This document shows, piece after piece, positions 1 to 64,000 of a stretch of DNA of 64,000 bases (its first letter is position 1; each line of letters opens with the position of its first letter). The DNA is taken from contig NZ_CP098514.1 in NCBI RefSeq assembly GCF_023703775.1, forward strand, positions 2,639,998 through 2,703,997, read 5' to 3'. Both the position numbers and the translations under genes were made by a program. The stretch comes from Haloplanus sp. GDY1. Lineage in GTDB: Archaea > Halobacteriota > Halobacteria > Halobacteriales > Haloferacaceae. The notes beneath the pieces were generated by a model. The model had not been told where the DNA came from and ran no database searches. It worked only from the letters and a program-made list of their open reading frames with translations.

Positions 1-606
1 ATCCTCGATGCGACGACCGAGGAAGTCGCGAGCGACGACCGGATGGTCACGACGCGCTTCCGCTACGCGGACGCGCAGACGACCGTCGACACGGTCTACC
101 CCGAAGGCATGGAAGCCTCGGGTGTCAACCCGGTCGGTGTCGACGACACGCTGGTCGCCGAGGGTGGCACGAACCTGCGCCCCGACGACAACTCCATCAC
201 CGTCGAACTGCTGACGCAGGACGGCGACTCGGTCGCGCTGACGACGACCGAGGAGTGGTCCTTCGACGGCACCTGGATGGTCTCGCTGGAGCTCGAGGAC
301 GTGCAGACCGGCTCGTACATCCTCGAGGCCGACGACAGCTACAACACTGACGTCGTCGAGGTCGAGATCGTCCAGCAGGTGCAGACGGCGACGCCGGAGC
401 CGACGGACACGCCGGCACCGACGCCGACGGACACGCCGGCACCGACGCCGACGGCGACGCCCGAACCGACGCCCGAACCGACGCCGGAGCCGACGCCGAC
501 TGACACGCCGACGCCCACCGAGGGCGGCGGTCCCGGCTTCGGTGCCATCGTCGCGGTCATCGCGCTGCTCGCGGCCGCGCTGCTCGCGACCCGGCGCGAC
601 GACTGA
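1..606 (+). CDS. PGF-CTERM surface protein, C-terminal part (5' end outside window)
   Basis: Open from the first base, so only about 201 C-terminal residues are seen. The end has the three parts of an archaeosortase A substrate: a Thr/Pro/Glu-rich stalk (about 377-522, TPEPTDTPAP-like repeats, a likely O-glycosylation region), a PGF tripeptide within GGGPGFG, and one hydrophobic helix followed by RRDD. By family knowledge, such proteins are cut and lipid-anchored to the outer face of the membrane; the haloarchaeal S-layer glycoprotein is the best-known example. The upstream part looks like a beta-rich extracellular domain. Whether this is the S-layer protein itself cannot be decided without the N-terminus. 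Confidence 0.88.
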   Translation: MLDATTEEVASDDRMVTTRFRYADAQTTVDTVYPEGMEASGVNPVGVDDTLVAEGGTNLRPDDNSITVELLTQDGDSVALTTTEEWSFDGTWMVSLELEDVQTGSYILEADDSYNTDVVEVEIVQQVQTATPEPTDTPAPTPTDTPAPTPTATPEPTPEPTPEPTPTDTPTPTEGGGPGFGAIVAVIALLAAALLATRRDD

Positions 607-629
607 ATCACGACTGACCGCCGAAAGCG

Positions 630-656
630 GTCACGCGGTGTGGCTTCATTTTTTCG
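630..656 (+). terminator. T-run terminator after the surface protein gene
   Basis: A run of six T (649-654) lies about 45 bases after the stop codon, just after a GC-rich stretch. Archaeal RNA polymerase stops at such T-runs, so this probably ends the PGF-CTERM transcript. Confidence 0.5.
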
Positions 657-707
657 ACGCCATGTCCGCGAGCGACGGCCACCGCGATGGCGGCGCGGTC
701 GCAAACG

Positions 708-715
708 ATATACTT
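708..715 (+). promoter_or_regulatory. TATA element, leaderless promoter
   Basis: The sequence atatactt is centred 27 bases before the ATG at 738, the spacing expected for a haloarchaeal leaderless transcript. It decides the start codon of the next gene: an in-frame ATG at 687 lies upstream of this element and would not be transcribed. Confidence 0.6.
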
Positions 716-737
716 CCGCCACGCCCTGGTACGCGAT

Positions 738-1079
738 ATGACCGAGCGAATCATGACCGGCGACGCCGAGGAGCGCCCCTACGACGGCACGTGCCCGGCG
801 TGTAAACGGGAGTATCGGCGGGCGATCACGTTCACCGGCGACGGCGTGATCCGCGGCGAACTCTCCGGGGACGTCTGTCTCACGCCCCAGTATCTGTTCG
901 CCCACTCGGAGCTGACGGTCGCCGCCCCCGACGGCGAGTTCCCGACCAAGGAGGTCGGCGCGATGGGGAGCCGGCGGGAGGTTCCGGTCGAGCGGACCGA
1001 GGTGACGGACGTCTGGGTCTCCGCGGACCCGGACGATCCGGACGGCGACGGGTTCGTGTTTCCCGACGCCGACGACTGA
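738..1079 (+). CDS. Small CxxC protein, function unknown
   Basis: A 113-residue soluble acidic protein. The only clear motif is one CPAC pair near residue 20 (CPACKREYRR), which could be half of a zinc-binding knuckle; no second CxxC is seen. The C-terminus is very rich in Asp. The start at 738 is chosen because a TATA element sits 27 bases upstream (leaderless). It stands alone between a terminator and the ASCH gene, both on the same strand. No function is claimed. Confidence 0.7.
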   Translation: MTERIMTGDAEERPYDGTCPACKREYRRAITFTGDGVIRGELSGDVCLTPQYLFAHSELTVAAPDGEFPTKEVGAMGSRREVPVERTEVTDVWVSADPDDPDGDGFVFPDADD

Positions 1080-1159
1080 CTCGCGTCGGTCGTGGCTCGC
1101 GTCCCGGGCGTTCCGACGGGCCTGCCAAGGGTTTTCACGCTCCGGTCCCGCCTCCAGGT

Positions 1160-1474
1160 ATGGCCGAGATCGATCCCGAGACGCTGTTGCCGAACGACGG
1201 ACTGCGCCAGGGTGCCCTCGACGGCGAGGTGACACGGATCCACCGCGGGCAGGAGTACGCGGCGGTGGGTGACACCTTCGACCTCGACGGGACGACCTTC
1301 GAGGTCGTCGCCGTCGACGAACGGACCCTCGGCGACCTGACCGACGCCGACGCCCGCGCCGAGGGCGCGCGCGATCTCGATCACTACCGGCAGATCCTGG
1401 AGCGCGCCCACGACGACTTCGAGTGGGAAGACGACTCGACGGTCGTCCGTCACCGATTCGAGCGGACGGCCTGA
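1160..1474 (+). CDS. ASCH-domain protein
   Basis: A 104-residue protein that resembles small haloarchaeal ASCH-domain proteins. It has an N-terminal beta-strand region with a G-rich turn (residues about 25-55, including GDTFDLDGTTFEVV) and then the pattern LTDADARAEGARDLDHYR, typical of the ASCH/PUA-like fold. ASCH proteins are thought to bind RNA or modified nucleosides; the substrate here is unknown. It is followed head-to-tail by the convergent transducer gene, 38 bases apart. Confidence 0.65.
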   Translation: MAEIDPETLLPNDGLRQGALDGEVTRIHRGQEYAAVGDTFDLDGTTFEVVAVDERTLGDLTDADARAEGARDLDHYRQILERAHDDFEWEDDSTVVRHRFERTA

Positions 1475-1512
1475 CCGTCGTTCGGCGGGGCAACGGCCGT
1501 GGCGTGGGCGAC

Positions 1513-3393
1513 TCAGCGCCCGGCCGCCTCGCCCGTCTCGCACGTGAAGGTGTCGAGGCGCTCTCTCAGGGTCGCCGTCTGCTCGGTGAGGCCGTCGAGC
1601 TGCGACCGGATCTCCGAGACGGTGGTCGCGCCCGTCTCCGCCCGCTCCGCGAGCGACTCGCTCCGGTCCGCTATCGTCCGGGAGCGCTCCGCCACCTGCT
1701 CGATGGCGGCGACGACCTCCTCGGTCGTCCGCGCGCCGTCGTCGGTCGCCGTGGCCACCTCGTCGACGGAGGCGTCGACGTCCGCGACGGTTTCGGTCAG
1801 CGCCGCGAACGCGTCGCTGGCCTCGTTCATCGTCGCCTTGCCCGTCTCGATCTGCGCTCTGGTCTCCTCCATCTCGGCTTGCACCCGGTCGACGTCCCGG
1901 ATCGTCTCGGCTATCGTCCGCTCGATGGCCGCGGAGTGTTCCCGGGTCTCGCTGGCGAGTGACTTGACCTCGTCGGCGACGACCGCGAACCCCTCCCCGT
2001 CCGTCGTCGCGTGTGCCGCCTCGATGTTGGCGTTCAGCGCGAGGATGTTCGTCTGTTCGGCGATCTCCTCGATGAGGTCGGTGCTCTCCGCGACGTCGTC
2101 CATCCGGCTGTCGAGGGACGCGACCAGGTCCCCGAGTTCATCGACGGTCCGCTCGACGTGTTCGATGGCCTCGATGGCCTCGGCGGCGGTCGCCGTCCCC
2201 GTCTCGGCGGCGTCGGCCGCGTTGCCGGCCTCCTCGGACACCTCGCCCGCGTTCGCCGCTATCTCCTCGATGGTGGCCGAGAGCGTGCTCAGGTCGTCGG
2301 TGGTCGATTCGAGTTCCCCCGCCTGCTCGCGGAGCGAGTTCGCGAACTCGCGGACGTCGCCGGCGAGTTCCTGCTGTGTGCGCTCGAGCGTCTCCGCGTC
2401 GTCGTGGACCGATCGGGTCGTCCCCTCGACGGTCGCCGCGAACTCCCGCAGGTCGAGGACGGTCGCGGAGAGCTCCGTCGTCATCTCCCCGAACGCCTCG
2501 CTGATCTCCGCGATGGCCTCGATGTCCGTCTCCGCGGGCGACTCGGCGGTGAAGTCGCCGTTCGCCACCGCGTCCATCGCCGCGGCGACGTCGTCGGCCT
2601 GCGTCAACAGCGCGCGGTTCAGCCGTTCGACCTCCGCCTGCCGCGCCTCGGCCTCGGCTTTCGCCTCCTCGAGTTCGGCCTGCTTCTCCTCCAGGTCATC
2701 GATCAGGCCCTCGCTCTCCTCGACGTTCTCGATCTGTCGTTCCGTCTCCTCGCGGGAGCGCTCGATGGAGATCCAGTTCTGGATCAGCGCCCCCGAGAGC
2801 GCGAGGATGTAGACCGCGTGGACGAGCGCCCAGCCCCACGGGTTCTGGACCGCCGCGGTGTGGTTGTACACCGCGGCCGGGTTCATCATCCCGAAGAAAC
2901 CGTGCTGGATCGCCACGTATCCGACGCCCAGCAGGAAGGGGACCCAGTCCTCGTAGATGGCGACCACGGCCACCATGACGAAAAAGTGGAAGTGCGCCTC
3001 GATGAACCCGCCCGAGAAGTAGACGACGATCGCGGACGCGGTCATCAGCCCGACCGACGCGAGCGCCGTCCGTACCCGCCGCCCGAGTCCCGAGTAACTC
3101 GCCAACAGCCCGAGCCCGACGAGCATGCCGACCTCCGCCACGACGATCGCCAGCGGCTCGGCGGTGAACTCCGCGCCCGTGACGTACGGATCGGTGCCCG
3201 TGAAGCGTCCGAGCAGGAACAGGACGGGTGCGTGAGCCAGCAACAGGAGGACGATCCCCCTGTGGCGCGCCTGCCACGTCTCCTCCGGGATGTTGTCCCC
3301 GCTGGGGATGTATCTGACGTAGTCCCGGTGTATCCGCTGCCGGAGTCCGGACGCCGTCGTGCCGGCCGACTCGCCCGCGTTCGCCCCTGCCAT
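1513..3393 (-). CDS. Methyl-accepting transducer with a membrane sensor domain
   Basis: A 626-residue transducer. Residues about 47-207 contain some six membrane helices, with the motif [10 protein letters not shown] near residues 132-141 and YEDW at 147-150, a His-containing membrane sensor that I know from other MCPs and cyclases. Then come a long coiled coil, the MCP signalling tip ([14 protein letters not shown], about residues 447-460) and a helical C-terminus with Glu/Gln-rich methylation-type heptads. There is no extracellular ligand domain, so the signal is probably sensed in the membrane. It should pass signals to CheA/CheW. The start ATG at 3393 precedes the first helix; further upstream codons overlap the divergent gene and lack protein character. 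Confidence 0.88.
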
Positions 3394-3491
3394 ACGGACG
3401 AACTCAGTCGAACGGCTAATAGCGGTTGTGTCGCCCGCATCAGCGATGATAATTGCGCTCGGAGACGGAGCCGCCGCCCGCGGCGAACCGC

Positions 3492-3499
3492 TTATTATC
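3492..3499 (+). promoter_or_regulatory. TATA element for the propeller-kinase gene
   Basis: ttattatc is centred about 26 bases before the ATG at 3521, suggesting a leaderless transcript. It lies in the 127-base gap between the transducer (leftwards) and the kinase (rightwards), so both promoters share one control region. Confidence 0.5.
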
Positions 3500-3520
3500 T
3501 TCGTGTGACACACGCAGGTA

Positions 3521-6500
3521 ATGGCCGATTCGGGGAGGGGATGGACCCGGAGGAACGCCCTGCGGGCGGTCGGCGTGGCGGTCGTCGGCGGGACGGTCGC
3601 CTCGGGGACGACGGGCGTCGCGACCGGACAGGGCGGGGAGTCGTGGCCACAGCTCGGGTACGACGACGCGCGCAGCGGCCACGCGTCGGGGAACACGGGC
3701 CCCGGCGATGCGTTCGCGGCGGTCAGGCGCATCGAGTTGGGCGGATGGGTGCGGATGCCGCCGGCGGTGGTCGACGGCACCGTCTTCGCGTCACGATCCG
3801 TCGGCGGCAACCCCTCCGCCGGGGCCCTGTACGCGCTGGACGCCCGATCCGAAACCGAGCGGTGGCGTTTCGAGCCGGGCGATTCGGTGGATGCGCCACC
3901 GGTCGTGACCGACGGCACCGTCTACGTCGGGAGCGGTGACGGCCACCTGTACGCGCTGGCAGCGGAGTCGGGGCAGGAGCGGTGGCGGTTCCGGACCGGC
4001 GACCGAGTGGACTCGGCGCCAGCGGTGAGCGACGGCGGAGTCTATCTCGGCAGTACCGACGGTACCGTGTACGCGCTGGCTGCGGATTCGGGGACGGAAC
4101 GGTGGCGATTCGGGACCGACGGGACGGTGTTTTCGTCGCCGGCGGTCGTCGACGGCACCGTCTACGTCGGGAGCAGCGACCACAGCGTGTACGCGGTGGA
4201 CGCGGAGTCGGGGGAGCAGCGGTGGCGCTTCCGGACGGACGGCAGGCTACTGTCCTCGCCGGCGGTCGTCGACGGCACCGTCTACGTCGGGAGCAACGAC
4301 GGTCACCTGTACGCGCTGGATGCGGGGTCGGGGGTCGAGCGGTGGCACTTCCGGACGGACGGCAAGGTACAGTCGTCGCCGGCGGTGGCGAACGGCACCG
4401 TCTACGTCGGGAGTCGCGGTTCCAACGTGTACGCGGTGGACGCGGAGTCGGGGGAGCAGCGCTGGCGCTTCCGGACGGGCGAGTCGAGGGCCTCCCCGGC
4501 AGTGGTCGACGGGACCGTCTACGTGGGGGGCGGAAACACCGTCTACGCGCTGGACGCGACGGCGGGAACCGAACGGTGGCGAGTCGAGACCGACGATTTC
4601 GTCTACTCGTCGCCGGCGGTGGCGAACGGCACCGTCTACGTCGGAAGCAACGACGGGAACCTGTACGTGATCCTCGGCGAGACGGCCACTCCGACGCCGA
4701 CGTCGACGTCGACGCCGACTTCGCGGTCGGGGAACGTCTCCGGCGCCGGCGGCGGCCGCGACGATGCGTTCGGCGACGCCCCCACCGACGCGAACGCGAT
4801 GCTCCCGGTGGCGGGCCTCCTCGGCGCCCTCGGCGCGGGCGGCGGCCTCTGGTATCTCCGTCGCAACGGCGACGACCCCGACTCCGCGCCGGCCGACCCG
4901 TCCCCCGACGATCCACCGCCGTCCCCGCCTCCGGCCGTCGACCGACAGCGTTCCGACGAGCCGGGGTACGCGACGGCCATGGAGTCGCTTCCCGCGCAGG
5001 TTCGCGGCCACCTCGAGGACGGACTCGTCGACGGGGAGCGGTTCGTCTCGGCGGTCGAGACGCTCGGAAGCGTGCGGGCCAACACGTGGCTCGTCCTCAC
5101 GTCGGATCGGCTCGTCGCCGTCGACGACAACCTCTACGACGTGACCGAGTCGACTGCCGGCGACCTCGTCCGGGTCGTCTTCGGGAGGACGGACGACGGC
5201 GTCCCGCGGGTTCGACTCGAACACGAGGGCGGTGCCGAGTCGACGCACGAACTCTGTGCGGAGCCGGCGGCGTTCGCCCGCGATCTGCTGCGGACACGAC
5301 CGGGGCTGTCCGTCGACCCGCCGCCCGGCGTCGGCTCCGGGTCCGAGCCGTCCCGAACGCCTCCCCCGGATCGGGTCGGGGACGTCCTCGACGAGGCCGA
5401 AACCGCCGCCGCCGCGGGGGCCTTCGACGACGCACTCGACCGGCTGGACGCCGCGATCGAGACGCTCGATTCGGGCGCCGAGGGCGCCCTCGACGACCTG
5501 CGCGCGGAGCGCGAGCGGATCGCCGACCGACGCGACGCCCACGAGCAGTTCGCGGACGAGACCGATCGCCTCGCGGACCGCCTCGACGCGCTCCGGGGGC
5601 GCGTCGACGACGATCCCGAGGCCACGCTCGCCGACCTCGACGATCTGCGTGACGACCTCGCCGCCCTCGACTCCCGGGTCGCCGACCGCGGATTCGACGA
5701 CCTCGCCTCGCGGATCGCGGGGCTTCGGGATCGCACCGCGACGGTACGGACGGCCGCTCGCGAGGGGCGAGAGACCGATCTGGAGCGGGAGCTGGCGGAC
5801 GTGCGACGCGGGGTCGAATCGGCCCGCGACCGCCTCGACGACGGGGCAATCGAGGCCGCCGAGACGCAGGCCGACGAACTGATCGAACGGATCGAGGCGG
5901 TTCGGGACCGGGCGAGCGACCACGGTCGGGACGTCCACCGCCACCAGGCGACGGCGCTGCGCGAGGACCTCGCGGACCTCCGGTCGGCGGTCGAGGCGCG
6001 ACGCGAGACGCGGGACGCCGTCTCCCGGCTTCGCGAGCGGGTCGAAACCGCCGAGGATCGCCTCGAGAGCGGCGATCCCCTGGCGGCGCTCTCGGCGTTC
6101 GACCGCGTGGCGGCCGACACCGAAGCCCTGGCCGACCGGAGCGACCACGAGGACGCCGAACTGCGAGCCGAGATAGAGTCCCTCGCCGGACGGTGCCGGG
6201 CCGGGCGACGGGCGGCGAGACGTCGCCTCGACCGGCGAGCCGTCGAGCGTCTGGACGGCCGCCTCGACGCCGTCGAGGAGCGACTGGCCCGAATCCGCAG
6301 CGACCTCCCCGACACGGCGACGTCGAGACTCCGGTCGCGGCTCGACGAGGCGGCGAGCGCTCTCGACGCCGTCGAGGCGACCGCCGAGCGGACCGGGGCG
6401 GCGGACCTCCGGCAGCGGATCGGGACGGTACGGTCCGAGGTGACGACCTGTCGGGCGGGCATCGAGGCCCGCGAGACGCTCGACACCCACCGCGACCGGG

Positions 6501-7534
6501 TCGCGGCGGCGTTCGACCGTCTCGACGAGGGGGCGTACGAGGCGGCGATCGACCGGTTCGAGGCCGTCGACGACGACCTCGCCGACCTCGCCGACCGGGT
6601 CGACGGGCTGGACGTCGGAACGCTGGACGCGGCCGTGGCGACGCTTCGAGACCGGTGTCGGGAGGGGCTGGAGCGGACGGTCGAACTGGTCAGGGACCGC
6701 CCGCCGCGGTCGATCCCCGACGCACCGGACCTCGACGTGACGTACGGGGAGCTAGAGCGCCGGCAGCTTCTCGGCAAGGGTGGCAACGCCGACGTGTACC
6801 TCGTGGAGACGCCCGCCGGCGACGAACTCGCGGTGAAGGAGCCACGCGTCGGGGGTACGCTCCACGTCGAGACCGTCGACCGTCTGATGCGGGAGGCCGA
6901 GACGTGGGACAAACTCGACGGCCACGACCACGTGGTCGGCGTGGTCGATTACGACGCCGAGCCGATGCCGTGGATCGCCATGGAGTACATGGACGCGGGC
7001 GACCTCGCGGATCGAACCGGAGCGATGGCGTTCGACCAGGCGCTGTGGACCGCCATCGCGATCACCAAAGGCGTCCGCTTCGCCCACCGGCGGGGCGTCG
7101 CGCATCTCGACCTCAAGCCCGCGAACGTGTTGTTCCGGGACGTCGAGGACGCGTGGGACGTGCCGAAGGTGGCCGACTGGGGCCTGTCGCGGCACCTGTT
7201 GGAGCACTCGAAGAGCCTCGAAGGCCTCTCCCCGCAGTACGCGGCACCCGAACAGTTCGACGAAGCGTACGGATCGACCGACGACATGACCGACGTCTAC
7301 CAGCTTGGATCCGTGTTCTACGACCTGTTCGTCGGTCGACCGCCGTTCGAGGGGACGGCCACGAAGGTCATGCGCCGGGTCCTCGACGAGGAGCCGACGC
7401 CGCCGAGCGAGGTGGCGGACGTCCCCCCGGAACTGGACGAGGTCCTCCTGACCGCGCTCGCGAAGGAGAAAGCCGACCGGTACGACGGCGTCCTCCTGTT
7501 GCGGAACGCGCTCCGACGACTCGCCGACGAGTGA
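3521..7534 (+). CDS. Tat-exported PQQ-propeller receptor fused to a Ser/Thr protein kinase
   Basis: A 1337-residue protein with a clear order of parts. Residues 1-37 are a Tat signal (RR in [12 protein letters not shown]). Residues about 50-395 hold about nine copies of a 40-residue PQQ-like blade (consensus [24 protein letters not shown]). [12 protein letters not shown] linker leads to one membrane helix (about 427-448). A small beta domain (about 500-600) is followed by a long Arg/Glu/Asp-rich coiled coil (about 620-1060). The kinase domain starts near 1075: glycine loop [10 protein letters not shown] (about 1084), Lys1106 in [13 protein letters not shown] (1195-1202), DWG (1219) in place of DFG, and [10 protein letters not shown]. 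The topology suggests an outside propeller sensor and an inside kinase, a one-protein receptor kinase. The ligand and substrate are unknown. It is divergent from the MCP gene. Confidence 0.9.
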
Positions 7535-7544
7535 GTCGGGACGG

Positions 7545-7732
7545 GCGATGGATGGCGAACTCGTCGACGTCCCACGCCGTCAGTTCGCCGACCACTTCTA
7601 CCGCGCTCGTCCCACCACTCGAGGAAGTGCGAGAGACGACGACGGTACGAGGCGACCGTCGCGTCGGCACGGTCGAGGCGGCGTCGGCCGGTCCACCGAC
7701 GCACCGCATCGTCGACGGCGTGGGAGGTCGCG
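7545..7732 (-). pseudogene. Remnant of a tyrosine integrase (core-binding domain, frameshifted)
   Basis: Read leftwards, one frame gives ATVASYRRRLSHFLEWWDER and a second frame continues with VEVVGELTAWDVDEFAIHR. Together they match the SAM-like N-terminal core-binding domain of haloarchaeal XerC/D-type integrases. The frame changes by one base near 7608-7615, and the fragment stops abruptly about 10 bases from the stop codon of the kinase gene; the catalytic domain is absent. It has the same orientation as the live integrase at 8483-9523. It is probably left from an earlier element that used the same tRNA-Pro site. Confidence 0.6.
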
Positions 7733-7784
7733 TACGGGCAGGGTGTCGATGGCGACCGGCGCCGGATCGAGCGTCGGTGTCGCG

Positions 7785-7977
7785 CCCTGGCGACTGCGGG
7801 CTTCGTCGACGGCGTTCCGGCGCTCGCGTCAGCTGACGGGGCCGGCGCTCGGTCGAGATCGGGGAGTTCGTAACAGGATCGACACTCGCGCTCTTCCGTC
7901 CAGGGCTTCCCGGCGAGACTGATAGCGTGACCCTTGCAGATGCCGCAGACGTAGGCGACGGACTCGGGCCACGTCAT
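7785..7977 (-). pseudogene. Remnant of a zinc-finger gene of an older element
   Basis: Read leftwards from an ATG at 7977: MTWPESVAYVCGICKGHAIS, then CRSCYELPDL. The two CxxC pairs about 25 residues apart are typical of the tiny zinc-ribbon genes of haloarchaeal elements. The frame then runs into Arg/Ser/Pro-rich nonsense before the integrase remnant. It could still be expressed as a roughly 60-residue protein, but no proper stop or ribosome site is seen, so a decayed gene is more likely. Confidence 0.4.
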
Positions 7978-8397
7978 CGGCCAGTCCTCCCGTCCTCGAC
8001 GAGCGTTCGACCACCACAGCGGGGTTGGTGAGGGAGTTGCAGTGGTCGGCCGCCGTCGAGATCGTGGCGGAGCGGTCGGGCCGGGCGAGTTCGTCAGGGG
8101 AGAGAGCAGGGCGGGTGCGTTCCGACCGAGAGGGAGACGATAGAGAGACGGCATAGGAGTTCACGCGCTCGCCTCCTTAGCCGGTGGAAGCGTTCGACCG
8201 CAGTTAGCGCAGCGGCGTTCCCACGCGGGGCTGCCGTGGATTCTCCGACCGACGAAGCGAAACACCGGCTCGGGATCACGGCAGTAGCAGGGAGTCACGC
8301 TAACCCCCCGTTTTCAGGATTATTACAGACTACTTCGAGGAGTAAATTGGTGCTTTGCCCACTTGAGAGTAGAGATGTTGGCGTTCGGTATTTAAAA
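7978..8397. other. Gene-free stretch left of attL
   Basis: Open frames in both directions are low-quality (Arg/Ser-rich, no family likeness). Composition becomes more AT-rich from about 8300 and ends in a gtatttaaaa tract directly before attL. I see no gene, tRNA or repeat here. It is best explained as decayed DNA of the older element plus the original downstream flank of tRNA-Pro. Confidence 0.45.
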
Positions 8398-8413
8398 GGA
8401 TGGGACCGCCGTG
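8398..8413. repeat. attL, 16-bp copy of the tRNA-Pro 3' end
   Basis: ggatgggaccgccgtg is identical to 40614-40629, where 13 of its bases are the last 13 bases of the tRNA-Pro gene. The integrase stop codon lies 70 bases inside. A direct repeat of a tRNA 3' end with an adjacent integrase is the classic mark of site-specific integration. The bases on either side differ, so the core is 16 bp. Confidence 0.85.
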
Positions 8414-8482
8414 GAAACGTCTCCTGATTGGAAGTTGCCATGCGGCTTCGTTCGTCGCTCTCGCTGTCGATCTCGTGTTTTC

Positions 8483-9523
8483 TCATAGTCCTAAATCCTC
8501 CATCGCACGGCGCCGCCGGTCGAGGTCCTGCCCGAGGTCGGGCTTGTCGTAGTAGCGCCGGATCGTCTCCGGGATCGCGTCGACCCGACCGGCGACGTGG
8601 GTGATCCGCACGCCCTGGTTACGCAGATCGGTAATCCGCCCAGTCCGGATGGGATGCGGGCTCAGACTCGACGGACACTTGCTCTCGTGGCCATGCTCGC
8701 GGAACTGGCAGGTCTCCGGATCCTCGTCGTGCGGGCAGCCGCCACGGAGACACGGCTGGGTCAGCTCGTAGGTCAGCCGCCGCACGGTCGTCGTCGCGTG
8801 CCGACCAAATTTCGTCGTCAGCAACGGATCGCGCCCGTAGTCGTCCTCGCGATCCAGCCGATGCAGGCGGACGTAGGTGTCGACGACGTCGACCGTCTCG
8901 TCGTCGAGGACGTTAATCCGCTCGCTCCCGGCGCCGTTCTTGAGCCGCGTCCCCGAGTCAGGCCGGCTGCGGAACGTCACGGTCCCAGCCTCAGCATCGA
9001 AGTCGTCGACGTCGAGCGCCCGCAACCCACTAATCCGACACCCAGTATCCCACAGCAGCAGGAAGAGCGCGTGCTCGCGGCTGGCCTTCCGATACTCGTC
9101 GAGATACTCGATAATCGCGTGGGCGCGCTCCTGGCCGAGCAGGAGGTCGCTCGACTCTTCGCCCTTCGTGAGTGCGGGGATGATCTGCCCCATCGCCTCC
9201 GGGAGGACCGGCTCGACCGCCTCCAGAGCAACCCCGAACTGAAGGAACTGCCGCGTGGTCCGCAGCGTATTCGTCAGCGTCGTCTTGCTGAGATCGCTGA
9301 CGAGGTCGTCACGGAACGCCTTGATGTGCCGGCCGGTCACCTCGTTGATGTTGAGGAGCCCGCGCTCCTCGCACCAGTCGATAAACCGGCCGACCTGGCG
9401 CTCGTAGGTATCGGGAGTTGATCCCTCGGTATTCTGTCGGACGACGTCCAGCCACTCCTCGAGCGCGTCCCGCGGGAGCATCGGCGTCAGATCCTCGCGT
9501 GCGCCGCCGACTGACTCTCTCAT
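8483..9523 (-). CDS. Tyrosine recombinase (XerC/D-like integrase) of the element
   Basis: 346 residues, full two-domain integrase. The N-terminal SAM-like core-binding domain covers about 1-105 (PDTYERQVGRFIDWCEERGL). The catalytic domain has the first Arg in LLLWDTGCRISGLRALDVDD, a beta-hairpin with Lys (GTRLKNGAG), HPIRTGRITDLRNQG as box II (H-x-x-R type), a histidine in THVAGR, and the Tyr nucleophile in IRRYYDKPDL. A Cys/His insert (CLRGGCPHDEDPETCQFREH) is common in haloarchaeal versions. It is the last gene of a leftward operon and overlaps the gene before it by ATGA. Its position 70 bases from attL makes it the integrase for this site. Confidence 0.92.
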   Translation of the reverse strand: MRESVGGAREDLTPMLPRDALEEWLDVVRQNTEGSTPDTYERQVGRFIDWCEERGLLNINEVTGRHIKAFRDDLVSDLSKTTLTNTLRTTRQFLQFGVALEAVEPVLPEAMGQIIPALTKGEESSDLLLGQERAHAIIEYLDEYRKASREHALFLLLWDTGCRISGLRALDVDDFDAEAGTVTFRSRPDSGTRLKNGAGSERINVLDDETVDVVDTYVRLHRLDREDDYGRDPLLTTKFGRHATTTVRRLTYELTQPCLRGGCPHDEDPETCQFREHGHESKCPSSLSPHPIRTGRITDLRNQGVRITHVAGRVDAIPETIRRYYDKPDLGQDLDRRRRAMEDLGL

Positions 9524-9843
9524 CGCTCGTGGACCTGCTCGACGCGTTCTCGCGGGATCCAGGTCGGCACGGCGAGCCCACCAGTCCGAACCCAGTCGGG
9601 ATACACCGTGATCGAGCCCTCGAACTTGCCCTTCATGTCCCGGTCCTCGCCCTCGAAGTACCAGACGACACCGTCCTCGATCTCGACGAGTGGCTCGCTC
9701 ACCATGACCGCGACCCCCTTCGTGACCGGGCAGCCCCAACGCCTCTCCGAGTCTTGAGCGGGATACTGCTGAAAGCCGTGGGGGTACGGCCGGCGGTCGG
9801 ACTCGGGCGTCCGCTCGAACTCTTCGGGCCAATCGAGGCTCAC
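9520..9843 (-). CDS. Conserved small protein of the integrase operon, unknown function
   Basis: 107 residues, soluble, with no motif I recognise. It contains FQQYPAQDSERRWGCP and a beta-rich middle (VVWYFEGEDRDMKGKFEGSI). It starts with GTG at 9843, overlapping the stop of the upstream gene as GTGA, with a strong GGAGGTGA ribosome site just before; it ends by ATGA overlap with the integrase. Such tight coupling suggests a partner in integration or excision control, but this is inference from position only. Confidence 0.75.
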   Translation of the reverse strand: MSLDWPEEFERTPESDRRPYPHGFQQYPAQDSERRWGCPVTKGVAVMVSEPLVEIEDGVVWYFEGEDRDMKGKFEGSITVYPDWVRTGGLAVPTWIPRERVEQVHER

Positions 9844-11525
9844 TGGAACGCGTCACCTCCGTTATCGCTACTCTCACCGTATTTCTCGGGCCACCCGTGA
9901 GATCCGAACACCTGGACTGCCGCACGGAACACTCGAAGTGCGGTTTCGACGCGCGGCCTCGCGTGGAACACCACTTCCTCGCCCGCGACGACTTGGATCT
10001 GAACGTGATCGCTGGTCTTTCGCGCATGGAGCGCGGCGGCGTCCTCGTCACCGAACGGTTCGGTAGGATCTTCCGGCGCCCCGCCATCCGTCACCAGCCG
10101 CGCGTCCTCCTGGTCGTCGCAGTCGTGCTTGATCAACCGCGCGATAGTCTGGAACTCAGTCGAGCAGATCTCGCAGTAGTGATCCGAGACCTCATCACGC
10201 GGCTTCCGGGCGACGATGTTCGACTCCTTCGAGACGAGGTAGTGTTCCTCGTCGTTCTTGTGATGCCCCCAGACCTCTTCACAGGAGAGACACATCACGT
10301 TGAAGTCGTCCTGTTGCTGGAGTTCGCCGTCACAGGCATCACGGGGGCAGTCCTCATGATCCCAGATACGCCCTCGACCGCCATCCGCCCGCGGCACGCT
10401 CTCGCGCTCGGACGCGAGCACCAGGACAGGATCGAATCCCGCGCGCTCACACCAAGCGACCAGCGAGCGAGCGGCCTGCCGGGCGCGTCGCTCCTGCTCG
10501 CGACGGTCAGGGGCTGGAAGCTCCCCGCCGCCGTCGGCGCGCAGGCCATCGCGGAGGCGGTCGCTCGGACGCCGGCGCCCTTCGAGAATCGCGGCGACGA
10601 TGTGGTCGTGGCGTGGGCGCCCGCCGTCGGCCACCGGCTCGTCGCTCGGGCCTGGCCCATCCCGGACCTCCAGATACGAGGGGAGATCGCGTTCGACGCG
10701 CTCGGCGAACGTCCAGCCGTCGGGCGTCCACTTCGCCACCAGGATGACCCAGCGGCCGTTGATGCGCTCGGCGTCGATGGGCTTCCACGGCGTCTCGGGA
10801 CGTGGCTGCCCGCCGTCGAACGCGACGAAATTGTGGCCCTTCCCAGACCCACAGGCACTCTCCGGCGGGAAGGACACGCCACAGTGCGTACACGTCGCCG
10901 CCGGCGCCCCGCCGTCGGAGCTGAACTCGTCGACCTGCCGGTTCGCGACTGCCTCATCGGGCGCACACTGCCGGTGGTACACCTCGCCGCCGACTTCGAC
11001 GCGGTCCTCGCGAGCGACCGCACGGTGACACTCGGCGCAGTACGACTCACCACCGTCAGTCACGAGATCACCGGCATCGGCCTCGACGAGATCTTTCGCG
11101 AGGCCTCTCGTCGGCGCGCGGTAGTCGTCCTGGCGCTTCCGACAGGTCGGACACAGCGACAACCCCTCGTCGACGCGCTCGCGAGGGACGCGCTCGGCGC
11201 CGTGGACGGCCTGCTGGACCTGACAGCAGGACCGAAACAGATGAAAGGCCTCGGGCTCGCCGCTGACAGTGTCGACGACGAACACTTCTTCGCGGCCGCC
11301 GTCGGCGCGGAGATCGTCCGGGTCGGCGTCGACGAGCTTGCCGGCGAGTCCGTTGCGCCCGCCACCGCCGCGGCGCTCGCGACGGACGGGCTCGTCGAAC
11401 TGATGCTGACAGTCGTTACAATACCACTCGGATGCCTGGTGGTCCGGCGAATCGAATTTCGCCGGCGTGCGCGGCTTGATCGCTGGGGAGTCGCACGCCG
11501 GACAGACGGTAATCAGGTCGCTCAC
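9840..11525 (-). CDS. Multi-zinc-finger protein built of DGG-separated modules
   Basis: 561 residues read as one open frame. It is a chain of short modules: a zinc ribbon (CPAC...CNDC, 8-39), a CC/CPTC unit (100-128), CAEC...H..C (163-187), CTHC (212-215), a beta unit WVILVAKWTPDGWTFAERVE (259-278), a CPRDAC/CLSC unit (393-415), a C2H2-like finger (451-469) and a helical C-terminus. Nearly every junction carries Asp-Gly-Gly (75, 157, 204, 237, 300, 331, 381, 480) and the end has NGG (555-557). Two junctions are near-duplicates (KLVDADPDDLRADGG and DLVEADAGDLVTDGG). It looks like fused small genes; see findings. The GTG start at 11525 overlaps the previous stop (GTGA). Nucleic-acid or protein binding is likely; the exact role is unknown. 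Confidence 0.8.
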   Translation of the reverse strand: MSDLITVCPACDSPAIKPRTPAKFDSPDHQASEWYCNDCQHQFDEPVRRERRGGGGRNGLAGKLVDADPDDLRADGGREEVFVVDTVSGEPEAFHLFRSCCQVQQAVHGAERVPRERVDEGLSLCPTCRKRQDDYRAPTRGLAKDLVEADAGDLVTDGGESYCAECHRAVAREDRVEVGGEVYHRQCAPDEAVANRQVDEFSSDGGAPAATCTHCGVSFPPESACGSGKGHNFVAFDGGQPRPETPWKPIDAERINGRWVILVAKWTPDGWTFAERVERDLPSYLEVRDGPGPSDEPVADGGRPRHDHIVAAILEGRRRPSDRLRDGLRADGGGELPAPDRREQERRARQAARSLVAWCERAGFDPVLVLASERESVPRADGGRGRIWDHEDCPRDACDGELQQQDDFNVMCLSCEEVWGHHKNDEEHYLVSKESNIVARKPRDEVSDHYCEICSTEFQTIARLIKHDCDDQEDARLVTDGGAPEDPTEPFGDEDAAALHARKTSDHVQIQVVAGEEVVFHARPRVETALRVFRAAVQVFGSHGWPEKYGESSDNGGDAFQ

Positions 11526-12016
11526 TGCGGACCACCGTCCTGTCGGAAGTCGATTCGAGCACACTCCATCAGCACGGCGCCGAGTTCGTCCTTCCGGAAC
11601 GGCGTCGTCGACCGGTCGGGATCGTACTCGACGCCGACTTCCTCGGCGATCAGCGCGCGCAGTTCACTCGTGGTCTGATCGTAGAACCCGCGCTTCGGAC
11701 GGTTCGTGAGATACGCGGCGATAGCGACGAGGTCGCTTTTCTGAAAGCGTGACACCGCAGACGACCCCTCACCGACGATGTGGCCGATCCCGACTCGCCG
11801 GTGGTGGTTCGTCAGCGCGTCCGGACAGTCGCCGTTCCAGTACGTCACGAGGCCGAGGTCGACGGCGATCTGTCGGATCAGCCACGCGTTGCTCCCGGTG
11901 TTTGGATTCACGTCGGGGTAAAGCGAGCCGTCGTCCGTCGTCGCGCCGCCGTCGGTCAGGAGTCGAGTCGTCTGTCGGTCGGGGGATTCTTGCCCCCGCG
12001 TAGCATTGTCGAACAT
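11522..12016 (-). CDS. First gene of the integrase operon, unknown function
   Basis: 164 residues. The N-terminus is disordered with LLTDGGATT near residue 20; the rest is a compact alpha/beta domain (DLGLVTYWNGDCPDALTNHHRR; TSELRALIAEEVGVEYDPD). It ends in QDGGPQ and the stop overlaps the next GTG. No family is recognised. The start ATG at 12016 is preceded by a roughly 140-base leader that can form two strong hairpins. Open codons further upstream belong to the non-coding leader and to genes on the other strand. Confidence 0.72.
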   Translation of the reverse strand: MFDNATRGQESPDRQTTRLLTDGGATTDDGSLYPDVNPNTGSNAWLIRQIAVDLGLVTYWNGDCPDALTNHHRRVGIGHIVGEGSSAVSRFQKSDLVAIAAYLTNRPKRGFYDQTTSELRALIAEEVGVEYDPDRSTTPFRKDELGAVLMECARIDFRQDGGPQ

Positions 12017-12020
12017 GGCT

Positions 12021-12077
12021 TTCGTGCCTGTTTCACGAAGGCCCGCGCGGACCCGCTGCCTCGACAGCGGGGTCCGC
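12021..12077 (-). promoter_or_regulatory. Structured leader of the integrase operon (two hairpins)
   Basis: Two inverted repeats lie in the untranslated leader. ttcgtg...cacgaa (12021-12026 and 12034-12039, 7-base loop) ends four bases before the start codon. gcggacccgctg...cagcggggtccgc (12047-12058 and 12065-12077) has twelve paired bases with one bulge. They could pause transcription or control access to the first start codon of the integrase operon. Confidence 0.45.
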
Positions 12078-12156
12078 TTTGGTTTTCGCGGGAGGACCCA
12101 TCGCCGAGCGACGGATCCGCGAGTGGCCTTCGTCATCGCAAGTCGTTGGGCGGTGG

Positions 12157-12165
12157 ATACAAATA
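12157..12165. promoter_or_regulatory. Shared AT box between integrase operon and winged-helix gene
   Basis: atacaaata is centred 27 bases before the ATG at 12188, fitting a leaderless promoter for the winged-helix gene. On the other strand the same bases (tatttgtat) are the only TATA-like sequence upstream of 12016. Regulator and integrase operon may thus use overlapping promoters, as in lysogeny switches. Confidence 0.45.
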
Positions 12166-12187
12166 GTTTGCCCTGTACTAAGCAATC

Positions 12188-12511
12188 ATGAAACGTAATC
12201 AGCCAACTTGCGACGTTCAAGGAAATGACAGTTCCGGCGGTTCTATTATTCTCGCTACGGACGGGGATGGCATGGGCAAAGAGGAGCGGAAAGAGCAGGT
12301 GCTTCAGATCTTGGCTCAGTCGGATCTGGCTCTTACGCCCTACGTCCTCTTCCGAAATTTGAAGATGCGCGGCGCGACGTTCGAGCGGCGGACGCTCGGA
12401 AACTACCTCAAAGAACTCGTTGACGAGAGCCGTGTTGAACGCTTGGAGTTCGAGAGTGGGGATACGCTCTATCAGATAACTAACAAAGGTAGAGAGTCTA
12501 TCGAAGCATGA
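12188..12511 (+). CDS. Winged-helix regulator, divergent from the integrase operon
   Basis: 107 residues. Residues about 29-107 form a winged helix-turn-helix: GKEERKEQVLQILAQSDLAL, LFRNLKMRGATFERRTLGNYLKEL as the recognition region, and the wing VERLEFESGDTLYQITNKG. Such proteins are common repressors in haloarchaeal elements. It faces the integrase operon across a shared AT box, so control of integrase expression is the natural guess. The start at 12188 is favoured by a TATA box at the right distance. An internal ATG at 12272 would give a 79-residue core protein without the Ser/Gly-rich N-terminus. Confidence 0.78.
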   Translation: MKRNQPTCDVQGNDSSGGSIILATDGDGMGKEERKEQVLQILAQSDLALTPYVLFRNLKMRGATFERRTLGNYLKELVDESRVERLEFESGDTLYQITNKGRESIEA

Positions 12512-12529
12512 ATATTTCTTTGAACTAAG

Positions 12530-12540
12530 TATTTTTTCAC
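12530..12540 (+). terminator. T-run terminator after the winged-helix gene
   Basis: A run of six T (12532-12537) lies 21 bases after the stop codon in an AT-rich spacer, a typical archaeal terminator. Confidence 0.5.
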
Positions 12541-12582
12541 AGAACTGCGCAACTTCTAAGTGGCTACAGACCGTGGTATAGC

Positions 12583-12633
12583 ATGAGGACGCCACGACGC
12601 CGAGGAAATCTCGGCCGCGTGCTGTAACACGCG
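12583..12633 (+). other. Possible 14-codon leader ORF with overlapping hairpin
   Basis: ATG at 12583 opens a basic 14-residue peptide (MRTPRRRGNLGRVL) that stops at 12625-12627. The hairpin cgcgtg-ctgtaa-cacgcg (12616-12633) carries the stop codon in its loop. The real gene starts at 12656. An attenuator-like arrangement is possible but unproven; there is no clear ribosome site. Confidence 0.25.
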
Positions 12634-12655
12634 ACCGTGGGTTCTCGCTCGAACG

Positions 12656-12952
12656 ATGTCGAAAGCGAACCCATCGCCCACTACGGGCGACACGACCGAT
12701 AACTGTACCGACTACACGACCAAGCTGCTGCCCCAACACGTCTACCTCGGTCGCGACCGCGAGGGCTACGTCCACCACCTCGACCGGGACGCGAACGCCG
12801 TCCACCGCGTCGAGGACGCTGGCGAGCGCGAGCGGGTGACGCCCCTGGGCGACGCCCACCTCGACGACTATCTGGCGTTCGTCGCTGACGAAATCGGCTG
12901 GACCGACCGCAAGCAGGCCGCGACGTGGGACTTTTTCGGGAGGGATCGCTGA
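12656..12952 (+). CDS. Small soluble protein, unknown function
   Basis: 98 residues, acidic. The N-terminus is Thr/Asp-rich, then LPQHVYLGRDREGYVHHLDRD (a beta-hairpin-like unit), and the end has a Trp-rich helix (IGWTDRKQAATWDFFGRDR). The stop overlaps the start of the next small gene (TGATG). It leads a three-gene string whose other members are tiny zinc-ribbon proteins, so a role in regulation of the element is plausible. Confidence 0.65.
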   Translation: MSKANPSPTTGDTTDNCTDYTTKLLPQHVYLGRDREGYVHHLDRDANAVHRVEDAGERERVTPLGDAHLDDYLAFVADEIGWTDRKQAATWDFFGRDR

Positions 12953-13068
12953 TGCCCCGCGTCTACGGCACCACCTGCGCAAGCTGTCGGGCGGTGATGC
13001 TCCGCGGGCCGGGCGAGGCGCCGATCTGCACGACTTGCATGGCTCGCGAAGATGCGGCCCCCAGGTAG
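12952..13068 (+). CDS. 38-residue zinc-ribbon peptide
   Basis: MPRVYGTTCASCRAVMLRGP and CTTCMAREDAAPR: two CxxC pairs 20 residues apart, enough for one zinc ribbon. The ATG overlaps the previous stop (TGATG) and the TAG stop is directly followed by the next ATG at 13069. This tight packing argues for a real gene despite its size. Confidence 0.6.
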   Translation: MPRVYGTTCASCRAVMLRGPGEAPICTTCMAREDAAPR

Positions 13069-13266
13069 ATGCCCACTGACCGCGAGCGCGCGCTGATGCA
13101 GCTGGCCCAGGCCGAGACGCGAGCCGATAACGCTGACGCGCGGGAACACATCCGCGCGGCCCGTGAGGCGATTCGGGCGATGACGCCGACTGGCCTCCAA
13201 GAGTGCCCAGTCTGTGGGCGCGTCGGCGTGCCGAACCAGATCGCCGTCCACGACTGCGACGGCTGA
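13069..13266 (+). CDS. 65-residue protein with helical N-terminus and C-terminal zinc finger
   Basis: Residues 1-40 form an Ala/Arg/Glu-rich helix (ERALMQLAQAETRADNADAR). Residues 46-63 carry CPVCGRVG...HDCDG, a CxxC...HxC finger. It starts at the base after the previous stop codon. It probably binds DNA, RNA or a protein partner in the same transcript; the function is unknown. Confidence 0.65.
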   Translation: MPTDRERALMQLAQAETRADNADAREHIRAAREAIRAMTPTGLQECPVCGRVGVPNQIAVHDCDG

Positions 13267-13276
13267 GGCCGACACT

Positions 13277-13284
13277 GATTTTTG
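13277..13284 (+). terminator. T-run after the small zinc-finger genes
   Basis: Five T (13279-13283) follow the stop codon of the last zinc-finger gene by 12 bases and lie between convergent genes. Confidence 0.35.
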
Positions 13285-13360
13285 GGAGCGGGCGATACGA
13301 CTGCCTACCGCGGCGGCGAACTCGGAACATTGGAACTGGGATGGGGTCGTCGTCGCGGTC

Positions 13361-13645
13361 TTACTTGACGTGGCGATGCGGTTCGTCGGCGGCCAGGCGC
13401 ACGGCCGACCAGGGGATCGTCTCGTCGGTCTTCTTATCGAGCAGTTCGTAGTGCTCGGGATCGAGATCTTCGCCGTGCTCGGACGCGCGGCGACACATCC
13501 GACACCAGATGTGATTGTTCGTCCGATCCCACGTGGTGTGGCCGTTCGGACAGACGTACCGCAGCCGATCCGCGTCGTCGGAGCGGTCGATCACGACTGG
13601 ATCCGGCGCGTCGGCGGCGGCGCTGCCATCGGCTTTCAGTGCCAT
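13361..13645 (-). CDS. 94-residue zinc-ribbon protein
   Basis: The core reads YVCPNGHTTWDRTNNHIWCR and CRRASEHGE: a C..H...C..C zinc ribbon of about 25 residues, then a Leu/Lys-rich helix. The N-terminus has MALKADGSAAADAP, again the Ala-Asp-Gly motif of this element. ATG at 13645 is chosen because an aattatg element lies about 30 bases upstream (leaderless) and the codons before it look non-coding. The gene is convergent with 13069-13266. Confidence 0.65.
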   Translation of the reverse strand: MALKADGSAAADAPDPVVIDRSDDADRLRYVCPNGHTTWDRTNNHIWCRMCRRASEHGEDLDPEHYELLDKKTDETIPWSAVRLAADEPHRHVK

Positions 13646-13920
13646 ACGAGACTGGCGACGAGCGCGACTGACATAATTCGTTTTCTGCAACGCGGTGAAA
13701 GTAAACACGGACGGGAGAGTACGCGTGATACCGAATTTCGACGCACGCAAATCGTCTGACGGGTGTCGGGTTTTCGAGGTATCGGTGAAAGTGGTCAGCG
13801 GAATGTAGGGTGACGACTTCTCACACAAGTCGGAAACGAAACCCACGAATGCCCCTGCTATCCGCCTCGATCACGCCGCACCCGCCGTCTTGAAGTGCAT
13901 GATTCTCATAACAACCTTAC

Positions 13921-14526
13921 ATGAGGCTCGAAGCGACCGGCGCCGAGGATCAATTCAAAGTGTGGATGACTGACGCCGAACTCGAAGACCTGGAGCGCGT
14001 CGCCGCGAGTCAGCGCGACCACATCATCATCCGCCTCGGCGGCCGGGTCGGACTGCGGGCGTTCGAGATTCCGCAAGTAATGCCGAAACACGTGAAGCGA
14101 ACCGACGACGGCGAGCACTATCGGCTCCGCGTCCCCGAGGGCAAGGACACGACCGGGAACGGCGGAAAGCCTCGCGATGCCTACCTCCCGGCCGATGTCG
14201 AGGGCGATCTCCACCGCTACCAGAACGCCGAAGACATCGATAGAGGTGCGCCGTTCGTGCAGCTGACCGAGCGCGGCGTCCGCGATGTGGTAAAGCGGAC
14301 GGCCGAGCGCGCGGCCGAGGAGACGGGCGACGACGACTTTCGCTACGTCTCCAGCCACGACCTCCGGCGCCGGTTCGCGCAGCGACTCCTCGTCGACGAG
14401 CAGGTCAACCCGCGCGTGGTGATGCAGGTCGGCGGCTGGGATTCGTTCGCGGCGATCGAGCCCTACCTGAACGCGCCCACGCCGGCGGTCGTGAACGAGG
14501 CTTTCGAGGACGCCGGGCTATCCTGA
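13921..14526 (+). CDS. Catalytic-domain-only tyrosine recombinase (SNJ2-type size)
   Basis: 201 residues with only the catalytic part of a tyrosine recombinase. The first Arg is in RLGGRVGLRAFEI (about 43), box II is SSHDLRRRFAQRL (about 144-156), the W/H position is in MQVGGWDSF, and the Tyr nucleophile is in IEPYLNAP. There is no SAM-like N-terminal domain. Such short integrases are known from the temperate pleolipovirus SNJ2 and related proviruses. Since the 8483-9523 integrase already fits the tRNA site, this enzyme may resolve multimers, invert DNA or be left from module exchange. It stands alone with a 275-base upstream gap. Confidence 0.85.
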   Translation: MRLEATGAEDQFKVWMTDAELEDLERVAASQRDHIIIRLGGRVGLRAFEIPQVMPKHVKRTDDGEHYRLRVPEGKDTTGNGGKPRDAYLPADVEGDLHRYQNAEDIDRGAPFVQLTERGVRDVVKRTAERAAEETGDDDFRYVSSHDLRRRFAQRLLVDEQVNPRVVMQVGGWDSFAAIEPYLNAPTPAVVNEAFEDAGLS

Positions 14527-14733
14527 ACGTCCGACTCCCCATCGGAAGCCGGACACGAGGGTCAAAACTCAACCCCCCGTTTCCGACAGGCAGTGACGCC
14601 ATGGAATCCTCCGTGAGGAGGGGCTACTGAGTCGCCCGTTCACGTGAACGGGTACTGCGACATGTCGTCACACACGAGCTTAGCTGTTGCTCCGGAGTGG
14701 GCTGACGATGTCGATAGATCGATCCGTGTCTCC
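14527..14733. other. Gap with palindrome 3' of the second recombinase
   Basis: 207 bases without a gene. It holds a perfect 18-bp palindrome, cccgttcacgtgaacggg (14635-14652), and the short inverted repeat cctccgtgaggagg (14608-14621). Both could be recombinase or repressor sites; no T-run terminator is seen. Confidence 0.4.
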
Positions 14734-14913
14734 TTACTCGCGCACGCGCTCGTCGATCTCGTCCCACTGGAGCGAGCGCCGCAGGTCGTCGCGGCCCAGA
14801 TCGCGGTCGCGGCGGATGCTGATGGCCACGCCACACTCACACTGGTACTCCTCGTCCGGGTGGCTGGCGCGAATCTGGTTCGAGAGTTCGGCTCCGCAAT
14901 CGGGACAGATCAT
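14734..14913 (-). CDS. 59-residue zinc-ribbon protein
   Basis: MICPDCGAELSNQIRASHP then YQCECGVAISIRRDRDLG: CxxC and CxC pairs 19 residues apart form a zinc ribbon, followed by an Arg/Asp-rich helix. It is the last gene of the leftward 11-gene operon. A GGGGAAC-type ribosome site precedes the ATG. Between it and the gene before lies the tRNA T-arm-like sequence. Confidence 0.6.
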   Translation of the reverse strand: MICPDCGAELSNQIRASHPDEEYQCECGVAISIRRDRDLGRDDLRRSLQWDEIDERVRE

Positions 14914-14937
14914 GGCTATCAGTTCCCCTCGCGGGGA

Positions 14938-14971
14938 TGCCCACCGCCGGAGTCGAACCGGCGTTCTCCAA
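14938..14971 (-). other. tRNA T-arm-like sequence between two element genes
   Basis: Read leftwards: GAACGCCGGTTCGACTCCGG continuing CGGTGGGCA. This is a perfect T-arm (5-bp stem, loop TTCGACT) followed by a tRNA-like acceptor 3' strand. No matching 5' half (GCCCACC) is found nearby, so it is not a whole tRNA gene. It may be a captured tRNA 3' end (an old att site) or an RNA hairpin in the operon mRNA. Confidence 0.4.
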
Positions 14972-14976
14972 GTGGG

Positions 14977-15273
14977 TCAGGTGTCATTCTCTCCCAGATC
15001 GACACGCACGCCCTCGAACGGCGGCCATGGCACGACACACCGGGTAACCGGCGACTGCCGAGGGAGTCGCCGGTTCATCTTCTCGATTGCAGAGATGGCA
15101 GGCGGCGGATTCGTGGAGTACTGCGGGCTGTGCGCACGTTCATCAGTGGTAGTCACATCGCTCCCGACACCCTGCACCGTTGCCGACGCGGCGACAGCGC
15201 CGGCAACTGCACAGACGATGAGTGACCCGAATACCATCCCGAGGACGAGGACGAGCCACGATAGCGGGCTCAT
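14977..15273 (-). CDS. Small membrane-anchored protein
   Basis: 98 residues. One strong hydrophobic helix at residues 5-33 (SWLVLVLGMVFGSLIVCAVA) is followed by a polar tail rich in Thr, Asp, Pro and Arg. It is probably a membrane protein with a short outside or inside domain. The ATG at 15273 overlaps the stop of the previous gene, with GAGGAGGAACC as ribosome site. Unknown function; part of the glycosylation and secreted-protein operon. Confidence 0.6.
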   Translation of the reverse strand: MSPLSWLVLVLGMVFGSLIVCAVAGAVAASATVQGVGSDVTTTDERAHSPQYSTNPPPAISAIEKMNRRLPRQSPVTRCVVPWPPFEGVRVDLGENDT

Positions 15274-15413
15274 GGTTCCTCCTCTGTCTTGTTGGTGTAC
15301 TCGACGATCGCCTCTTCGAGCAACGGCTTCACCATCGCGAGAATCACGATCTCGGCGAGGACGAACGGGAACAGCGTCGCGCCGATCCGGATCGCCATCC
15401 ACGTCGGCGACAT
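15270..15413 (-). CDS. 47-residue single-helix membrane protein
   Basis: MSPTWMAIRIGATLFPFVLA and EIVILAMVKPLLEEAIVEYT: one membrane helix (about 8-30), then an amphipathic helix and an acidic end. It overlaps both neighbours (TGATG upstream, ATGA downstream), which supports translation. It may be an assembly factor of the operon's membrane proteins; no family is recognised. Confidence 0.55.
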   Translation of the reverse strand: MSPTWMAIRIGATLFPFVLAEIVILAMVKPLLEEAIVEYTNKTEEEP

Positions 15414-16396
15414 CAGTATCGCCCTCCCGTGACCTGACTCGCCACGACCACGACGCCGGCGAGCACGCCGATGCCCACGGCGATGAGTTTCAACCCGTCG
15501 AGGATACCGAACCCACTGCCCGAACTCTCGGGCGTCTGTGTCGGGAGGCCGGTCAGATTGATCGGCGTCGCCGTGGCGGTCGGCGCGATCGTGTCGGGGG
15601 TCGCCGGCGGCGTGGCGGTCGGCGTCGCCCGAGGCGTCGCCGTTGGCCGCGGCGTCGGCGCTGCGGTGGCCGTCGGCGTCTCGGCGCCGCCGACTGGCAC
15701 CTTGATCGTTCGCGTGTTGCCGGCGCGATCCACCAGATCAACCGTCACGGCGCCGTCGACACCCTTCGGCGGCGCCTGGACGCGCGTGTCGATGGTGACA
15801 CTGTTGTCGGTGATGTCGAGGCTGCCCTGGCGTGGGTTGACGATCTTCGTCGCGCTGACAGCGTGGAGCCGCACCGTATCGACCTGCGTGTCGTCGCTGA
15901 CAGTCCCGCGAACCCGCACCATGCCGTCACCGGCCGGCGTCGCCGAGAGGGTGGCCGTCGGCGCCGCCGTATCGTCAACGGCGACCGTAATCCGGCTGAC
16001 GTGGGTGTTCCCGGCCACGTCGCGGACGGTGATCGTGAGCGTCGTCCAGCCGTGCGTGCCGAGATGGATCGTCTCGTCGATCCGCTCGGTCGCGCCCAGT
16101 GAGATCGTCCGGCGGTCGGTCTCGACCCGACCGTTGACGGCGCCCTCGTAGCGGCGGACGAGCTCGACGCTCTCGATGGCACTCTCGTCGTGGATCGTCG
16201 CTACCAGGTCGATCGTGCCGTTGGCGGCCGTCCAGTCCGGATCGGCATCGTCCTCGGCCTCGGGCGGCCCCTCGTAGGGCCCGCGCTCCCACGGCGAGGA
16301 CCACTCGATGCGGGGCTCGGCGGTGTCCTCGCCCTGCGCGACGGCGGTCGGCGCCAGCAACGCGACCACGAGCACCGCGGCGAGTACCCTACGCAT
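15413..16396 (-). CDS. Secreted Ig-like protein with TP-rich stalk and C-terminal anchor
   Basis: 327 residues. Signal peptide 1-20 (MRRVLAAVLVVALLAPTAVA). Two or more Ig-like beta domains follow (ESVELVRRYEGAVNGRVETD; RITVAVDDTAAPTATLSATP; NTRTIKVPVGG). A Thr/Pro/Ala stalk (TPTATAAPTPRPTATPRATP-like, about 225-275) leads to a C-terminal membrane helix (LIAVGIGVLAGVVVVASQV). Its architecture is that of a surface stalk protein, likely O-glycosylated. It overlaps the gtrA-like gene by eight bases, so it may be a target of the glycosyltransferases in the same operon. Confidence 0.8.
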   Translation of the reverse strand: MRRVLAAVLVVALLAPTAVAQGEDTAEPRIEWSSPWERGPYEGPPEAEDDADPDWTAANGTIDLVATIHDESAIESVELVRRYEGAVNGRVETDRRTISLGATERIDETIHLGTHGWTTLTITVRDVAGNTHVSRITVAVDDTAAPTATLSATPAGDGMVRVRGTVSDDTQVDTVRLHAVSATKIVNPRQGSLDITDNSVTIDTRVQAPPKGVDGAVTVDLVDRAGNTRTIKVPVGGAETPTATAAPTPRPTATPRATPTATPPATPDTIAPTATATPINLTGLPTQTPESSGSGFGILDGLKLIAVGIGVLAGVVVVASQVTGGRY

Positions 16397-16754
16397 CGGA
16401 AAACACCATCCTGTCGAAGCCGACAAAGCCCAGCGCCGCCGCGGCCGTGATCCCCAGCACGGTCGCGATGATGCCTGGGACGGCGCTGGCGACGACGGCG
16501 ACGACGCCGACCCGAACCGCCAGGCGGCCGGCATCGACGCCGAGATAGCGCGCCCACTCGCGCAGCGGCTCAGCGTCGCTCGCCCACGTCTTCCGCCGGT
16601 TCCACGTCCAGTTCCACGTCGCCGCGACGACCCAGCCGACCGCTTGGGCGGCGACGATTCCAACGCCGATGGAGGCGAGTGTCGTAAAGGCGATGTCGAT
16701 CGGGACGCCGGTCGCGCCGACGGCGAGGTAGGTCGCGGGCTTGGTCAGTTGCAT
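16389..16754 (-). CDS. GtrA-like membrane protein
   Basis: 121 residues with four membrane helices and the GtrA/DPMS family look: an early GATGVPIDIAF, then WNWTWNRRKTWAS in the loop between helices 2 and 3. GtrA proteins help move or present polyprenyl-phosphate-linked sugars and often work with a DPM1-like GT2. Here that GT2 is three to four genes upstream in the same operon. It overlaps the previous gene by ten bases and the next by eight. Confidence 0.82.
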   Translation of the reverse strand: MQLTKPATYLAVGATGVPIDIAFTTLASIGVGIVAAQAVGWVVAATWNWTWNRRKTWASDAEPLREWARYLGVDAGRLAVRVGVVAVVASAVPGIIATVLGITAAAALGFVGFDRMVFSDA

Positions 16755-17137
16755 GATCGCACCTCGAAGTTCTCGATGGCGCGTTGCTGTCCGGCGGCGA
16801 GGTAGACCTGCGCCCGGTCGCCCTCGATGACCGCACGCTCGTCAGGCGCGCTGATGGAGACGTTCCGGCCGCCGTCGTAGACGGTGATCGACGCGGGCTC
16901 CCACGTAAACTGGACGTGCTGCCGGGAGCTCCAGACGTGCGGGGTGAGGGTGAGACTCGGCGCGGACTCTTGGGAAATGTGGAGCCGCAGGTCGGTGACA
17001 GCGCCGTCCTCGCAGGTCTGACCGATGACTTCCACGTCGCCGTCGAGCGTCGCCGCCGCGTGGCCGCTCATGACGATGTTGCCGAGGACCAGCACCGTGA
17101 CGACGACTGCGATGAGGATCGTCACGCCCCTACGCAC
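16745..17137 (-). CDS. Secreted or membrane-anchored beta-rich protein
   Basis: 130 residues. The N-terminal hydrophobic helix 3-24 (GVTILIAVVVTVLVLGNIVM) is a signal anchor or signal peptide; then a single beta-sandwich-like domain with two Cys (QTCEDGAVTD and the C-terminal VRSCN) that could form a disulfide outside the cell. It resembles small pilin-like or Ig-like surface proteins; no family is assigned. It overlaps both neighbours. Confidence 0.62.
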   Translation of the reverse strand: MRRGVTILIAVVVTVLVLGNIVMSGHAAATLDGDVEVIGQTCEDGAVTDLRLHISQESAPSLTLTPHVWSSRQHVQFTWEPASITVYDGGRNVSISAPDERAVIEGDRAQVYLAAGQQRAIENFEVRSCN

Positions 17138-18371
17138 TGGTGCTCACCTCCGTCTCACGGCCGAGGCGGCCGTTCAGCAGCATCACCGCGATGGGCGCGC
17201 AGACGATGAAGTAGTTGGCGAGACTTCGGTAGTTGAAAAACAGCAGCGGTGCCCACGCCAGCCACGCGAGCCACCGGAGCCGGTCGAAATACGTCCAGTA
17301 CGCGACGACACTGCCGATACCGACGAGCGCCATCAACAGCGTATGGGCACCTTTCGCGATGGGGAACGCGCCCGACAGCGTCAGCGCGGAGAGGCCAACG
17401 CCGAGATGGACCAGCGTCCCGCTCGGGCCGTAGAGGTTCGTCAGCAGTCCGACGACGGCCGCCTCGGGCGCCAGCACGAACACGGGAAGGTGGATTAGGC
17501 CGAACGTACCGGCGACAGTCCCGACGTACCTCGCGGCCGTCCAGCGCCCCCGCTCGTGCCAGACCCAGAGCATCAGGAACGGGGCGCAGAACCAGGGTTG
17601 TTGCTTCATCGCCATTGCGATGCCGAACAGGACGGCGCTCCACCGCAGCGAGTCGCGACCGACGCGACTCCAGGGCCAGAAGTAGATCGCCGCCAGCAGC
17701 GGCGCGACCCAGAGTGGATCGGTCAGATCCGAAACACCCCAGGTGATGAAGTCGCCGACGAGCAGCGAGAACAGTGCGAGCGGCGCCAACTCGTGCGGGG
17801 CCGACCCGATCAGGACCACACCAGCGAGGAACGTGAACAGCAACACAGCGATCCGACTGCCGTCTTCGGCGATGGCGACGAACGGCGCCGCCACGACGGC
17901 GCTTCCGATCGGGTAGCTGTACTGGTTGACGTGCCCGCCACCGACCATCGGCGTCGGAAACTCACCACCCGAGTGCATCGACACGATGTACGGTGACTGC
18001 CCGGACAGCAACGTTCCGGCAGCCGTGTTCACGAAGTCGAGCGCGTCGGTGTTGATCGGACTCCCGTGGATCATCAGGTAGATTACGCCGAGAGCGCTCA
18101 TGATCGCGAGGAAGGCCGCGCCGGAAAGTGGGCGCCCCCAGCGTCGAACGTCGACGGTCGAGACGCCGGACCCGATCAGGACGAGGGCCGTCGCGAAGAC
18201 GTACATGGAGGCAATGCCCCAGATGATCGAGGGCTCGCGAGCGTAGCTCATCTCGGCGCCGAGGTGGAGCGTGAACACGCCGGCCAGCAGCGCGTAGGCG
18301 TCGGGTGCCTCGACGTCGAGATCGGGCTCGGGAAATCGGTCGAGTAGGCTGTCGGCATCATCCGTCGACAT
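17130..18371 (-). CDS. Polytopic membrane glycosyltransferase
   Basis: 413 residues with about ten membrane helices. The first outer loop after helix 3 carries INTDALDFVNTAAGTLLSGQ and the SPYIVSM region, where Asp residues fit a GT-C (GT87/PMT-like) polyprenol-phosphate-sugar-dependent transferase. Other marks are YSYPIGS, SDLTDPLWVAPL and MKQQPWFCAPF. It probably uses the polyprenyl-phosphate sugar made by the DPM1-like enzyme of the same operon to modify an extracytoplasmic protein. ATG at 18371 is chosen since GGGGGTGAG precedes it; an in-frame GTG at 18380 is the alternative. Confidence 0.72.
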   Translation of the reverse strand: MSTDDADSLLDRFPEPDLDVEAPDAYALLAGVFTLHLGAEMSYAREPSIIWGIASMYVFATALVLIGSGVSTVDVRRWGRPLSGAAFLAIMSALGVIYLMIHGSPINTDALDFVNTAAGTLLSGQSPYIVSMHSGGEFPTPMVGGGHVNQYSYPIGSAVVAAPFVAIAEDGSRIAVLLFTFLAGVVLIGSAPHELAPLALFSLLVGDFITWGVSDLTDPLWVAPLLAAIYFWPWSRVGRDSLRWSAVLFGIAMAMKQQPWFCAPFLMLWVWHERGRWTAARYVGTVAGTFGLIHLPVFVLAPEAAVVGLLTNLYGPSGTLVHLGVGLSALTLSGAFPIAKGAHTLLMALVGIGSVVAYWTYFDRLRWLAWLAWAPLLFFNYRSLANYFIVCAPIAVMLLNGRLGRETEVSTSA

Positions 18372-18609
18372 TCGACTCACCCCCTCGCCACCACGAGATC
18401 ACTGCGGTGCTGCCAGCGACGAAGGCTGCGACAGCGAGTAACAGTAGTGTTCCGCCTGGGTCGTTGGTTGTGATCTCGCGCGTGGCCTTTCGGAAGGATG
18501 TACTTTCCGATTGGAACTGGCTCAAGACAATCGACACGAGGATGACGACTGTCGAGACTGCCGCAGAGATGCGTGGCCCCATCATCTGCCCCCGGTCATC
18601 TGTCGACAT
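18358..18609 (-). CDS. Two-helix membrane protein
   Basis: 83 residues with two hydrophobic helices (about 11-28 ISAAVSTVVILVSIVLSQ and 54-72 LLLLAVAAFVAGSTAVI) and a short polar loop between. Its stop overlaps the start region of the glycosyltransferase; its ATG lies within the last codons of the previous gene, behind GGAGGTAACG. Function unknown; perhaps a small partner of the glycosyltransferase. Confidence 0.6.
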   Translation of the reverse strand: MSTDDRGQMMGPRISAAVSTVVILVSIVLSQFQSESTSFRKATREITTNDPGGTLLLLAVAAFVAGSTAVISWWRGGESNVDG

Positions 18610-18889
18610 CGTTACCTCCGAACGGAAGGTTGATCGTGATGCTGATGAGTGGCTGACTCTTTTCTGTGCACTCATCGTCGGGAGCTCCTCGACGGCCTTC
18701 CCTCGCCTTCTCGGCGTTTCGATAAACACGCCGAATGTCCTCTGCCGACGGGCCGAGGGCGAAGAACGTCTGGTAGTTTTCGAGGACGTGATCGGGCAGT
18801 TCGTGCCCTGTCTCCTCGAGATACTCCTCTTGAATACCCTCAAGCATCTCTTCTTCATCGAAAGGAAGGTCGAACTCATCCGTCGACAT
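18596..18889 (-). CDS. Small acidic soluble protein
   Basis: 97 residues, very acidic N-terminus (MSTDEFDLPFDEEEMLEGIQ), a helical middle and LPFGGNDVDR at the end, whose Gly-Gly codons form the ribosome site of the next gene. No motif is recognised. It lies between the DPM1-like gene and the two-helix membrane protein with overlaps on both sides. Confidence 0.6.
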   Translation of the reverse strand: MSTDEFDLPFDEEEMLEGIQEEYLEETGHELPDHVLENYQTFFALGPSAEDIRRVYRNAEKAREGRRGAPDDECTEKSQPLISITINLPFGGNDVDR

Positions 18890-19634
18890 GCTCCACCTCC
18901 GGGGAGACGACCTGAACGCTCTCTCGACGAGCCGGGATTGTCAATTGTATCAGATGTTTGACATATTTTAGATACTCTCGCGGTCCGAGACCCGACACAC
19001 CCTCCTCACGCTCGGCGAACGTGTACGGAACCTCGTCGATCCGACTGATCGGACAGCGCGCGACGAGTTCGAGGAGGATCTTGTATCCGTGCGGCCGCAA
19101 CCGCTCGCGCACGGGATCGACCACGTCAGCCTCGACGGCGAAGTAGCCGCTCATCGGATCGGAGAGTTTCCGGGCGGTCGGCACGGCCAGCTGGGCGAGC
19201 GTCTCGGCACCCATCGAGATCACGCGGCGATGGGTGGGCCAGTCGCCCGCGACCTCGCCACCGTCGACGTGGCGCGAACAGACCGCCAGATCCGCACCGT
19301 CGTCGAGCCGATACAGGAGGTTGCGGATGCGTCGCGGGGGATGTTGGCCGTCGGCATCGAGGACGACGTAGCGGTCGCCAAGCCCGATCTCGAAGCCCTC
19401 CAGGACAGCACTCGCCAGCCCGGTCTCGTCGTGGCGACGAATCCAGCGGACGCGAGTCTGGGCAGTCCCGTAGCGATCGACGAGCGCGTCGACCGTCCGC
19501 CGCGTCTCGGAGTCGTCGACGACGACGATCTCGTAGTCGCGGTCGGCGACAGCCTCGCGTGCGGCTTCGATCACGCCGCCGATGGTCTGGTGCTCCTCGA
19601 AGGTCGGTAGCACGACCGACACCGAACGGGTCAT
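18876..19634 (-). CDS. DPM1-like GT2 glycosyltransferase (polyprenyl-phosphate sugar synthase)
   Basis: 252 residues, a GT-A fold: SVSVVLPTFEEHQTIGGVIE at the N-terminus, IVVVDDSE near 45, and the metal-binding DADGQHPP (DxD type) near 100. Then come LAVCSRHVDGG and LSDPMSGYFAVEADV, the pattern of dolichol-phosphate mannose synthases. There is no C-terminal membrane domain; the GtrA protein of the operon probably supplies it. The likely reaction is NDP-sugar plus polyprenyl phosphate to polyprenyl-phosphate sugar at the inner membrane face. It overlaps the HNH gene by ATGA. Confidence 0.86.
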   Translation of the reverse strand: MTRSVSVVLPTFEEHQTIGGVIEAAREAVADRDYEIVVVDDSETRRTVDALVDRYGTAQTRVRWIRRHDETGLASAVLEGFEIGLGDRYVVLDADGQHPPRRIRNLLYRLDDGADLAVCSRHVDGGEVAGDWPTHRRVISMGAETLAQLAVPTARKLSDPMSGYFAVEADVVDPVRERLRPHGYKILLELVARCPISRIDEVPYTFAEREEGVSGLGPREYLKYVKHLIQLTIPARRESVQVVSPEVEHVDG

Positions 19635-20413
19635 GCTTTCACCTCTACACTGCCGTGTTCGACATCCGCGTGGCAGCTGGCACAGAGTGTGATGAGATTG
19701 TCGATCTGGTTCGCGTCCGCTATTTCGTCGAATGCAGATCGAGGCGTAATGTGGTGAACGTGCAAATCGCGTCCAGTCCGCTTGCGATGCTGATCGCGGC
19801 CCATCCCACAGCGCACGCACTGTTCGTCATCTCTCCGGATCGCTTGCTTCCGATGGACGCCCCAGTTCTCGCTGTAATCGTCGTGAGCACTGGGATCGAA
19901 CTGAGGATGCTCGCGCCCTTTGATCCGTCCCTCGCGCCACTCTCCGTGGCACTCCGGTGAGCAAAAGGTGTGTGTCGTCCACTCACGTTCAAGATGACAC
20001 TTCGGTCGGGTGAATGTCTCGCCGCATTCGTCGCAGGTCACTTCAACAGCGCTACGGCGATTTACTGGCAACCCCGCTGCTCGCAGCGCTCCGTTCCATG
20101 AACCGAACCGATCCTCAAGCGCCCCGGCGCTGTACGCCCCGCGCCGCCGATATTCTGTGCGCGTGACAGACTTGTCTTCGTCTGCGACAGCTTGGAGATC
20201 GCGAAGCAGCTCGTCGTCAGAGTAGGTCGCCCCACGAGTGTCGTCGACATCGAGGTCCGCGGCTTCAACTGCCGCAGTCCACGACTCGAACTCGTCCCAG
20301 TACGGTCGCTCGCTGAATCTGCCTTGCTCATTCATGTCTCTAAGCCGTGGCACGGCTCCGTTCATCGCGGCAAGTCGCTTGATCTCGCCGAGCAGTTCGG
20401 CTCGTGACGCCAT
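19631..20413 (-). CDS. HNH endonuclease with homing-nuclease-associated repeats
   Basis: 260 residues. Two N-terminal copies of the roughly 50-residue HNHc-associated repeat (SRAELLGEIKRLAAMNGAVP ... SWTAAVEAADL and ELLRDLQAVADEDKSVTRTE ... SWNGALRAAGL) probably bind DNA. A Cys4 knuckle follows (CDECGETFTRPKCH, FCSPECH), then the HNH core CVRCGMGRD, LHVHHITPRS, DNLITLCASCH. It is the first gene of the leftward glycosylation operon. It starts at ATG 20413 behind GGAGGTGC. It may be a selfish homing gene, or serve defence or packaging of the element. Confidence 0.85.
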   Translation of the reverse strand: MASRAELLGEIKRLAAMNGAVPRLRDMNEQGRFSERPYWDEFESWTAAVEAADLDVDDTRGATYSDDELLRDLQAVADEDKSVTRTEYRRRGAYSAGALEDRFGSWNGALRAAGLPVNRRSAVEVTCDECGETFTRPKCHLEREWTTHTFCSPECHGEWREGRIKGREHPQFDPSAHDDYSENWGVHRKQAIRRDDEQCVRCGMGRDQHRKRTGRDLHVHHITPRSAFDEIADANQIDNLITLCASCHADVEHGSVEVKA

Positions 20414-20560
20414 CAACAGGCACCTCCGCACGTATCGCGTTGGTTTCGGTCAGAGATTCTGTCCCAACGTGTTTCGCGTATGTATAGTCGGGATTCAGCG
20501 TGCACGCACGCACACCGTTTCGAACCACAACGCCGTCTGGTGATTTTGTTTTGCATAGCG
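20414..20560 (-). promoter_or_regulatory. Promoter gap of the glycosylation operon
   Basis: 147 bases between the HNH start and the end of the ATPase gene on the same strand. Read leftwards it contains actatacata (about 20476-20487), a good TATA box, which would give a leader of about 45 bases with the GGAGGTGC ribosome site. No terminator T-run is clear for the ATPase operon. Confidence 0.4.
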
Positions 20561-21481
20561 TTAATCACCCACAGTAACCTCTCCCGAGGCGATTCTGCTC
20601 ACTGTCGATCGATGAAGATCAACGACCTCTGCGATTTCCTTTTTGTTTAGTAAGCCGCGTGCATCCACGGCGCGAATGAACTCATTCCGTGCTTCCTTCC
20701 GTGCTTGCTTGCGTTCTTTTTCAACTCGCTCGTCGACCTCGTGCTGAGGAACATACTTGTCTTCTTCATCCTCTAGCTTGGACCACTTCTGCTCGTGCAG
20801 TTCGGCAAAGACAGGGTCATCATCGGGAAGCGCGCCCCATGTCACGTCACAGATCGGTTTAGTGTAGGTCTCATCTTGGAAGGGATTGTTCTCAAGCTTG
20901 TAGACACGAGCACGGCCACGGCGCCGAATCAGGACCCAGTAGTGGGCCATCTGGCGAATCTCTTTGTCGATCTGATTGATATCTGGTAGCGTGTAGAAAC
21001 TGTACTTCTCGCCGACGCGACCCATCGCAACCTTTTCGTTTAGTTCTTGGTTGACATTCGTCATCGCCTTGCGAGCGTTGACGCCTGCCTCAGCCTCGTC
21101 GAAGACGAGCCCGGCGCCTTTCTCTTTCTCAACGTAGGCGTCGGTGAACTCTTCTGGCGTATTCGTGACTTTGTCTGGAGTGAGCCCGTCATCAGTGCGG
21201 TCAAATGCGCGGGCGAATTTGACTGCGAGGGTGGTCTTACCGGTCCCCCGGTCAGCGTAGTAGTCGCTGATGATCGCTGTCAGTTCGCGCCCTTGTTCGA
21301 CGCGGTCTTCATACTGCTCGTAAAACGGCGTCTCCTCGAAATCGGTAATCCATTCATTCATCGACCACCCATCAGGGAACTCTGGACCCTGAGTCGGCGG
21401 GTATCGATCACTCCGAAGGCCGCCACGATATGCCAACGGCGCCATACCAGCAGGCCCGCGGTAATTTTTCCAGTCGCTCAT
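20561..21481 (-). CDS. P-loop ATPase with C-terminal helix-turn-helix (assembly or packaging type)
   Basis: 306 residues. Walker A is ADRGTGKTT (76-84) and Walker B is GLVFDEAE (124-131). Downstream are a sensor-like YSFYTLPDINQIDKEI, then RRGRARVYKLENNPF (about 210), a charged helix, and a C-terminal helix-turn-helix (NKKEIAEVVDLHRSTVSRIA). The overall shape (short P-loop domain, GRxRVYK strand) recalls Zot/FtsK-HerA-like ATPases of filamentous and pleomorphic viruses, which drive assembly or DNA entry. It is last in a three-gene leftward operon that faces the membrane operon. Start ATG at 21481 overlaps the previous stop. Confidence 0.75.
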   Translation of the reverse strand: MSDWKNYRGPAGMAPLAYRGGLRSDRYPPTQGPEFPDGWSMNEWITDFEETPFYEQYEDRVEQGRELTAIISDYYADRGTGKTTLAVKFARAFDRTDDGLTPDKVTNTPEEFTDAYVEKEKGAGLVFDEAEAGVNARKAMTNVNQELNEKVAMGRVGEKYSFYTLPDINQIDKEIRQMAHYWVLIRRRGRARVYKLENNPFQDETYTKPICDVTWGALPDDDPVFAELHEQKWSKLEDEEDKYVPQHEVDERVEKERKQARKEARNEFIRAVDARGLLNKKEIAEVVDLHRSTVSRIASGEVTVGD

Positions 21482-22104
21482 AGTTCTCCTGTCGGCAGTG
21501 CACGGTCGGTTTCTTCGAGCAAGCCACACTGCTCGGCGGCGAGGTCGAGATACCGGGCCGCCCGCATCAGGATCGTCGGGCCGAGGCGCTGAGGCACTTC
21601 GACCGTCTGCTGCTCGGCACTCCAGCCATCGGCCTCGACGGTCTGTGTTTTCGTCCGATTTTGCCACGCAGAGAGTCGTTTGAGGCCACACGCCCAGTCG
21701 TACAACGGCCGCCCCTCGTCGTCAGTCACGCCCTGCGTGGTCGGCTCCACGGGCATCCCGCAGCCGGGACACGGGCCGCCGCCACTGAGATCGTGCTCTT
21801 CGCGATCGTGGACGTGGCCGCTCGCGCACGCCCACACGCGCTTGGTCGCGCGGTCTTCGGGCCAGAGTGGCGCCGACTCCCAGAGTTGTTTGACTTCGCC
21901 CGGGCGCTCAGAGATATACGGCACCAGCGCCTCGAACCACGCCAACACCGATTCGTGGAGGTTACTGTGAGCGGCCTCTTTCGGCACGTCCTCCGCGGTG
22001 CGATTCCGAACCGAGAGCCACAGTCGCCGGGCGTCGAGACACTCGCGGTATGCGCGCCGGATATTCGAGTGGTTGCCCTGTTGCTGTTGCTCAGTCGTCG
22101 CCAT
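21478..22104 (-). CDS. Zinc-binding protein of the ATPase operon, unknown function
   Basis: 208 residues. A helical N-terminus (QQQQGNHSNIRRAYRECLDA) is followed by a zinc-ribbon-like unit around residues 90-125 (ACASGHVHDREEHD, CPGCGMPVE) and a C-terminal helical part (TILMRAARYLDLAAEQCGLL). No family is recognised. ATG at 22104 lies in the last codons of the previous gene behind GGGGGTGGGG. Coupling to the ATPase suggests a shared role. Confidence 0.68.
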   Translation of the reverse strand: MATTEQQQQGNHSNIRRAYRECLDARRLWLSVRNRTAEDVPKEAAHSNLHESVLAWFEALVPYISERPGEVKQLWESAPLWPEDRATKRVWACASGHVHDREEHDLSGGGPCPGCGMPVEPTTQGVTDDEGRPLYDWACGLKRLSAWQNRTKTQTVEADGWSAEQQTVEVPQRLGPTILMRAARYLDLAAEQCGLLEETDRALPTGEL

Positions 22105-22348
22105 GGGTATCCCCACCCCCACAGAGGTCGAACACGAGGAAGCCGTTCTCGAAGTCGATGTACGGCGTCAGCTCGTCGCCTTTCCCTACGGCCAGGTTAT
22201 CCGGGCCCTCCGGCGGGACGCCGATCAGATATTGGCCTTTGTTTCGCCTGAGACTGTAGTCGCGAAGCTCGACGAGTTCACCTGCCATTGCTCTGTTCAC
22301 GGCCGCTTGCGCTTGGGTGCGCCGGTCGAAACGTGTCGACTGGGCCAT
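22091..22348 (-). CDS. First gene of the ATPase operon, 85 residues
   Basis: A small soluble protein: an Arg/Gln-rich helix (RFDRRTQAQAAVNRAMAGEL) and then a beta-rich part ending FLVFDLCGGGDTHGDD. The GGGD codons give the ribosome site of the next gene. The start at 22348 has a TATA-like tttttacta 27 bases upstream (leaderless). No function is assigned. Confidence 0.65.
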   Translation of the reverse strand: MAQSTRFDRRTQAQAAVNRAMAGELVELRDYSLRRNKGQYLIGVPPEGPDNLAVGKGDELTPYIDFENGFLVFDLCGGGDTHGDD

Positions 22349-22455
22349 TACTAATCGATAGGTGCTATCCTAGTAAAAACCCTGTAGCATACCCTAGGGT
22401 TAGCCATAGGATACTACTCTCGTATTATGGCATTCTGGGGATATATCCGCAGGTA
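22349..22455. promoter_or_regulatory. Divergent control region between ATPase and membrane operons
   Basis: 107 AT-rich bases with both promoters: tttttacta (leftwards, centre about 22375) and gtattatgg (rightwards, 22422-22430), each 27-30 bases from its start codon. Between them are short symmetric sites: gatag-gtg-ctatc (22357-22369), the palindrome accctagggt (22391-22400), and tatcct (22366) mirrored by aggata (22409). This is a likely operator for a switch between the two modules. Confidence 0.55.
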
Positions 22456-22944
22456 ATGCCTGTTACGGCAGACACGCCGACGATGGCGGCCGCGACGCGG
22501 GGCGCAGAGCCCGCCGCCCGACTCGGCCTCGACCACGACGACGCATCGACGCCCTCGCGCCTCGCGGCGCTCAAGGCAGCTGCAACCGACAAGATCGGCG
22601 AGGTAACGGACCTCGGCGAGTTCGCGTTCTCGACGGCCGACGCCTACGTGTCGGAGTACGTCGATCGCGAGGAATCGCAGTTCAACAACATCATCGGGGC
22701 AGCCATCACACTCGGACTCTCGATCATCCTGCTCATCCTGATGGCGATCGTCGCTGGCTACTTCGTCGCCGAAGCCCCCAGTGACGGCGCGTTCAGCGAG
22801 TCCATCCAGCAGGTCGAGAGTGTGGGTGGGACGGCGTTCATCCTGCTCGCCGTCGCGCTGCTCGCCGTTCCGGTGGTCGCCATCGTCGGCTACTTCATGC
22901 GGAGTGGCCTCGGCGGCTTCATCTCGGGCGGCATGACCCGATAG
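22456..22944 (+). CDS. Two-helix membrane protein, first gene of the structural-type operon
   Basis: 162 residues. A soluble N-terminus of about 80 residues is followed by helix 1 (TLGLSIILLILMAIVAGYFV, about 95-115) and helix 2 (AFILLAVALLAVPVVAIVGY, about 130-150). It ends in a Gly-rich tail (GLGGFISGGMTR). Start 22456 is set by the TATA element; longer in-frame codons overlap the other promoter. This resembles small abundant envelope proteins of pleomorphic viruses in layout only. Confidence 0.7.
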   Translation: MPVTADTPTMAAATRGAEPAARLGLDHDDASTPSRLAALKAAATDKIGEVTDLGEFAFSTADAYVSEYVDREESQFNNIIGAAITLGLSIILLILMAIVAGYFVAEAPSDGAFSESIQQVESVGGTAFILLAVALLAVPVVAIVGYFMRSGLGGFISGGMTR

Positions 22945-22999
22945 CGGCTTTCACACAGCCGTTTCCCGCATTTTCCATGACCGCAGAACCCTACAAAAT

Positions 23000-23293
23000 A
23001 TGAGCAAATGGACTGCCGCGTTCGCGCTGTTGGGCGTGCTCGTCGTCTTCGGCGCCGCCGGGACGCTCGCGATGGATGCTGCCTATCAGCAGACTCGCGA
23101 GACGCGCAACGCCTCGGCGAGCATCGCCGACCCGACGCCGCCCGCCCTCGAAACGGGGCGCGAGGTTGGTGGCGGCCTCTCGTCGATGCTGCCGTTACTT
23201 GCGTTTGTCGCCGTCCCGATGGGGATTCTCGGCATCCTCTCGCTCGGTGGCATCGCGTACGTCAGACGGTCGTCAGGGGGGCTGAGTCGATAA
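23000..23293 (+). CDS. Small membrane protein with signal anchor
   Basis: 97 residues: hydrophobic N-terminus (5-24, AAFALLGVLVVFGAAGTLAM), an extracytoplasmic-type loop, then a second helix (SMLPLLAFVAVPMGILGILS) and RRSSGG. It is preceded by an eight-codon ORF (22978-23001) that ends in ATGA overlap with its start, perhaps for translational coupling. Its TAA overlaps the next ATG. Confidence 0.65.
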   Translation: MSKWTAAFALLGVLVVFGAAGTLAMDAAYQQTRETRNASASIADPTPPALETGREVGGGLSSMLPLLAFVAVPMGILGILSLGGIAYVRRSSGGLSR

Positions 23294-23622
23294 TGTACGA
23301 AACCCAGTACATCCTCCTGTTTCTCGCCGGCTGTGCGCTGACCGCCGGCGCGTGGACCGACCACGCCGCCGGCTTCAGCGCCGGCGCGGGCGTGTTCGTC
23401 TGGATCATCATCGGCTTCGCCAGCCTGGCCGTCGAGCCGGCCCAGGCCGACGTGGTCGCGTCGCCGGCGCTGGCGTGGCTGAGCTTCGGCAACGCCGGGA
23501 TGCACGCGGTGCGGCTGGCGCTGCATCTCCAGGCGGTGATGAGCGACGCTGACGAGGACGCGATGGCTCTCGACCCGATCCAGCAACTGCGCGATACTGA
23601 CGACGACCTTCCCAACCCATGA
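23293..23622 (+). CDS. Three-helix membrane protein
   Basis: 109 residues. Helices at about 6-22, 29-45 and 55-80 (ILLFLAGCALTAGAWTDHAA; GAGVFVWIIIGFASLAVEPA; ALAWLSFGNAGMHAVRLALH), then an acidic soluble tail of about 25 residues. Overlaps both neighbours. Unknown function; part of the membrane operon. Confidence 0.65.
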   Translation: MYETQYILLFLAGCALTAGAWTDHAAGFSAGAGVFVWIIIGFASLAVEPAQADVVASPALAWLSFGNAGMHAVRLALHLQAVMSDADEDAMALDPIQQLRDTDDDLPNP

Positions 23623-24206
23623 GTCAAACTGCACAAGACATCGCCGACGAACGACGCGAACAGCAACTCCGCGAGGGCGCGATCGGGCAGGCCGCGCAGT
23701 CGGCCCAGCTCGATCAGGCCGCTCGCGGGCGCCCCCAGACGTTCATCCGCGAGATGGGCGACCCGGACATCTCCGCGCCGGCCGACGCCAGCAACTTCGA
23801 GGAGATGCTGGCGCCGGAACTCTCCCACCATCACGTCTTCGGCAACATCACACGCGAGGACTTCGAGGGGCTCAAGATCACCAATCAGGGGCTTGCGATG
23901 CAGGTCAAAGCCGAACACCCGCGCAAGGCTGGCCCGTCCTCGAAATGCACGGGCCAGTACCGCCGGGAGATGTACGGCGAGGACAAGGTCGTGCTGACCG
24001 ACGACAAGGCCCGCGAGGTCGACTCGACGCTCGGCGAGGAGGGAACGCGGACGATGATGCAGTCCAAATCCGTCGAGGGAATGGCCTTCAAGGGCGCCAC
24101 CCAGGTCAAAAGCGTCGTCAAAACCGAAGGCGCGGCCAGCGACGACGATGGGGGCGGCCTGATGGACTCGATCCGTGGCGCGCTCGGGATCGGAGGGGAT
24201 GACTGA
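23619..24206 (+). CDS. Soluble protein of the membrane operon
   Basis: 195 residues and the only clearly soluble member between membrane genes. The N-terminus is Gln/Ala/Arg-rich and helical, the middle is mixed (SHHHVFGNITREDFEGLKIT; SKCTGQYRREMYGEDKVVL), and it ends with DDDGGGLMDSIRGALGIGGDD, where MDSIRGALGI is an amphipathic helix that could touch the membrane. It might be an internal matrix-like or adaptor protein; that is inference. Overlaps both neighbours. Confidence 0.65.
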   Translation: MSQTAQDIADERREQQLREGAIGQAAQSAQLDQAARGRPQTFIREMGDPDISAPADASNFEEMLAPELSHHHVFGNITREDFEGLKITNQGLAMQVKAEHPRKAGPSSKCTGQYRREMYGEDKVVLTDDKAREVDSTLGEEGTRTMMQSKSVEGMAFKGATQVKSVVKTEGAASDDDGGGLMDSIRGALGIGGDD

Positions 24207-25378
24207 TGTTCGGGTTCATCAAGGGCCTGATCCCCGGCACCGCACGGTACAGTCGCAAGCATCACGTCAAGTATCTCCGGAAGAAAGCCCGCGGCCACGA
24301 CGCCCTCCTGCTCGTCGAGTGGGAGGACGGCAAGCTGACCGAACTCGGCGCCGACGTGCATCCCGAGATGGATGGGTGGTACGAGGCGACCAACGGCCTC
24401 GTGTTCGCGCCAGCGGGCGAGGGCGCTGATCCGGTCGATTACTACGGCGTCCCGACGATCCGCTGTCACAGCCAGATCGCCTGCCCATTCAGCACGGAGG
24501 CGTGTCTCGCCGCCGACTTCGACGAGGCGGGGCAGTTCCAGTACAACATCGACCGCGAGGACGGCACGACCCAGCAGGTCGTTGAGGTCGATATGGCCGA
24601 CCAGCCCCAGGCCGACCAGCCCGGCGCCGGCAACGGTGCGAACGGCCAGGCGACGGCCGACGGTGGCGAGGAGATGGTCAGGTCGTATGACCTGCGCCCG
24701 CCCGCTGGGGCCGTGGGCTACTCGTTCTCGCTGACCCAGGCGAAACAGCGCGCGCCGAACGCAATCAGCGCGAATATGATCCGCCGGGCCGTGGAGTACG
24801 GCAAGGAGAAAGCCCGGAACGAAGGGCTGTACATGAAGGGCCTGCTGCATGGCGGCGGGATGATCCTGGGGACGCTCATCATCATCGCCCTGCTGTACAT
24901 CATCGGCGGCGCCGTCCTCGGCGGTGGCGGTGGGGGCGGTGGCTCCGGTGGCGGGGGCGGCGGGTTCGTCTTCGGGTCGCTGCTGTTGCTGGCTGGGCCG
25001 CGACTCGGTCGCGCCCGTGACGAGCTCAAGGCCGACCTGGAGCAGATGCGCGAGCAGATTCGCCGCCACCCGCGACAGTTCGCGCTGGCGTCTCTCCGCG
25101 GCATCCTCTTGGGACTGAGCGCCGCGACAGCGATGATCGGGTACTGCCTCATGCTGCTGACCAGCGCCGTCTTCTGGGGCGAGTGGTTCGGCACCCACCC
25201 GACAGTCGCGAGCGAGCCACTGTGGGTGGCTGGCCAGTCGGTGCCACTGGCGACCGTGGTCGGGCTGCTCCACTGGATCGCGGCCGCCGCGCCGGTTCTG
25301 CTGCTACTGTACTGGTACACTGACCGACTGGCGGGCGCAGTCCGGACGCTTCGGGAGGCCAGGTATGCACAGCAGTAG
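24206..25378 (+). CDS. Polytopic membrane protein with Gly-rich linker
   Basis: 390 residues. A soluble N-terminal domain (1-205) begins MFGFIKGLIPGTARYSRKHH and includes VDYYGVPTIRCHSQIACPFS (three Cys/His). A DGGEE linker is followed by helix 1 (about 212-233, LGTLIIIALLYIIGG), a run of about 17 Gly with one Ser (about 238-255), helix 2 and a coiled coil (LKADLEQMREQIRRHPRQFA). Helices 3 and 4 follow near 300-325 and 350-370. The charged N-terminal region may bind DNA or the inner membrane face. No family is recognised. Confidence 0.7.
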   Translation: MFGFIKGLIPGTARYSRKHHVKYLRKKARGHDALLLVEWEDGKLTELGADVHPEMDGWYEATNGLVFAPAGEGADPVDYYGVPTIRCHSQIACPFSTEACLAADFDEAGQFQYNIDREDGTTQQVVEVDMADQPQADQPGAGNGANGQATADGGEEMVRSYDLRPPAGAVGYSFSLTQAKQRAPNAISANMIRRAVEYGKEKARNEGLYMKGLLHGGGMILGTLIIIALLYIIGGAVLGGGGGGGGSGGGGGGFVFGSLLLLAGPRLGRARDELKADLEQMREQIRRHPRQFALASLRGILLGLSAATAMIGYCLMLLTSAVFWGEWFGTHPTVASEPLWVAGQSVPLATVVGLLHWIAAAAPVLLLLYWYTDRLAGAVRTLREARYAQQ

Positions 25379-25454
25379 CGCCTACTGGAACGGCTTTCTC
25401 GCCGTTCTCACCCGGGGACTAACCCGTCTCGGGCCGGGCACCGGAGGCAGGTAG
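25365..25454 (+). CDS. Possible 29-residue peptide
   Basis: MHSSSAYWNGFLAVLTRGLT ending RLGPGTGGR. It starts inside the end of the previous gene behind GGGAGGCCAGGT and ends two bases before the next ATG, so it would bridge a gap in an otherwise overlapping operon. It has one short amphipathic helix. Its size makes it uncertain. Confidence 0.4.
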   Translation: MHSSSAYWNGFLAVLTRGLTRLGPGTGGR

Positions 25455-25456
25455 CC

Positions 25457-25990
25457 ATGGCGGCCCGGTCGGGATCGCTCGCCTGGGTCGTGCTTGCCGG
25501 CGCCGTGAGCATCGGCATCGCCGCCGCGATGTGGGGTGTGCTGGATTCGCAGTTTCTCGATACACTCATCGCGACCGACCGCTGGAGCGCCGAGCAAGGC
25601 TCGACGCTTGCGGTCGGGCGCCAGTACGTCATCCTCGCGTGGAACTGGTTCCTGTTGATCGTCGTCCTCCGGGTCGGCATCGAGGCACTCGTGGCCTCCC
25701 GACTGACTGGCGCGACGACGATGCTGCCGTTCGCGACGCTCGTGCTCCTGTCGATCCACATCCTGCTCGTGTTGTGGATGCTGACCATCCCCGAGATGGC
25801 CCAGGAGATGCTCACACTCGCGACCAACGACTTCAGCGGCGCCCTCCAGTCGATGGACGGGCTTGCACTGGCTGTTGACTTGGCCTACCAGTGGGGGATC
25901 GGCATCCTGCCGTCGGTCCTGCTGGTGATCGCTGACGGCTGGTATCTCTCCAGCCCGATTCGCAACGACATGCTCCGCCGAGGTGTCTAA
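25457..25990 (+). CDS. Four-helix membrane protein
   Basis: 177 residues with helices at about 7-25, 55-75, 85-108 and 145-165 (SLAWVVLAGAVSIGIAAAMW; ILAWNWFLLIVVLRVGIEAL; LPFATLVLLSIHILLVLWML; GIGILPSVLLVIADGWYL). The loop NDFSGALQSMDG probably lies outside. It ends three bases before the next gene. No family recognised. Confidence 0.68.
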   Translation: MAARSGSLAWVVLAGAVSIGIAAAMWGVLDSQFLDTLIATDRWSAEQGSTLAVGRQYVILAWNWFLLIVVLRVGIEALVASRLTGATTMLPFATLVLLSIHILLVLWMLTIPEMAQEMLTLATNDFSGALQSMDGLALAVDLAYQWGIGILPSVLLVIADGWYLSSPIRNDMLRRGV

Positions 25991-25993
25991 CTC

Positions 25994-26620
25994 ATGACCG
26001 ACAACCAAACCGAACTCGAAGCACTCCGCGACCGTGTTGCACAGCTCGAAGACCAGCAGGAACAACTCGCCCAAGGCGCCACCGACGCGCAGGGGCGCTC
26101 GTGGACGGTGAGCGACTTCCTCTCGCTCGGACTGACGCGACGCCAAGCCGTCACGGCGCTCGGCCTCATCGCCGGCGGCATGGCGCTCCCGACGGCGCTG
26201 ACCCAATCAGCAGTGGCGGCGCCCGGGGACGACGGTGACACGGTGCTCGGCTCGTCGTCGAATCGGTGGGATGCCTGGATGGACGAGCTCGACGCGAATG
26301 CGGTCAGTACAGAGAAGATAGATAGCAGTCCGGGATATAGCTGGAGCGCCGAGGACAGATCATTTGATACTGTTTATAACGCCCCATCTGACAAAGATAT
26401 TTATTTTGTCGTATCAGCCGAAGCAGAGGCAGATAACACACTTGTCAATCTCGGAGTCTATATCGATGGATCATTCCGGGTGTCCCCATCAGAGTCTGTT
26501 GATTCCGGGGACCGTGTGCTCACTCCAGTTTATCGTATTCCAGCTGGAGTCTCTTACGAGCTGCGGGCGTTCGGAGATTCCGGATCTTATACGATCAACA
26601 ATTGGAACGAGTTACGATAG
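25994..26620 (+). CDS. Tat-exported protein with foreign-looking C-terminal beta domain
   Basis: 208 residues. Residues 1-30 form a coiled coil (ELEALRDRVAQLEDQQEQLA). An internal twin-arginine signal follows (SLGLTRRQAVTALGLIAGG, RR at 49-50, AVAA cleavage region near 75). From about 105 a beta-rich domain (FDTVYNAPSDKDIYFVVSAE; RVLTPVYRIPAGVSYELRAF) has the look of tail-fibre or receptor-binding tips of haloviruses. At the same point (about 26300) base composition turns AT-rich and codon use changes, a sign of module exchange. It is probably a surface adhesin of the particle or cell. Confidence 0.75.
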   Translation: MTDNQTELEALRDRVAQLEDQQEQLAQGATDAQGRSWTVSDFLSLGLTRRQAVTALGLIAGGMALPTALTQSAVAAPGDDGDTVLGSSSNRWDAWMDELDANAVSTEKIDSSPGYSWSAEDRSFDTVYNAPSDKDIYFVVSAEAEADNTLVNLGVYIDGSFRVSPSESVDSGDRVLTPVYRIPAGVSYELRAFGDSGSYTINNWNELR

Positions 26621-26675
26621 TGACGTATAGTGACCACTCAGCTCAAAAATAAAAACACGAAATAAAATCAGATAG
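26621..26675 (+). promoter_or_regulatory. AT-rich promoter of the spike-like gene
   Basis: A 55-base gap with aaaaataaaaacacgaaataa; a TATA-like aataaaa is centred about 27 bases before the ATG at 26676. The spike-like gene and those after it may therefore have their own promoter inside the operon. Confidence 0.45.
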
Positions 26676-28679
26676 ATGAACTCCAAACCGTCCCGCGGCA
26701 TCGTCCTCATCATCGCGCTCCTGCTATCGACGAGTGCCGTCGGGACGGCCGCTGCGGGCACGATCCCAATCTCCCAAAACGACAATGGAATCGTGCTCAC
26801 GGAACCGGGCGGCCCCTCGATCACGCTGACTGGAGACACGACGATGTACACCGAGACAGGCAGCGTCGACTCCTCGACAGTCCAGTGGAACACGACCGCC
26901 GGGAACGCGAGTTTCAAGGCCAGCGGCGCGGCGGCTGCTACTATCGACGCATCCTCGCTGGATGCCACGACAACCTCACTCACCGAGATCAATACGACGG
27001 AGGCGGCGCTGACGGTTCGGACAGGGGAGACGCCCGCGACGACGATCGACGGCGGCGTGACTGCGCTGGAGTACTACACTGCCGGTGAGACGACACTCGG
27101 TGACGGACAGGCTGATTTCGTCTATTCGGCCTCCGGCAGCGGCTCGGTCACGCTCCGTGGGCTCCCAGCGAACACAGAGATCGCCGCCGCAACACTGAGC
27201 GGCACCGAACTCGGGGCGACCACGAGCGATAGCAGCGGCACCGCGACCATCTCGGTCAGTAGTGCCACTGACGCTCAGGTCGTGCTCTTCCAGGCCGACG
27301 CACCGACGCTGTCCGGGGCAGACCCAGCCGACGGCGCCGAGACCAACAGCTACGACGGCGACATTAGCATCAACGTCTCCGATCCGGATTTCGCGACGCG
27401 GCAGGGCGATTCGGTCACGGTGACGGCCACTGACACCGACGGCAACACGATCGGCAGCCAAACCGTCAGTAGCAATGGGACTGTTGCCTTCGACTACGCC
27501 GCGATACCGGGCCCGAATACCGTTGAGTGGACAGCCGCTGATGGCTACGACAACCAAGACTCGTTCACCCACGAGTTCACGACGCCGAGCACGCTGACAC
27601 TCTACAACGAGTCGGCACCCAGCCAGGTCGTCGATGACGCAGGCGAACTCCGCGTGCGCTTTTTCGGCGAGAGCGACACTGTCGTCACGAAATCCACCGC
27701 CGACGGCACGCTCAATCTGACCGGGGTCCCAGCCAACGAGCGCTTTGTCGTCACTGTCAGCGACGAGAATGATGACTACTACTACCGGCGGATCATCATC
27801 GACTCGATTTACGAGCAGAAGGAGATCTATCTCCTCCCGCGCAGCGCCGACGCCAACGAGGTCGAGTTCCGCCTCAACGACTTTACTGGCGGCGAGTTCG
27901 ATGCCCCCTCGACACGCCTCTATGTGGAGCGTGCGATTACCAAGGACTTCAACGGCGACGGTAGCAACACGACACAGTACCAGGTCGTCCTCGGGGATAC
28001 CTTCGGCTCCTCGGGCGGCTTCCCGGCGGTGCTGGCGACCAACGAGCGCTATCGCCTCCGACTCGTCAACAACGATGGCGACGTGCGGATGCTCGGCTCG
28101 TACACGCCGACGCGCGACGCCATCGAGCAACTGTCCGTGCGTGGCCTCTCCTTTGAGCCGCCCGAGGGGAAGGGCTGGACCACAAACCTCAACGTCTCAA
28201 CCGAAGGACGCCGGTCGGTCACCTGGAAGTACATCGACGAGAGCGACGCCACTTCGTCGCTAAATGTCTCGATCCGAAGCTCCAACGGCACCGTCGTCTA
28301 TCAGGACTCAGTCCAAGACCCGGGCAACTACGCCGTCTATGGCGTTCCACTCGACAACGAGACCGAGTATGTCGTCGAGTGGAACGCCACCCGTGGTGGC
28401 GACACCATCGGTCAGACGCGGCCGGTCGGTGGCGGCGACCTCGGCATCGACATCCCGCTGGATAGCGACTGGCTCGGGACGCTCGGGATGCTCTCCGTCG
28501 TGTTCACCTTGTCGCTGGCGGGCGTCCGCAAATCCGCCTACGTCGCCATGTCGGCGGTCGTGATGGCAGGGCTGCTGATGGCACTCCAGGCGGTCAACAT
28601 CTACCCGCCGCTGTGGTGGCTTGCGGCCCTGATCGCCGTCGGCGGGTACCTCAAAACAACCCAGAGACCAGGCCAATGA
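26676..28679 (+). CDS. Spike-like secreted protein with C-terminal membrane anchor
   Basis: 667 residues. Signal peptide 1-29 (SRGIVLIIALLLSTSAVGTA). The large outer part (30-595) is beta-rich: a Thr/Ser-rich domain, an Ig-like repeat around 205-305 (GADPADGAETNSYDGDISIN; AAIPGPNTVEWTAADGYDNQ), then carboxypeptidase-regulatory-like or Ig folds (SEGRRSVTW region omitted for length). Three C-terminal helices (about 600-660, WLGTLGMLSVVFTLSLAGV; VVMAGLLMALQAVNI; WWLAALIAVGGYL) anchor it. Size and layout fit an envelope spike or S-layer-like adhesin. It is the best candidate for the main surface protein of the element, and for glycosylation by the element's own enzymes. Confidence 0.78.
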   Translation: MNSKPSRGIVLIIALLLSTSAVGTAAAGTIPISQNDNGIVLTEPGGPSITLTGDTTMYTETGSVDSSTVQWNTTAGNASFKASGAAAATIDASSLDATTTSLTEINTTEAALTVRTGETPATTIDGGVTALEYYTAGETTLGDGQADFVYSASGSGSVTLRGLPANTEIAAATLSGTELGATTSDSSGTATISVSSATDAQVVLFQADAPTLSGADPADGAETNSYDGDISINVSDPDFATRQGDSVTVTATDTDGNTIGSQTVSSNGTVAFDYAAIPGPNTVEWTAADGYDNQDSFTHEFTTPSTLTLYNESAPSQVVDDAGELRVRFFGESDTVVTKSTADGTLNLTGVPANERFVVTVSDENDDYYYRRIIIDSIYEQKEIYLLPRSADANEVEFRLNDFTGGEFDAPSTRLYVERAITKDFNGDGSNTTQYQVVLGDTFGSSGGFPAVLATNERYRLRLVNNDGDVRMLGSYTPTRDAIEQLSVRGLSFEPPEGKGWTTNLNVSTEGRRSVTWKYIDESDATSSLNVSIRSSNGTVVYQDSVQDPGNYAVYGVPLDNETEYVVEWNATRGGDTIGQTRPVGGGDLGIDIPLDSDWLGTLGMLSVVFTLSLAGVRKSAYVAMSAVVMAGLLMALQAVNIYPPLWWLAALIAVGGYLKTTQRPGQ

Positions 28680-29059
28680 CACGCATCCAATCAGTCCGGA
28701 TCGGTGCGACGATGGTCGCCTTTATCCTCGCGCTGACCACGGTTAACGCCCTTGCGGTCGGTGCGGGGGTCGGCATCAGTCTTGGCGCCAGCGGCGTCGA
28801 TACCGAGGCACTCAACCAACAGACCCAGAACTTCCAACAGCCCGAGGTGCAGGGCATCGGCCAGCAAGACCCCGGGTTCTTCGGCGTCGCGGTGGCGCTG
28901 AAGCGGACGCTGGATCAGCTGTGGGCGATCACGACGCGCCTGCATCTGATCCTCGGCGCCTACGGCGTCCCGACAGTGATCGGCGCGAGCGTCCAGGCGA
29001 TGGTTGATTTCACGATGGCCATCGGCGGACTCCAGATTCTCGGGAGGTTCAAGTTCTGA
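28676..29059 (+). CDS. Small membrane protein after the spike gene
   Basis: 127 residues. A signal peptide-like N-terminus (MVAFILALTTVNALAVGAGV), a Gln-rich outer segment (NQQTQNFQQPEVQGIGQQDP), and one or two weak helices (HLILGAYGVPTVIGASVQAM; FTMAIGGLQILGRF). Its start overlaps the stop of the spike gene (ATGA), so equal production with the spike is likely. It may be a spike partner or envelope protein; no family. Confidence 0.68.
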   Translation: MTRIQSVRIGATMVAFILALTTVNALAVGAGVGISLGASGVDTEALNQQTQNFQQPEVQGIGQQDPGFFGVAVALKRTLDQLWAITTRLHLILGAYGVPTVIGASVQAMVDFTMAIGGLQILGRFKF

Positions 29060-29061
29060 CC

Positions 29062-29376
29062 ATGGTCGAGCAACTTCTCCAGGCGACCGATCCGGACTGG
29101 TTCCAGTACTGGAAAGACATGCAGTGGTTCAAAGCCGTCTTCGAGCCACTGATCTGGCGCTTTGGCCGGGCCGGCATCGGGCTGCTGATCGGCGCCCCAT
29201 TCACGATGGCGCTCTGGCAACAGGCAGAGAGCGTCGTCCCGCCAGCGGTGATGCTCACGCTCTTCATGGGCCTCCTGCTCGGCGGCGCCCCGGCGGGCGC
29301 GACCATCGGCGGCTACCTCATTATCGTCGTCGCGACGGCGGTGGCCTACCGGTCGATCTTCGGGGGTGAGCGATGA
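29062..29376 (+). CDS. Three-helix membrane protein
   Basis: 104 residues. A Trp-rich amphipathic start (DPDWFQYWKDMQWFKAVFEP) is followed by helices at about 38-55, 60-78 and 80-98 (AGIGLLIGAPFTMALW; PPAVMLTLFMGLLLGGAPAG; TIGGYLIIVVATAVAYRSIF). It begins two bases after the previous stop and overlaps the next gene. Function unknown. Confidence 0.65.
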   Translation: MVEQLLQATDPDWFQYWKDMQWFKAVFEPLIWRFGRAGIGLLIGAPFTMALWQQAESVVPPAVMLTLFMGLLLGGAPAGATIGGYLIIVVATAVAYRSIFGGER

Positions 29377-29795
29377 GCCGGACGCCCGGCTGGTGGCGCG
29401 CGCTCCCGACGTGGGCTCAGGCCCTGTGGCTCTCGGCGTGGCTCCCCGGCGCCGTCGCTCACGAGCTGACGCATGCGCTGGTCGCCCGGCCGTGGGGCGC
29501 GGCGCGGCTCAACTGGGACGAGGTCGCCTGCGATATCGAGTGGGATGGCGACGACTATCTGGGGCGGGCCGTCGCCGCGATCGCCCCGCTGGTCGTGGGG
29601 AGCGCCCTGACCGTTGGCCTCTGGCTGACGGTCGCCGGCCGGCCGGGGAGTATCATCGGCCTCGCCGTCTCGGCGTACGCCATCCTCAACCTCGCGATCT
29701 ACACGGTCGCCTCGGCGGTCGACCTGCATCGGGCGACCGTCTACGCGTACCTGTGGTACCGCCAGCGAACCAGCACTGGAGTTGATCATGCATGA
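29373..29795 (+). CDS. Membrane protein with HExxH motif (possible protease)
   Basis: 140 residues, three to four membrane helices. HELTH at residues 30-34 sits at the end of helix 1, as in intramembrane or membrane-bound zinc proteases. Later ILNLAIYTVASAVDLHRATV offers Asp and His as further ligands. It resembles small M50/DUF3267-like proteins; the fit is partial. In this operon it could cut or mature the spike or scaffold proteins. It overlaps both neighbours by ATGA. Confidence 0.65.
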   Translation: MSRTPGWWRALPTWAQALWLSAWLPGAVAHELTHALVARPWGAARLNWDEVACDIEWDGDDYLGRAVAAIAPLVVGSALTVGLWLTVAGRPGSIIGLAVSAYAILNLAIYTVASAVDLHRATVYAYLWYRQRTSTGVDHA

Positions 29796-32700
29796 GCACG
29801 AACGACACCAGCGACACGACCGACAGTTCGTCGACGGACACAACGTCCACGACGGACAGTAGCACCGACACGACCAACACCAGCAGCACGGACACCACCA
29901 CGACAACCGACACCACCCAGGAGAACTCCACGACGAGCGAGCCGAGTACGACATCGACGACCGACACCAGCACCGACAGCACCACCGATACGACGACAGC
30001 CAGCGGCGCGCAGTCAGGGAGCAACAACGCCGACGCGCAATCCTCGGCGTTCGACGGTTCCGCAGGTGCCGGCACCACGGCTCAACCGGACGACCTCCCC
30101 GAACAGTATCGCGAGCAAGCCAGCGAGTTCCGCCAGGAGGCGGCCAGCGACCTCGACCGCTACGCCCCGAGCGATCTCCGTGTCACGGCCGAGGATGGGC
30201 AACTCGACGCTGAAGTCAAACCCGCCGCTCGCGAGCGCGAACTCCGCGAACAGGCCGCCAGTGAGAGCGACGCCTACGACCCGACGGACTTCCAAATCAC
30301 GGAGGGCGAGGACGGCATGACCGCCCAGGTCGCCGAGCCAGCGCTCCGCGAGCAAGCGGCCAGCCAGTCGGATCGCTACGCACCCTCGGACTTCGAGGTC
30401 GCTCGACAGGACGGCCGCCTCGTCGCCCAGGTCGCCGAACAGGCGCGGCGGCGCGAACTCCGGGAACAGGCCGCCAGCGAAGCCGATGCCTACGGACCAC
30501 AAGACTTCGAGATCACTGAGACCGGGGACGGACTGACCGCCCAGGTCGCCGAGCCAGCACTCCGTGAGCAGGCAGCCAGTCAATCTCCGTACGATCCTTC
30601 GGAGTACGTCGTCACCGATGACGGCGGTGTGCGCCCCTCGAAAGCAGCTGTCCGCGAGCAGGCTGCGTCAGAGCTTGACCGATACAGTGAGAGTGACATC
30701 CGTGTCACCGTGCAGGATGGCACGCTTGAGCCAGTCGTCACGGAACAGGCCAAACGCCGCGAACTCCGGGAGCAGGCCGCCAGCGAAGCCGATGCTTACA
30801 AGCCAAGTGACTTTACGATTTCAGAGGGTGAGGACGGACTGACCGCCACCGTCGCCGAGGACGCTCAGCGCCGCGAACTTCGGGAGGCTTACCGCGAGCA
30901 GGTCGCCGAGCAACACGACATCGCCGAGTCACAAGTTTCCGTCAACCTACCCGAACTGTCCGCCACGACTCAGCAATTCGACGCCAACAACGACCGCCAG
31001 ATCGGGATGCAGGAGAAACTGGAGGCCATCAAGGACAAAAACGAGGGCGAGATCACCCAGCAGCAACTCCAGCAAGTACTCGACGCCCCCGAACCCAGCG
31101 TCGAACTCGGTGATGCGGCCACGCGGGAACTCGCCGCCCGCGAGTCGGATGTCTTCCGCGCGGACGACCTCGAAGTCGTTGACGGCGAGGTCCAACCCAA
31201 GCGCGACACGCCGTCACCCGAGGCCGTCAGCATCGGGCTCGGGATCGCGAACGAGGGTCCACCGGGTGCCCCAGGAAGCGACCCGACCGGCGAGATCGCG
31301 TGGGTCGGCCCGGATGGCGAGCGCATCGCGACCGGGATCGACGCCCAGTGGACCGACGACGACCCGTACTCCGCCTACGTCGATGTCCCGGATCAACGCG
31401 GCGAGTGGCGCCTCCAGGTCGGCGGCGAGACTGTCGAGACGGTCGACGTGGGTGCGGTCGGCGCCACCCGCGACACCTACCAGGCCGACGTGCCCGCTGG
31501 CTGGAACGCTGACGTAATCAGTATCGACGAGTCCGCTGGCACCGGCTCGGTCGCACAGGCGGCGTACGACCCGGACGAGCGCTACACGCCGGCCTCGGTC
31601 GACGAGGACGTGGTCGCGGGCGCCGGCGCCGCCGAGGCACTCCAGGCCGGCGTGACACCCGAGACACTCAGCGAGATCAACCCGATCAGCGAGCGCGAGG
31701 GCGCCGAGATCGCCGCGACCATCGAGCAAGGCGGCTCGCTCCAATTGACCCAGCCCGACGTGTCCGCGCCCGAGAACATCGCCGATGCCGACCAGAACCA
31801 GGCCATCCGCGAGGATATCGCCGCCGAGATCGAGGGCGTCAGCGCCGAGGAGTTGGACATCGTCGCGACCGGCAGCGGCACCGAGATCGTCGGCCCGGGC
31901 GGCGGGACGATCACCTCGCCCGGCAGCGGTGGCGGGACGCCCGGGCGGTCGCCGACCGATGCGACCTTCGACGGCAGCCGGTCGGTCGGGGATGCGGGCA
32001 CGGGCGCCGGTGTGACGGCCGGGCTGGAGGCCGCGCGGCAGGAAGCCTGGCAAGAGGTCGCTGGGCAGTCGGAGTTCCTCTCTCCGGAGGATGTCGCAAC
32101 CAGCGTCGAGGATGGGCAAGTCTCGGCCAGCGTCGAGCAGCCGGCGCTCAAGCGGATGGCGCGCCAGGAGACGGCCGCGGGGCGCGAAAACGTCCAGCCG
32201 AGTGATGTCGAGGCGACGATCGTCGATGGTGAGGTGCAGACGAGTATCCCGTTCCTTGAACAGGAGCAGCGCGCTGCCGTGAATCGCTACGGACAGCGAC
32301 AACTCGACGCGCAGAACCGCGAAGTGGGTAACTTCGAGAACGAGCGATTAGTGCAGGAGACGACGACGAGGCTGTCTGCCCAAGACCAATTCTCGACCGG
32401 CCGCGCCGAGGTCGTCGCAAACTCTGCTCCGACTGGTCCGCCGATCGATCTGGGCGATACGCCAGTTAACGTCCCGGTCACTGAGCGCGAGGGGCAGATG
32501 CTGACAGCCCAAGATCAGTTCTCAACCGGGACGCGTGAGCGAATCCAAGCAACTGGCGAGACCGAACGTCTCGAAACGCTACTGAACCGCGAAGCTGAGG
32601 AACTCACCGCAAACGCGGGCGATATTGGGGCAAGCCTCCAACCTGAGTATGAAGTCAGCGCGACGACCGAATCCATGCTGGCTGCCCAGGACCAGCAGGC

Positions 32701-34582
32701 GATCACGGGTGGGACAGACGAAACTGCCCGCGCCACAGCCGAAGGGGTCGCTGATGTAGTCAACCCGTTCGGTATTGCCGCCGGGGCGAAAGAGATCGGC
32801 GAGACAGCTGCGTTCGCCGCCGGGACGACTGCGGATGCCGAAGGGCTCGACGCTGAGGACCGGACGAATATCGCTGCCGGACAGGCGGCTGCTGCCGGGC
32901 GTCAGTTCGCCGACTTCGCCGGGGATAACCCGCGGCGGGTTGGGGCCTCACTTATCACTGGCACGGCAGTAGCCGCGGCGAGTGCGCCCGCGGTCGGCGC
33001 CCTCGGCAAGCGGGCCTTCGTCGGCGCCCGCGGCCGGTTGGCAACCCGAGGACTCGACTTCGAAAGTCGCGTCGAGTTCGAAAACATCGAACGTCCAGAC
33101 GTGCGGTCCGGTGAGAATCGGCTGACGACTTTCAGCGAGGAGGCGGTCCCTGGCGGCAAACGGAGCACCGACCCCGACACGTTCCCAGTAGAGACGGAGC
33201 CGCGCGATCCGGGCGCAGAACTTCGCAACCTCGCCGACGAGTACGACGATCCGGCGATCCGGGACGCGCTCGATGCCGACCCAGGGGAGCAGACGCTGTT
33301 CTCTGCCCGAAGCGGGATCAAAGGCGACCGCTTCGAACCGCGGTCACAGCGCAACTACGACCCCGACGCCGGATTCTTCTCGGGGTCTGTGTCCCGGAAC
33401 TTCCTTGATGTTGACGAGACGCCTGAGTCTGGCGGCGTGCGGGCGCCCAACCCCACCGGGGCGATCCAGAGCCTCGTCGATGCAGTGAAACAGGAAGACA
33501 CGCCAAACATCGTCGCCACTGCTGGCGACGTTCGGACGCTGCCGGACGATGTGCGAACCCGCGGCGAGATCACGGACTACCTGCAAGAGCGCCGTAACAC
33601 GGGCGAGTTTTTCGTTCGGCAGTCAGACAATCAATCCGGCGAGGCAGAGGCGATCGTGTCTGCCTCCGGCGAGGGAAAGGACAACCCGTGGCGCGGCGCC
33701 GGCCGCGTCGACGAAGGCGAAGCGACGCAGTTCGTCGAAGTCAACGATCCTGCTGTCACGAAGGTGGGTGGCGAGCGGGTCCCGATCCAAGTGTTCCGAC
33801 AGGATACTGGCGACCTCGACACCTCCGCTGGAGTGACGGGGCGATTCTCGTCGTTCCTCGAAGACGACCGCGGGATGGTCGGCGGCGGTGGGCGTCGGCG
33901 GGCAGGTCGGTCGGCTCGGCGCACTCGCTCGGACGATCTCGACAGCGAGCCCGGATATCGCCCCGGCGGCCAACCCGGGACGCCGCTTGGCCCGCCGGCG
34001 AGTGGCTTCCCTGCCTCAGGCAGTTCGATGCCCGGCAGTGACCCCGACTCGCCAGCGGGAGCGGCGCCATCGTCTGGGTTCGCATCGCCCAGCGAGACTG
34101 TCGAGTCTGTCGCGCCGTCCGGCGTGTCGTCGCCAGTCGAGAGTGTCGCGCCGTCGGACGCGCCATCCTCACCGATCGAGAGTACTGCGCCCTCAAACGT
34201 GCCCTCGTCGGCGCCGGCATCTTCTGGGTCGCCGTCTGGTGGCACCGGGTTCGGTAGCGGATCGCCCCCCACGAGCGGTATCAACAATCCACCGTACGAC
34301 CCGCCGTCGAGTCCGCCCTACGAACCACCGTCGAGTCCCCCCTACGAACCACCGTCGAGTCCCCCCTACGAACCACCGTCGAATCCACCGTACGACCCGC
34401 CGTCGAATCCGCCGACGAGTCCACCACCGACCACACCGACAGAACCGCCGACTCGGCCACCAGAGTGGGATATGGACTGGGATGACAAGGAGTATCCCAA
34501 CAGCTTCGAAACCGACCCGCAGCGCTTCGAGAATCCGGTCGACAACCCTTACGAGTTCCTCGGCTTCAACGTCGATCTGTAG
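29792..34582 (+). CDS. 1596-residue scaffold-like protein with repeats, EF-hand and PPxY tail
   Basis: The largest element gene. Residues 1-95 are low-complexity Thr/Ser/Asp. About 105-390 hold seven to eight copies of a roughly 40-residue unit, LREQAASExDAYxPSDFxIT then DGLTAxVAExA; related copies recur near 445 and 755-830. FDANNDRQIGMQE (396-408) is a good EF-hand loop, with a weaker second one. A hydrophobic stretch (VGASLITGTAVAAASAPAVG, about 1050-1070) may be a membrane segment. A mixed alpha/beta part follows (about 1080-1370, ending in GGGGRRRAGRSARRTRS). The tail is Ser/Pro-rich with five PPYxPPS units (1500-1539) and an acidic end. No enzyme motif is seen. A scaffold or matrix role is inferred. 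Confidence 0.72.
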   Translation: MSTNDTSDTTDSSSTDTTSTTDSSTDTTNTSSTDTTTTTDTTQENSTTSEPSTTSTTDTSTDSTTDTTTASGAQSGSNNADAQSSAFDGSAGAGTTAQPDDLPEQYREQASEFRQEAASDLDRYAPSDLRVTAEDGQLDAEVKPAARERELREQAASESDAYDPTDFQITEGEDGMTAQVAEPALREQAASQSDRYAPSDFEVARQDGRLVAQVAEQARRRELREQAASEADAYGPQDFEITETGDGLTAQVAEPALREQAASQSPYDPSEYVVTDDGGVRPSKAAVREQAASELDRYSESDIRVTVQDGTLEPVVTEQAKRRELREQAASEADAYKPSDFTISEGEDGLTATVAEDAQRRELREAYREQVAEQHDIAESQVSVNLPELSATTQQFDANNDRQIGMQEKLEAIKDKNEGEITQQQLQQVLDAPEPSVELGDAATRELAARESDVFRADDLEVVDGEVQPKRDTPSPEAVSIGLGIANEGPPGAPGSDPTGEIAWVGPDGERIATGIDAQWTDDDPYSAYVDVPDQRGEWRLQVGGETVETVDVGAVGATRDTYQADVPAGWNADVISIDESAGTGSVAQAAYDPDERYTPASVDEDVVAGAGAAEALQAGVTPETLSEINPISEREGAEIAATIEQGGSLQLTQPDVSAPENIADADQNQAIREDIAAEIEGVSAEELDIVATGSGTEIVGPGGGTITSPGSGGGTPGRSPTDATFDGSRSVGDAGTGAGVTAGLEAARQEAWQEVAGQSEFLSPEDVATSVEDGQVSASVEQPALKRMARQETAAGRENVQPSDVEATIVDGEVQTSIPFLEQEQRAAVNRYGQRQLDAQNREVGNFENERLVQETTTRLSAQDQFSTGRAEVVANSAPTGPPIDLGDTPVNVPVTEREGQMLTAQDQFSTGTRERIQATGETERLETLLNREAEELTANAGDIGASLQPEYEVSATTESMLAAQDQQAITGGTDETARATAEGVADVVNPFGIAAGAKEIGETAAFAAGTTADAEGLDAEDRTNIAAGQAAAAGRQFADFAGDNPRRVGASLITGTAVAAASAPAVGALGKRAFVGARGRLATRGLDFESRVEFENIERPDVRSGENRLTTFSEEAVPGGKRSTDPDTFPVETEPRDPGAELRNLADEYDDPAIRDALDADPGEQTLFSARSGIKGDRFEPRSQRNYDPDAGFFSGSVSRNFLDVDETPESGGVRAPNPTGAIQSLVDAVKQEDTPNIVATAGDVRTLPDDVRTRGEITDYLQERRNTGEFFVRQSDNQSGEAEAIVSASGEGKDNPWRGAGRVDEGEATQFVEVNDPAVTKVGGERVPIQVFRQDTGDLDTSAGVTGRFSSFLEDDRGMVGGGGRRRAGRSARRTRSDDLDSEPGYRPGGQPGTPLGPPASGFPASGSSMPGSDPDSPAGAAPSSGFASPSETVESVAPSGVSSPVESVAPSDAPSSPIESTAPSNVPSSAPASSGSPSGGTGFGSGSPPTSGINNPPYDPPSSPPYEPPSSPPYEPPSSPPYEPPSNPPYDPPSNPPTSPPPTTPTEPPTRPPEWDMDWDDKEYPNSFETDPQRFENPVDNPYEFLGFNVDL
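34289..34432 (+). repeat. 24-bp tandem repeat encoding PPYxPPSx
   Basis: Six 24-base units from 34289 (five with PPY, the last degenerate PPTSPPPT) give PPYDPPSS, PPYEPPSS three times in near-identical form, and PPYDPPSN. They lie in frame inside the large scaffold gene. Copy number may vary by slippage. Confidence 0.85.
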
Positions 34583-34584
34583 GG

Positions 34585-35655
34585 CTAACAGAGTTCAAGG
34601 CTCGCATACACTTTCCCACGGCCGTCGATGTATATCCCTAGTCCCGCTTCGTCAGCGGACGAGACGAGCATCGCCTCGCGATGGTCACGAGAGTTCATCC
34701 ACATAACGAACAACCCCTGAGCGATATCGCGCTCGCTGTCAACGTGGATGGTTCCATTAGCAGTACGCACGTCCTTGTTCACCCAAAAGTGAGCGGCATT
34801 CTCCGTGCCCGCGTAGTAGCGACCAGATCCGGAGATGGGAAGCCGGCACTCTGGCAGTAACCCTCGCTCGCGGTATCGGTCTTTAATCGTCGAGCCATCC
34901 GGCTCCTCGTGCCCGATGTAGTCATGTTCGGCCATATCTGCGCTGTGCGACCGGCCCATCTCCGTCAGTACGTCACGTTGCGTCACTGGCTGGAGGCCAC
35001 GGGATTCGCGTTCGGTGTTCAACATCTCAATGAATACTGTTTCGACCTCCGACAGATCGTACTTCTGCCGAGGAGGGGGCGGGTTCGGCGTCGCTGTCGC
35101 CGTCGAGGTTGCGGTCGCGGTCGGACGCGCACTCGCAGTCGCCGCGGGCGTCGCCGTCGCTGTCCCGCCGGTCGCAGCAGCCGCACCGCCAGCACCGCCG
35201 GCCAACGTCCCGCCGGCCGAAATTGAGACGGGTGCGAACAGCAACACACCAGCCAGCGCGATCACGCCGAGTCGTTCCCACGTAACTGACCGAACGACCT
35301 GTCGGGTAACCACCGACTGCGTGAACAGACGTGTGACTGGGAACCCAGCAATATATCCACATTCGTCAGGCGGCTTGTGATGGTGCTGCTGGGTCGTGTG
35401 ATAACACTTCGTGACGAGATCACCGGCACGGCGCGAGATTCGGCGACCACACTGCGGGCACTTGCGTGTGTTGCGCCCCGAGCGCCCGTACCAGTATCGA
35501 GTCCGGTAGTACGTCCCGATCAGGACGCGGACGCCGACGTAGACGAGCAGGGCGACAGCGAGCGACTCCGTGGGCGTCGCGCCCTCGAACCGGGCGGCAG
35601 CAGACGCGGCGCCGACCGCCAGCGCGGCAGCGAGGACGACCTGTCGCCAGCGCAT
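34585..35655 (-). CDS. Membrane-anchored CAP-domain protein with zinc ribbon
   Basis: 356 residues. Helix 1 near 1-25, helix 2 near 30-48, then a Cys/His motif CPQCGRRISRRAGDLVTKCY (about 66-85) with HHHKPPDEC, helix 3 (about 130-150), a Thr/Pro/Ala stalk (TATATPAATASARPTATATS-like), and a C-terminal CAP/SCP domain (about 205-356). Its marks are FIEMLNTERESRGLQPV, GRSHSADMAEHDYIGHEEPD, GTENAAHFW and MWMNSRDHREAMLVSSADE. CAP proteins act outside the cell in adhesion, lipid binding or proteolysis-like roles. It is convergent with the large scaffold gene, only two bases apart. Confidence 0.82.
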   Translation of the reverse strand: MRWRQVVLAAALAVGAASAAARFEGATPTESLAVALLVYVGVRVLIGTYYRTRYWYGRSGRNTRKCPQCGRRISRRAGDLVTKCYHTTQQHHHKPPDECGYIAGFPVTRLFTQSVVTRQVVRSVTWERLGVIALAGVLLFAPVSISAGGTLAGGAGGAAAATGGTATATPAATASARPTATATSTATATPNPPPPRQKYDLSEVETVFIEMLNTERESRGLQPVTQRDVLTEMGRSHSADMAEHDYIGHEEPDGSTIKDRYRERGLLPECRLPISGSGRYYAGTENAAHFWVNKDVRTANGTIHVDSERDIAQGLFVMWMNSRDHREAMLVSSADEAGLGIYIDGRGKVYASLELC

Positions 35656-35970
35656 ACGCTGGCGTAGTGGTCAGTGGCGTGAAAAACTACCGCCGATGAA
35701 CCTCCGTTTCATCTGTTTCAAGTCGAGCGACGCTTCAGGTGCGGTTTGAGGTGTGCGGTGTATTTTGGATTCTGTGACCTTCGTCACACAGACGAAGGGG
35801 ATTGTCCCGCCCCGCGGGACAAGACCCGCAGCGGGGCGGTCGGCGGGGCGGCACCCCGGCGTATGAACGGCACGCCGAACACAACCAGACCTTACAGCAA
35901 TCGCTATCGAGCGAAAGCGGAGTTGTGAAAACAAGAACGAACGCCGGTGATGCCTCTCAGCAGTCGGGCG
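35656..35970. other. Gene-free gap with two strong stem-loops (possible origin)
   Basis: 315 bases between the CAP start and the end of the nine-gene operon. ccttcgtc-acaca-gacgaagg (35778-35798) overlaps an alternative pairing tgtgac-cttc-gtcaca (35773-35788). ttgtcccg-ccccg-cgggacaa (35802-35822) follows, then a GC-rich run with ccgcagcgg and ggcggggcgg repeats. Such clustered stem-loops next to a winged-helix replication-type gene suggest a replication origin; an operon terminator is the simpler alternative. No iterons are obvious. Confidence 0.4.
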
Positions 35971-37767
35971 CTACCCGTCGGCGCGATGCGCCATCCGCTC
36001 GGCGTTCTCGCGAACGGTTTCTCCGAACGGCGTCTCGAACGCGACCTTCTCCGGGAACCGATGCAGCGGGCGCCCGGATTCACGCCAGGCGATGCGGCCG
36101 ACCCGGATCACTTCGGGCGCCCACGGATGCGAATCAGCCTTCGCCATCGAGAGGGCGCTCCGCAGCCGGAGTTGCTGGCCGTCGACGGCGTCCTCGATCT
36201 CGGCGGCGTAGCGGTTCACCCACTTCTGCCAGGCCTTGCCCTTCCGGTCGAGATCGCGCGGGTCCATGTCGGCGATGCGGGCGAGCGCGGTGGTCGCCGC
36301 ATCGACGCTCTTGTTGAGGACGTCCAGGACGTCGCGGATCTCGTCGCGCACCTTCCCACTGATGAACTTGATCGAGCCGTTCTCGAGGCGGAGGACCTCG
36401 TCGAGCTTCGAGAGGTGGCGGTAGATCGTCGACCGGCTCCAGTCGGTTTCGCGGTCGACCTCGTCGACGCTGGTGCCGCCGTCGGTCATCGCGGCCTGCT
36501 CGATGATCTCCTCGGCAGCGCTGTCAGCGTCGATCTGCTGGAACAGCGAGATGATCGTCGCCTCCTGGCGCTGCTCGATCTCCGGCGTCGGGTCGTCGAT
36601 CAGCGCGATCTGACGGCGCTGGTCGGCGTATCGGTCTCCAGAGAAGTGCCAGTCCGACACCCACCACGGGCCGGGCGAGACGGCGATCCCTGCCCACGAC
36701 GCGACGTTGAGGACGTAGGAGTCGAGCGCCTGGATCAGTTCGTACCGGCGGTTCCAGGCGACAGACTCAGCGCCGTTCAGTCCTTTCTTAAACAAAGCAC
36801 CGAGTTTCGGATGGGCGAGCGGGTCGCCCTCTTCGCGACCGCCAGGATGCTCAGGTTCGTAGAGTTTCTCCTGCATCCCGTAGGCGCCGTGGTCGGCGTC
36901 GAGGTCATCCTCCCGGCGCTCGGCGTCGGTAGCTTCGGGTGCGCCGGCCGAGGTCGAGTGGTCTCCAGGATCGAACGCCTTCCGCACCGCGGTCTTCGTG
37001 AACTTGAGTTGGTGGTTCCACCCGACGACCTTCCGATTGTCCGCGGAGTAGACGATCTTCGATCCTTCCTCGTCGGCCAGCAACTCGAAGAGGCTCTTGA
37101 AGACTCCGTCCGAGCGCGTGATCTTCTCAGCGGCGTCGCTCGAGGGACGGACGTACCGCTCGTGTTGCGTGATCGCGGAGTACGGATGGACGTCGCCACA
37201 GAAGTAGCTCTCGTCCCATGACTGACTAAGCCCCTCTGCGATGCCTCGGAGGAGCAGCGGCACCAGATAGCGAATCTGGTCCAACTCGATATTCACCGAG
37301 TTGTTGATATGGACGGTCACCGCCTCGCCGAGATCGTTCGGAACCGACTGCGGGCGCCGCTCCGGACACTCGTCCCAGCCGAGACGGGGCTTCACCTGGA
37401 TCGGGAGCTTCCGCTCCTCTTCAGCGTGGGCGGTGATGTCGAACTCGTAAAGCTGGTCGACGCCGTCGGAGGGACGTGGCTCCATCCCTGACTTGTGGTA
37501 ACTGAACGTCACGCTCCAGGTACGGGTGCCCTCGCCGCGCCAGCGCGGGATGTCGATCTCGAAGCTCTTCGAGCCTTCCTCGAAACTAAAGAACAGCGAC
37601 GCGAGCGCCCAGTACGGGCGGTCATCATGCTCGTCAAAGACGAGGTTCCCACGCGTCTCGTGAGGCACGGGCGCGACGTGGTCAGCGTGCTCGTCGCCGT
37701 CGACGCGGAGATGCCGGTACGGCGAGTCGAGACCGGGCGTGTCGCGTGTCGGTTCGGCCTCGATCAC
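35971..37767 (-). CDS. Large winged-helix protein, candidate replication initiator
   Basis: 598 residues, soluble. The N-terminal half (1-300) is beta-rich with YWALASLFFSFEEGSKSFEI, then VTVHINNSVNIELDQIRYLV and HERYVRPSSDAAEKITR. The middle has WAGIAVSPGPWWVSDWHFSG. Residues about 420-480 form a winged helix (DEVDRETDWSRSTIYRHLSK; LRLENGSIKFISG), then a helical C-terminus. I know similar large proteins from haloarchaeal elements but not their role. Last and largest gene of the nine-gene operon; it ends next to the stem-loop gap, so replication initiation or plasmid control is the inference. No nuclease, polymerase or P-loop motif is seen. Confidence 0.7.
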   Translation of the reverse strand: MIEAEPTRDTPGLDSPYRHLRVDGDEHADHVAPVPHETRGNLVFDEHDDRPYWALASLFFSFEEGSKSFEIDIPRWRGEGTRTWSVTFSYHKSGMEPRPSDGVDQLYEFDITAHAEEERKLPIQVKPRLGWDECPERRPQSVPNDLGEAVTVHINNSVNIELDQIRYLVPLLLRGIAEGLSQSWDESYFCGDVHPYSAITQHERYVRPSSDAAEKITRSDGVFKSLFELLADEEGSKIVYSADNRKVVGWNHQLKFTKTAVRKAFDPGDHSTSAGAPEATDAERREDDLDADHGAYGMQEKLYEPEHPGGREEGDPLAHPKLGALFKKGLNGAESVAWNRRYELIQALDSYVLNVASWAGIAVSPGPWWVSDWHFSGDRYADQRRQIALIDDPTPEIEQRQEATIISLFQQIDADSAAEEIIEQAAMTDGGTSVDEVDRETDWSRSTIYRHLSKLDEVLRLENGSIKFISGKVRDEIRDVLDVLNKSVDAATTALARIADMDPRDLDRKGKAWQKWVNRYAAEIEDAVDGQQLRLRSALSMAKADSHPWAPEVIRVGRIAWRESGRPLHRFPEKVAFETPFGETVRENAERMAHRADG

Positions 37768-38369
37768 GCCGACTCACCACCCTCGACCGCGTCGAGCACT
37801 TGCTGGGCTCGCTCACTCGGCTCGTCGCCAGTGATAAACCCGCGATGCGTGCCCTCCGCGAACGGCGGGAGGTCGACGGGCGGCATCAGCGGCAGACTTA
37901 AATCGATCCAGCGCTGCTCGCCGTCGGCCTCCCGCAGGTACCAGTGGGTGTCCTCGAGGTCGGCGTCGACGTCGCTCCAGGACAGACAGTAGATCTCGTG
38001 CTCGCGGTCGGTCGCGTGGTAGTAGGCCTCGGCTGCGGGATAACACAGCTGCCCGAGCGGATCGCCATCGTCGGTAGCGTACTCGTCCTTCCGGAGTTCG
38101 GGATGCTCGCGGAGGTACTGCCGAATCTCGAAGGCGGTCTGGTCGGGGATGACCAGCACTTCCTCGGGCCGGACGTACCCCTCGCCGTGACAGTACGAGC
38201 ACGAGTCGCCGTGCATACAGCGCCCGCGGCCACGGCAGATATCGTCCCAGCAGTTGAATCCGCGGCCGGAACAGGCCGGACAGCGCCGCGTCAGGCCACA
38301 CATGCACTGCGGCGTCGGCTGGTTACACCGCCGACAGACGTTCATCGGATCGAAGTGGTCCTCGATCAC
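37764..38369 (-). CDS. DnaJ-type cysteine-rich zinc protein
   Basis: 201 residues. Residues about 10-65 carry many CxxC knuckles: CRRCNQPTPQCMCG, CPACSGRGFNC, CRGRGRCMHGDSCSYCHGEG. The CxxCxGxG spacing is like the DnaJ zinc domain, without a J domain. The rest is an alpha/beta domain (VLVIPDQTAFEIRQYLREHP; YCLSWSDVDADLEDTHWYLR). It ends EGGESA, and the GGTGGTGAG codons give the ribosome site of the next gene. GTG start overlaps the previous stop. Confidence 0.7.
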   Translation of the reverse strand: MIEDHFDPMNVCRRCNQPTPQCMCGLTRRCPACSGRGFNCWDDICRGRGRCMHGDSCSYCHGEGYVRPEEVLVIPDQTAFEIRQYLREHPELRKDEYATDDGDPLGQLCYPAAEAYYHATDREHEIYCLSWSDVDADLEDTHWYLREADGEQRWIDLSLPLMPPVDLPPFAEGTHRGFITGDEPSERAQQVLDAVEGGESA

Positions 38370-38656
38370 GCCTCACCACCACCCACGAACTGCTCCAGAC
38401 CGACCTGCCCGGACGGCTCGAGCACCTCGCGATCGCCGTAGTCGACGAACTTCAACAGCGCGTCACAGTCCCACGCCGAACACGGGAGGAAGGACGGCTC
38501 GTCGTAGTCGCGCCCGTAGATGCCGATCCGCTCCTCGTCGCCACACACCGGGCACTCGTAGGTGCTCTTCTCGTCGAACGTGACCTCGATGGTCGCGACG
38601 GCACGTTTCTCCCGGCGCCGCAGCGTTGTCACCTGGTTCGATTCCTCGAAGCTCAT
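38366..38656 (-). CDS. Small zinc-ribbon protein
   Basis: 96 residues. An N-terminal beta part (VATIEVTFDEKSTYE) leads to CPVCGDEERIGIYGRDYDEP and LPCSAWDCDALLKFVD, giving a four-Cys site over 30 residues. It ends FVGGGEA just before the next GTG. Start ATG at 38656 behind GGGGGTGAGGAACG. Function unknown. Confidence 0.7.
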   Translation of the reverse strand: MSFEESNQVTTLRRREKRAVATIEVTFDEKSTYECPVCGDEERIGIYGRDYDEPSFLPCSAWDCDALLKFVDYGDREVLEPSGQVGLEQFVGGGEA

Positions 38657-39069
38657 CGTTCCTCACCCCCATCAGCCGCGTACCGACCGGAATCGACCGT
38701 GTTCGTAAACGGATACTCGCCGTCCCGATCCGGCCACGACCACGTCGCGGGCGGCGAGGGCTCGCGTCCACCGGCCTCGACGCGCTCGTCGCGATCGCCG
38801 ATCTCCTCGAGCTCGACTTCGCGTTCGTCGAGCCACTCCATGACCTGCTCGAAGTGATGCTCGGAGACGGCGTCGCGCTCGTGAAGCAGTTGTCTCTCGA
38901 CTGCTCCCCAGCAGCGAAGCACGGCGATGTAGTCGATCCCACGTATCCGGGCCTTCGCCAACTTCAGGTCGTCAAGCCGGTCGACGTCCAGGTATCGGCC
39001 TGGGTCCTCGTTGATGTCTTCGACGGCGCCGGGGAACCGCTCGCGGTCGCGTGTCTTCCCGCCCATCAT
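38653..39069 (-). CDS. Helical soluble protein, unknown function
   Basis: 138 residues: MMGGKTRDRERFPGAVEDIN, then two helix pairs (YIAVLRCWGAVERQLLHERD; HFEQVMEWLDEREVELEEIG) and an acidic end with AADGGEER. The start is placed at ATG 39069, which overlaps the previous stop (ATGA); a longer open frame upstream covers the zinc-ribbon gene and is not used. No motif is recognised. Confidence 0.66.
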   Translation of the reverse strand: MMGGKTRDRERFPGAVEDINEDPGRYLDVDRLDDLKLAKARIRGIDYIAVLRCWGAVERQLLHERDAVSEHHFEQVMEWLDEREVELEEIGDRDERVEAGGREPSPPATWSWPDRDGEYPFTNTVDSGRYAADGGEER

Positions 39070-39266
39070 GGGCGCCCACGCCCCGAGAGGTCCGTCCGGG
39101 AGCGGTCGGAGATGCCCGTCGGCGTGTACAGCTTGTCCGACGGCTTCCGCGTCGAGCAGCCGACACACAGCGCGATGGCGACTTCGGCGCCGTGGTCGCG
39201 CTCAGGGATGTAGACGCGGACGCGGCCGGCTCGGAGTCGCGACCCGCAGTTGTCGCAGGGGGTCAT
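39066..39266 (-). CDS. 66-residue zinc-ribbon protein
   Basis: CDNCGSRLRAGRVRVYIPER then ALCVGCSTRKPS: two CxxC pairs 27 residues apart, a single zinc ribbon, followed by a basic tail (SDRSRTDLSGRGRP). ATG overlaps the previous stop (ATGA). Probably a nucleic-acid-binding regulator; not shown. Confidence 0.66.
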   Translation of the reverse strand: MTPCDNCGSRLRAGRVRVYIPERDHGAEVAIALCVGCSTRKPSDKLYTPTGISDRSRTDLSGRGRP

Positions 39267-39745
39267 GGCGACGCACCCCCGTCGACCGCAGCAGGACGGA
39301 ACAGCCGACTCCAGGCCAGTTGCGCGTAGTCACTCCGGCCGTCACCGCCGTCGAGCCACGAAGGGATGAGATCGCCCACCGTGACCGCGGGCACGACCTT
39401 CAGCGCGAGGAGATCGTCCGACTGGTCCCGAACCGCGAACACGTACACGCCGCCGGTCTCGACGAGCGCTCCGTGCTGCTCGGGCCGGAGGTAGTACCGG
39501 CCACGTTGTCGCTGGGAGTAGCGACGCTGGCAACTCTTGATCTCGACGGGCGTCCCGCGCTCGACGACACACAGCCCGACCATTGGCAGGTCGGCGCCCG
39601 GGAAGACGGCACTCGTCGCGACGGCGTCGTACGCGAGCGCGACGTCGTCGGGGACGAGTCCAAGCTGGGGCACGGCGCTGGCGACCGCGCGTTCGACGTC
39701 CTCGCCGGCCGCCTTGTTCGCGGCAACGGGCTGAGTGCGGCTCAA
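39263..39745 (-). CDS. PD-(D/E)XK-like protein, TTG start
   Basis: 160 residues. DVERAVASAVPQLGLVPDDV, then FPGADLPMVGLCVVERGTPV and EIKSCQRRYSQRQRGRYYLR: an Asp...Glu-x-Lys core with a following Arg/Gln-rich helix, as in restriction-like or Holliday-junction nucleases (Hjc-like). The start is TTG at 39745, since TTGA overlaps the previous stop with GGAGGTG just upstream; a longer open frame exists but is antisense-like. It ends AAVDGGASP. It may process replication or recombination DNA of the element. Confidence 0.62.
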   Translation of the reverse strand: MSRTQPVAANKAAGEDVERAVASAVPQLGLVPDDVALAYDAVATSAVFPGADLPMVGLCVVERGTPVEIKSCQRRYSQRQRGRYYLRPEQHGALVETGGVYVFAVRDQSDDLLALKVVPAVTVGDLIPSWLDGGDGRSDYAQLAWSRLFRPAAVDGGASP

Positions 39746-39930
39746 ACCCAGACACCTCCGTCGGCGACGAGCGTCTCCTGGAGCGACTCGTCGACGTGTG
39801 CGGGCTGGAGGACGTCGGCAGCGACGAAGTGCCCGCAGGGCTCGACGAACGCCGAGACGCCGATCCGCTCGGCCTGCCGGATCGACTCGCCACACTGCGG
39901 GCACTCCGGGAGCGCGGCATCGAGGGTCAC
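39742..39930 (-). CDS. 62-residue zinc-finger protein
   Basis: PECPQCGESIRQAERIGVSA then EPCGHFVAADVLQPAHVDES: a CxxC...CxxH zinc site. It ends LVADGGVWV, whose GAC GGA GGT codons are the ribosome site of the next gene. GTG start at 39930 overlaps the previous stop. Unknown role. Confidence 0.66.
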   Translation of the reverse strand: MTLDAALPECPQCGESIRQAERIGVSAFVEPCGHFVAADVLQPAHVDESLQETLVADGGVWV

Positions 39931-40169
39931 GTATCCTCACCTCCGTCGGTCGCGACCGGTGCGCCGACGTGGTAGTCGGGCCTACCGTAGGGGAGGTGAT
40001 CGGGGCGCCGCGGACACCGACTCCGATGCCCGTACTCGATGTCCTTCGTCGACGACCGGGTGCAGCGAGCGTTACACACGTCGCACCGGAACTCACCCTT
40101 GCCGTCAGTTGGGAGCGGGCCGTGCTGGCGGCTCCGCAACTCTTCGGCGTCGATCTCCTCGGAGATCAC
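39927..40169 (-). CDS. 80-residue zinc-finger protein
   Basis: CDVCNARCTRSSTKDIEYGH then RSRCPRRPDHLP: CxxC...H...C, a C2HC-like finger. Ends VATDGGEDT; the last codons GACGGAGGTGAGGATAC lead into the next GTG. Start GTG at 40169 sits six bases after GGAGGTGA of the previous gene. It is the second gene of the operon. Confidence 0.66.
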   Translation of the reverse strand: MISEEIDAEELRSRQHGPLPTDGKGEFRCDVCNARCTRSSTKDIEYGHRSRCPRRPDHLPYGRPDYHVGAPVATDGGEDT

Positions 40170-40552
40170 GGCCGGTCACCTCCATCGACGAGACGAGCGT
40201 ACTCTCCGCACACGCTGTCCCAGCCGCGTCGCTCGTCGACGTGCTCAACCCACAGCACCAGCACTTCGTCATCGGCGATGGCCTGCTGGTACTCGGGGTC
40301 ACTACCGGGCGCCTCGATCACGTCGAGGACGCGGTGGCCGCCGGGATCACGCCGGAGCAGATGATACGCCCCGTCGGCGTCGCGACCGACGAGGCGTTCG
40401 TACGGCGTCACGCGGTCGATCCGCAGCGCGTTCGCGTACGTCGGACTCGGATAGTCCGGGCCGCCGAGCCGCGGACCACGACCGTCGACGGCGACGACGG
40501 TCGCGTATGTCAACGCATGGATTTCTCCAATACTGCGGTCGACGACGACCAC
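40166..40552 (-). CDS. First gene of the right-end operon, beta-rich protein (start uncertain)
   Basis: 128 residues from the GTG at 40552: VVVVDRSIGEIHALTYATVV, an alpha/beta fold with LIDVIEAPG-like and VLVLWVEHVDERRGWD parts, ending LVDGGDRP. The open frame continues to an ATG at 40657, but that codon lies inside the anticodon loop of tRNA-Pro, outside the element, so it is unlikely to be used. ATGACCGAGATAGTG at 40592-40606 is one base out of frame and could mark a lost true start. The gene would be read from a promoter near attR or, in the circular form, across attP. Confidence 0.55.
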   Translation of the reverse strand: MVVVDRSIGEIHALTYATVVAVDGRGPRLGGPDYPSPTYANALRIDRVTPYERLVGRDADGAYHLLRRDPGGHRVLDVIEAPGSDPEYQQAIADDEVLVLWVEHVDERRGWDSVCGEYARLVDGGDRP

Positions 40553-40613
40553 GTCGCCGGCTGCTAATTCGGCGGTGTCGACACTATCTCGGTCATGAGA
40601 TGTGTCGGAAGTG

Positions 40614-40629
40614 GGATGGGACCGCCGTG
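40614..40629. repeat. attR, 16-bp repeat at the tRNA-Pro 3' end
   Basis: ggatgggaccgccgtg, identical to 8398-8413. Thirteen of the bases (40617-40629) are the end of the tRNA acceptor and T stem, so integration leaves the tRNA gene whole. Confidence 0.85.
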
Positions 40630-40687
40630 ATTCGAACACGGGTCCAACGCACCCCATGCGCAGAGGATACCACTACCCCACGGTCCC
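40617..40687 (-). tRNA. tRNA-Pro (anticodon GGG)
   Basis: Read leftwards: acceptor GGGACCG pairs with CGGTCCC, discriminator A, T-arm CCGTG-TTCGAAT-CACGG, and anticodon loop ATGGGGT with GGG at 40655-40653. No intron and no encoded CCA. It lies just downstream of truB on the same strand, and its 3' end is the integration site of the element. A cloverleaf with a slightly weak anticodon stem closing pair fits. Confidence 0.92.
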
Positions 40688-40734
40688 ACGTTTCGAGCGA
40701 GGACCGTATCCGGGTTAAGCGTGTCGTTTCCGTC

Positions 40735-41604
40735 TCACACCAGCACCCGTTCCAGGTCGACGACGAGGCCCGACTCGGCGTCGGGATCGCCGACGAGTCG
40801 CCCGAGGCAGACGGCCGAGCCGTCGGGGGTGAAGCAGGCGACCAGCGCGTCCGCGGGGGCGTCGTCCGCCTCCAGCACCCCGGGGGCGTAGACGGGCGCT
40901 CCGGTCGCCACCTGTTCGGCGGCGCTGGGCGCGACGGTGACCGCGGGCAGGTCCTTGAGGACGCGTTCGGCGGGGGTGACCGCCTCGCGGAGCGGTGCCT
41001 CGTCGCCCTCCTCGGCGAACGCGAGGGCGTCGGCGAGGTCCTGGAGGGTCACGAGGTCGCGGTCGTCGAAGGGGTCGGTGGCCGTCCGCCGGAGGTCGCC
41101 CATGTGCGCGCCGGTGCCGAGGGCGAGCCCGAGGTCGTGACAGAGCTTTCGGATGTAGGTCCCGCTGGCACACTCGATGCGGAGAAGCGCCTGCCGGTCG
41201 CGGGTTTCGAGGAGGTCGAGACTGTGGACCCGGCGGGTGCGGAGCCGTCGGGAGACGGCGCTCTTGCGCGGCGGTTTCTGGTAGAGTTCGCCCTCGAACT
41301 CGGCGAGGACGTCGGTCATGTCGGCGGGTGGGCGGCCGTGGAGTTCGAGGACGGCCACGTACTCCTTGCGCCCCTCCAGGAAGACGGGCGCGAGGCGGGT
41401 GGCGTCGCCGAGAGTGATCGGCAGACAGCCGGTCACCTTCGGGTCGAGCGTCCCGGCGTGGGCGGCCCGATCGACGCCAGCCATGTCGCGCACCCAGCCA
41501 GCGACTTGGTGGGCGGAGGGACCGGGCGGCTTGTCGAGGTTGACGACGCCGAAGGCGAGGCGGTCGTCGAGCGAGCGGTCGCCCGGGGGGTCGCGCAGGC
41601 TCAC
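40735..41604 (-). CDS. truB: tRNA/rRNA pseudouridine synthase TruB/Cbf5
   Basis: 289 residues. FGVVNLDKPPGPSAHQVAGW and the catalytic-Asp motif HAGTLDPKVTGCLPI (Asp54) identify the TruB/Cbf5 family; ASGTYIRKLCHDLGLALGTG is the second core motif, and a PUA domain closes the C-terminus. In archaea this enzyme is the Cbf5 subunit of box H/ACA RNPs with Nop10, Gar1 and L7Ae, and also makes Psi55 in tRNA. The GTG start overlaps the stop of cmk (GTGA). Confidence 0.93.
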   Translation of the reverse strand: MSLRDPPGDRSLDDRLAFGVVNLDKPPGPSAHQVAGWVRDMAGVDRAAHAGTLDPKVTGCLPITLGDATRLAPVFLEGRKEYVAVLELHGRPPADMTDVLAEFEGELYQKPPRKSAVSRRLRTRRVHSLDLLETRDRQALLRIECASGTYIRKLCHDLGLALGTGAHMGDLRRTATDPFDDRDLVTLQDLADALAFAEEGDEAPLREAVTPAERVLKDLPAVTVAPSAAEQVATGAPVYAPGVLEADDAPADALVACFTPDGSAVCLGRLVGDPDAESGLVVDLERVLV

Positions 41605-42182
41605 GACTGGAAGTCGTCGACGACGGCGACGGGGTAGCGCCCCTCGTCGGCCGCGGGGTCGTAGCGTTCGACGGCGGCCGTGAGGATCGCCAGCACGTCC
41701 CCGGCGGTCCACCGGGCGGTGTTCAACGCGAGGTCGTAGATGGAGAGGTCCTCGATGTCGATGTCGTAGTACTCGTGATACCGCTTTTGCTCGCTGCGCT
41801 CGCGCCGGAGCGTCTCTTCGCGGGCGCGCTCGACGGGCTTCTCCTCGCGGTCGGCGATGCGGGCGGCCCGGACGTCGACCGGCGCGTCGAGCCAGAGCCG
41901 GAAGTCGGCGTGATCGCCCGACAGCCACCCCGCGAGCCGGGATTCGAGGACGAGTCCGTCCCGGTCCCGGGCGATTTCGTACAGGCGTCGATCCAGGTCG
42001 CGGTCGATCCGTTCGTCCTCCTCGGCGAGTTCGTTGAACTCGACCGGGGAGTAGCCGCGCTCGGCGGCCAGTTCACGGAAGATGTCGCCGCCGCTCACGT
42101 GCTCCAGGTCGAGCGCCTCCGCGAGACCGGCGGCAGTGGTGCTCTTTCCACTGCCCGCCGGCCCGGACACGGTGAGTAACAT
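41601..42182 (-). CDS. cmk: Cytidylate kinase (archaeal type)
   Basis: 193 residues. P-loop SGPAGSGKSTTA (6-17), ATP to CMP/dCMP phosphate transfer. EHVSGGDIFRELAAERG and LVLESRLAGWLSGDHADFRL match archaeal cytidylate kinases. Start at the ATG of MLLTVSGP; stop overlaps truB. It is part of the adk-DUF106-cmk-truB block. Confidence 0.93.
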   Translation of the reverse strand: MLLTVSGPAGSGKSTTAAGLAEALDLEHVSGGDIFRELAAERGYSPVEFNELAEEDERIDRDLDRRLYEIARDRDGLVLESRLAGWLSGDHADFRLWLDAPVDVRAARIADREEKPVERAREETLRRERSEQKRYHEYYDIDIEDLSIYDLALNTARWTAGDVLAILTAAVERYDPAADEGRYPVAVVDDFQS

Positions 42183-42236
42183 ATCGCTACTGAGAGCGGC
42201 CGCCTAAAAGAGTATGTTCACTTCCGCTCGCGTCGA

Positions 42237-43151
42237 TCAGCTTCCGGTCGGGCTGATGTCGATGTTCAGCCCCTTGCGGATGATCTGGGTGAAACCCATC
42301 GAGCAGATGAAGTACCAGATGATCCACACCTGCACCGGCCCGAGGACCTTGTCCTTCCACGCGACGGTGCCCCGGAAGGGCAACACCATCGTCCCGAACT
42401 GGCCGCTACTGGGGTCGCCGATGCCGACCTTCCAGTACATCCAGAGGAAGACGGGGATGGTGAGGAACATGATCCACACCATGGGGCGGAACTGCTCTTT
42501 GAACATGCCCATCTGGTCGCCCATCGCCTCCATCTGCTCGTCCTGGATGCGGTCGAGGGCCTCGTCGTCGCCCCGCTCTTTGGCCTCCTTGCGTCGCTCC
42601 TGGATCTCCTTCATCTTCTCCTGATACTCCCCCATCTTCTCGGTGTCCATCAGGTTCGCCTGCAGGAGCGTCGAGTACAGCCCCGTCACCACCGCGAGGA
42701 TCATGACGACGGCGTAGAAGGGGAGCGCCGCGTTCAGCGGCCCGAGGGCGACGTCCATGGCGGTGCCGATGATGTCCCGCATCGGTCGCCACGAGTAGCC
42801 GGCCATGAGCCCGACGCTGACGACCGCTGCGCCCTTGTCCCACATCGACCACGACGAGTCCTCGTCGTCGTCGGAGCCGGTGGCGGACGCCGAGACGGTC
42901 GACGTTCCCGCAGTCCCGTTTTCGAGCGCCTCGCGGGTCGCCTCGGCGTCGGCCAGCCGGAAGCCGGCGTCCCCGTCGACCAGCACGCCCTTCTCGATGA
43001 GGCGGCCCCACTGCCCGCTGGATAGCTCGTCGCGGACGTCGACCCACTTGACCTCGCCGTCCTCCGCGCGGTCGAGGACCGTCCGGACGACCGACTCCAT
43101 CTCCGCGTCGTCGGAGACGAGGTCCCGCACTCGCTGCTCGATCCGTGCCAT
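42237..43151 (-). CDS. DUF106 family membrane protein (EMC3/YidC-like)
   Basis: 304 residues. An N-terminal soluble part (1-90) with wHTH-like EVKWVDVRDELSSGQWGRLI, then three to four helices and a coiled-coil loop (EYQEKMKEIQERRKEAKERG; EAMGDQMGMFKEQFRPMVWI). This is the archaeal DUF106 protein, related to EMC3 and Oxa1/YidC insertases, which place membrane proteins. It follows cmk in the usual haloarchaeal order. Confidence 0.9.
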   Translation of the reverse strand: MARIEQRVRDLVSDDAEMESVVRTVLDRAEDGEVKWVDVRDELSSGQWGRLIEKGVLVDGDAGFRLADAEATREALENGTAGTSTVSASATGSDDDEDSSWSMWDKGAAVVSVGLMAGYSWRPMRDIIGTAMDVALGPLNAALPFYAVVMILAVVTGLYSTLLQANLMDTEKMGEYQEKMKEIQERRKEAKERGDDEALDRIQDEQMEAMGDQMGMFKEQFRPMVWIMFLTIPVFLWMYWKVGIGDPSSGQFGTMVLPFRGTVAWKDKVLGPVQVWIIWYFICSMGFTQIIRKGLNIDISPTGS

Positions 43152-43175
43152 TGAGGAGGAGTAGCCACCCGCAGG

Positions 43176-43592
43176 TTATGAACCTTTTACTCTGTTCGCG
43201 GCGTCGAGCGGCCGCTCGTAGACGTGCGCGCCGGCGTAGAGCGCCATGTCGACGCCGATCGCCGCGAGCGAGAGGCCGCCGAGGGCCGTGACGGCGAGCA
43301 GGAGGGTTCCGCGTCCCCCGCCTCCCCACCCGAGGACGCCGACGGGGAGTGCCAGTCCCAGCGCCACGTTCGCCAGCCCGCCGAGCCGGAACCAGTCGAT
43401 CCGGGCGGTGACGGGGTTCCGGAACGCGGCGACGGCGTCGAGGAGGCCGGCGGCGCCGATGAGGACGACCTGGACGGCGGTCGTCGGCGTGCGAAAGAGG
43501 GCCGCGCCGACGAGGGCGACCCCGCCGCCGGCCAACGCCAGCAGGCCGACGCCGAGGACGCCACACAGCCGTCGGTGCGTGTTCGTGTCCAC
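43176..43592 (-). CDS. Four-helix membrane protein, unknown function
   Basis: 138 residues, leaderless GTG start at 43592: the TATA box aaatata (43616-43622) is centred 27 bases upstream. Helices include GVLGVGLLALAGGGVALVGA, TAVQVVLIGAAGLLDAVAAF, VALGLALPVGVLG and LLLAVTALGGLSLAAIGVDM. It is a haloarchaeal membrane gene that often lies between adk and the DUF106 gene. No function known to me. Confidence 0.7.
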   Translation of the reverse strand: MDTNTHRRLCGVLGVGLLALAGGGVALVGAALFRTPTTAVQVVLIGAAGLLDAVAAFRNPVTARIDWFRLGGLANVALGLALPVGVLGWGGGGRGTLLLAVTALGGLSLAAIGVDMALYAGAHVYERPLDAANRVKGS

Positions 43593-43633
43593 GCGCGTGG
43601 CTCCGGTCGCCGGGGAAATATAGCTTCGGCCGG

Positions 43634-44281
43634 CTACGTCGCCGCGTCGACTTCCTCGCGGATCGCCTCGAACACCTCGTCGGGCGTGCCCTCGCCGTCC
43701 ACCTCGACGAGGACGCCCTCCTCGCGGTAGTGCTCGACGACCGGTGCGGTGTTCTCCCTGTACACCCGCAGTCGCTCGCGGACGGTCTCCTCGGTGTCGT
43801 CGTCGCGCTGGATCAGATCGCCGCCACACTCGTCGCAGACCCCCGCCTCCTCGGGGGGGTTGAACTCGACGTGGTAGTTGGCGCCACACTCGTCACAGAC
43901 CCGGCGGCCGGTGAGCCGCTCGACGAGTTCCGGCTCGCTCACGTCGAGGAAGACGGCGACGTCGAGGTCGGTGATCTCGGAGAGGTACTCGGCCTGCTCG
44001 AGGTTCCGGGGGTAGCCGTCGAGGACGTAGCCGTTCGCGGAGTCGAGCGCGGTCTTGACGATCTCGTTGACCACCGCGTCCGGCACGAGTTCGCCCGCCT
44101 CCATGTACGCCCGCGGCGTGTCGTACGCCGTGTCCATGTGGCCGATGTCCATGTCCTTGTTCGCGCGGAGCGCGTCGCCCGTCGTGACGTGTTCGATGTC
44201 GAACGCGTCGGCGAGGCGCTTGCTCTGGGTCCCCTTCCCCGCTCCCGGTGCGCCGAGCAACAGCACGTGTGGCTCGCTCAT
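43634..44281 (-). CDS. adk: Adenylate kinase
   Basis: 215 residues. P-loop [13 protein letters not shown] (10-22), AMP-binding [10 protein letters not shown] and [12 protein letters not shown], and a zinc-binding LID with CDECGANYH...CDECGGD. It balances ATP + AMP and 2 ADP. Length and motifs fit a full bacterial-type Adk used by haloarchaea. Confidence 0.95.
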
Positions 44282-44346
44282 ATTCTCACCTCCCCCTCCG
44301 GGTATAAATTAGTGAAGGAACGCCCGCGATGTTGTCGAAACCGGAA

Positions 44347-45606
44347 CTACGCCAGTTCCTCGATCCGGCCGACGACGGCGTCGGCGTACTCGCTGGTGGC
44401 GAGTTTGGTGCCGCCCTCGATCTGTCGGTGGAGGTCGTAGGTGACCTCGCCCGCCGAGATGGTCGCCTCGACGGCGTCGCGAACGAGGTCGGCGGCGTCC
44501 TCCCAACCCAGCTGTTCGAGCATGATCCGGCCCGAGAGGATCATTGCGGTGGGGTTGACCTTGTCCTGACCGGCGTACTTCGGTGCGGAGCCGTGGACGG
44601 GTTCGGCCAGCACGCGCCCGTCGCCGAGGTTCGCGCCCGGCGCGATGCCCAGGCCACCGATCTGTGCGCCGGCGGCGTCCGAGAGGTAGTCGCCGTTGAG
44701 GTTCGGCATCGCCAGCACGTCGTACTGCTCGGTTCGGGTGAGCAGTTGCTGGAGCATGTTGTCCGCGATGCGGTCCTTGACGACGACGGTCCCCTCGGGC
44801 GCCTCGCCGTCGTACTCGTCCCAGAGAACGTCTTCCGTGATGACGGCCTCGCCGTACTCCTCCTCGGCGAGTTCGTAGCCCCAGTCGCGGAACGCCGCCT
44901 CGGTGAACTTCATGATGTTGCCCTTGTGGACGAGCGTCACGGAGTCGCGGTCGTTCTCGATGGCGTAGTCGATGGCCTGCCGGATCAGGCGCTTGCTCCC
45001 GAACTCGGAGATGGGCTTGACCCCGATGCCGACGGGACCGTCGTGGATGATCCCCGTCTGGCCCATCTCCTCCTCGATGAACTCGCGGACCTGCTCTACC
45101 TCCTCGGTGCCGGCCTCCCACTCGATGCCGGCGTACACGTCCTCGGTGTTCTCCCGGAAGTTGACCATGTCCATCTTCTCGGGGTGGGTGACCGGCGAGG
45201 GGACGCCGTCGAGGTGGTAGGTCGGCCGCATGTTCGCGTAGAGGTCGAGTTTCTTCCGGAGCGCGACGTTCAGCGACCGGAACCCGGAGCCGACGGGCGT
45301 CGTGAGCGGCCCCTTGATCGCGACGCGGTGTTCGCGGATGGCCTCGACCGTCTCCTCGGGCAGGTTCTCGTCGTACCGCTCGCGGGCGGATTCGCCGGCG
45401 TAGAGCCGCATCCAGTTGATCGAGCGCCCGGTCGCCTCCGCGGCGGCGTCGAGAACCTGCTGGGCCGCCGGGGAGACGTCCTTCCCGATGCCGTCGCCGT
45501 AGATGATCGGAATGATCGGGTTCGACGGGACGGCGAGTTCGCCGGTGTCCTCGTCGACGGTGATCGCCTGCCCGTCGTCGGGAACCTCGACTCTGTCGTA
45601 GCTCAT
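44347..45606 (-). CDS. icd: NADP-dependent isocitrate dehydrogenase
   Basis: 419 residues. IPIIYGDGIGKDV at the start, substrate-binding GSGFRSLNVALRKKLDLYAN, catalytic DVYAGIEWEAGT and VTLVHKGNIMKFTEAAFRDW, and the C-terminal ANLGDGRVLAEPVHGSAPKY. It oxidises isocitrate to 2-oxoglutarate in the TCA cycle. Start ATG 45606 matches the family length; the longer open frame continues antisense into neighbouring genes. Confidence 0.96.
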   Translation of the reverse strand: MSYDRVEVPDDGQAITVDEDTGELAVPSNPIIPIIYGDGIGKDVSPAAQQVLDAAAEATGRSINWMRLYAGESARERYDENLPEETVEAIREHRVAIKGPLTTPVGSGFRSLNVALRKKLDLYANMRPTYHLDGVPSPVTHPEKMDMVNFRENTEDVYAGIEWEAGTEEVEQVREFIEEEMGQTGIIHDGPVGIGVKPISEFGSKRLIRQAIDYAIENDRDSVTLVHKGNIMKFTEAAFRDWGYELAEEEYGEAVITEDVLWDEYDGEAPEGTVVVKDRIADNMLQQLLTRTEQYDVLAMPNLNGDYLSDAAGAQIGGLGIAPGANLGDGRVLAEPVHGSAPKYAGQDKVNPTAMILSGRIMLEQLGWEDAADLVRDAVEATISAGEVTYDLHRQIEGGTKLATSEYADAVVGRIEELA

Positions 45607-45704
45607 GTCGTCGCCGGTTTCTCCGACCAGCGTGAAAGAACTGCCGTTATTCCGGCGCAGGGCCGGGGTCGAGGGACGATCCGTCCGCCCGCCCTCGCTC
45701 CGAT

Positions 45705-45900
45705 ATGCGCCTCGTCGTCCACGGTGGCGCCGGGTCCCCCTGTGCGCCCGCGGGCGGTGCGAGCGCCACCGGCGCGCGAGGACGCCGCCCGCGTCACCCT
45801 CGCCCTCGCCCTCGCCCGGCGGGCGGTCGACCACCTGGCGGACGGCGTCGGGTCCGCGTTCGACGCCGAGTCGATGCCGGTTCGCGTCGCCGAGGACTAG
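45705..45900 (+). pseudogene. Deleted remnant of an isoaspartyl-peptidase/L-asparaginase gene
   Basis: ATG at 45705 gives MRLVVHGGAGSP, the standard start of Ntn-type isoaspartyl peptidases. A different frame then reads AREDAARVTLALALARRAVD and ends in VRVAED with a stop at 45898-45900. The full enzyme has about 290 residues; only about 65 codons are left, and the catalytic Thr region is missing. Internal deletion plus frameshift is the likely history. Confidence 0.5.
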
Positions 45901-46619
45901 TGGACGACCGGGGACCGCGGCGTGACGAACTTCCTGGCGGGGCGCTCCCGTACGGTGCGGTCGGGCGCGACGCTCACGAACCGGTCGCGCCCCCGGTCGT
46001 AGGCGGTGAGTTCGCCGCCGTAGACACAGCCGGTGTCGAGGCCGACGGCGCTCTCCCGGACGACCGGCGCGTCGAGCGGCGTGTGACCGAAGAAGACGCG
46101 TTCGGAGCCCTCGTAGGCGTCGTACCAGAACGGCGGCTCGTAGTCGCCGTCGCCGAGTTCGCGCACGGTCTCGAAGTCGTCGACGGTGTGCTGGGCCAGC
46201 GGCTTGCGCGGATCGACGCCCGCGTGGACGACCAGGGCGCCGTCCCAGCTGATGGCCACCGGGCGGTCGGCGATCCACACCAGGGCGTCGTCGTCGAGGC
46301 CGATGTCCTTCTCCCCGCGCAGGAGTTTCTCCTCGTTGTTCCCGCGGACCGTCAGGAAGTTGTCCCGCGACCGGACCAGGTCGACCACGCCCGCGCTGTC
46401 CGGTCCCTTGCGAACGAGGTCGCCGACGAAGACCACGAGGTCGTCGGCCCCGGGGGCGAGGCGGTCGAGCAGCCCCTCGAGTTCGGCCAGACAGCCGTGG
46501 ACGTCGCCCACGACGTAGATGCCGTCCCACGCGTCGGCGTCGACCCGGTGGTGTGCGTCCCCCAGCGCGGCGTTCAGCCCGGCGGTGTCGATCATCGGCG
46601 TCGACTGGTCGGCGGACAC
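45897..46619 (-). CDS. PPP-family metallophosphoesterase
   Basis: 240 residues with all calcineurin-type metal motifs: GDVHGCLAEL, GDLVRKGPDS (Arg where GDxxDRG has Asp-Arg), RGNNEEKLL, VVHAGVD, FFGHTPLD and LDTGCVYGG. Close to protein Ser/Thr phosphatases and ApaH-like Ap4A hydrolases; the substrate cannot be decided. It is divergent from map. Confidence 0.88.
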   Translation of the reverse strand: MSADQSTPMIDTAGLNAALGDAHHRVDADAWDGIYVVGDVHGCLAELEGLLDRLAPGADDLVVFVGDLVRKGPDSAGVVDLVRSRDNFLTVRGNNEEKLLRGEKDIGLDDDALVWIADRPVAISWDGALVVHAGVDPRKPLAQHTVDDFETVRELGDGDYEPPFWYDAYEGSERVFFGHTPLDAPVVRESAVGLDTGCVYGGELTAYDRGRDRFVSVAPDRTVRERPARKFVTPRSPVVH

Positions 46620-46709
46620 ACATAAACCGCGCTAATTGTCGTCTCCATGTCTATGTATGGCGCACGGCCGTGCCGCAACCTCTTTGCCCGACTCGGGCCA
46701 ACGTCGCCC

Positions 46710-47600
46710 ATGAGCGTTGGATCCCTCGACGAGGAGACCGTCGAGAAGTACCGTCGGGCCGGCGACGCGCTGCGAACCGTCCTCGACGAGGCAGCGGCGA
46801 TGATCGAACCGGGCGTGACCCACCTCGAAGTCGCGGAACACGCCGAGGCACGGATCGAGGAACTGGCCGACGGCCCCGCCTTCCCCGTCAACATCAGCGT
46901 CGACGAGGAGGCCAGCCACTCGACGCCCGGCCGGGACGACGACGCCGAGTTCGGCGAGGAGATGGTCTGTCTCGACGTCGGCGTCCACGTCGACGGCTAC
47001 ATCGCCGACGCCGCGACGACGGTCGACCTCTCGGGCAACCCCGAACTCGTGGAGGCCGCCGAGGAGGCACTCGACGTCGCCGTCGACGCCGTCGCCCCCG
47101 GCGTCGACACGGGCACGATCGGCGCCGAAATCGAGGACGTGATCCGGGGGTACGGCTACACGCCCGTCCTCAACCTCTCGGGACACGGCGTCGAGCAGTG
47201 GGACGCCCACACGGCGCCGAGCGTCCCCAACCGCGGCGTCGAACACGGGGCCGAACTCGCCGTCGGCGACGTCATCGCCATCGAACCCTTCGCCACGGAC
47301 GGCCGCGGCAAGGTGAGCGAGGGGAACACGGAGGAGATCTACGGGCTCGAACGCGAACGCTCGGTGCGCAACCGACAGGCCCGACAGATCCTCGAGACCA
47401 TCACGGAGGAGTACCGGACGCTCCCCTTCGCCGCCCGGTGGTTCGACGTGCCGCGCGCGGAGATGGCGCTCCGTCGCCTCAAACAGCAGGACGTCATCCA
47501 CGGCTATCCGGTGTTGAAAGAGGAGGAGGGTTGCCTCGTCAGCCAGGCCGAACACACCCTCGTCGTCACCGAAGACGGGTGTGAGATCACGACCGCCTAG
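46710..47600 (+). CDS. map: Methionine aminopeptidase, type II
   Basis: 296 residues. Metal ligands appear in VCLDVGVHVDGYIADAATTV, NLSGHGVEQW, IAIEPFATDG and SQAEHTLVVT. The insert near 210-270 marks archaeal/eukaryotic type II. It removes the first Met from new proteins. ATG at 46710 (MSVGSLDEE) is preferred over the in-frame ATG at 46647, which lies close to the divergent gene and adds non-conserved residues. Confidence 0.95.
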   Translation: MSVGSLDEETVEKYRRAGDALRTVLDEAAAMIEPGVTHLEVAEHAEARIEELADGPAFPVNISVDEEASHSTPGRDDDAEFGEEMVCLDVGVHVDGYIADAATTVDLSGNPELVEAAEEALDVAVDAVAPGVDTGTIGAEIEDVIRGYGYTPVLNLSGHGVEQWDAHTAPSVPNRGVEHGAELAVGDVIAIEPFATDGRGKVSEGNTEEIYGLERERSVRNRQARQILETITEEYRTLPFAARWFDVPRAEMALRRLKQQDVIHGYPVLKEEEGCLVSQAEHTLVVTEDGCEITTA

Positions 47601-47797
47601 GCGTCGTTCATCCGCTGGATCGACTCCGCGTCGCAGACCGCACAGACCGCGACCCGATACGGCTCGCGCGAGAACGCCGCGTTCGCCGAGGCGGGGTTCT
47701 CCGTCCGAATCTCCACTCTGACGGCGTGCCTGGTTTCTCGGCCACAGTCGGGGCACGGTTCGCGGTTGGTGTCCGGGGTCGGTCGTTTCGCCTTCAT
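47597..47797 (-). CDS. Conserved small zinc-ribbon protein
   Basis: 66 residues: CPDCGRETRHAVRVEIRTEN then VAVCAVCDAESIQRMNDA; a two-CxxC zinc ribbon. I recognise it as a conserved haloarchaeal protein of unknown role. It is convergent with map (four-base overlap) and divergent from the HIT gene. Confidence 0.75.
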   Translation of the reverse strand: MKAKRPTPDTNREPCPDCGRETRHAVRVEIRTENPASANAAFSREPYRVAVCAVCDAESIQRMNDA

Positions 47798-47840
47798 CGC
47801 CAGCCCCTTTCCGTGCCGTTCGCATAAGCCCCGCAGTCGG

Positions 47841-47880
47841 TTAACCCGGATTAAATCCGGTTAATCCGGGCTCAATCGGA
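47841..47880. promoter_or_regulatory. 10-bp-phased repeat and inverted repeat in a divergent gap
   Basis: Three units in a row with 10-base spacing: ttaacccgga, ttaaatccgg, ttaatccggg, then a weaker ctcaatcgga. Within them cccggatta (47845-47853) and taatccggg (47862-47870) form a perfect 9-bp inverted repeat. The site lies between the zinc-ribbon gene (leftwards) and the HIT gene (rightwards) and looks like an operator bound on one face of the helix. Confidence 0.5.
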
Positions 47881-47985
47881 TTTTCAGCGGTGAGAACGCT
47901 CCCGCCGTCAGACGGGTGTCACACGTCGGTGCCGGTTCGGGTCGCCCCGTTCGTCTCGCCGCGCGCGACGACCGCGTGGCGGGCG

Positions 47986-47995
47986 GTATAAACGG
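47986..47995 (+). promoter_or_regulatory. TATA element of the HIT gene
   Basis: ggtataaacg is centred about 27 bases before the ATG at 48017, a textbook leaderless haloarchaeal promoter. Confidence 0.65.
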
Positions 47996-48016
47996 CTGGG
48001 CGCCCCCCGCCCTCAC

Positions 48017-48565
48017 ATGGACCGACTGTTCGCCCCGTGGCGCATCGAGTGGGTGACCCGCGACGACACCGACGAGGTCGACGGCTGTCCGTTCTGTGTC
48101 CTCCCCGACCGGGACGACGACCGGGCCGACCGCATCGTCGCCCGGAGCGATCACACCTTCGTCATCCTCAACAACGCCCCCTACAACCCCGGCCACGCCA
48201 TGGTGATCCCCGACCGACACGACGGGGACTACCGCGCGCTCGACGGCGACGAACTGCTGGATCACGCCCGACTCAAGCAACGGACGATCGACGCCATGGA
48301 GGCGGCACTCGATCCCGACGCCCTCAACGTGGGTCTCAACCTCGGCGGCGGCCCGGCCGGTGGCTCCATCGACGACCACCTCCACACCCACGTCGTGCCG
48401 CGGTGGGACGGCGACACCAACTTCATGCCCGTCGTCGCGGACACCAAGGTCGTCGTCGAGGCCATCGACGACACCTACGACCACCTCCACGGGGCCTTCG
48501 CCGACCAGCCCGACGCGGCGGTCTCCGGCGAGGACCGGGCGGTCTCCCTCTCACTTCTAGATTAG
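48017..48565 (+). CDS. HIT-family nucleotide hydrolase or phosphorylase
   Basis: 182 residues. The histidine triad is HLHTHVVPRW (about 121-130); CPFCVLPDRDDD gives the zinc knuckle CxxC, and AMVIPDRHDGDYRALDGDEL is a family motif. HIT enzymes cleave Ap4A or adenylyl-phosphoramidate bonds. Leaderless start at 48017. Confidence 0.9.
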   Translation: MDRLFAPWRIEWVTRDDTDEVDGCPFCVLPDRDDDRADRIVARSDHTFVILNNAPYNPGHAMVIPDRHDGDYRALDGDELLDHARLKQRTIDAMEAALDPDALNVGLNLGGGPAGGSIDDHLHTHVVPRWDGDTNFMPVVADTKVVVEAIDDTYDHLHGAFADQPDAAVSGEDRAVSLSLLD

Positions 48566-48637
48566 ACCGAGTCGAAACCTCGCTTCTACGCCCCTAATGA
48601 CACCGCTTATGTGGATATAGCTCCTCGGTGGTGGTAC

Positions 48638-49555
48638 ATGCCCGAGGACCGAACCGCCTTCCTCAAGGCGTCGTGGGTCAACGTCGCCTCGAACGTCCTC
48701 AAGATCGGCGTCGAAGGGACGCTGGGCGTCCTCTCGGGGAGCCTCGCACTCATGGCCGACGCCGCCCACTCGGTCGCCGACCTCCTCGCGAGCGCCGTCG
48801 TCCTCGTCTGGGGCCGGTTCGTCTACGACGACCCCGACGCCTCCCACCCACACGGTCACGAGCGGTTCGAACCCCTCTCGGCCCTGTTCGTCGGCGGCGT
48901 GCTCGTCCTCCTCGGCCTGAAACTCCTCTACGACTCCGGGAACGCCCTCCTCACCGGCTCCGGCGCCGAGTACAGCGCCATCCTGGTTGCCGGTCTCCTC
49001 TTCGCGCTCGTCGACCGCTACGCCTGTTACTGGTACACTCGCCTCGTCAACCGGGACGTGGGGTCGCCGAGCCTTCGCGCCCTCGCCGCCGACAGCAAGA
49101 ACGACGTGTACACCACGCTCGCCGCCGTCGTCGGCGTCGGGGGCATGGCGCTCGGCTACCCCATCTTCGACCCCATCGCCGGCGGCGTCGTCAGCCTCCT
49201 GGTCATCTACCAGGGGGTCGAGATCTCCCGGGAGAACATCCGGTATCTCTCCGACGGCGCCCCGCCCGCCGAGGAGCGCGACCGGATCGAGGCGGCCATC
49301 CGCTCGCATCCCGAGGTCCGGGGCGTCCACGACTTCGTCGCCTACTACTCCGGCCACGTCATCGAGGTGGAGTTCCACGCCGAGGTCGACGACGGCCTCT
49401 CGCTGGCCGAGGCCCACGACCTCGAGACGGAACTCCGGGAGCGGGTCCGCGAAATCGAACCCGTCTCCGACGTGCACGTCCACCTGGACCCCGCCGGCCT
49501 CGGGGAGTGGAAGGACGCCTCCGACCGCTCCTCGGCGTCGACGACCGCCCGCTAG
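48638..49555 (+). CDS. CDF-family cation efflux transporter
   Basis: 305 residues. Six helices; metal-site motifs LMADAAHSVADLLAS (H..D) and AADSKNDVYTTLAAVVG (D..D), with SHPHGHERFE in the first loop. The C-terminal soluble domain has VRGVHDFVAYYSGHVIEVEF and VSDVHVHLDP. It exports Zn2+, Mn2+ or Fe2+ by proton exchange. ATG at 48638 is preferred over a GTG at 48611. Confidence 0.9.
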   Translation: MPEDRTAFLKASWVNVASNVLKIGVEGTLGVLSGSLALMADAAHSVADLLASAVVLVWGRFVYDDPDASHPHGHERFEPLSALFVGGVLVLLGLKLLYDSGNALLTGSGAEYSAILVAGLLFALVDRYACYWYTRLVNRDVGSPSLRALAADSKNDVYTTLAAVVGVGGMALGYPIFDPIAGGVVSLLVIYQGVEISRENIRYLSDGAPPAEERDRIEAAIRSHPEVRGVHDFVAYYSGHVIEVEFHAEVDDGLSLAEAHDLETELRERVREIEPVSDVHVHLDPAGLGEWKDASDRSSASTTAR

Positions 49556-49824
49556 TCCAGCGCCGTCTCCACCCAGTCGTAGTGATCGCGAAGCGTCCGC
49601 TCGCCCGCCTCGGTGAGTTCGTAGCGGTCGTGGATGCCGTCTTGCGTCTCGATCAGGTGGCCCTTCTCGACCAGGGTTCCGAGCGCGCCGTAGAAGGTTC
49701 CGGGGTCGATCCGGTCGTCGTAGCGGGCTTCGAGCGCCGCCTTGCACTCCTGGGCAGTCGGCGATCCCTCGCTCGCGACGACGACGCAGACGTCCCGCCG
49801 GAGGCCGCTCCGGAGCCACTTCAT
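49552..49824 (-). CDS. PadR-like winged-helix regulator
   Basis: 90 residues: DVCVVVASEGSPTAQECKAA, DPGTFYGALGTLVEKGHLIE and RYELTEAGERTLRDHYDW; the winged-helix core of PadR-type regulators without the long C-terminal helix. It overlaps the methylthiotransferase gene by four bases. Confidence 0.78.
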   Translation of the reverse strand: MKWLRSGLRRDVCVVVASEGSPTAQECKAALEARYDDRIDPGTFYGALGTLVEKGHLIETQDGIHDRYELTEAGERTLRDHYDWVETALD

Positions 49825-51077
49825 ACCGGGTCACCGAAGACGTACATCGTCTCGTGGGCGGTGATCTCCACCTCGACGACGTCGCCGGGTTCGATCCCGT
49901 ACTCGTCGGCGTTTCGGACGATCACCTGCCGGTAGGCGTCGTCGCGACACTTCACCGAGTCGCCGGTGCCCGGCCGCACCGCGAGCACCTCGCGTCGCTC
50001 GCCCACCATCGACTCGTGAACCTCGCCCACCACCTCGCGTTTCAGTTCCGACATCGCCTTGGAGCGCTCCTTTTTCACCGTCCCGCCGAGCCCCTTCATG
50101 TCGGCGGCGTCGGTCCCCGGCCGCTTCGAGAAGCGGGTGACGTTGATCTTCTCCGGGCGGGTCCGGCGCAGGAGGTCCATGCTCGCCTCGTGGTCCGCGT
50201 CCGTCTCGGTGGGGAAGCCGACGATGAAGTCCGTCGAGAGCGTCCAGCGGTCGAGGCGGTCGTCGAACGTCTCGACCACCTCCAGGAACTCCTCGACACG
50301 GTGCTGGCGGCGCATGTCCCCCAGCACGTCGTTCGATCCCGACTGGACCGGAGCGTGCAGGAAGTTGTAGAGCTCCTCGTTCTCGGCGAAGGTGTCCGCG
50401 AGTTCCTCGCGGACCCCGTGGACGCCCTTCGGGTTCGCCATCCCCACGCGCACCCGGAAGTCGCCGTCGACGTCGCAGATGCGGTCGAGCAGTTCGGGCA
50501 GGAGGCTCTCGCCCTGGTTGCGGTCCCAGCCGTAGACGCCGGTGTCCTGGCCGGTGATCCGGAGTTCCGTCGCGCCCGCGTGGACGAGCGCTCGCGCCTT
50601 CTCGACGTTCTCCTCGACCGGCGGCGAGTCGATCCGCCCCGTCGCCCGCTTGGTGATGCAGTACGAGCAGTCGCTCATGCAGCCGCGGGCGATGGGGAGG
50701 ATGCCGACGACGCCATCGAGGACGGGTTCGGCGTCCGGGGTGGTGGTGGGGCACTCGCCGTTCATCGCCGCCTCGGGCACCTCGTCCCAGTGGACGACCT
50801 GCGCGTCGACGCCCGCCTCGTCGAACGCCTCGCCCTGCGCCAGGGCCATACAGCCCGTGACGACCAGGTCCCCCGTCTCCGACTCCAGTTCCGCGGCCCG
50901 GCGGAGCATGTTGCGCTCCGTCTTCTCGACGACCGTACAGGTGTTGAGGATGGCCACGTCGGCGTCCTCCGGGCCGTCGGCGGGGTGGTGGCCGCCGTCG
51001 CGGAGCCGTCGCTCGATGGTTCGGCTCTCGCCCCGGTTGGCCGTACACCCGTACGTCTCGATGTGGTAGCGGGCCAT
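49821..51077 (-). CDS. tRNA methylthiotransferase (MtaB/CDKAL1 type, radical SAM)
   Basis: 418 residues. N-terminal UPF0004 domain with YGCTANRGES, ILNTCTVVEKTERN and VTGCMALAQ (three Cys for one cluster), radical SAM core CMSDCSYC (about 153-160), and a C-terminal TRAM domain (VEVEITAHETMYVFGDP). It adds a methylthio group to t6A37 of tRNA; the archaeal enzyme is the e-MtaB type. Confidence 0.92.
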   Translation of the reverse strand: MARYHIETYGCTANRGESRTIERRLRDGGHHPADGPEDADVAILNTCTVVEKTERNMLRRAAELESETGDLVVTGCMALAQGEAFDEAGVDAQVVHWDEVPEAAMNGECPTTTPDAEPVLDGVVGILPIARGCMSDCSYCITKRATGRIDSPPVEENVEKARALVHAGATELRITGQDTGVYGWDRNQGESLLPELLDRICDVDGDFRVRVGMANPKGVHGVREELADTFAENEELYNFLHAPVQSGSNDVLGDMRRQHRVEEFLEVVETFDDRLDRWTLSTDFIVGFPTETDADHEASMDLLRRTRPEKINVTRFSKRPGTDAADMKGLGGTVKKERSKAMSELKREVVGEVHESMVGERREVLAVRPGTGDSVKCRDDAYRQVIVRNADEYGIEPGDVVEVEITAHETMYVFGDPV

Positions 51078-51126
51078 TCGCTATCCGGGCTTGCGTGCGC
51101 GCGGAGAAAAGCGCGACGGTCCTCCC

Positions 51127-51756
51127 CTACTCGAACCCCTCGACCAGCGCGACGCCCGCCGACGCGCCGATGCGCGCTGCACCCGCCGAGAGCATCGCGA
51201 GCGCCTCCTCGGTCGTGTCGATCCCGCCGCTCGCCTTCACCGGGAGGTACTCCGCGAGCAGTTCCACGTCCGCCGTCGTCGCCGGCCCCGCGAACCCGGT
51301 CCCCGTCTTGAGGTAGTCGGCGTCGGCCTCGACGGCCGCCTCCGCCGCTCGCCGCTTCTCGGCGTCCGTCAGCAGCGGCGCCTCGACGATGACCTTCACC
51401 GGCGTCGGCACCGCCGCCACGAGTTCCGCCAGTTCGTCGATCACGGCGGCGTCGTCCCCGGCCGTCAGGCGCCCGACGTTCAACACCACGTCGAGTTCGT
51501 CCGCGCCGTCCTCCCACGCCTCGACCGCCTCCTCGCGTTTCACCGCGGGGTCGTTCTGACCGTGCGGGAAGCCGATCACCGTCGCGAGCGTCACGTCCGG
51601 CGCGCCCTCGCGCACCTCCGCCACGTAACACGGGGGTACGCAGGCGTTCGTGCCGTACTCGGTCGCCGACGCGACGACCCGCTCGGCGTCGGCGAGCGTC
51701 GTCTCCGGGCCGAGGACGGTGTGATCGATGCGCGCGGCGAAGTCGGCACGGTCCAT
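51127..51756 (-). CDS. deoC: Deoxyribose-phosphate aldolase
   Basis: 209 residues. [33 protein letters not shown] and the Schiff-base Lys in [37 protein letters not shown] binds phosphate. It splits 2-deoxyribose-5-phosphate into acetaldehyde and glyceraldehyde-3-phosphate. The nucleoside phosphorylase at 55236 could supply its substrate chain. Confidence 0.94.
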
Positions 51757-51816
51757 ACCCCCCGTCTCGCGCCCGCGGAGCGTAAGGCTTTCCCGGCGAC
51801 TCCCCGCCTACCCTCC

Positions 51817-52623
51817 ATGGCGCTCCTCCCCGACGGGTTCGCCCTCCCGCCGCTCCCCTACCTCCTCGCGCTCCTCCTCGCCCTCGCCGCCGTCTCCGGC
51901 CTGCTCTCCCGTCGCCGCCCGCCCGTGACCGGCCGACTGGTCCTCGCCGCGACGCCGTGGATGGTCCTCGGCTCCGCGCTCCACGTCCTCTACGTCCTCG
52001 GGACCCTCCCCGCGGCGGTTCGCCCCCTCGCCGGCACCCCGGCGGTCTACCTCACCGTCGCCGTCCTCGCGGGGGCGACGTGGCTCGCCGCCGCGTCGAC
52101 GACCCGCGACACCCCCTCGCTCGTGGCCGCCGCCGGCGCCGCCGTCTTCCTGCCCGTCGTCGGTGCCGTCCTCGCCGCGGGCCTCGACCGTGGCTCGCTC
52201 CGTCTCGCCCCCTCCGTCGGCATCCTCGCCGCCTCGGCGCTCGTCGCCGCGGGCGCCTGGGCGCTGCTCCGCCGTCTCCGCCCGGGGGTGGCGGTTACGG
52301 GCCGGGTCGGCGCCCTCGCCGTCGCCGGGCACGCCCTCGACGGCGTCTCGACCGCCGTGGGGGTCGACCTCCTCGGCTTCGGGGAGCGCACCCCGCTCTC
52401 CGCGCTCGTCCTCGAGTTCGCGGCGTCGCTGCCGACCGCCCCCCTGCTCGGCAGCGGGTGGCTGTTCGTCCTCGTGAAACTCGGCGTCGCCGGCGCGGTG
52501 GTCGCGTTGCTGACCGAGACGGTCCGCGAGGCGCCGACCGAGGGCCGACTCCTGCTCGGATTCGTCGCCGCCGTCGGACTGGGCCCGGGCGTCCACAACG
52601 TCCTGCTGTTCGCGGTGGCCTGA
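51817..52623 (+). CDS. DUF63-like polytopic membrane protein
   Basis: 268 residues, about seven to eight helices rich in Ala/Leu. ATPWMVLGSALHVLYVLGTL and AVAGHALDGVSTAVGVDLLG are typical of the archaeal DUF63 family; LVKLGVAGAVVALLTETVRE and GLGPGVHNVLLF near the end also fit. Function unknown. It is convergent with the Tat lipoprotein gene; the stop codons are adjacent. Confidence 0.82.
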   Translation: MALLPDGFALPPLPYLLALLLALAAVSGLLSRRRPPVTGRLVLAATPWMVLGSALHVLYVLGTLPAAVRPLAGTPAVYLTVAVLAGATWLAAASTTRDTPSLVAAAGAAVFLPVVGAVLAAGLDRGSLRLAPSVGILAASALVAAGAWALLRRLRPGVAVTGRVGALAVAGHALDGVSTAVGVDLLGFGERTPLSALVLEFAASLPTAPLLGSGWLFVLVKLGVAGAVVALLTETVREAPTEGRLLLGFVAAVGLGPGVHNVLLFAVA

Positions 52624-53598
52624 CTACTCCCGGTCCAGAAACCGAAGCCGATAGCGGTAGTACGTCCCGTCGTACAGGACCACCCCGATCCCGGGGTCCT
52701 CGACGTACGCGTCCTTCTCGATGTTGCCGTCGAGGTAGGCGCGGGCGTGCAGCCCCGACAGCACCGTGCGGTAGGCCTCGGAGTACGGGTGGGTCTCCTC
52801 GTACCCCTCGCGCGCGTCCCGCAAGATGGAGCGCGCCGCCGTCGAGAGGTCGGCCCCGGAGAGGCGCGCGTCGACGAATTTCGCCCGGAGGATGGCCTCC
52901 ATGCGCTCGGGCGTCTCCGCGACCGGGGCGACCGTCGCCCGGTAGACCGGTTCGTGGAACGTCTCGTGGCTCACCTCGACGGCGTAGACGGTCTCCCGGT
53001 AGGTGACGTGGCTGGGGGCGTCCTCGTCGAGCAGTCGACTCGTCTCGACGGTCTCGGCGTCGCGGTAGACGTACCCGCCGCGCTGGACCAGCCCCCACGG
53101 CACCCCGCCCTCGTTGCCCCGCGCCCTGGCGGCCATGTGGGCGACGTGGACCACCTTCCGGTCGACCCGGTTCAGGTCGTCGGCGGGCGTGGCCTCCGGG
53201 ACGTCCGACCCGCCGGCCTCGCCGACCGCCGACAGGCGGAGCACCGGGTGCGTGACCGTCGCCTCGTCGACGACGACGGCGCCGAGGCGGTAGTAGGTCC
53301 CCTCGTGGCGGGTGTACACCGGGTCGTCGGGGCGCGAGCCGAACGGCCGGCGGTGCTGGGTCGTGACCGTCTCCCCGTCGAGCGTGGCGGCGAAGGCGCG
53401 CTCGTCGTCCGGTCGCTCGGTCTCCGACAGGTCGACCACGTACCCCGACCGGAGCGGCGTCGCCTCGCTCGACAGGACGAGCTGGAGGGCCCGGTTCGCG
53501 CCGCCGACTCCCCCCTGGCTGCCGAGGCCGTCGAGACAGCCCGACAGCCCCGCGAGGCCGGCCGCGGCCCCCGCCGCGAGGAAGCGTCGTCGGTCCAT
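52624..53598 (-). CDS. Tat lipoprotein, unknown function
   Basis: 324 residues. Twin-arginine signal with lipobox: MDRRRFLAAGAAAGLAGLSG then Cys21, so probably lipid-anchored outside. The mature part is beta-rich with repeats of paired strands (VYTRHEGTYYRLGAVVVDEA; GIGVVLYDGTYYRYRLRFLD). No enzyme motif. I recognise it only as a haloarchaeal surface lipoprotein. Confidence 0.8.
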   Translation of the reverse strand: MDRRRFLAAGAAAGLAGLSGCLDGLGSQGGVGGANRALQLVLSSEATPLRSGYVVDLSETERPDDERAFAATLDGETVTTQHRRPFGSRPDDPVYTRHEGTYYRLGAVVVDEATVTHPVLRLSAVGEAGGSDVPEATPADDLNRVDRKVVHVAHMAARARGNEGGVPWGLVQRGGYVYRDAETVETSRLLDEDAPSHVTYRETVYAVEVSHETFHEPVYRATVAPVAETPERMEAILRAKFVDARLSGADLSTAARSILRDAREGYEETHPYSEAYRTVLSGLHARAYLDGNIEKDAYVEDPGIGVVLYDGTYYRYRLRFLDRE

Positions 53599-53698
53599 GG
53601 GGACCCGTTCGGAACCGAACGGGAAGCGTGTGGCGATAGGTCAAAGCGCCGGTTGACCGACTCGTACGGTGTCTCGGAAGTCAGTACCCTACTCCGTC

Positions 53699-54004
53699 TC
53701 AGTCCCAGGTGACCCAGGCGAGGAAGCCGAGGCCCACGGCCTGCAGGACGTGCAGGAGCATGGTGACCCGCCAGACGACCGTCGGCATCTGCGTGCTGTA
53801 CCAGAACGAGAGGTCGGGGTCGACGACGTAGTAGTAGAGGGTGAGCGCGTTCTCCGCGAGGAGGAACGTCGAGAACAGCAGCAGGCCGAGCGTGTGCTTC
53901 GAGCGCACCGCGAGGTAGTTCCGCCCCCAGACGTAGCCGAGCGAGGCGAGCAACAGGACGTTCACGACCGTCGCGAGTCGCGCGACGTCGATCCAGACGC
54001 TCAT
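53699..54004 (-). CDS. Three-helix membrane protein
   Basis: 101 residues: helices VARLATVVNVLLLASLGYVW, TLGLLLFSTFLLAENALTLY and VWRVTMLLHVLQAVGLGFLA. I know this family next to ArsR-like regulators in haloarchaea; that regulator lies 55 bases upstream on the same strand. Possibly a membrane component controlled by it. Confidence 0.72.
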   Translation of the reverse strand: MSVWIDVARLATVVNVLLLASLGYVWGRNYLAVRSKHTLGLLLFSTFLLAENALTLYYYVVDPDLSFWYSTQMPTVVWRVTMLLHVLQAVGLGFLAWVTWD

Positions 54005-54059
54005 CCGCGGCCACCGTCCGTCGAAAGCGATCCGTCCGCCGTTGTTGGTGTCGTCATGT

Positions 54060-54359
54060 TCAGTCCACCTGTTCGATGATCTCCTCGATCAGGTCCCAGT
54101 GAGCCTCGGCCTGCGGCGTCGGCAGGTACACCGCCCCGTAGTCGTCGCCGCTACTCCGAAGCACGTCGTTGTCGACCAGCACGCCGAGGTGGTGCTGGAC
54201 GGTCTCGTAGTGGAGGTCGAGTTCGTCGGCCAGCTGGTTGGCGTTCCGCGGCCGCTCGTCGAGCAGTCGAAGCAGCCTGATACGGTTGACCCCGCCCCGC
54301 GTTCCGGTCAACACGTACCAGAGCCGAGCCTCCATCGTATCACACTCGGAGACCGGCAC
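54060..54359 (-). CDS. ArsR-like winged-helix regulator
   Basis: 99 residues: RGGVNRIRLLRLLDERPRNA, NQLADELDLHYETVQHHLGV and LVDNDVLRSSGDDYGAVYLP form the winged helix; a C-terminal helix follows (LIEEIIEQVD). Start may also be the ATG of MEARLWYVL (54335). Likely co-transcribed with the membrane gene after it. Confidence 0.82.
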   Translation of the reverse strand: MPVSECDTMEARLWYVLTGTRGGVNRIRLLRLLDERPRNANQLADELDLHYETVQHHLGVLVDNDVLRSSGDDYGAVYLPTPQAEAHWDLIEEIIEQVD

Positions 54360-54396
54360 CGTAAGCCCACCGGCAGGTGGGGACGCGGTCCGGCGG

Positions 54397-55104
54397 TCAA
54401 CAGTCGACGATGAACCCGCCCGCCGCGTCCAACACGTCGCTCTCGCTCGACGCCTCGTCGAACGCCGCCGGGAACGGATCCCGATCGTTGAGGGTGTTCA
54501 GATACGAGGCGTGTCGCGCCTCGACGGTGGCGATGGTCGCGCCCGCGGTCAGCAGGTCCGCGCGCTGGATGGTCGCGATGGCGCCGTCGTACGCCGACAC
54601 CCCGGTGTTCTCCAGCACGCCCGCCACGGCGATGAAGTCGTCGACGTCCTCCAGGCCGAAGTCGTAACACGCCTCGGCCACCGGCTCCCCGCCGAGATCC
54701 TCGACGACCGCGGTCAGCGTGTCGACGTGGGTCTTCTCGTGGTCGCGGATCGTCTCGAAGTTCGGCCGGATGTCCTGGCGCATCCGGTAGGCCAGACCCT
54801 GGAGCGTCTCGGCCCCTCTGAACGCCCGCTCGTCGAACCGCTCCAGGCCGTCACGGTAGAACGCGTGTTCGAGGTGTTCGAGCGTGAGCGCGAAGTTCAA
54901 CACGTCGACGTCGCTGGTGTCGTCGTCCGCGACGTCGTGGGCCAGCGCCGCGTTCGACCCCGCGACCGAGAGGGCGAGTGCCCCCGCACCGGCCGCCGCC
55001 GACCGCCGCAGGAACGACCGTCGCGACGCCGCGGATTCGCCGCGGAGGGTGGCGAGTATCGATTCGATGCGTCCCGTCGACTGACTGGAATCCGGTTCCG
55101 TCAT
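54397..55104 (-). CDS. Ferritin-like (desiccation-related) exported protein
   Basis: 235 residues. Tat signal RRSFLRRSAAAGAGALALSV, then a four-helix ferritin-like domain: NFALTLEHLEHAFYRDGLER (Glu/His ligands ExxH), FETIRDHEKTHVDTLTAVVE, and TIATVEARHASYLNTLNDRD. Resembles Rds1/desiccation-related proteins, function unsettled. ATG at 55104 chosen; divergent from the phosphorylase. Confidence 0.85.
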   Translation of the reverse strand: MTEPDSSQSTGRIESILATLRGESAASRRSFLRRSAAAGAGALALSVAGSNAALAHDVADDDTSDVDVLNFALTLEHLEHAFYRDGLERFDERAFRGAETLQGLAYRMRQDIRPNFETIRDHEKTHVDTLTAVVEDLGGEPVAEACYDFGLEDVDDFIAVAGVLENTGVSAYDGAIATIQRADLLTAGATIATVEARHASYLNTLNDRDPFPAAFDEASSESDVLDAAGGFIVDC

Positions 55105-55235
55105 GCGTCCGTATGGAGGACCGACCCACATATGACGATTTTCCGAGATGTCCCCGAACGGCGGCCGAGAGGGGACCGAACACTCACCGAATTTCGACCC
55201 GGGACTGTTTTGCCCTCGGCGCGGCTGGACTCGGT

Positions 55236-55970
55236 ATGGCCATCCAGCCTCACCTGCGGGTCGACGAGGGCGACGTCCACGACGTGGCGCTCCTGCCCGG
55301 CGACCCGGGACGCGTCGAGCGGATCGCCGACCACTGCGACGCCGTCGAGGAACTCGCCCACAACCGCGAGTACCGGCTCCTCAACGCCGAATACGCGGGC
55401 GAACCCCTGACGATCTGTTCGACCGGCGTGGGGTCGCCCTCGGCGGCCATCGCGCTGGAGGAACTCGCGGCCGTCGGCGTCGGGACGGTGATCCGACCGG
55501 GGACGACCGGCGCGCTCCAGGCCGGCGTCGAAATCGGCGACATGGTGGTCGCCACCGGCGCCGCCAAGGAGGAGGGGACGACCAAGCGCTACGAGCGGGT
55601 CGAATACCCCGCAGTCCCCGACTTCGAGGTGGTTCGTGCGCTGACCGACGCCGCCGAGGCGGCCGACGAGGACGTCCACGTCGGCCCCATCGTCACCGAC
55701 GACGCCTTCTACGCCGAGACGGACGACTACGTCGAGGACTGGGAGGCCGCCGGCCTCCTCGCAGTGGAGATGGAGGCGGCCGCCCTGTTCGCGCTGGCGC
55801 GCCGGAAGGGGCTGCGTGCCGGCGCGGTCTGTACCGTCGACGGCAACCTCGTCAGGGGCACCCAGAAGGGCACCGGCGACGTCACCGAGGACGAACTCCC
55901 GCCGAAGGCCCGGAACAACGTCGAGCGGATGATCGACCTGGCGCTCGACGCCGCCGCGACGCTCGCCTGA
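55236..55970 (+). CDS. udp: Nucleoside phosphorylase (uridine phosphorylase type)
   Basis: 244 residues. LLPGDPGRVERIADHCD, STGVGSPSAAIALEEL, TVIRPGTTGALQAGVEIGDM and LAVEMEAAALFALARRKG are the PNP/Udp family signature. It cleaves a nucleoside with phosphate to base and ribose-1-phosphate. Start ATG at 55236. It is followed two bases later by the HPP/Usp gene. Confidence 0.88.
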   Translation: MAIQPHLRVDEGDVHDVALLPGDPGRVERIADHCDAVEELAHNREYRLLNAEYAGEPLTICSTGVGSPSAAIALEELAAVGVGTVIRPGTTGALQAGVEIGDMVVATGAAKEEGTTKRYERVEYPAVPDFEVVRALTDAAEAADEDVHVGPIVTDDAFYAETDDYVEDWEAAGLLAVEMEAAALFALARRKGLRAGAVCTVDGNLVRGTQKGTGDVTEDELPPKARNNVERMIDLALDAAATLA

Positions 55971-55972
55971 CG

Positions 55973-57394
55973 ATGCTCTCGGGGGTCCTCGCCCGCGCCG
56001 TCGCCGCCGTTCGCCGAATTCGGCGGCTGGAACGGCGCGAACTCGGGGCCTTCGGCCGCTGGATCCAGCACACCGGCAACCTCCTCCACCTGACCGTGCT
56101 GGTGGCGGTCCCCCTGCTCATCGCTCTCGTGACGCTCATCTCGAACGCGCTGGCGGAACTCTCCTTCCTCCTCTTCCCGCCGCTCGCCTCCGGCGCGTAC
56201 ACGCTCTTTTCCGACCCCGAGGGCCGCTACGCCTCGCCGTGGAAGTTCACCGTCGGCCTCGTCGTCGGTGCGTGTTGCGGGTGGGCGGCGCTGCGCCTCT
56301 CGGCGCCGCTCCCCATCGGGTCGGCGACCGTCTCGCCGGCCAGCGCCGCCCTCTCCATCTTCCTGACGGGCGCCGTGACGTGGCTCCTCGACGTGGAGGA
56401 GCCCGCGGCCTTCTCGACGGCGCTGCTCGTCCTCGTCACCGACGACGCCTCGCCCGAGGCCTACGTGACGAGCGTCGCCGCCTTCGGCGCCCTCGTCGCC
56501 GGCGTCTTCTCCCTCTGGCGGTCGCGGTTCTACGAGCGCCGCGCCCAGTACCTCTACGACACTGCACAGGGCGACGACCACGTCCTCGTCCCGATGCGCG
56601 GCGATCCCGCGGCCGCCGAGACGACGGCCCTGTTCGGCGCCACCCTCGCCGCCGCCCACGACGCCGGCAAGGTGGTGTTGTTGGCGGTTCTCGACCCCGA
56701 ATCCGGGGCCGACGGGGGGGCCGAGGCCGAGGTGGGCTCCCCGTCCGCGGACGACCCCGACCCCGCGGCGACGCGGGACGCCGCCGAGCGACTGGAGGCG
56801 ACGGCCCGGACGGTTCGAACGCGGGCCGGCGTCCCCTGCGAGGTGGTCGTCGCGCGCGGGTCGCCCGTCCGGACGACGGTGGAGACGGCGGCGAACACCA
56901 ACTGCGACCTGGTGGTCGCGCCCTACGAGGAGGACCGGGGGCTGCTCTCGCCGTACGTTCGCGGCGTGTTCGAGAGCCGGTTCGACGCCGTCGCCTTCCG
57001 GTCGACGACGGGCACGCGCCGGTGGGACCGCGTACTCGTGACCGTCGCTCGTCCGGGCGACACCGCCCACGCGATGCTCGATTTCGCGGCGCGGCTGGCC
57101 GGGCCGAGCGGGAGTCTGAGCGTCTGTACCTGCATCGACGCGGAGGTGGAGCGCCGGCGCGCCGAGTCGCGACTGGCCGACCTGGCGGAGACGGTCGACG
57201 CCGACGTGGAGACGCGGGTGGCCCGGAGCCGCGTCACGGAGTTCATCGGCGCCAACGCCGGCGCGTACGACCTGCTGATCGTCGGGTCCTCGGGCGACCG
57301 CTCCCGTGCCTCCCGGTTTCTCTCGCCGCCCACCTTCGAGCGACTGCACGAGGTGGACTGCGACGTGGCGGTCGTCGACCGGGGACAGCCGTAG
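55973..57394 (+). CDS. HPP membrane protein fused to universal stress domains
   Basis: 473 residues. Residues about 30-180 are an HPP-type domain of four to five helices (LLHLTVLVAVPLLIALVTLI; FPPLASGAYTLFSDPEGRYA; PWKFTVGLVVGACCGWAALR). After ERRAQYLYD come two Usp-like domains (DHVLVPMRGDPAAAETTALF; VVARGSPVRTTVETAANTNC; DRVLVTVARPGDTAHAMLDF; LLIVGSSGDRSRASRFLS). A membrane protein under nucleotide or stress control; substrate unknown. Confidence 0.87.
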   Translation: MLSGVLARAVAAVRRIRRLERRELGAFGRWIQHTGNLLHLTVLVAVPLLIALVTLISNALAELSFLLFPPLASGAYTLFSDPEGRYASPWKFTVGLVVGACCGWAALRLSAPLPIGSATVSPASAALSIFLTGAVTWLLDVEEPAAFSTALLVLVTDDASPEAYVTSVAAFGALVAGVFSLWRSRFYERRAQYLYDTAQGDDHVLVPMRGDPAAAETTALFGATLAAAHDAGKVVLLAVLDPESGADGGAEAEVGSPSADDPDPAATRDAAERLEATARTVRTRAGVPCEVVVARGSPVRTTVETAANTNCDLVVAPYEEDRGLLSPYVRGVFESRFDAVAFRSTTGTRRWDRVLVTVARPGDTAHAMLDFAARLAGPSGSLSVCTCIDAEVERRRAESRLADLAETVDADVETRVARSRVTEFIGANAGAYDLLIVGSSGDRSRASRFLSPPTFERLHEVDCDVAVVDRGQP

Positions 57395-57403
57395 GCCGCG
57401 GGG

Positions 57404-58561
57404 CTACAGTTCGTCGAGCAAGCGATCCGCGACGGCCTCGGTGTCCACGTCCCGCCCCCCGAGTGCCGACTCGACGAGCAGGTGGCCGCCGATGCTCGCG
57501 GGGCTGATGACCGTATCCGCCCCCGCCCGCCGGAGTTTGTCGACGTTCTCGCGGTGGGTCGCCGCGGCGACGATGTGGACCTCCGGGGCGAGGTGTCGCG
57601 CCGTCAGTATCGCCAGCGCGTCCGCCGCGTCGTCGTTCGTCGCGGCGACGACGGCCCGCGCCTCCTCGATGTGGGCGCGCCGGAGCGTCGCCTCGTCGCT
57701 GGTGTCGCCGGTGAGGGTGTCGATGCCCCGCTCCCCGAGCGTCCGGGCCGTCTCGCCGTCCGGGACGACGACGAGGAAGGTCGCTTTGTCGCGCAGTTCC
57801 TGAATGATCGCCTCGGTCAGGTCGCCGTGACCGAGGACGAGCACGTGGTCGTCGAGCAGGTCGAGTTCTGATTGTGTCATCTTTCCGAGTGCCTTGACGA
57901 GTCGGGCTTCGATGGCGGGCGTCAGCAGGACCCCGAGGGCGATGGCGAAACTCGCGGTGCCGACGACGAGCGCCGAGATGCCGAACAGTCGCGCCACCGC
58001 GGTTTGCGGCGTGATGTCGCCGTAGCCGACGGTGCTGGAGGTGACGACGGCGAAGTAGACGGCGTCGACGAGGGTGTCGATGCCGCCGAACTCCTCCCGG
58101 AGCGCGTACGCGCCCGCGGTGATGTACACCTGTGACCCGCCGAGCGCCAGCAGGGCGGCCAGCTGCGTCGCCGTGAAGTCGACCGACCGGTCGAAGCGGC
58201 GGCGGTTGAGCGCGACGGCCGGGAGGGCGAGCAGCGACAGCACGACGAGCGGAATCGACGTTTCGCTCGCCTGGACGAGCCCCTGTCCCGCCGACACCAC
58301 GAGCAAGCAGAGCGTGGCGTACCACGCGGCGCGCAGGCCGCGACGCAGGCCGAGCGCGCTCGCGAGGAGGAGAAATCCGGTGAGCGTGCCGGTGAACCCC
58401 GCCGTCGTTCGCGCGACCGGCGGGACGAAGGGGACGAGCGGTCGGCCGACGGGCGAACTCATGTGTACGATGCCGGTCACCATCGAGAGCGCGCCCGCGA
58501 GGAGCGTCAGCCCCACCGCCGCCCGCACGCCGACGAGTCGCCCACCACGACTCACAGCCAT
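57404..58561 (-). CDS. Potassium channel with RCK (TrkA-N and TrkA-C) domain
   Basis: 385 residues. Several N-terminal helices, pore helix and selectivity filter SSTVGYGD (175-182), last helix FGISALVVGTASFAIALGV, then RCK/TrkA-N: DHVLVLGHGDLTEAIIQELR and LTGDTSDEATLRRAHIEEA. Gated by nucleotides or Ca2+ in related channels. Convergent with the HPP/Usp gene and divergent from the TrkA-C gene. Confidence 0.9.
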   Translation of the reverse strand: MAVSRGGRLVGVRAAVGLTLLAGALSMVTGIVHMSSPVGRPLVPFVPPVARTTAGFTGTLTGFLLLASALGLRRGLRAAWYATLCLLVVSAGQGLVQASETSIPLVVLSLLALPAVALNRRRFDRSVDFTATQLAALLALGGSQVYITAGAYALREEFGGIDTLVDAVYFAVVTSSTVGYGDITPQTAVARLFGISALVVGTASFAIALGVLLTPAIEARLVKALGKMTQSELDLLDDHVLVLGHGDLTEAIIQELRDKATFLVVVPDGETARTLGERGIDTLTGDTSDEATLRRAHIEEARAVVAATNDDAADALAILTARHLAPEVHIVAAATHRENVDKLRRAGADTVISPASIGGHLLVESALGGRDVDTEAVADRLLDEL

Positions 58562-58650
58562 ACCTCCACCCTCGCGGACGGGACTGATAAAGGGCCCGTC
58601 CGGTCTCCCCGCCCGTTAGCGATTTACGCGTCGATGGCGAGACGCGACGT

Positions 58651-59883
58651 ATGGCATCCCTCCCCGTCGAAGTCCTCTTCGGCATCTATCTCGGGATTCT
58701 GACCGGCATCGTCCCGGCGCTCGTCGCGTGGGGGCTCGGGTTCGCGTTCAAGTACATCACCGGCGTCACCATCCCCGGATTCGGTGTCATGGTCCTCGCG
58801 GTGGCCATCGCCGGGATCAACGGCGGGTTGCTGGCGCTGAACGACCCCACCTTCACCCAGTCGTCGAATCAGGTCCGCCTGACCGTCGCCGTCGTCGTCG
58901 TCCTGATGATCTCGCTGTACGCGCACAACGCCGGCGACCGGATGGGCGCGGAGTTCCCGCGGAAACTCTCCCTGCGAAAGCTCACCGAGCGCACCCTCTC
59001 GACGGACGCCATCGAACTCGTCGGGGGACGGGGACAGGTCCGCGTGAACGTCGCTGGCGACGTGGGCGACATGGAGGGCTACCCGCCCGTCCCCGCGGAC
59101 CTCCGGCGCGAGATCCGCGAGTGGACCGGCTCCTTCGCCGCCGACGTGCCCGTGGCCGAACTGGAGACGCGCGTGGCCGACCGCCTCCGAACGGAGTTCG
59201 ACCTCGCGGACGTCGCCGTCACGCTCGACGAACGCGGCCGGGCGACGGTGAGCGCCGCCCCGCCCCTCGGCGGCCTCTCGAAGCGCGTCCCCGCCGGCAA
59301 GCGCGGCGTCTCCGTCCGTGCCCTCCTGCCGACCGGCACCGCCCGCGGCGACGAGGTGTCGCTCGTGACTCCCGACCGGACCTACGACGGGGGCGTCGTG
59401 AGCCTGCGAAGCGACCGCTCGCGCGACGCCGCGGCGGCCGCGGCGGCCGCTCCGCCCCCGGCCACCGACGACGCCGCCGCGGCGCCACCCCCCTCGCCGA
59501 CGCTCCCCGTCGCGGACGGCGGCGACGGCCGGGTGACCGTCGCCGTCGACGCGGGCGCGGCGGAGTCGCTGCTCGGGGCGACCGTCGACCGCCTCGTGAT
59601 CCGGTCGCGCGGGACGCGCCGCGAGTACGAACTCCTCAGCCTGCTCCGGCAGGCGGGCGACCGGATCCGGAAGGTCACGCTCCGGGAGGGATCCCCCGTC
59701 GCGGGGACGACCATCGGCGACGCGGCGCTGCGGGACACCTACGGCGTGACGGTCCTCGCGGTGCGCCACGAGGGGCGCTGGCAGTTCGCCCCCCGCGGCT
59801 CCCAGGCGCTCGCGGCCGGCGACGACCTGTTCGTGGTCGGGAAACTCGACGCCGTCGTGGCGTTCCGGGAGGCGGTCGCGTGA
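58651..59883 (+). CDS. Membrane protein with C-terminal TrkA-C domain
   Basis: 410 residues. Helices near 8-28, 38-58 and 78-95, a soluble domain with EGYPPVPADLRREIREWTGS, an Ala/Pro linker (about 265-290, AAAAAAAPPPATDDAAAAPP), then a TrkA-C domain (REYELLSLLRQAGDRIRKVT; VTLREGSPVAGTTIGDAALR; QALAAGDDLFVVGKLDAVVA). It probably regulates or forms part of a K+ transport system with the next gene. Confidence 0.8.
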   Translation: MASLPVEVLFGIYLGILTGIVPALVAWGLGFAFKYITGVTIPGFGVMVLAVAIAGINGGLLALNDPTFTQSSNQVRLTVAVVVVLMISLYAHNAGDRMGAEFPRKLSLRKLTERTLSTDAIELVGGRGQVRVNVAGDVGDMEGYPPVPADLRREIREWTGSFAADVPVAELETRVADRLRTEFDLADVAVTLDERGRATVSAAPPLGGLSKRVPAGKRGVSVRALLPTGTARGDEVSLVTPDRTYDGGVVSLRSDRSRDAAAAAAAAPPPATDDAAAAPPPSPTLPVADGGDGRVTVAVDAGAAESLLGATVDRLVIRSRGTRREYELLSLLRQAGDRIRKVTLREGSPVAGTTIGDAALRDTYGVTVLAVRHEGRWQFAPRGSQALAAGDDLFVVGKLDAVVAFREAVA

Positions 59884-61046
59884 CCGGGCTCCTCCAGGTG
59901 TCGGTCCCGGCCGTCGAGCCGGCCCTCCTCCGGACGGTCACCCGCCTGATCGCGCTCGGGGTCGGTGCGGCCCTCGTCAGCGGCGTCGCCGCGCTGCTCT
60001 ACCGGTGGTACACCAAGCTCCGACTCCCGCTTCCCCTGTCGATGCTCCTCGGCCTCTCGGTCGTCGCGCTGACGCTCAACACCGTCGGGGTCTTCACCGA
60101 CCTGTTGAGCGGCGAGACGGGCATCTTCTCGGTCGCCGCCGTGGTGTTCAACCTGCTGGCGCTGGGCACTGGCGCCGTCGCCGCGCCGGCCGGCCGCCTG
60201 GTCGGCGACCGGATCGCCACCGACGTGTTCGCGTTCGCGGGCGTGAAGGAACTCGACGTCGAGGTGAGCCGAATCGTCCGCTCGGTCGGACGGATCACCG
60301 ACGTGACGCTGCCCGAGGACCCCGACGACATCGGGGACATGGAGGGATACGACCCCGTCTCCCCCGCCACGAAGGAGACGCTCGCGGGCAAGACGCTCAT
60401 CTTCCCCCGACGGCTGACCGTCGCCGACCTGGAGGCGCGCCTCGTCACCCGCCTGCAGGACGACTACGACGTCGGCCACGTCGACGTGGAACTGTCCGCC
60501 GACGGGACCGTCGAGTACCTCGCGCTCGGGAGTCGGGCGACCGGCCTCGGCCCGACGCTCGCACCGGGAACCGTCGCCGTCGCCGTCCGGGCCGACCCCG
60601 CCAACGCCGCCAGCCCCGGCGACCGCGTGCAGGTGTGGCGGACCGACCCCGACCCGAGACGCGTGCTGACCGCCGAGCTTCGGGCCCACGTCGACGACGT
60701 GGCCACCCTCGCCGTCGACGAGGAGGACGCGACCCGACTCGACGCCGCGACGACCTACCGGCTGGTGACGCTACCGTCCGAACCGCAGGCCGAACGCGAG
60801 TTCGCCTCGCTCCTGCGGGCGGCCGAGGAGACGATGTACGTCGTCACCGTCGACGCGGGCAGCGACCTCGATGGGACGCCCGTCGACGAACTCGACGTCA
60901 CGGTCGTCGCGGTCAGGGATACCGACGGCGGGATCGACACGCTCGCCCGCGACCGAACCCTCGCCGCCGGCGACGAGGTGTATCTCGTGAGCCGATCGGA
61001 GACCTTCCGCCGGTTGGAGGCCCGGAGCAGCCCGGGCGAGACGTAA
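59880..61046 (+). CDS. Second TrkA-C-like membrane protein, paralogue of the preceding gene
   Basis: 388 residues; GTG start overlaps the previous stop (GTGA). Same layout as its neighbour: three helices, then DPDDIGDMEGYDPVSPATKE (compare GDMEGYPPV in the neighbour), a beta domain, and a TrkA-C-like end (FASLLRAAEETMYVVTVDAG; RTLAAGDEVYLVSRSETFRR). The two probably work as a pair beside the K+ channel. Confidence 0.8.
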   Translation: MTGLLQVSVPAVEPALLRTVTRLIALGVGAALVSGVAALLYRWYTKLRLPLPLSMLLGLSVVALTLNTVGVFTDLLSGETGIFSVAAVVFNLLALGTGAVAAPAGRLVGDRIATDVFAFAGVKELDVEVSRIVRSVGRITDVTLPEDPDDIGDMEGYDPVSPATKETLAGKTLIFPRRLTVADLEARLVTRLQDDYDVGHVDVELSADGTVEYLALGSRATGLGPTLAPGTVAVAVRADPANAASPGDRVQVWRTDPDPRRVLTAELRAHVDDVATLAVDEEDATRLDAATTYRLVTLPSEPQAEREFASLLRAAEETMYVVTVDAGSDLDGTPVDELDVTVVAVRDTDGGIDTLARDRTLAAGDEVYLVSRSETFRRLEARSSPGET

Positions 61047-61078
61047 TCCTCTTGCCCGGCGGGGTGTGACACACGTCC

Positions 61079-61360
61079 ATGCAGTGGAAGTTGTTCGCGG
61101 ACCTCGCGGAGGTGGCCGGTGATCGGGAGGTTCGCGTCGACGTCGGACCGGGCGCGACGGTCGGCGACGCGCTCGACGCACTGTTCGAGACGCGACCGGC
61201 GCTCCGTGAGCGCGTCCTCGACGACTCCGGGGCGGTCGCCGACCACATCAACGTCCTCCGCAACGGCGAGAGCGTCCACGCGGCCGACGGCCTCGACACG
61301 ACGCTCTCGGAAGGTGACGAACTGGCGCTGTTCCCGCCGGTGAGCGGCGGGATGCGTTAG
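61079..61360 (+). CDS. Ubiquitin-like small modifier / MoaD protein with GG-MR end
   Basis: 93 residues with the MoaD/SAMP1 fold: MQWKLFADLAEVAGDREVRV, GATVGDALDALFETRPAL, ADHINVLRNGESVHAADGLD, and the end ELALFPPVSGGMR. Such proteins either carry sulfur for molybdopterin or are attached to lysines by E1 (UbaA) through a C-terminal Gly-Gly. Here Met-Arg follows the Gly-Gly, so trimming would be needed. Confidence 0.88.
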   Translation: MQWKLFADLAEVAGDREVRVDVGPGATVGDALDALFETRPALRERVLDDSGAVADHINVLRNGESVHAADGLDTTLSEGDELALFPPVSGGMR

Positions 61361-62193
61361 TCGGGGCGCGGCCGCGCGATGAACAGCGTCTGGACGATGT
61401 TGAACGGGTCGTACATCGACTGGTGGCACTGACAGTAGACGTTGTTGGGGTTGCCGAACCGGGCGGCGTCGGCCGACTGCTTGTAGCCGGGCACACAGCA
61501 GAAGTGGGTACACTTGTTGAGCCACGCGATGAATCCCTCGGAGGTGCTCGCCTGTAGCCACTCGTCGTCCTGGGCGGCCTCCTCGATCCGAGGGCTCCGG
61601 AGGAGCTGAATGGGGATCACGTCCTGGGCGTCCTCGGAGCGCCACCGGCCGCTCGCGGGCTTCCCGGTGCCCGGGTCGCCGATGCCGTTGCCCCAGGATT
61701 CGTAGTCGCTGAAGTCGTCGACGTGGAAGCGGTCGCCCTCCTCCTTGGCCGAGGACTGCCAGTCGTAGGCGGGGTTCGACCCCGATCGGAAGTAGTTCTC
61801 GCTCTCGTAGCCCGGCTGGATGCCCGCGTACCCCTCGACGCCGCAGTACTGGAACCACTCGGAGGAGTACGTCGACCCGCCGAGGTCCATCTCGGCGATC
61901 CGGATCTGTCGTCCACCCTGCGTGACGGTCTCGACGTCGGGCCAGATGCCCTTGATGTACCCCTCGGAGTCGATCTCGATGGGGATCTGGGGCATGCCAC
62001 GCGGCGCCGGCCCGCCGGTGTTCTCGATGGCCCACGCCTGAGTGCTCCCACCACCGGCCCCCGGCGAGGCGGTCGCGCTGTTGACGGTGACCGTCCCGAG
62101 GGCGCCGACCCCGGCGAGCGCCGAGCCGCCGACGACCCCTTTCACGAACCGTCGCCGGCCGCTCTCTTCGGGATACTTGTCGTCCGCGCTCAT
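61357..62193 (-). CDS. Rieske iron-sulfur protein, Tat exported
   Basis: 278 residues. Tat signal SGRRRFVKGVVGGSALAGVG. Rieske cluster ligands in CTHFCCVPGYK (Cys228, His230) and YCQCHQSMYD (Cys254, Cys256, His257). The long middle (STYSSEWFQYCGVEGYAG etc.) is larger than in simple Rieske proteins. Likely the electron carrier of a bc1-like complex. ATG at 62193 chosen; convergent with the SAMP gene. Confidence 0.88.
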   Translation of the reverse strand: MSADDKYPEESGRRRFVKGVVGGSALAGVGALGTVTVNSATASPGAGGGSTQAWAIENTGGPAPRGMPQIPIEIDSEGYIKGIWPDVETVTQGGRQIRIAEMDLGGSTYSSEWFQYCGVEGYAGIQPGYESENYFRSGSNPAYDWQSSAKEEGDRFHVDDFSDYESWGNGIGDPGTGKPASGRWRSEDAQDVIPIQLLRSPRIEEAAQDDEWLQASTSEGFIAWLNKCTHFCCVPGYKQSADAARFGNPNNVYCQCHQSMYDPFNIVQTLFIARPRPD

Positions 62194-62278
62194 GTCCGAC
62201 CCTTGGAGCGGGACGTGAAAAGCATGACGAAGTGCCGGGCCACGGCCGCCGTCCACCGAAAAACCGCGGGCGCCGCGC

Positions 62279-64000
<1,722 letters not shown>

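Follow-up and report, generated by a model that had tools for sequence, protein, structure and literature searches.

A predicted lemon-shaped provirus of the LSV-48N lineage in a Haloplanus genome and its relatives across Halobacteriales

Overview

Twelve consecutive genes in the window, the whole 64,000-nucleotide stretch of the Haloplanus sp. GDY1 genome analyzed here, very probably form the late module, for virion structure and assembly, of a temperate lemon-shaped provirus of the LSV-48N lineage that is predicted from its genes and lies at the 3′ end of tRNA-Pro(GGG). This is a known kind of virus, and the novelty lies in this member and in the wider host range. LSV-48N (PP151251), a lemon-shaped virus described in 2025 in EMBO Rep, is the best-studied relative and was reported from Haloferax only (PMC12714723). 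Its lemon-shaped particles have been imaged by electron microscopy and are lost on curing, and its supernatant contained the 24-kb genome along with 13 of its proteins identified by mass spectrometry (PMC12714723).

Operon layout and homology to LSV-48N

The twelve open reading frames (22483-34582; Table 1) all lie on the plus strand, start with ATG, and either overlap or are separated by at most 78 nt, in agreement with an earlier sequence-only reading that had described a dense rightward operon of this size. That reading began at 22456, an upstream ATG in the same plus-strand frame; the frame is retained here, and gene 1 is taken as 22483-22944 (153 aa). Third-position GC is strong (0.77-0.89) in 11 of the 12 genes and lower (0.62) in the Tat-signal gene. 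Hydropathy places transmembrane (TM) segments in eight small operon proteins, consistent with the seven to eight previously counted, and none in the products of gene 4 or the terminal giant gene. Chance is excluded for the operon because the same gene order recurs in other haloarchaeal genomes. The P-loop ATPase gene, formerly thought to face the operon, is instead divergent from it, back to back, and the minus-strand gene that does face it encodes the DUF7845 replication initiator rather than an ATPase.

Table 1. Features of the predicted provirus, with positions in the window
Feature	Position	Strand	Basis or remark
Left attachment repeat GGATGGGACCGCCGTG, copy of tRNA-Pro 3′ end	8398-8413	+	Exact 16-nt match
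Full-length tyrosine integrase, adjoins left attachment site	8483-9499	-	Pfam Phage_integrase 4.7e-7, Phage_int_SAM_1 1.6e-6
Short tyrosine recombinase, 201 aa, SNJ2-like size	13921-14526	+	Pfam 4.4e-8; phmmer 1.3e-15 to LSV-48N CDS25
GtrA-like membrane protein	16389-16754	-	Pfam GtrA_DPMS_TM 5.6e-15
Family 2 glycosyltransferase, GtrB-like	18876-19622	-	Pfam Glycos_transf_2 2.2e-24; phrog_841 3.6e-21
Spindle-virus P-loop ATPase, family Z	20561-21361	-	phmmer, hhalign, PHROGs; divergent from operon
Gene 1, family A, two TM helices	22483-22944	+	Proposed major capsid protein
Gene 2, two TM segments	23000-23293	+	Slot of LSV-48N CDS19, BLv25 ORF3, His1 ORF23 (TM-beta-TM); position and topology only
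Gene 3, family C, small membrane protein (3-TM in relatives)	23293-23622	+	hhalign
Gene 4, family D, soluble, 195 aa	23619-24206	+	Iterated profile
Gene 5, family E, C-terminal TM segments, 390 aa	24206-25378	+	Iterated profile
Polytopic membrane protein, 4 TM	25457-25990	+	Slot of LSV-48N CDS13/14, position only
Protein with Tat-like signal RRQAVTALGL	25994-26620	+	Sequence; just upstream of spike
Spike, family S, 667 aa: signal peptide, beta-rich body, three C-terminal helices	26676-28679	+	phmmer to LSV-48N CDS12
Family I, small membrane protein	28676-29059	+	Iterated profile from LSV-48N CDS11
Family J, polytopic small protein	29062-29376	+	Iterated profile with LSV-48N CDS10 and 19 loci
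Family K, membrane HELTH protein, zincin-like	29373-29795	+	phmmer to LSV-48N CDS08
Giant acidic non-membrane protein, 1596 aa, operon end	29792-34582	+	hhalign core match to LSV-48N CDS15 family
CAP-domain protein, Cys-rich N-terminal region, downstream of module	34585-35655	-	Pfam CAP 4.9e-10
Rep-Arvir (DUF7845) rolling-circle replication initiator	35971-37767	-	Pfam PF25227 1.7e-85
tRNA-Pro(GGG), site of integration, with the right attachment repeat as its 3′ end (40614-40629)	40614-40688	-	ARAGORN

The late operon is collinear with that of LSV-48N, with families A, C, D, E, S, I, J, and K in the same order and the giant protein displaced (1596 aa and after the spike here, 824 aa and before the spike in LSV-48N). 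Direct phmmer searches match the spike (2e-47; tblastn 3e-30), Rep (1.6e-20 to CDS26), the ATPase (4.5e-10 to CDS23), the HExxH protein (2.3e-9, with weak, below-cut-off matches to DUF3267), gene 1 (1.9e-5 to CDS20), and the integrase, and profile searches add families C, D, E, I, and J. Gene 3 aligns with the CDS18 family (hhalign prob 83.5%, E 8e-6), and iterated profiles unite gene 4 with CDS17 and 20 loci, and gene 5 with CDS16 and 18 loci. Both elements carry a divergent ATPase, a Rep-Arvir initiator, an HExxH membrane protein, and one short and one full-length tyrosine integrase. The two differ in genus and in size (32 kb compared with 25 kb), the spike is 667 aa here and 904 aa in LSV-48N (26% identity in alignment), and an extra Tat-signal protein before the spike and a glycosyltransferase and GtrA pair are found here but not in LSV-48N. 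The GtrA-like protein probably has a role in glycan transport.

When the spike was compared with 50,697 phage records by tblastn, the sole match was LSV-48N. Its family profile returned only generic Ig-like and similar matches in the PDB, with no pleolipovirus spike among them. Structure predictions were built from three-row alignments and are of low confidence; the spike model (mean pLDDT 55) has a beta-rich body and the three C-terminal helices previously described, at residues 597-614, 618-636, and 644-662. Because of this low confidence, Foldseek matches to multi-domain beta proteins (TM-scores mostly <0.2) were excluded as evidence. The Tat-signal protein is possibly a receptor-binding accessory. 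Gene 2, the four-TM gene at 25457-25990, and the Tat-signal gene are linked to relatives only weakly or by position; gene 2 matched family B without significance, and the four-TM protein had no significant sequence match.

The giant protein is probably a family F internal or scaffold protein, as judged from an ~80-residue core (residues 978-1056) that matches the LSV-48N CDS15 family (hhalign E 8e-4, prob 24%). This independent value is preferred to the 3e-17 scored with an iterated core profile, which possibly included the protein itself. Searches against other giant proteins by phmmer gave no match, and a giant gene occupies the same late position at locus L063, with large genes in that place at L041 and in plasmid PL23.

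Relation to other spindle-shaped viruses and a candidate capsid protein

A characteristic ATPase has been reported in all known spindle-shaped archaeal viruses (PMC10866085), and this hallmark is present in the element. Its family matches BLv25 ORF1 (hhalign 99.9%, E 5e-38), His1 ORF16 (99.5%, E 3e-23), and SSV1 B251 (82%, E 1e-5), the protein itself matches phrog_5484 (3.4e-6), and the search of phage records led to a spindle-shaped virus. The family profile found no match in the PDB. In His1 (AF191796, Halspiviridae) the homologous ATPase is likewise divergent from the late operon, whereas the genome is linear and encodes a family B DNA polymerase, with no integrase or DUF7845 Rep annotated, and most structural proteins are too divergent for a significant sequence match. 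No such polymerase was detected among the Pfam-scanned proteins of the element, which has the DUF7845 Rep instead. BLv25 (OQ850971), a Halorubrum spindle-shaped virus, has an ATPase 31% identical by tblastn, a Tat-signal protein (the Tat-like signal is in ORF6), and a C-terminally anchored spike, but it is only 13 kb in size, its ATPase lies on the late-gene strand, and spike similarity is limited to the C-terminal membrane region (ORF8, hhalign 72%).

Both viruses show the same series as the element, namely a two-TM capsid protein, a TM-beta-TM protein, a 3-TM protein, and a spike. In profile comparisons among six families, the one at the corresponding position scores highest for the capsid, the TM-beta-TM protein, and the 3-TM protein, the last without significance (E 0.05). 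The authors of LSV-48N found no ORF resembling a known capsid protein (PMC12714723), and the present survey provides a candidate, while the ATPase and gene order tie the LSV-48N-type family to His1 and BLv25. Gene 1 is proposed as the major capsid protein on the basis of position, topology, and a weak profile match: among six small families compared with known spindle-virus capsid proteins, family A scores highest (hhalign E 6e-4, prob 29%), and its topology equals that of the gene after the BLv25 ATPase, which is annotated as a capsid protein. The two helices are predicted by hydropathy, the structure model being of low confidence (pLDDT 50, three-row alignment), and the family profile had no match in the PDB.

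Integration, replication, and predicted life cycle

The provirus spans ~32.2 kb (8398-40613) and is bounded by two copies of a 16-nt sequence from the tRNA-Pro 3′ end. This is the only exact 16-nt match anchored on that tRNA 3′ end in the window, the next best anchored match being 8 nt. When the two flanks are joined, the homologous sequence in 11 further genomes of the genus starts at the tRNA. The flank left of the repeat is atypical and lacks conservation within the genus, so that the left border is placed from the repeat and the integrase next to it. The short integrase was rejected as a marker for the module, since its family is present in 302 of 372 genomes and is therefore not specific. 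Relatives of the CAP-domain protein downstream of the module also occur at loci L041 and L052.

During a productive cycle, one or both integrases would excise the provirus and the Rep-Arvir protein, whose family was defined in PMC13107129, would start rolling-circle replication. Expression of the late operon would supply the two-helix gene 1 protein, which would insert in the membrane and act as the major capsid protein, and the remaining small membrane proteins would contribute minor particle components, while the divergent ATPase would handle the genome and the large soluble acidic protein might serve as internal scaffold or genome organizer. The spike, held by its three C-terminal helices, and the adjacent Tat-type protein would mediate receptor binding, and particles may be released without lysis, as for LSV-48N.

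Alternative interpretations

The sequence-only reading had proposed a membrane-budding transfer particle or a surface machine, as a candidate for a new system, with pleolipoviruses and the vesicle plasmid pR1SE as parallels. The spike, membrane proteins, and ATPase on an integrated element agree with a transfer particle, and no known non-transfer system, such as a pilus, was matched; the vesicle type and the novelty of the system have been set aside. A pleolipovirus-like provirus, whose spike and membrane proteins would form capsidless pleomorphic vesicles by budding, is very improbable. It would account for the same set of spike, membrane proteins, and ATPase, for a Rep homologous to that of betapleolipoviruses (HRPV-3, HHPV3, SNJ2), and for a short integrase of SNJ2 size, yet Rep-Arvir and the short integrase occur in LSV-48N too and thus cannot separate the two readings. 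Pleolipovirus families in PHROGs matched no structural gene of the element, no similarity to the structural module of betapleolipoviruses (SNJ2, HRPV-3) was found, and the phage-record matches of spike and ATPase point elsewhere; the connection to pleolipoviruses that was tested lies in the replication initiator rather than in the particle. Less credible still, to the point of being nearly dismissed, is a pR1SE-type plasmid-vesicle element (apHPV), which would likewise be mobile, with many envelope proteins and one large protein of structural appearance. The apHPV core genes include an S8 subtilase (ORF7) and a VirB4-like ATPase (ORF25) (PMC10818511), neither of which appeared among the element's proteins scanned with Pfam, and no such plasmid turned up when the spike and gene 5 were run by tblastn against PLSDB (without the pR1SE record).

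A provirus of this lineage that is degenerate or domesticated, with its late module decaying or serving a host surface function, is unlikely but deserves more weight than either vesicle reading. The assembly holds no episomal copy (a single spike match), the Tat-signal gene differs in codon composition, and the left flank is atypical. However, all 12 genes are open and tightly packed, Rep, the ATPase, and two integrases are intact, both attachment repeats are present, and the spike and gene 1 were not found in the other sampled species of the genus, as expected for a mobile element.

Distribution in Halobacteriales

The earlier reading had suggested a survey for the operon in other genomes, and the cassette indeed recurs, mostly in the same gene order. 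The spike family is present in 31 of 392 sampled Halobacteriales genomes (~8%, ~1/12), across several families, and the gene 1 family in 28 of the 392, often as a tandem pair. Across 23 loci, 820 gene pairs were concordant in order and 15 discordant, and 201 of 203 strands were as expected. As a sole probe, gene 5 proved too divergent and was rejected (five genomes at E up to 0.001, of which one, L010, lacks the module). Scanning genome contigs with the LSV-type spike gave two loci, while IMG/VR yielded no confirmed relative when queried with gene 5, the capsid gene of BLv25, the LSV-type spike, or alignments of the ATPase, each represented by a few short peptide patterns; the diversity of broad spike alignments is too high for pattern searches. 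Widespread LSV-48N relatives may matter for haloarchaeal physiology, because LSV-48N lowers host defense-gene transcription and slows growth (PMC12714723).

On balance, although with only modest confidence, these data favor an order-wide LSV-48N-type family whose particle module (ATPase, capsid, TM-beta-TM protein, 3-TM protein, and spike) shares ancestry with those of His1 and BLv25. Under this reading, the family would draw its replication and integration genes from a set common to pleolipoviruses and plasmids, some of its members would be listed as plasmids, and its large acidic protein would be a kind of scaffold with no described counterpart in other spindle-shaped viruses. Natronomonas pharaonis plasmid PL23 (NC_007428), annotated almost wholly as hypothetical proteins of a plasmid, carries the ATPase, families C, D, and E, the spike, family J, and a Rep homolog, with gene 1 homologs in tandem and, as in the window, a large gene following the spike, which suggests that it is a virus genome. 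An identical chromosomal copy exists, and its identity to the plasmid over 19,501 bp points to mobility within the virus family.

A provirus of the LSV-48N kind

The element is a provirus of a recently described virus kind, here in a new host genus; new are a proposed capsid protein and a broader host range for the virus family. Among 50,697 phage records, the spike matched only Haloferax lemon-shaped virus LSV-48N (tblastn, E 3e-30), and direct phmmer searches of LSV-48N proteins recovered the spike (2e-47), Rep (1.6e-20), short integrase (1.3e-15), ATPase (4.5e-10), HExxH protein (2.3e-9), and gene 1 (1.9e-5). Iterated profiles joined four more window/LSV-48N pairs (families D, E, I, and J), hhalign paired gene 3 with LSV-48N CDS18 (83.5%), and the genes at 23000, 25457, and 25994 tie to LSV-48N by position or topology only. 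The giant gene lies 3′ of the spike in the window, whereas it lies 5′ in LSV-48N; it also follows the spike in related locus L063, and large genes occupy that place in L041 and in plasmid PL23.

LSV-48N is reported to occur integrated and as a 24-kb circular genome highly covered in supernatants holding lemon-shaped particles, in which mass spectrometry identified 13 of its proteins; cell death is slight, curing abolishes the particles, related proviruses are found in Haloferax, and its authors report no ORF similar to a known capsid protein (PMC12714723). The most abundant LSV-48N protein described there combines a beta-sandwich (residues 365-549) with a C-terminus resembling an SSV19 tail protein (PMC12714723); this fits CDS12, the spike homologue, as its probable identity.

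Table. Features of the element and its flank
Feature	Position	Strand
Flank left of attachment repeat	7318-8398	
Provirus (~32.2 kb)	8398-40613	
Short integrase	13921-14526	
GtrA-like membrane protein	16389-16754	-
GtrB-like glycosyltransferase	18876-19622	-
ATPase	20561-21361	-
Gene 1	22483-22944	+
Gene 3	23293-23622	+
Tat-signal gene	25994-26620	+
Spike (667 aa)	26676-28679	+
HExxH protein	29373-29795	+
Giant gene (1596 aa)	29792-34582	+
Degenerate 135-nt repeats	30235-30891	
CAP-domain (SCP-like) protein, Cys-rich N-terminal region	34585-35655	-
Rep (DUF7845)	35971-37767	-

The twelve operon genes listed by the sequence-only reading are real, with ATG starts, overlaps or close spacing, and strong third-position GC in 11 of 12. 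Hydropathy found hydrophobic segments in eight small operon proteins and none in the 195-aa and 1596-aa proteins. The operon looked novel because most of its proteins stay below the curated cut-offs of Pfam, NCBIfam, and PHROGs. A vesicle system of pleolipovirus or pR1SE type is improbable. Rep does belong to DUF7845 (Pfam, 1.7e-85) and to the Rep-Arvir family, the shown replication initiator of pleolipovirus SNJ2, noted in LSV-48N too (PMC13107129). Pleolipovirus matches for the structural genes were absent from PHROGs, from the phage records (spike), and from the PDB (spike profile). Pfam scans of the element's proteins revealed neither the core protease of pR1SE nor its VirB4-like ATPase (PMC10818511). 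The tested tie to pleolipoviruses is one of replication, not of the particle.

Element borders and accessory genes

The 3′ end of tRNA-Pro has a 16-nt exact copy at 8398 (runner-up anchored match, 8 nt). When the joined flanks are compared with other genomes of the genus, homology begins at the tRNA without extending to its left, which fixes the right border; for the proposed left border, the evidence is the repeat and the adjoining integrase gene. The flank left of the repeat lacks conservation in the genus's other genomes; it may be part of another inserted element.

The GtrA-like and GtrB-like genes inside the element suggest virus-encoded glycosylation; His1 carries a glycosyltransferase as well. 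The CAP-domain gene lies directly 3′ of the giant gene, and homologues lie close to the module in L041 and L052 as well. Lower GC3 (0.62) in the Tat-signal gene ahead of the spike is compatible with recent gain of a receptor-binding part. The giant gene's repeats (81% and 63% identity to the first copy) code for recurring motifs of the REQAASEADAY type.

A candidate capsid protein

Shared traits named for spindle-shaped viruses are an ATPase and a two-hydrophobic-helix capsid protein (PMC10866085, PMC4728574). The sole match of the divergently transcribed ATPase among the phage records was Halorubrum spindle-shaped virus BLv25 (tblastn, E 1e-27), and profile alignment linked its family to BLv25 ORF1 (99.9%, E 5e-38), His1 ORF16 (99.5%, E 3e-23), and, more weakly, SSV1 B251 (82%, E 1e-5); the ATPases of the window, LSV-48N, BLv25, and His1 alike match phrog_5484. 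The late genes of His1, BLv25, and LSV-48N run from two-helix through TM-beta-TM to three-helix proteins, followed later by a spike with C-terminal helices. The window keeps this series; hydropathy finds just one segment in its third gene. In profile comparison, the family at each matching position came first of six, with E 6e-4 for the capsid, 3e-4 for the TM-beta-TM protein, and 0.05 for the 3-TM protein, and hhalign paired the spike C-terminus with BLv25 ORF8 (72%). Each weak by itself, these results jointly favour gene 1 as the putative capsid gene. It forms a tandem pair in the related loci L041, L046, L050, L061, L067, and L068; these pairs recall VP1 and VP3 of SSV1.

Distribution among Halobacteriales

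Matches to the spike family occur in 31 of 392 Halobacteriales genomes, and to the gene 1 family in 28. Across 23 loci, each bearing four or more labelled genes, 820 family pairs were concordant with LSV-48N gene order vs 15 discordant, and 201 of 203 genes lay on the expected strand. Natronomonas pharaonis plasmid PL23 (NC_007428; L075) belongs to this virus family; over 19,501 bp it is identical to the compared N. pharaonis chromosomal stretch (L049). In Halomicrobium urmianum (L054, L055), several near-identical related spike regions lie on one 75.8-kb plasmid and the chromosome.

Follow-up and report, generated by a model that had tools for sequence, protein, structure and literature searches.

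Within the 64,000-nucleotide stretch of the Haloplanus sp. GDY1 chromosome analysed here (the window), a gene encoding a protein of 208 residues switches to AT-rich codons about halfway along its length, which raises the question of whether its C-terminal part came from elsewhere. We consider it probable that the gene encodes a surface adhesin of a provirus resembling lemon-shaped viruses, composed of a conserved N-terminal module and a replaceable tip which derives from a low-GC source and was exchanged at the linker joining the two.

Composition break and provirus context

Maximum-likelihood segmentation of positions 25457-27600 delimited a low-GC segment at 26297-26688 (GC 0.452, compared with 0.662 to the left and 0.645 to the right) with a log-likelihood gain of 27. 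This region is the most AT-rich 370 bp of the window, the next separate stretch, at 12161, having a GC content of 0.495. A change-point test on third codon positions, from which Met and Trp codons were excluded, placed the best single break in GC3 after codon 104 of 208 (nt 26306; LLR 14.2), with 77 of 98 codons ending in G or C before the break and 43 of 102 after it (0.79 to 0.42; Fisher p 1.5e-7). No change point as high was obtained in 5000 permutations (p 0.0002), and none of 489 segments of 95 codons from 34 other genes of the window was as low in GC3 (minimum 0.483). Thus, the low-GC stretch is not due to chance. The gene for a Zot-like ATPase has AT-rich codons at both ends and, with GC3 down to 0.48, was the next-lowest of the genes sampled.

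Both edges of the stretch fall on biological borders. On the left, the codon break coincides with a domain boundary directly after the linker (residues 84-104); on the right, the segment ends at the start codon of the next gene, which encodes a spike-like protein and whose first 40 codons are GC-rich again (31 of 39 in GC3). An earlier note on this DNA had placed the AT-rich codons at 26300-26675, which agrees with segmentation and the GC3 test to about 10 bases, and its description of the first half of the gene as GC-rich like the neighbours is borne out by the counts and flanking values given above. Apart from the oddity of the stretch itself, nothing points to an assembly error, contamination or a decaying insertion, and we regard such an origin as very improbable given that the frame is open through the break, that both edges lie at the linker and the spike start, that the encoded domain is complete to a conserved C-terminal W-x-E-L-R, and that relatives display the same kind of break.

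Table 1. Features of the provirus and of the 208-aa gene (window coordinates).
Feature	Coordinates	Strand	Basis
Integrated provirus, 32 kb, related to LSV-48N	8398..40629		16-bp direct repeat; genes in common with LSV-48N
Integrase adjoining the left att repeat	8483..10087	-	LSV-48N integrase, E 6e-65
Second tyrosine recombinase	13921..14526	+	Pfam Phage_integrase E 4.4e-8; LSV-48N E 3.6e-14
Zot-like P-loop ATPase	20561..21691	-	Pfam Zot E 7.7e-4, just below cut-off; LSV-48N counterpart E 2.5e-8
Small membrane protein, capsid-like candidate	22288..22944	+	Relatives' profile matches LSV-48N 11580-12080, 1.7e-10
Conserved 195-aa protein of the structural region	23619..24206	+	Profile matches LSV-48N 12863-13462, 1.6e-28
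Conserved membrane protein adjoining the 195-aa gene	24206..25378	+	Relatives in L031, L032, L039
208-aa gene: predicted coiled coil, Tat-type signal, linker, putative recognition tip	25994..26620	+	N-module and tip homologies
Predicted N-terminal helix / coiled coil, residues 3-26	26000..26071	+	Single-sequence model, pLDDT about 70
Tat-type signal with AxA end, residues 48-75	26135..26218	+	RR in aligned N-modules
Linker VLGSSSNRWDAWMDELDANAV, residues 84-104, last GC-rich part	26243..26305	+	Aligns with relatives' linker
Low-GC cassette: tip coding part and 55-bp gap before the spike gene	26306..26675	+	GC3 change point, segmentation
Putative recognition tip, residues 116-208, homologous to tail-fibre C-terminal domains	26339..26617	+	Phage-only profiles
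Spike-like protein, 667 aa, signal sequence, C-terminal membrane helices	26676..28679	+	Homologues in LSV-48N and in 31 other haloarchaeal genomes of 392
DUF7845 replication protein (Rep-Arvir family)	35971..37767	-	Pfam E 1.7e-85; LSV-48N E 4.4e-19

The gene lies in an integrated provirus (Table 1) bounded by a 16-bp direct repeat (8398-8413 and 40614-40629), the second copy of which is the exact 3' end of a tRNA-Pro(ggg) gene at 40614-40688. Judged by its genes, the provirus appears to belong with the haloarchaeal lemon-shaped viruses of the LSV-48N type. LSV-48N (PP151251; EMBO Rep 2025, PMC12714723), reported as a chronically shed virus for which lemon-shaped virions were demonstrated, has in common with the provirus the integrase, the second recombinase, the P-loop ATPase, the 195-aa protein, small membrane proteins, the spike and the DUF7845 protein, the last of which has been reported from LSV-48N and other archaeal elements (PMC13107129). 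LSV-48N was also matched by profiles for the 195-aa protein and the small membrane proteins (1.6e-28, 5.6e-14 and 1.7e-10), and the spikes are 33% identical over 49% of the query (E 3e-30; also scored E 1.2e-45).

The most abundant virion protein of LSV-48N is reported to contain a beta-sandwich at residues 365-549 (PMC12714723), and we infer that it is the 904-aa spike, since the Ig-like domain found there by Pfam at 370-453 fits this description. In contrast to the window provirus, LSV-48N yielded no Tat-module match in its whole record; its spike (904 aa as annotated) carries a longer N-terminal part of low GC3 (0.63 versus 0.81 in the core), while the window spike is the short form without a long N-terminal recognition extension. 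The provirus further encodes a CAP-domain protein (34585-35655, minus strand; Pfam CAP E 5e-10) adjoining a low-complexity, acidic protein of 1596 aa (29792-34582, plus strand), whose sequence contains REQAASExDxYxPxDF-type repeats and ends in a proline-rich stretch; relatives, too, encode long acidic proteins in their structural region (e.g. L031 9874-14445).

A common N-terminal module with different tips

The first half of the 208-aa protein starts with a heptad-like pattern, LEALRDRVAQLEDQQEQL, read from the sequence of residues 3-26, followed by a twin-arginine, a hydrophobic run and an AxA site at residues 48-75, which we take to be a Tat-type signal, so that export by the Tat pathway is predicted. 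Relatives were gathered by means of the 195-aa gene (13 of 384 genomes), a spike profile (32 of 392 genomes) and plasmid and virus records. The twelve elements analysed for N-module alignment, tips and GC3 (L037 included, L041 left out) follow one N-terminal plan of helix, RR signal, mostly AxA, and linker. The RR is invariant in all twelve aligned N-modules, a hydrophobic run follows and AxA is present in most, and the relatives' linker, of the type 'GT.DDP..aiYvDqL', aligns with that of the window protein, right after which the change point lies.

For pairwise comparison, N-module and tip were separated by a fixed rule, 57 residues from the RR. The N-modules proved mutually related (36 of 66 pairs at E<0.01 and 20 of 66 at E<1e-5), compared with 4 of 132 and 0 of 132 pairs, respectively, when they were set against 11 control N-termini with similar signals; among the controls themselves, one pair fell below 1e-5, namely the two spikes of L080 and L083. 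Conversely, the tips following the linker in the same Tat-module proteins gave no pair at E<0.01 out of 89 in phmmer. The conserved N-terminus and variable C-terminus anticipated by the earlier note were thus found, the tips being mostly unalignable, and homologues with the same sequence and composition over the whole gene did not occur. BLASTP linked one tip pair, L039 and L086, at E 0.002, as well as two short stretches at 0.017 and 0.026; not every tip pair is unrelated, then, as the L039 and L086 tips may both be LamG-like. Pfam assigned a LamG domain to the L039 tip (E 1.5e-23) and a beta-helix to that of L074 (E 7e-11), while 7 of the 10 proteins scanned had no Pfam match at E<0.01, and for these seven a 'beta-helix' or 'C1q-like' label is our reading of the sequence. 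A zinc carboxypeptidase frame (Pfam E 2e-9) lies 3' of the L031 tip.

The closest N-module (49% over 69 aa) is encoded on plasmid unnamed6 of Natrinema sp. DC36 (NZ_CP084478; L039 15098-16281), where it precedes the spike in the same place as in the window provirus. Its tip is an unrelated LamG domain in a separate frame that starts after TGA-CG-ATG, whereas module and tip of the window protein share one frame. As tblastn of the whole protein against plasmids gave no match and this plasmid relative was later found by phmmer, the negative tblastn result reflects a limit of that search.

Some features of the relatives deserve mention in their own right. Tat module and tip are separate frames in L039 (15098-16281), L086 (4233-5548) and L074 (4987-7163); in L039 and L086 the N-module stops and the tip follows via TGA-CG-ATG, right after an 'SPxxGDVWIDTS'-like motif. 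Do such split frames encode two subunits, or do they serve programmed tip variation? In L037, a decayed spike remnant with stops (G160:C169 9754-10119) directly follows an intact Tat-module gene, and L042 (Halomicrobium urmianum plasmid unnamed3) comprises tandem element copies about 14 kb apart with the same protein accessions.

Kinship of the window tip with tail-fibre tips

Searches of Pfam, PHROGs and PDB sequences with the tip and the whole gene returned nothing significant, and a direct PHROG scan of the tip found no family; its homology became visible only with profiles built for this analysis. The first lead was a weak tblastn match (E 0.3, 94% covered) to the tail-fibre C-terminus of Roseobacter phage CRP-6. 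The CRP-6 domain led to 12 further phage records, of which eight were used after second records of the same phage and ICBM3 had been left out. In all nine phage proteins the domain lies at the end or within 3 residues of it, e.g. in PM2 gp37 and the PG1 tail fibre H, and these phage domains correspond to PHROGs 18834, 18794 and 26525 (tail fibre protein).

In a search of 5265 frames, the nine-sequence, phage-only profile retrieved the window gene at E 1.7e-7, the next unrelated frame scoring 0.84, and an eight-sequence profile without CRP-6 retrieved it at E 5.4e-7 (28.3 bits) among 5660 ORFs. With the latter profile the isolated tip scored 30.8 bits and 500 shuffles reached at most 4.6. The match covers the whole domain and extends to residue 208 of 208, so that the window tip resembles bacterial tailed-phage tips, such as that of Pectobacterium phage PM2 gp37, along its entire length and ends at the same C-terminal W-x-E-L-R. 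On this sequence evidence the window tip is homologous to the C-terminal tips of bacterial tail-fibre proteins. While bacterial phages carry the domain on a tail fibre, the window provirus has it behind an archaeal-virus N-module with a Tat-type signal. Structure models were poor (pLDDT 64 and 56): the tip model, at pLDDT 64, gave best Foldseek hits of E 4e-4 in BFVD and E 9e-3 in PDB, and at this low confidence VIA-align related it at Z about 6 to mixed beta-sandwiches including C1q.

Searched alone against 293 haloarchaeal genomes, the tip returned, besides itself, only weak matches (best E 0.006) that were taken as noise, so a profile search was needed. With a profile including the window tip, 8 of 372 haloarchaeal genomes were found to carry the domain at E<=0.01, one of them the genome of the window itself. 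Four of the seven other carriers were examined (L137, L138, L139 and L140), and the phage-only profile also finds all four. The domain gene of L138 adjoins baseplate and tape-measure genes and that of L139 a tape-measure gene, which identifies both as tailed proviruses. The domain gene of L137 has as its neighbour the gene for a capsid protein with 34% identity to its SNJ1 counterpart and 29-32% to the capsid proteins of two other icosahedral viruses, making L137 an SNJ1-like icosahedral provirus. L140 has a similar gene order, and its PHROG scan was without matches. The tip domain would therefore occur with three virion types, provided that kinship suffices to class the window provirus as lemon-shaped. 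In each of the four carriers the tip has a lower GC3 than the remainder of the gene that encodes it, but significantly so (p<0.05) in only one, and the L139 tip lies above its locus mean in composition, a weaker trend than that among the Tat-module elements.

No relative was found in viral contigs or genome contigs searched with the protein, nor in viral contigs searched with the tip, and neither a near-identical donor or recipient of the tip nor a donor at the DNA level was found. ParA matches in plasmids and 'tail tubular protein B' matches, all at E about 1 or more, were dropped as chance.

Recognition modules, spikes and the reading of low GC3

Across the family, GC3 was higher in the N-module than in the tip in 11 of 12 elements (Wilcoxon p 0.007), L037 showing the opposite pattern and L086 no real difference, and higher in the spike than in the tip in 11 of 11 elements (p 0.001; L037, without a spike, was left out), where these and the following p values treat elements as independent although related elements are not fully so. 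Spikes were compared in 34 elements, excluding L096 (spike over two frames), L037 (spike remnant with stops), L099 (no spike frame), the duplicates L073 (of L041), L079 (of L040), L087 and the second L042 copy, and further second spike copies such as G148:C3, the second of G289 and G265:C4. Of 18 elements with short spikes (up to 760 aa), 12 have a Tat module in the vicinity of the spike, L041 included and L037 left out, compared with 0 of 16 with long spikes (p 3.7e-5); absence here means not within the flanks searched (4-14 kb upstream and 0.5-4.4 kb downstream in elements lacking a match). The sole Tat-module match of L041, a short-spike element, is weak (E 1e-5) and lies about 9 kb away on the other strand; with this match taken as absent, the association has p 1.3e-4.

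Long spikes carry extra N-terminal domains, which Pfam identified as LamG in 3 of 9 scanned (L080, L083 and L094) and as a PQQ propeller in 4 of 9 (L032, L033, L088 and L089). In all 16 of the 16 long spikes, GC3 is lower in the N-terminal part than over the final 375 codons (by 0.13 on average, p 3e-5), a tendency that is absent from short spikes (8 of 18, p 0.64). Since GC3 is lower both in the tips and in the N-terminal parts of long spikes, low GC accompanies the recognition module irrespective of where the module is joined. Equal-score spike matches occurred in a main and a second contig in G148 (C1 and C3; the G148 sequence matches plasmid PL23) and G265 (C1 and C4), which suggests an integrated and a free form.

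The family-wide low GC3 of recognition modules, not special to the window provirus, is what would be expected had no exchange taken place and had the tip evolved in place under diversifying selection, its low GC3 reflecting relaxed codon selection together with AT-biased mutation in a domain that changes fast and is weakly expressed. We nevertheless judge in-place evolution to be quite unlikely: the tips have different folds (Pfam matches to LamG and beta-helix, and the tail-fibre family), which goes beyond point divergence, the window tip is nearer to the tail-fibre tips of other viruses than to the tips on its own N-module family, and the break falls at one codon while the neighbouring spike, also predicted to be extracellular, retains high GC3. 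Exchange of a recognition tip is well supported by comparative sequence data, namely the common N-module, the mostly unrelated tips, the tail-fibre homology and the low GC3 that tracks the module, and we infer an exchange event from these. Of the earlier note's proposal that the recognition domain was recently exchanged, exchange holds, given the break at the domain boundary, the common N-module, the mostly unrelated tips and the tail-fibre homology, while 'recent' is not earned, as low GC3 is general among the modules of this family and no near-identical donor or recipient was found. The low value may be a property of the source pool of the modules, or of their codon usage, and not a sign of when one transfer took place.

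As for where the protein acts, its Tat-type signal and AxA site point to release from the cell or display on the cell surface, and a CAP-domain protein is likewise encoded in the provirus; both would suit a secreted or cell-surface factor of the lysogen which, for example, alters adhesion or blocks superinfection. Such a role outside the virion seems unlikely, however, in view of the gene's position immediately ahead of the spike, or separated from it by tip frames alone, in 8 of 12 elements, the exceptions being L041, L042, L076 and L091, of a tip family that is found at tail-fibre ends, and of the lectin-like domains that elements without a Tat-module gene carry on the spike itself. We thus favour a location on the virion, where the conserved N-module (coiled coil, Tat-type signal and linker) would serve folding, export and docking beside the spike encoded downstream. 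The Tat module would carry the folded tip across the membrane and present it beside the spike, and the replaceable C-terminal tip would contact a host surface receptor, so that replacement at the linker would change recognition. Cleavage at the AxA site would remove the coiled coil from the mature protein, which complicates a role as a stalk; in this case the coiled coil may act before export, e.g. in trimer assembly. The slot of the window provirus would be occupied by a member of the tail-fibre tip family that came from a low-GC source through exchange at the linker. Its counterpart in related elements may hold LamG lectin, right-handed beta-helix or C1q-like domains; in elements lacking the slot, the recognition module would be attached directly to a longer spike at the N-terminus.

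In tailed phages, the exchange of receptor-binding tips is a well-known phenomenon. For haloarchaeal tailed viruses of the Hafunaviridae, adhesin exchange has been reported (PMC8651126, PMC9229481), and their adhesins, described there as host-range determinants in a hypervariable slot and thought to be exchanged between viruses, may be likened to the window tip. They are, as far as these reports describe them, glycine-rich, gp38-like proteins of tailed viruses, whereas the window tip is another domain in a provirus of the lemon-shaped virus group. A literature search that covered mostly titles and abstract openings returned no description of recognition-tip exchange in lemon-shaped archaeal viruses, nor of the common tip domain.

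The host recognition of lemon-shaped archaeal viruses is little known, and the window tip suggests that microbial viruses of quite dissimilar kinds take their recognition parts from a shared stock. Whether unrelated haloarchaeal viruses (lemon-shaped, icosahedral with internal membrane, and tailed) share one circulating stock of modules, docked either on a Tat adapter or on the spike N-terminus and keeping a low-GC signature against a high-GC viral backbone, is to our mind evenly balanced; as modules would keep their low GC against the backbone, a composition break could be used to find the host-range determinant where the receptor is unknown. If tip exchange in lemon-shaped viruses holds true, the tip would be a candidate host-range determinant for the LSV-48N group, the recognition parts of three virus architectures would be tied together, and a GC3 break at the junction would provide a simple sequence signal for such parts in other haloarchaeal proviruses.
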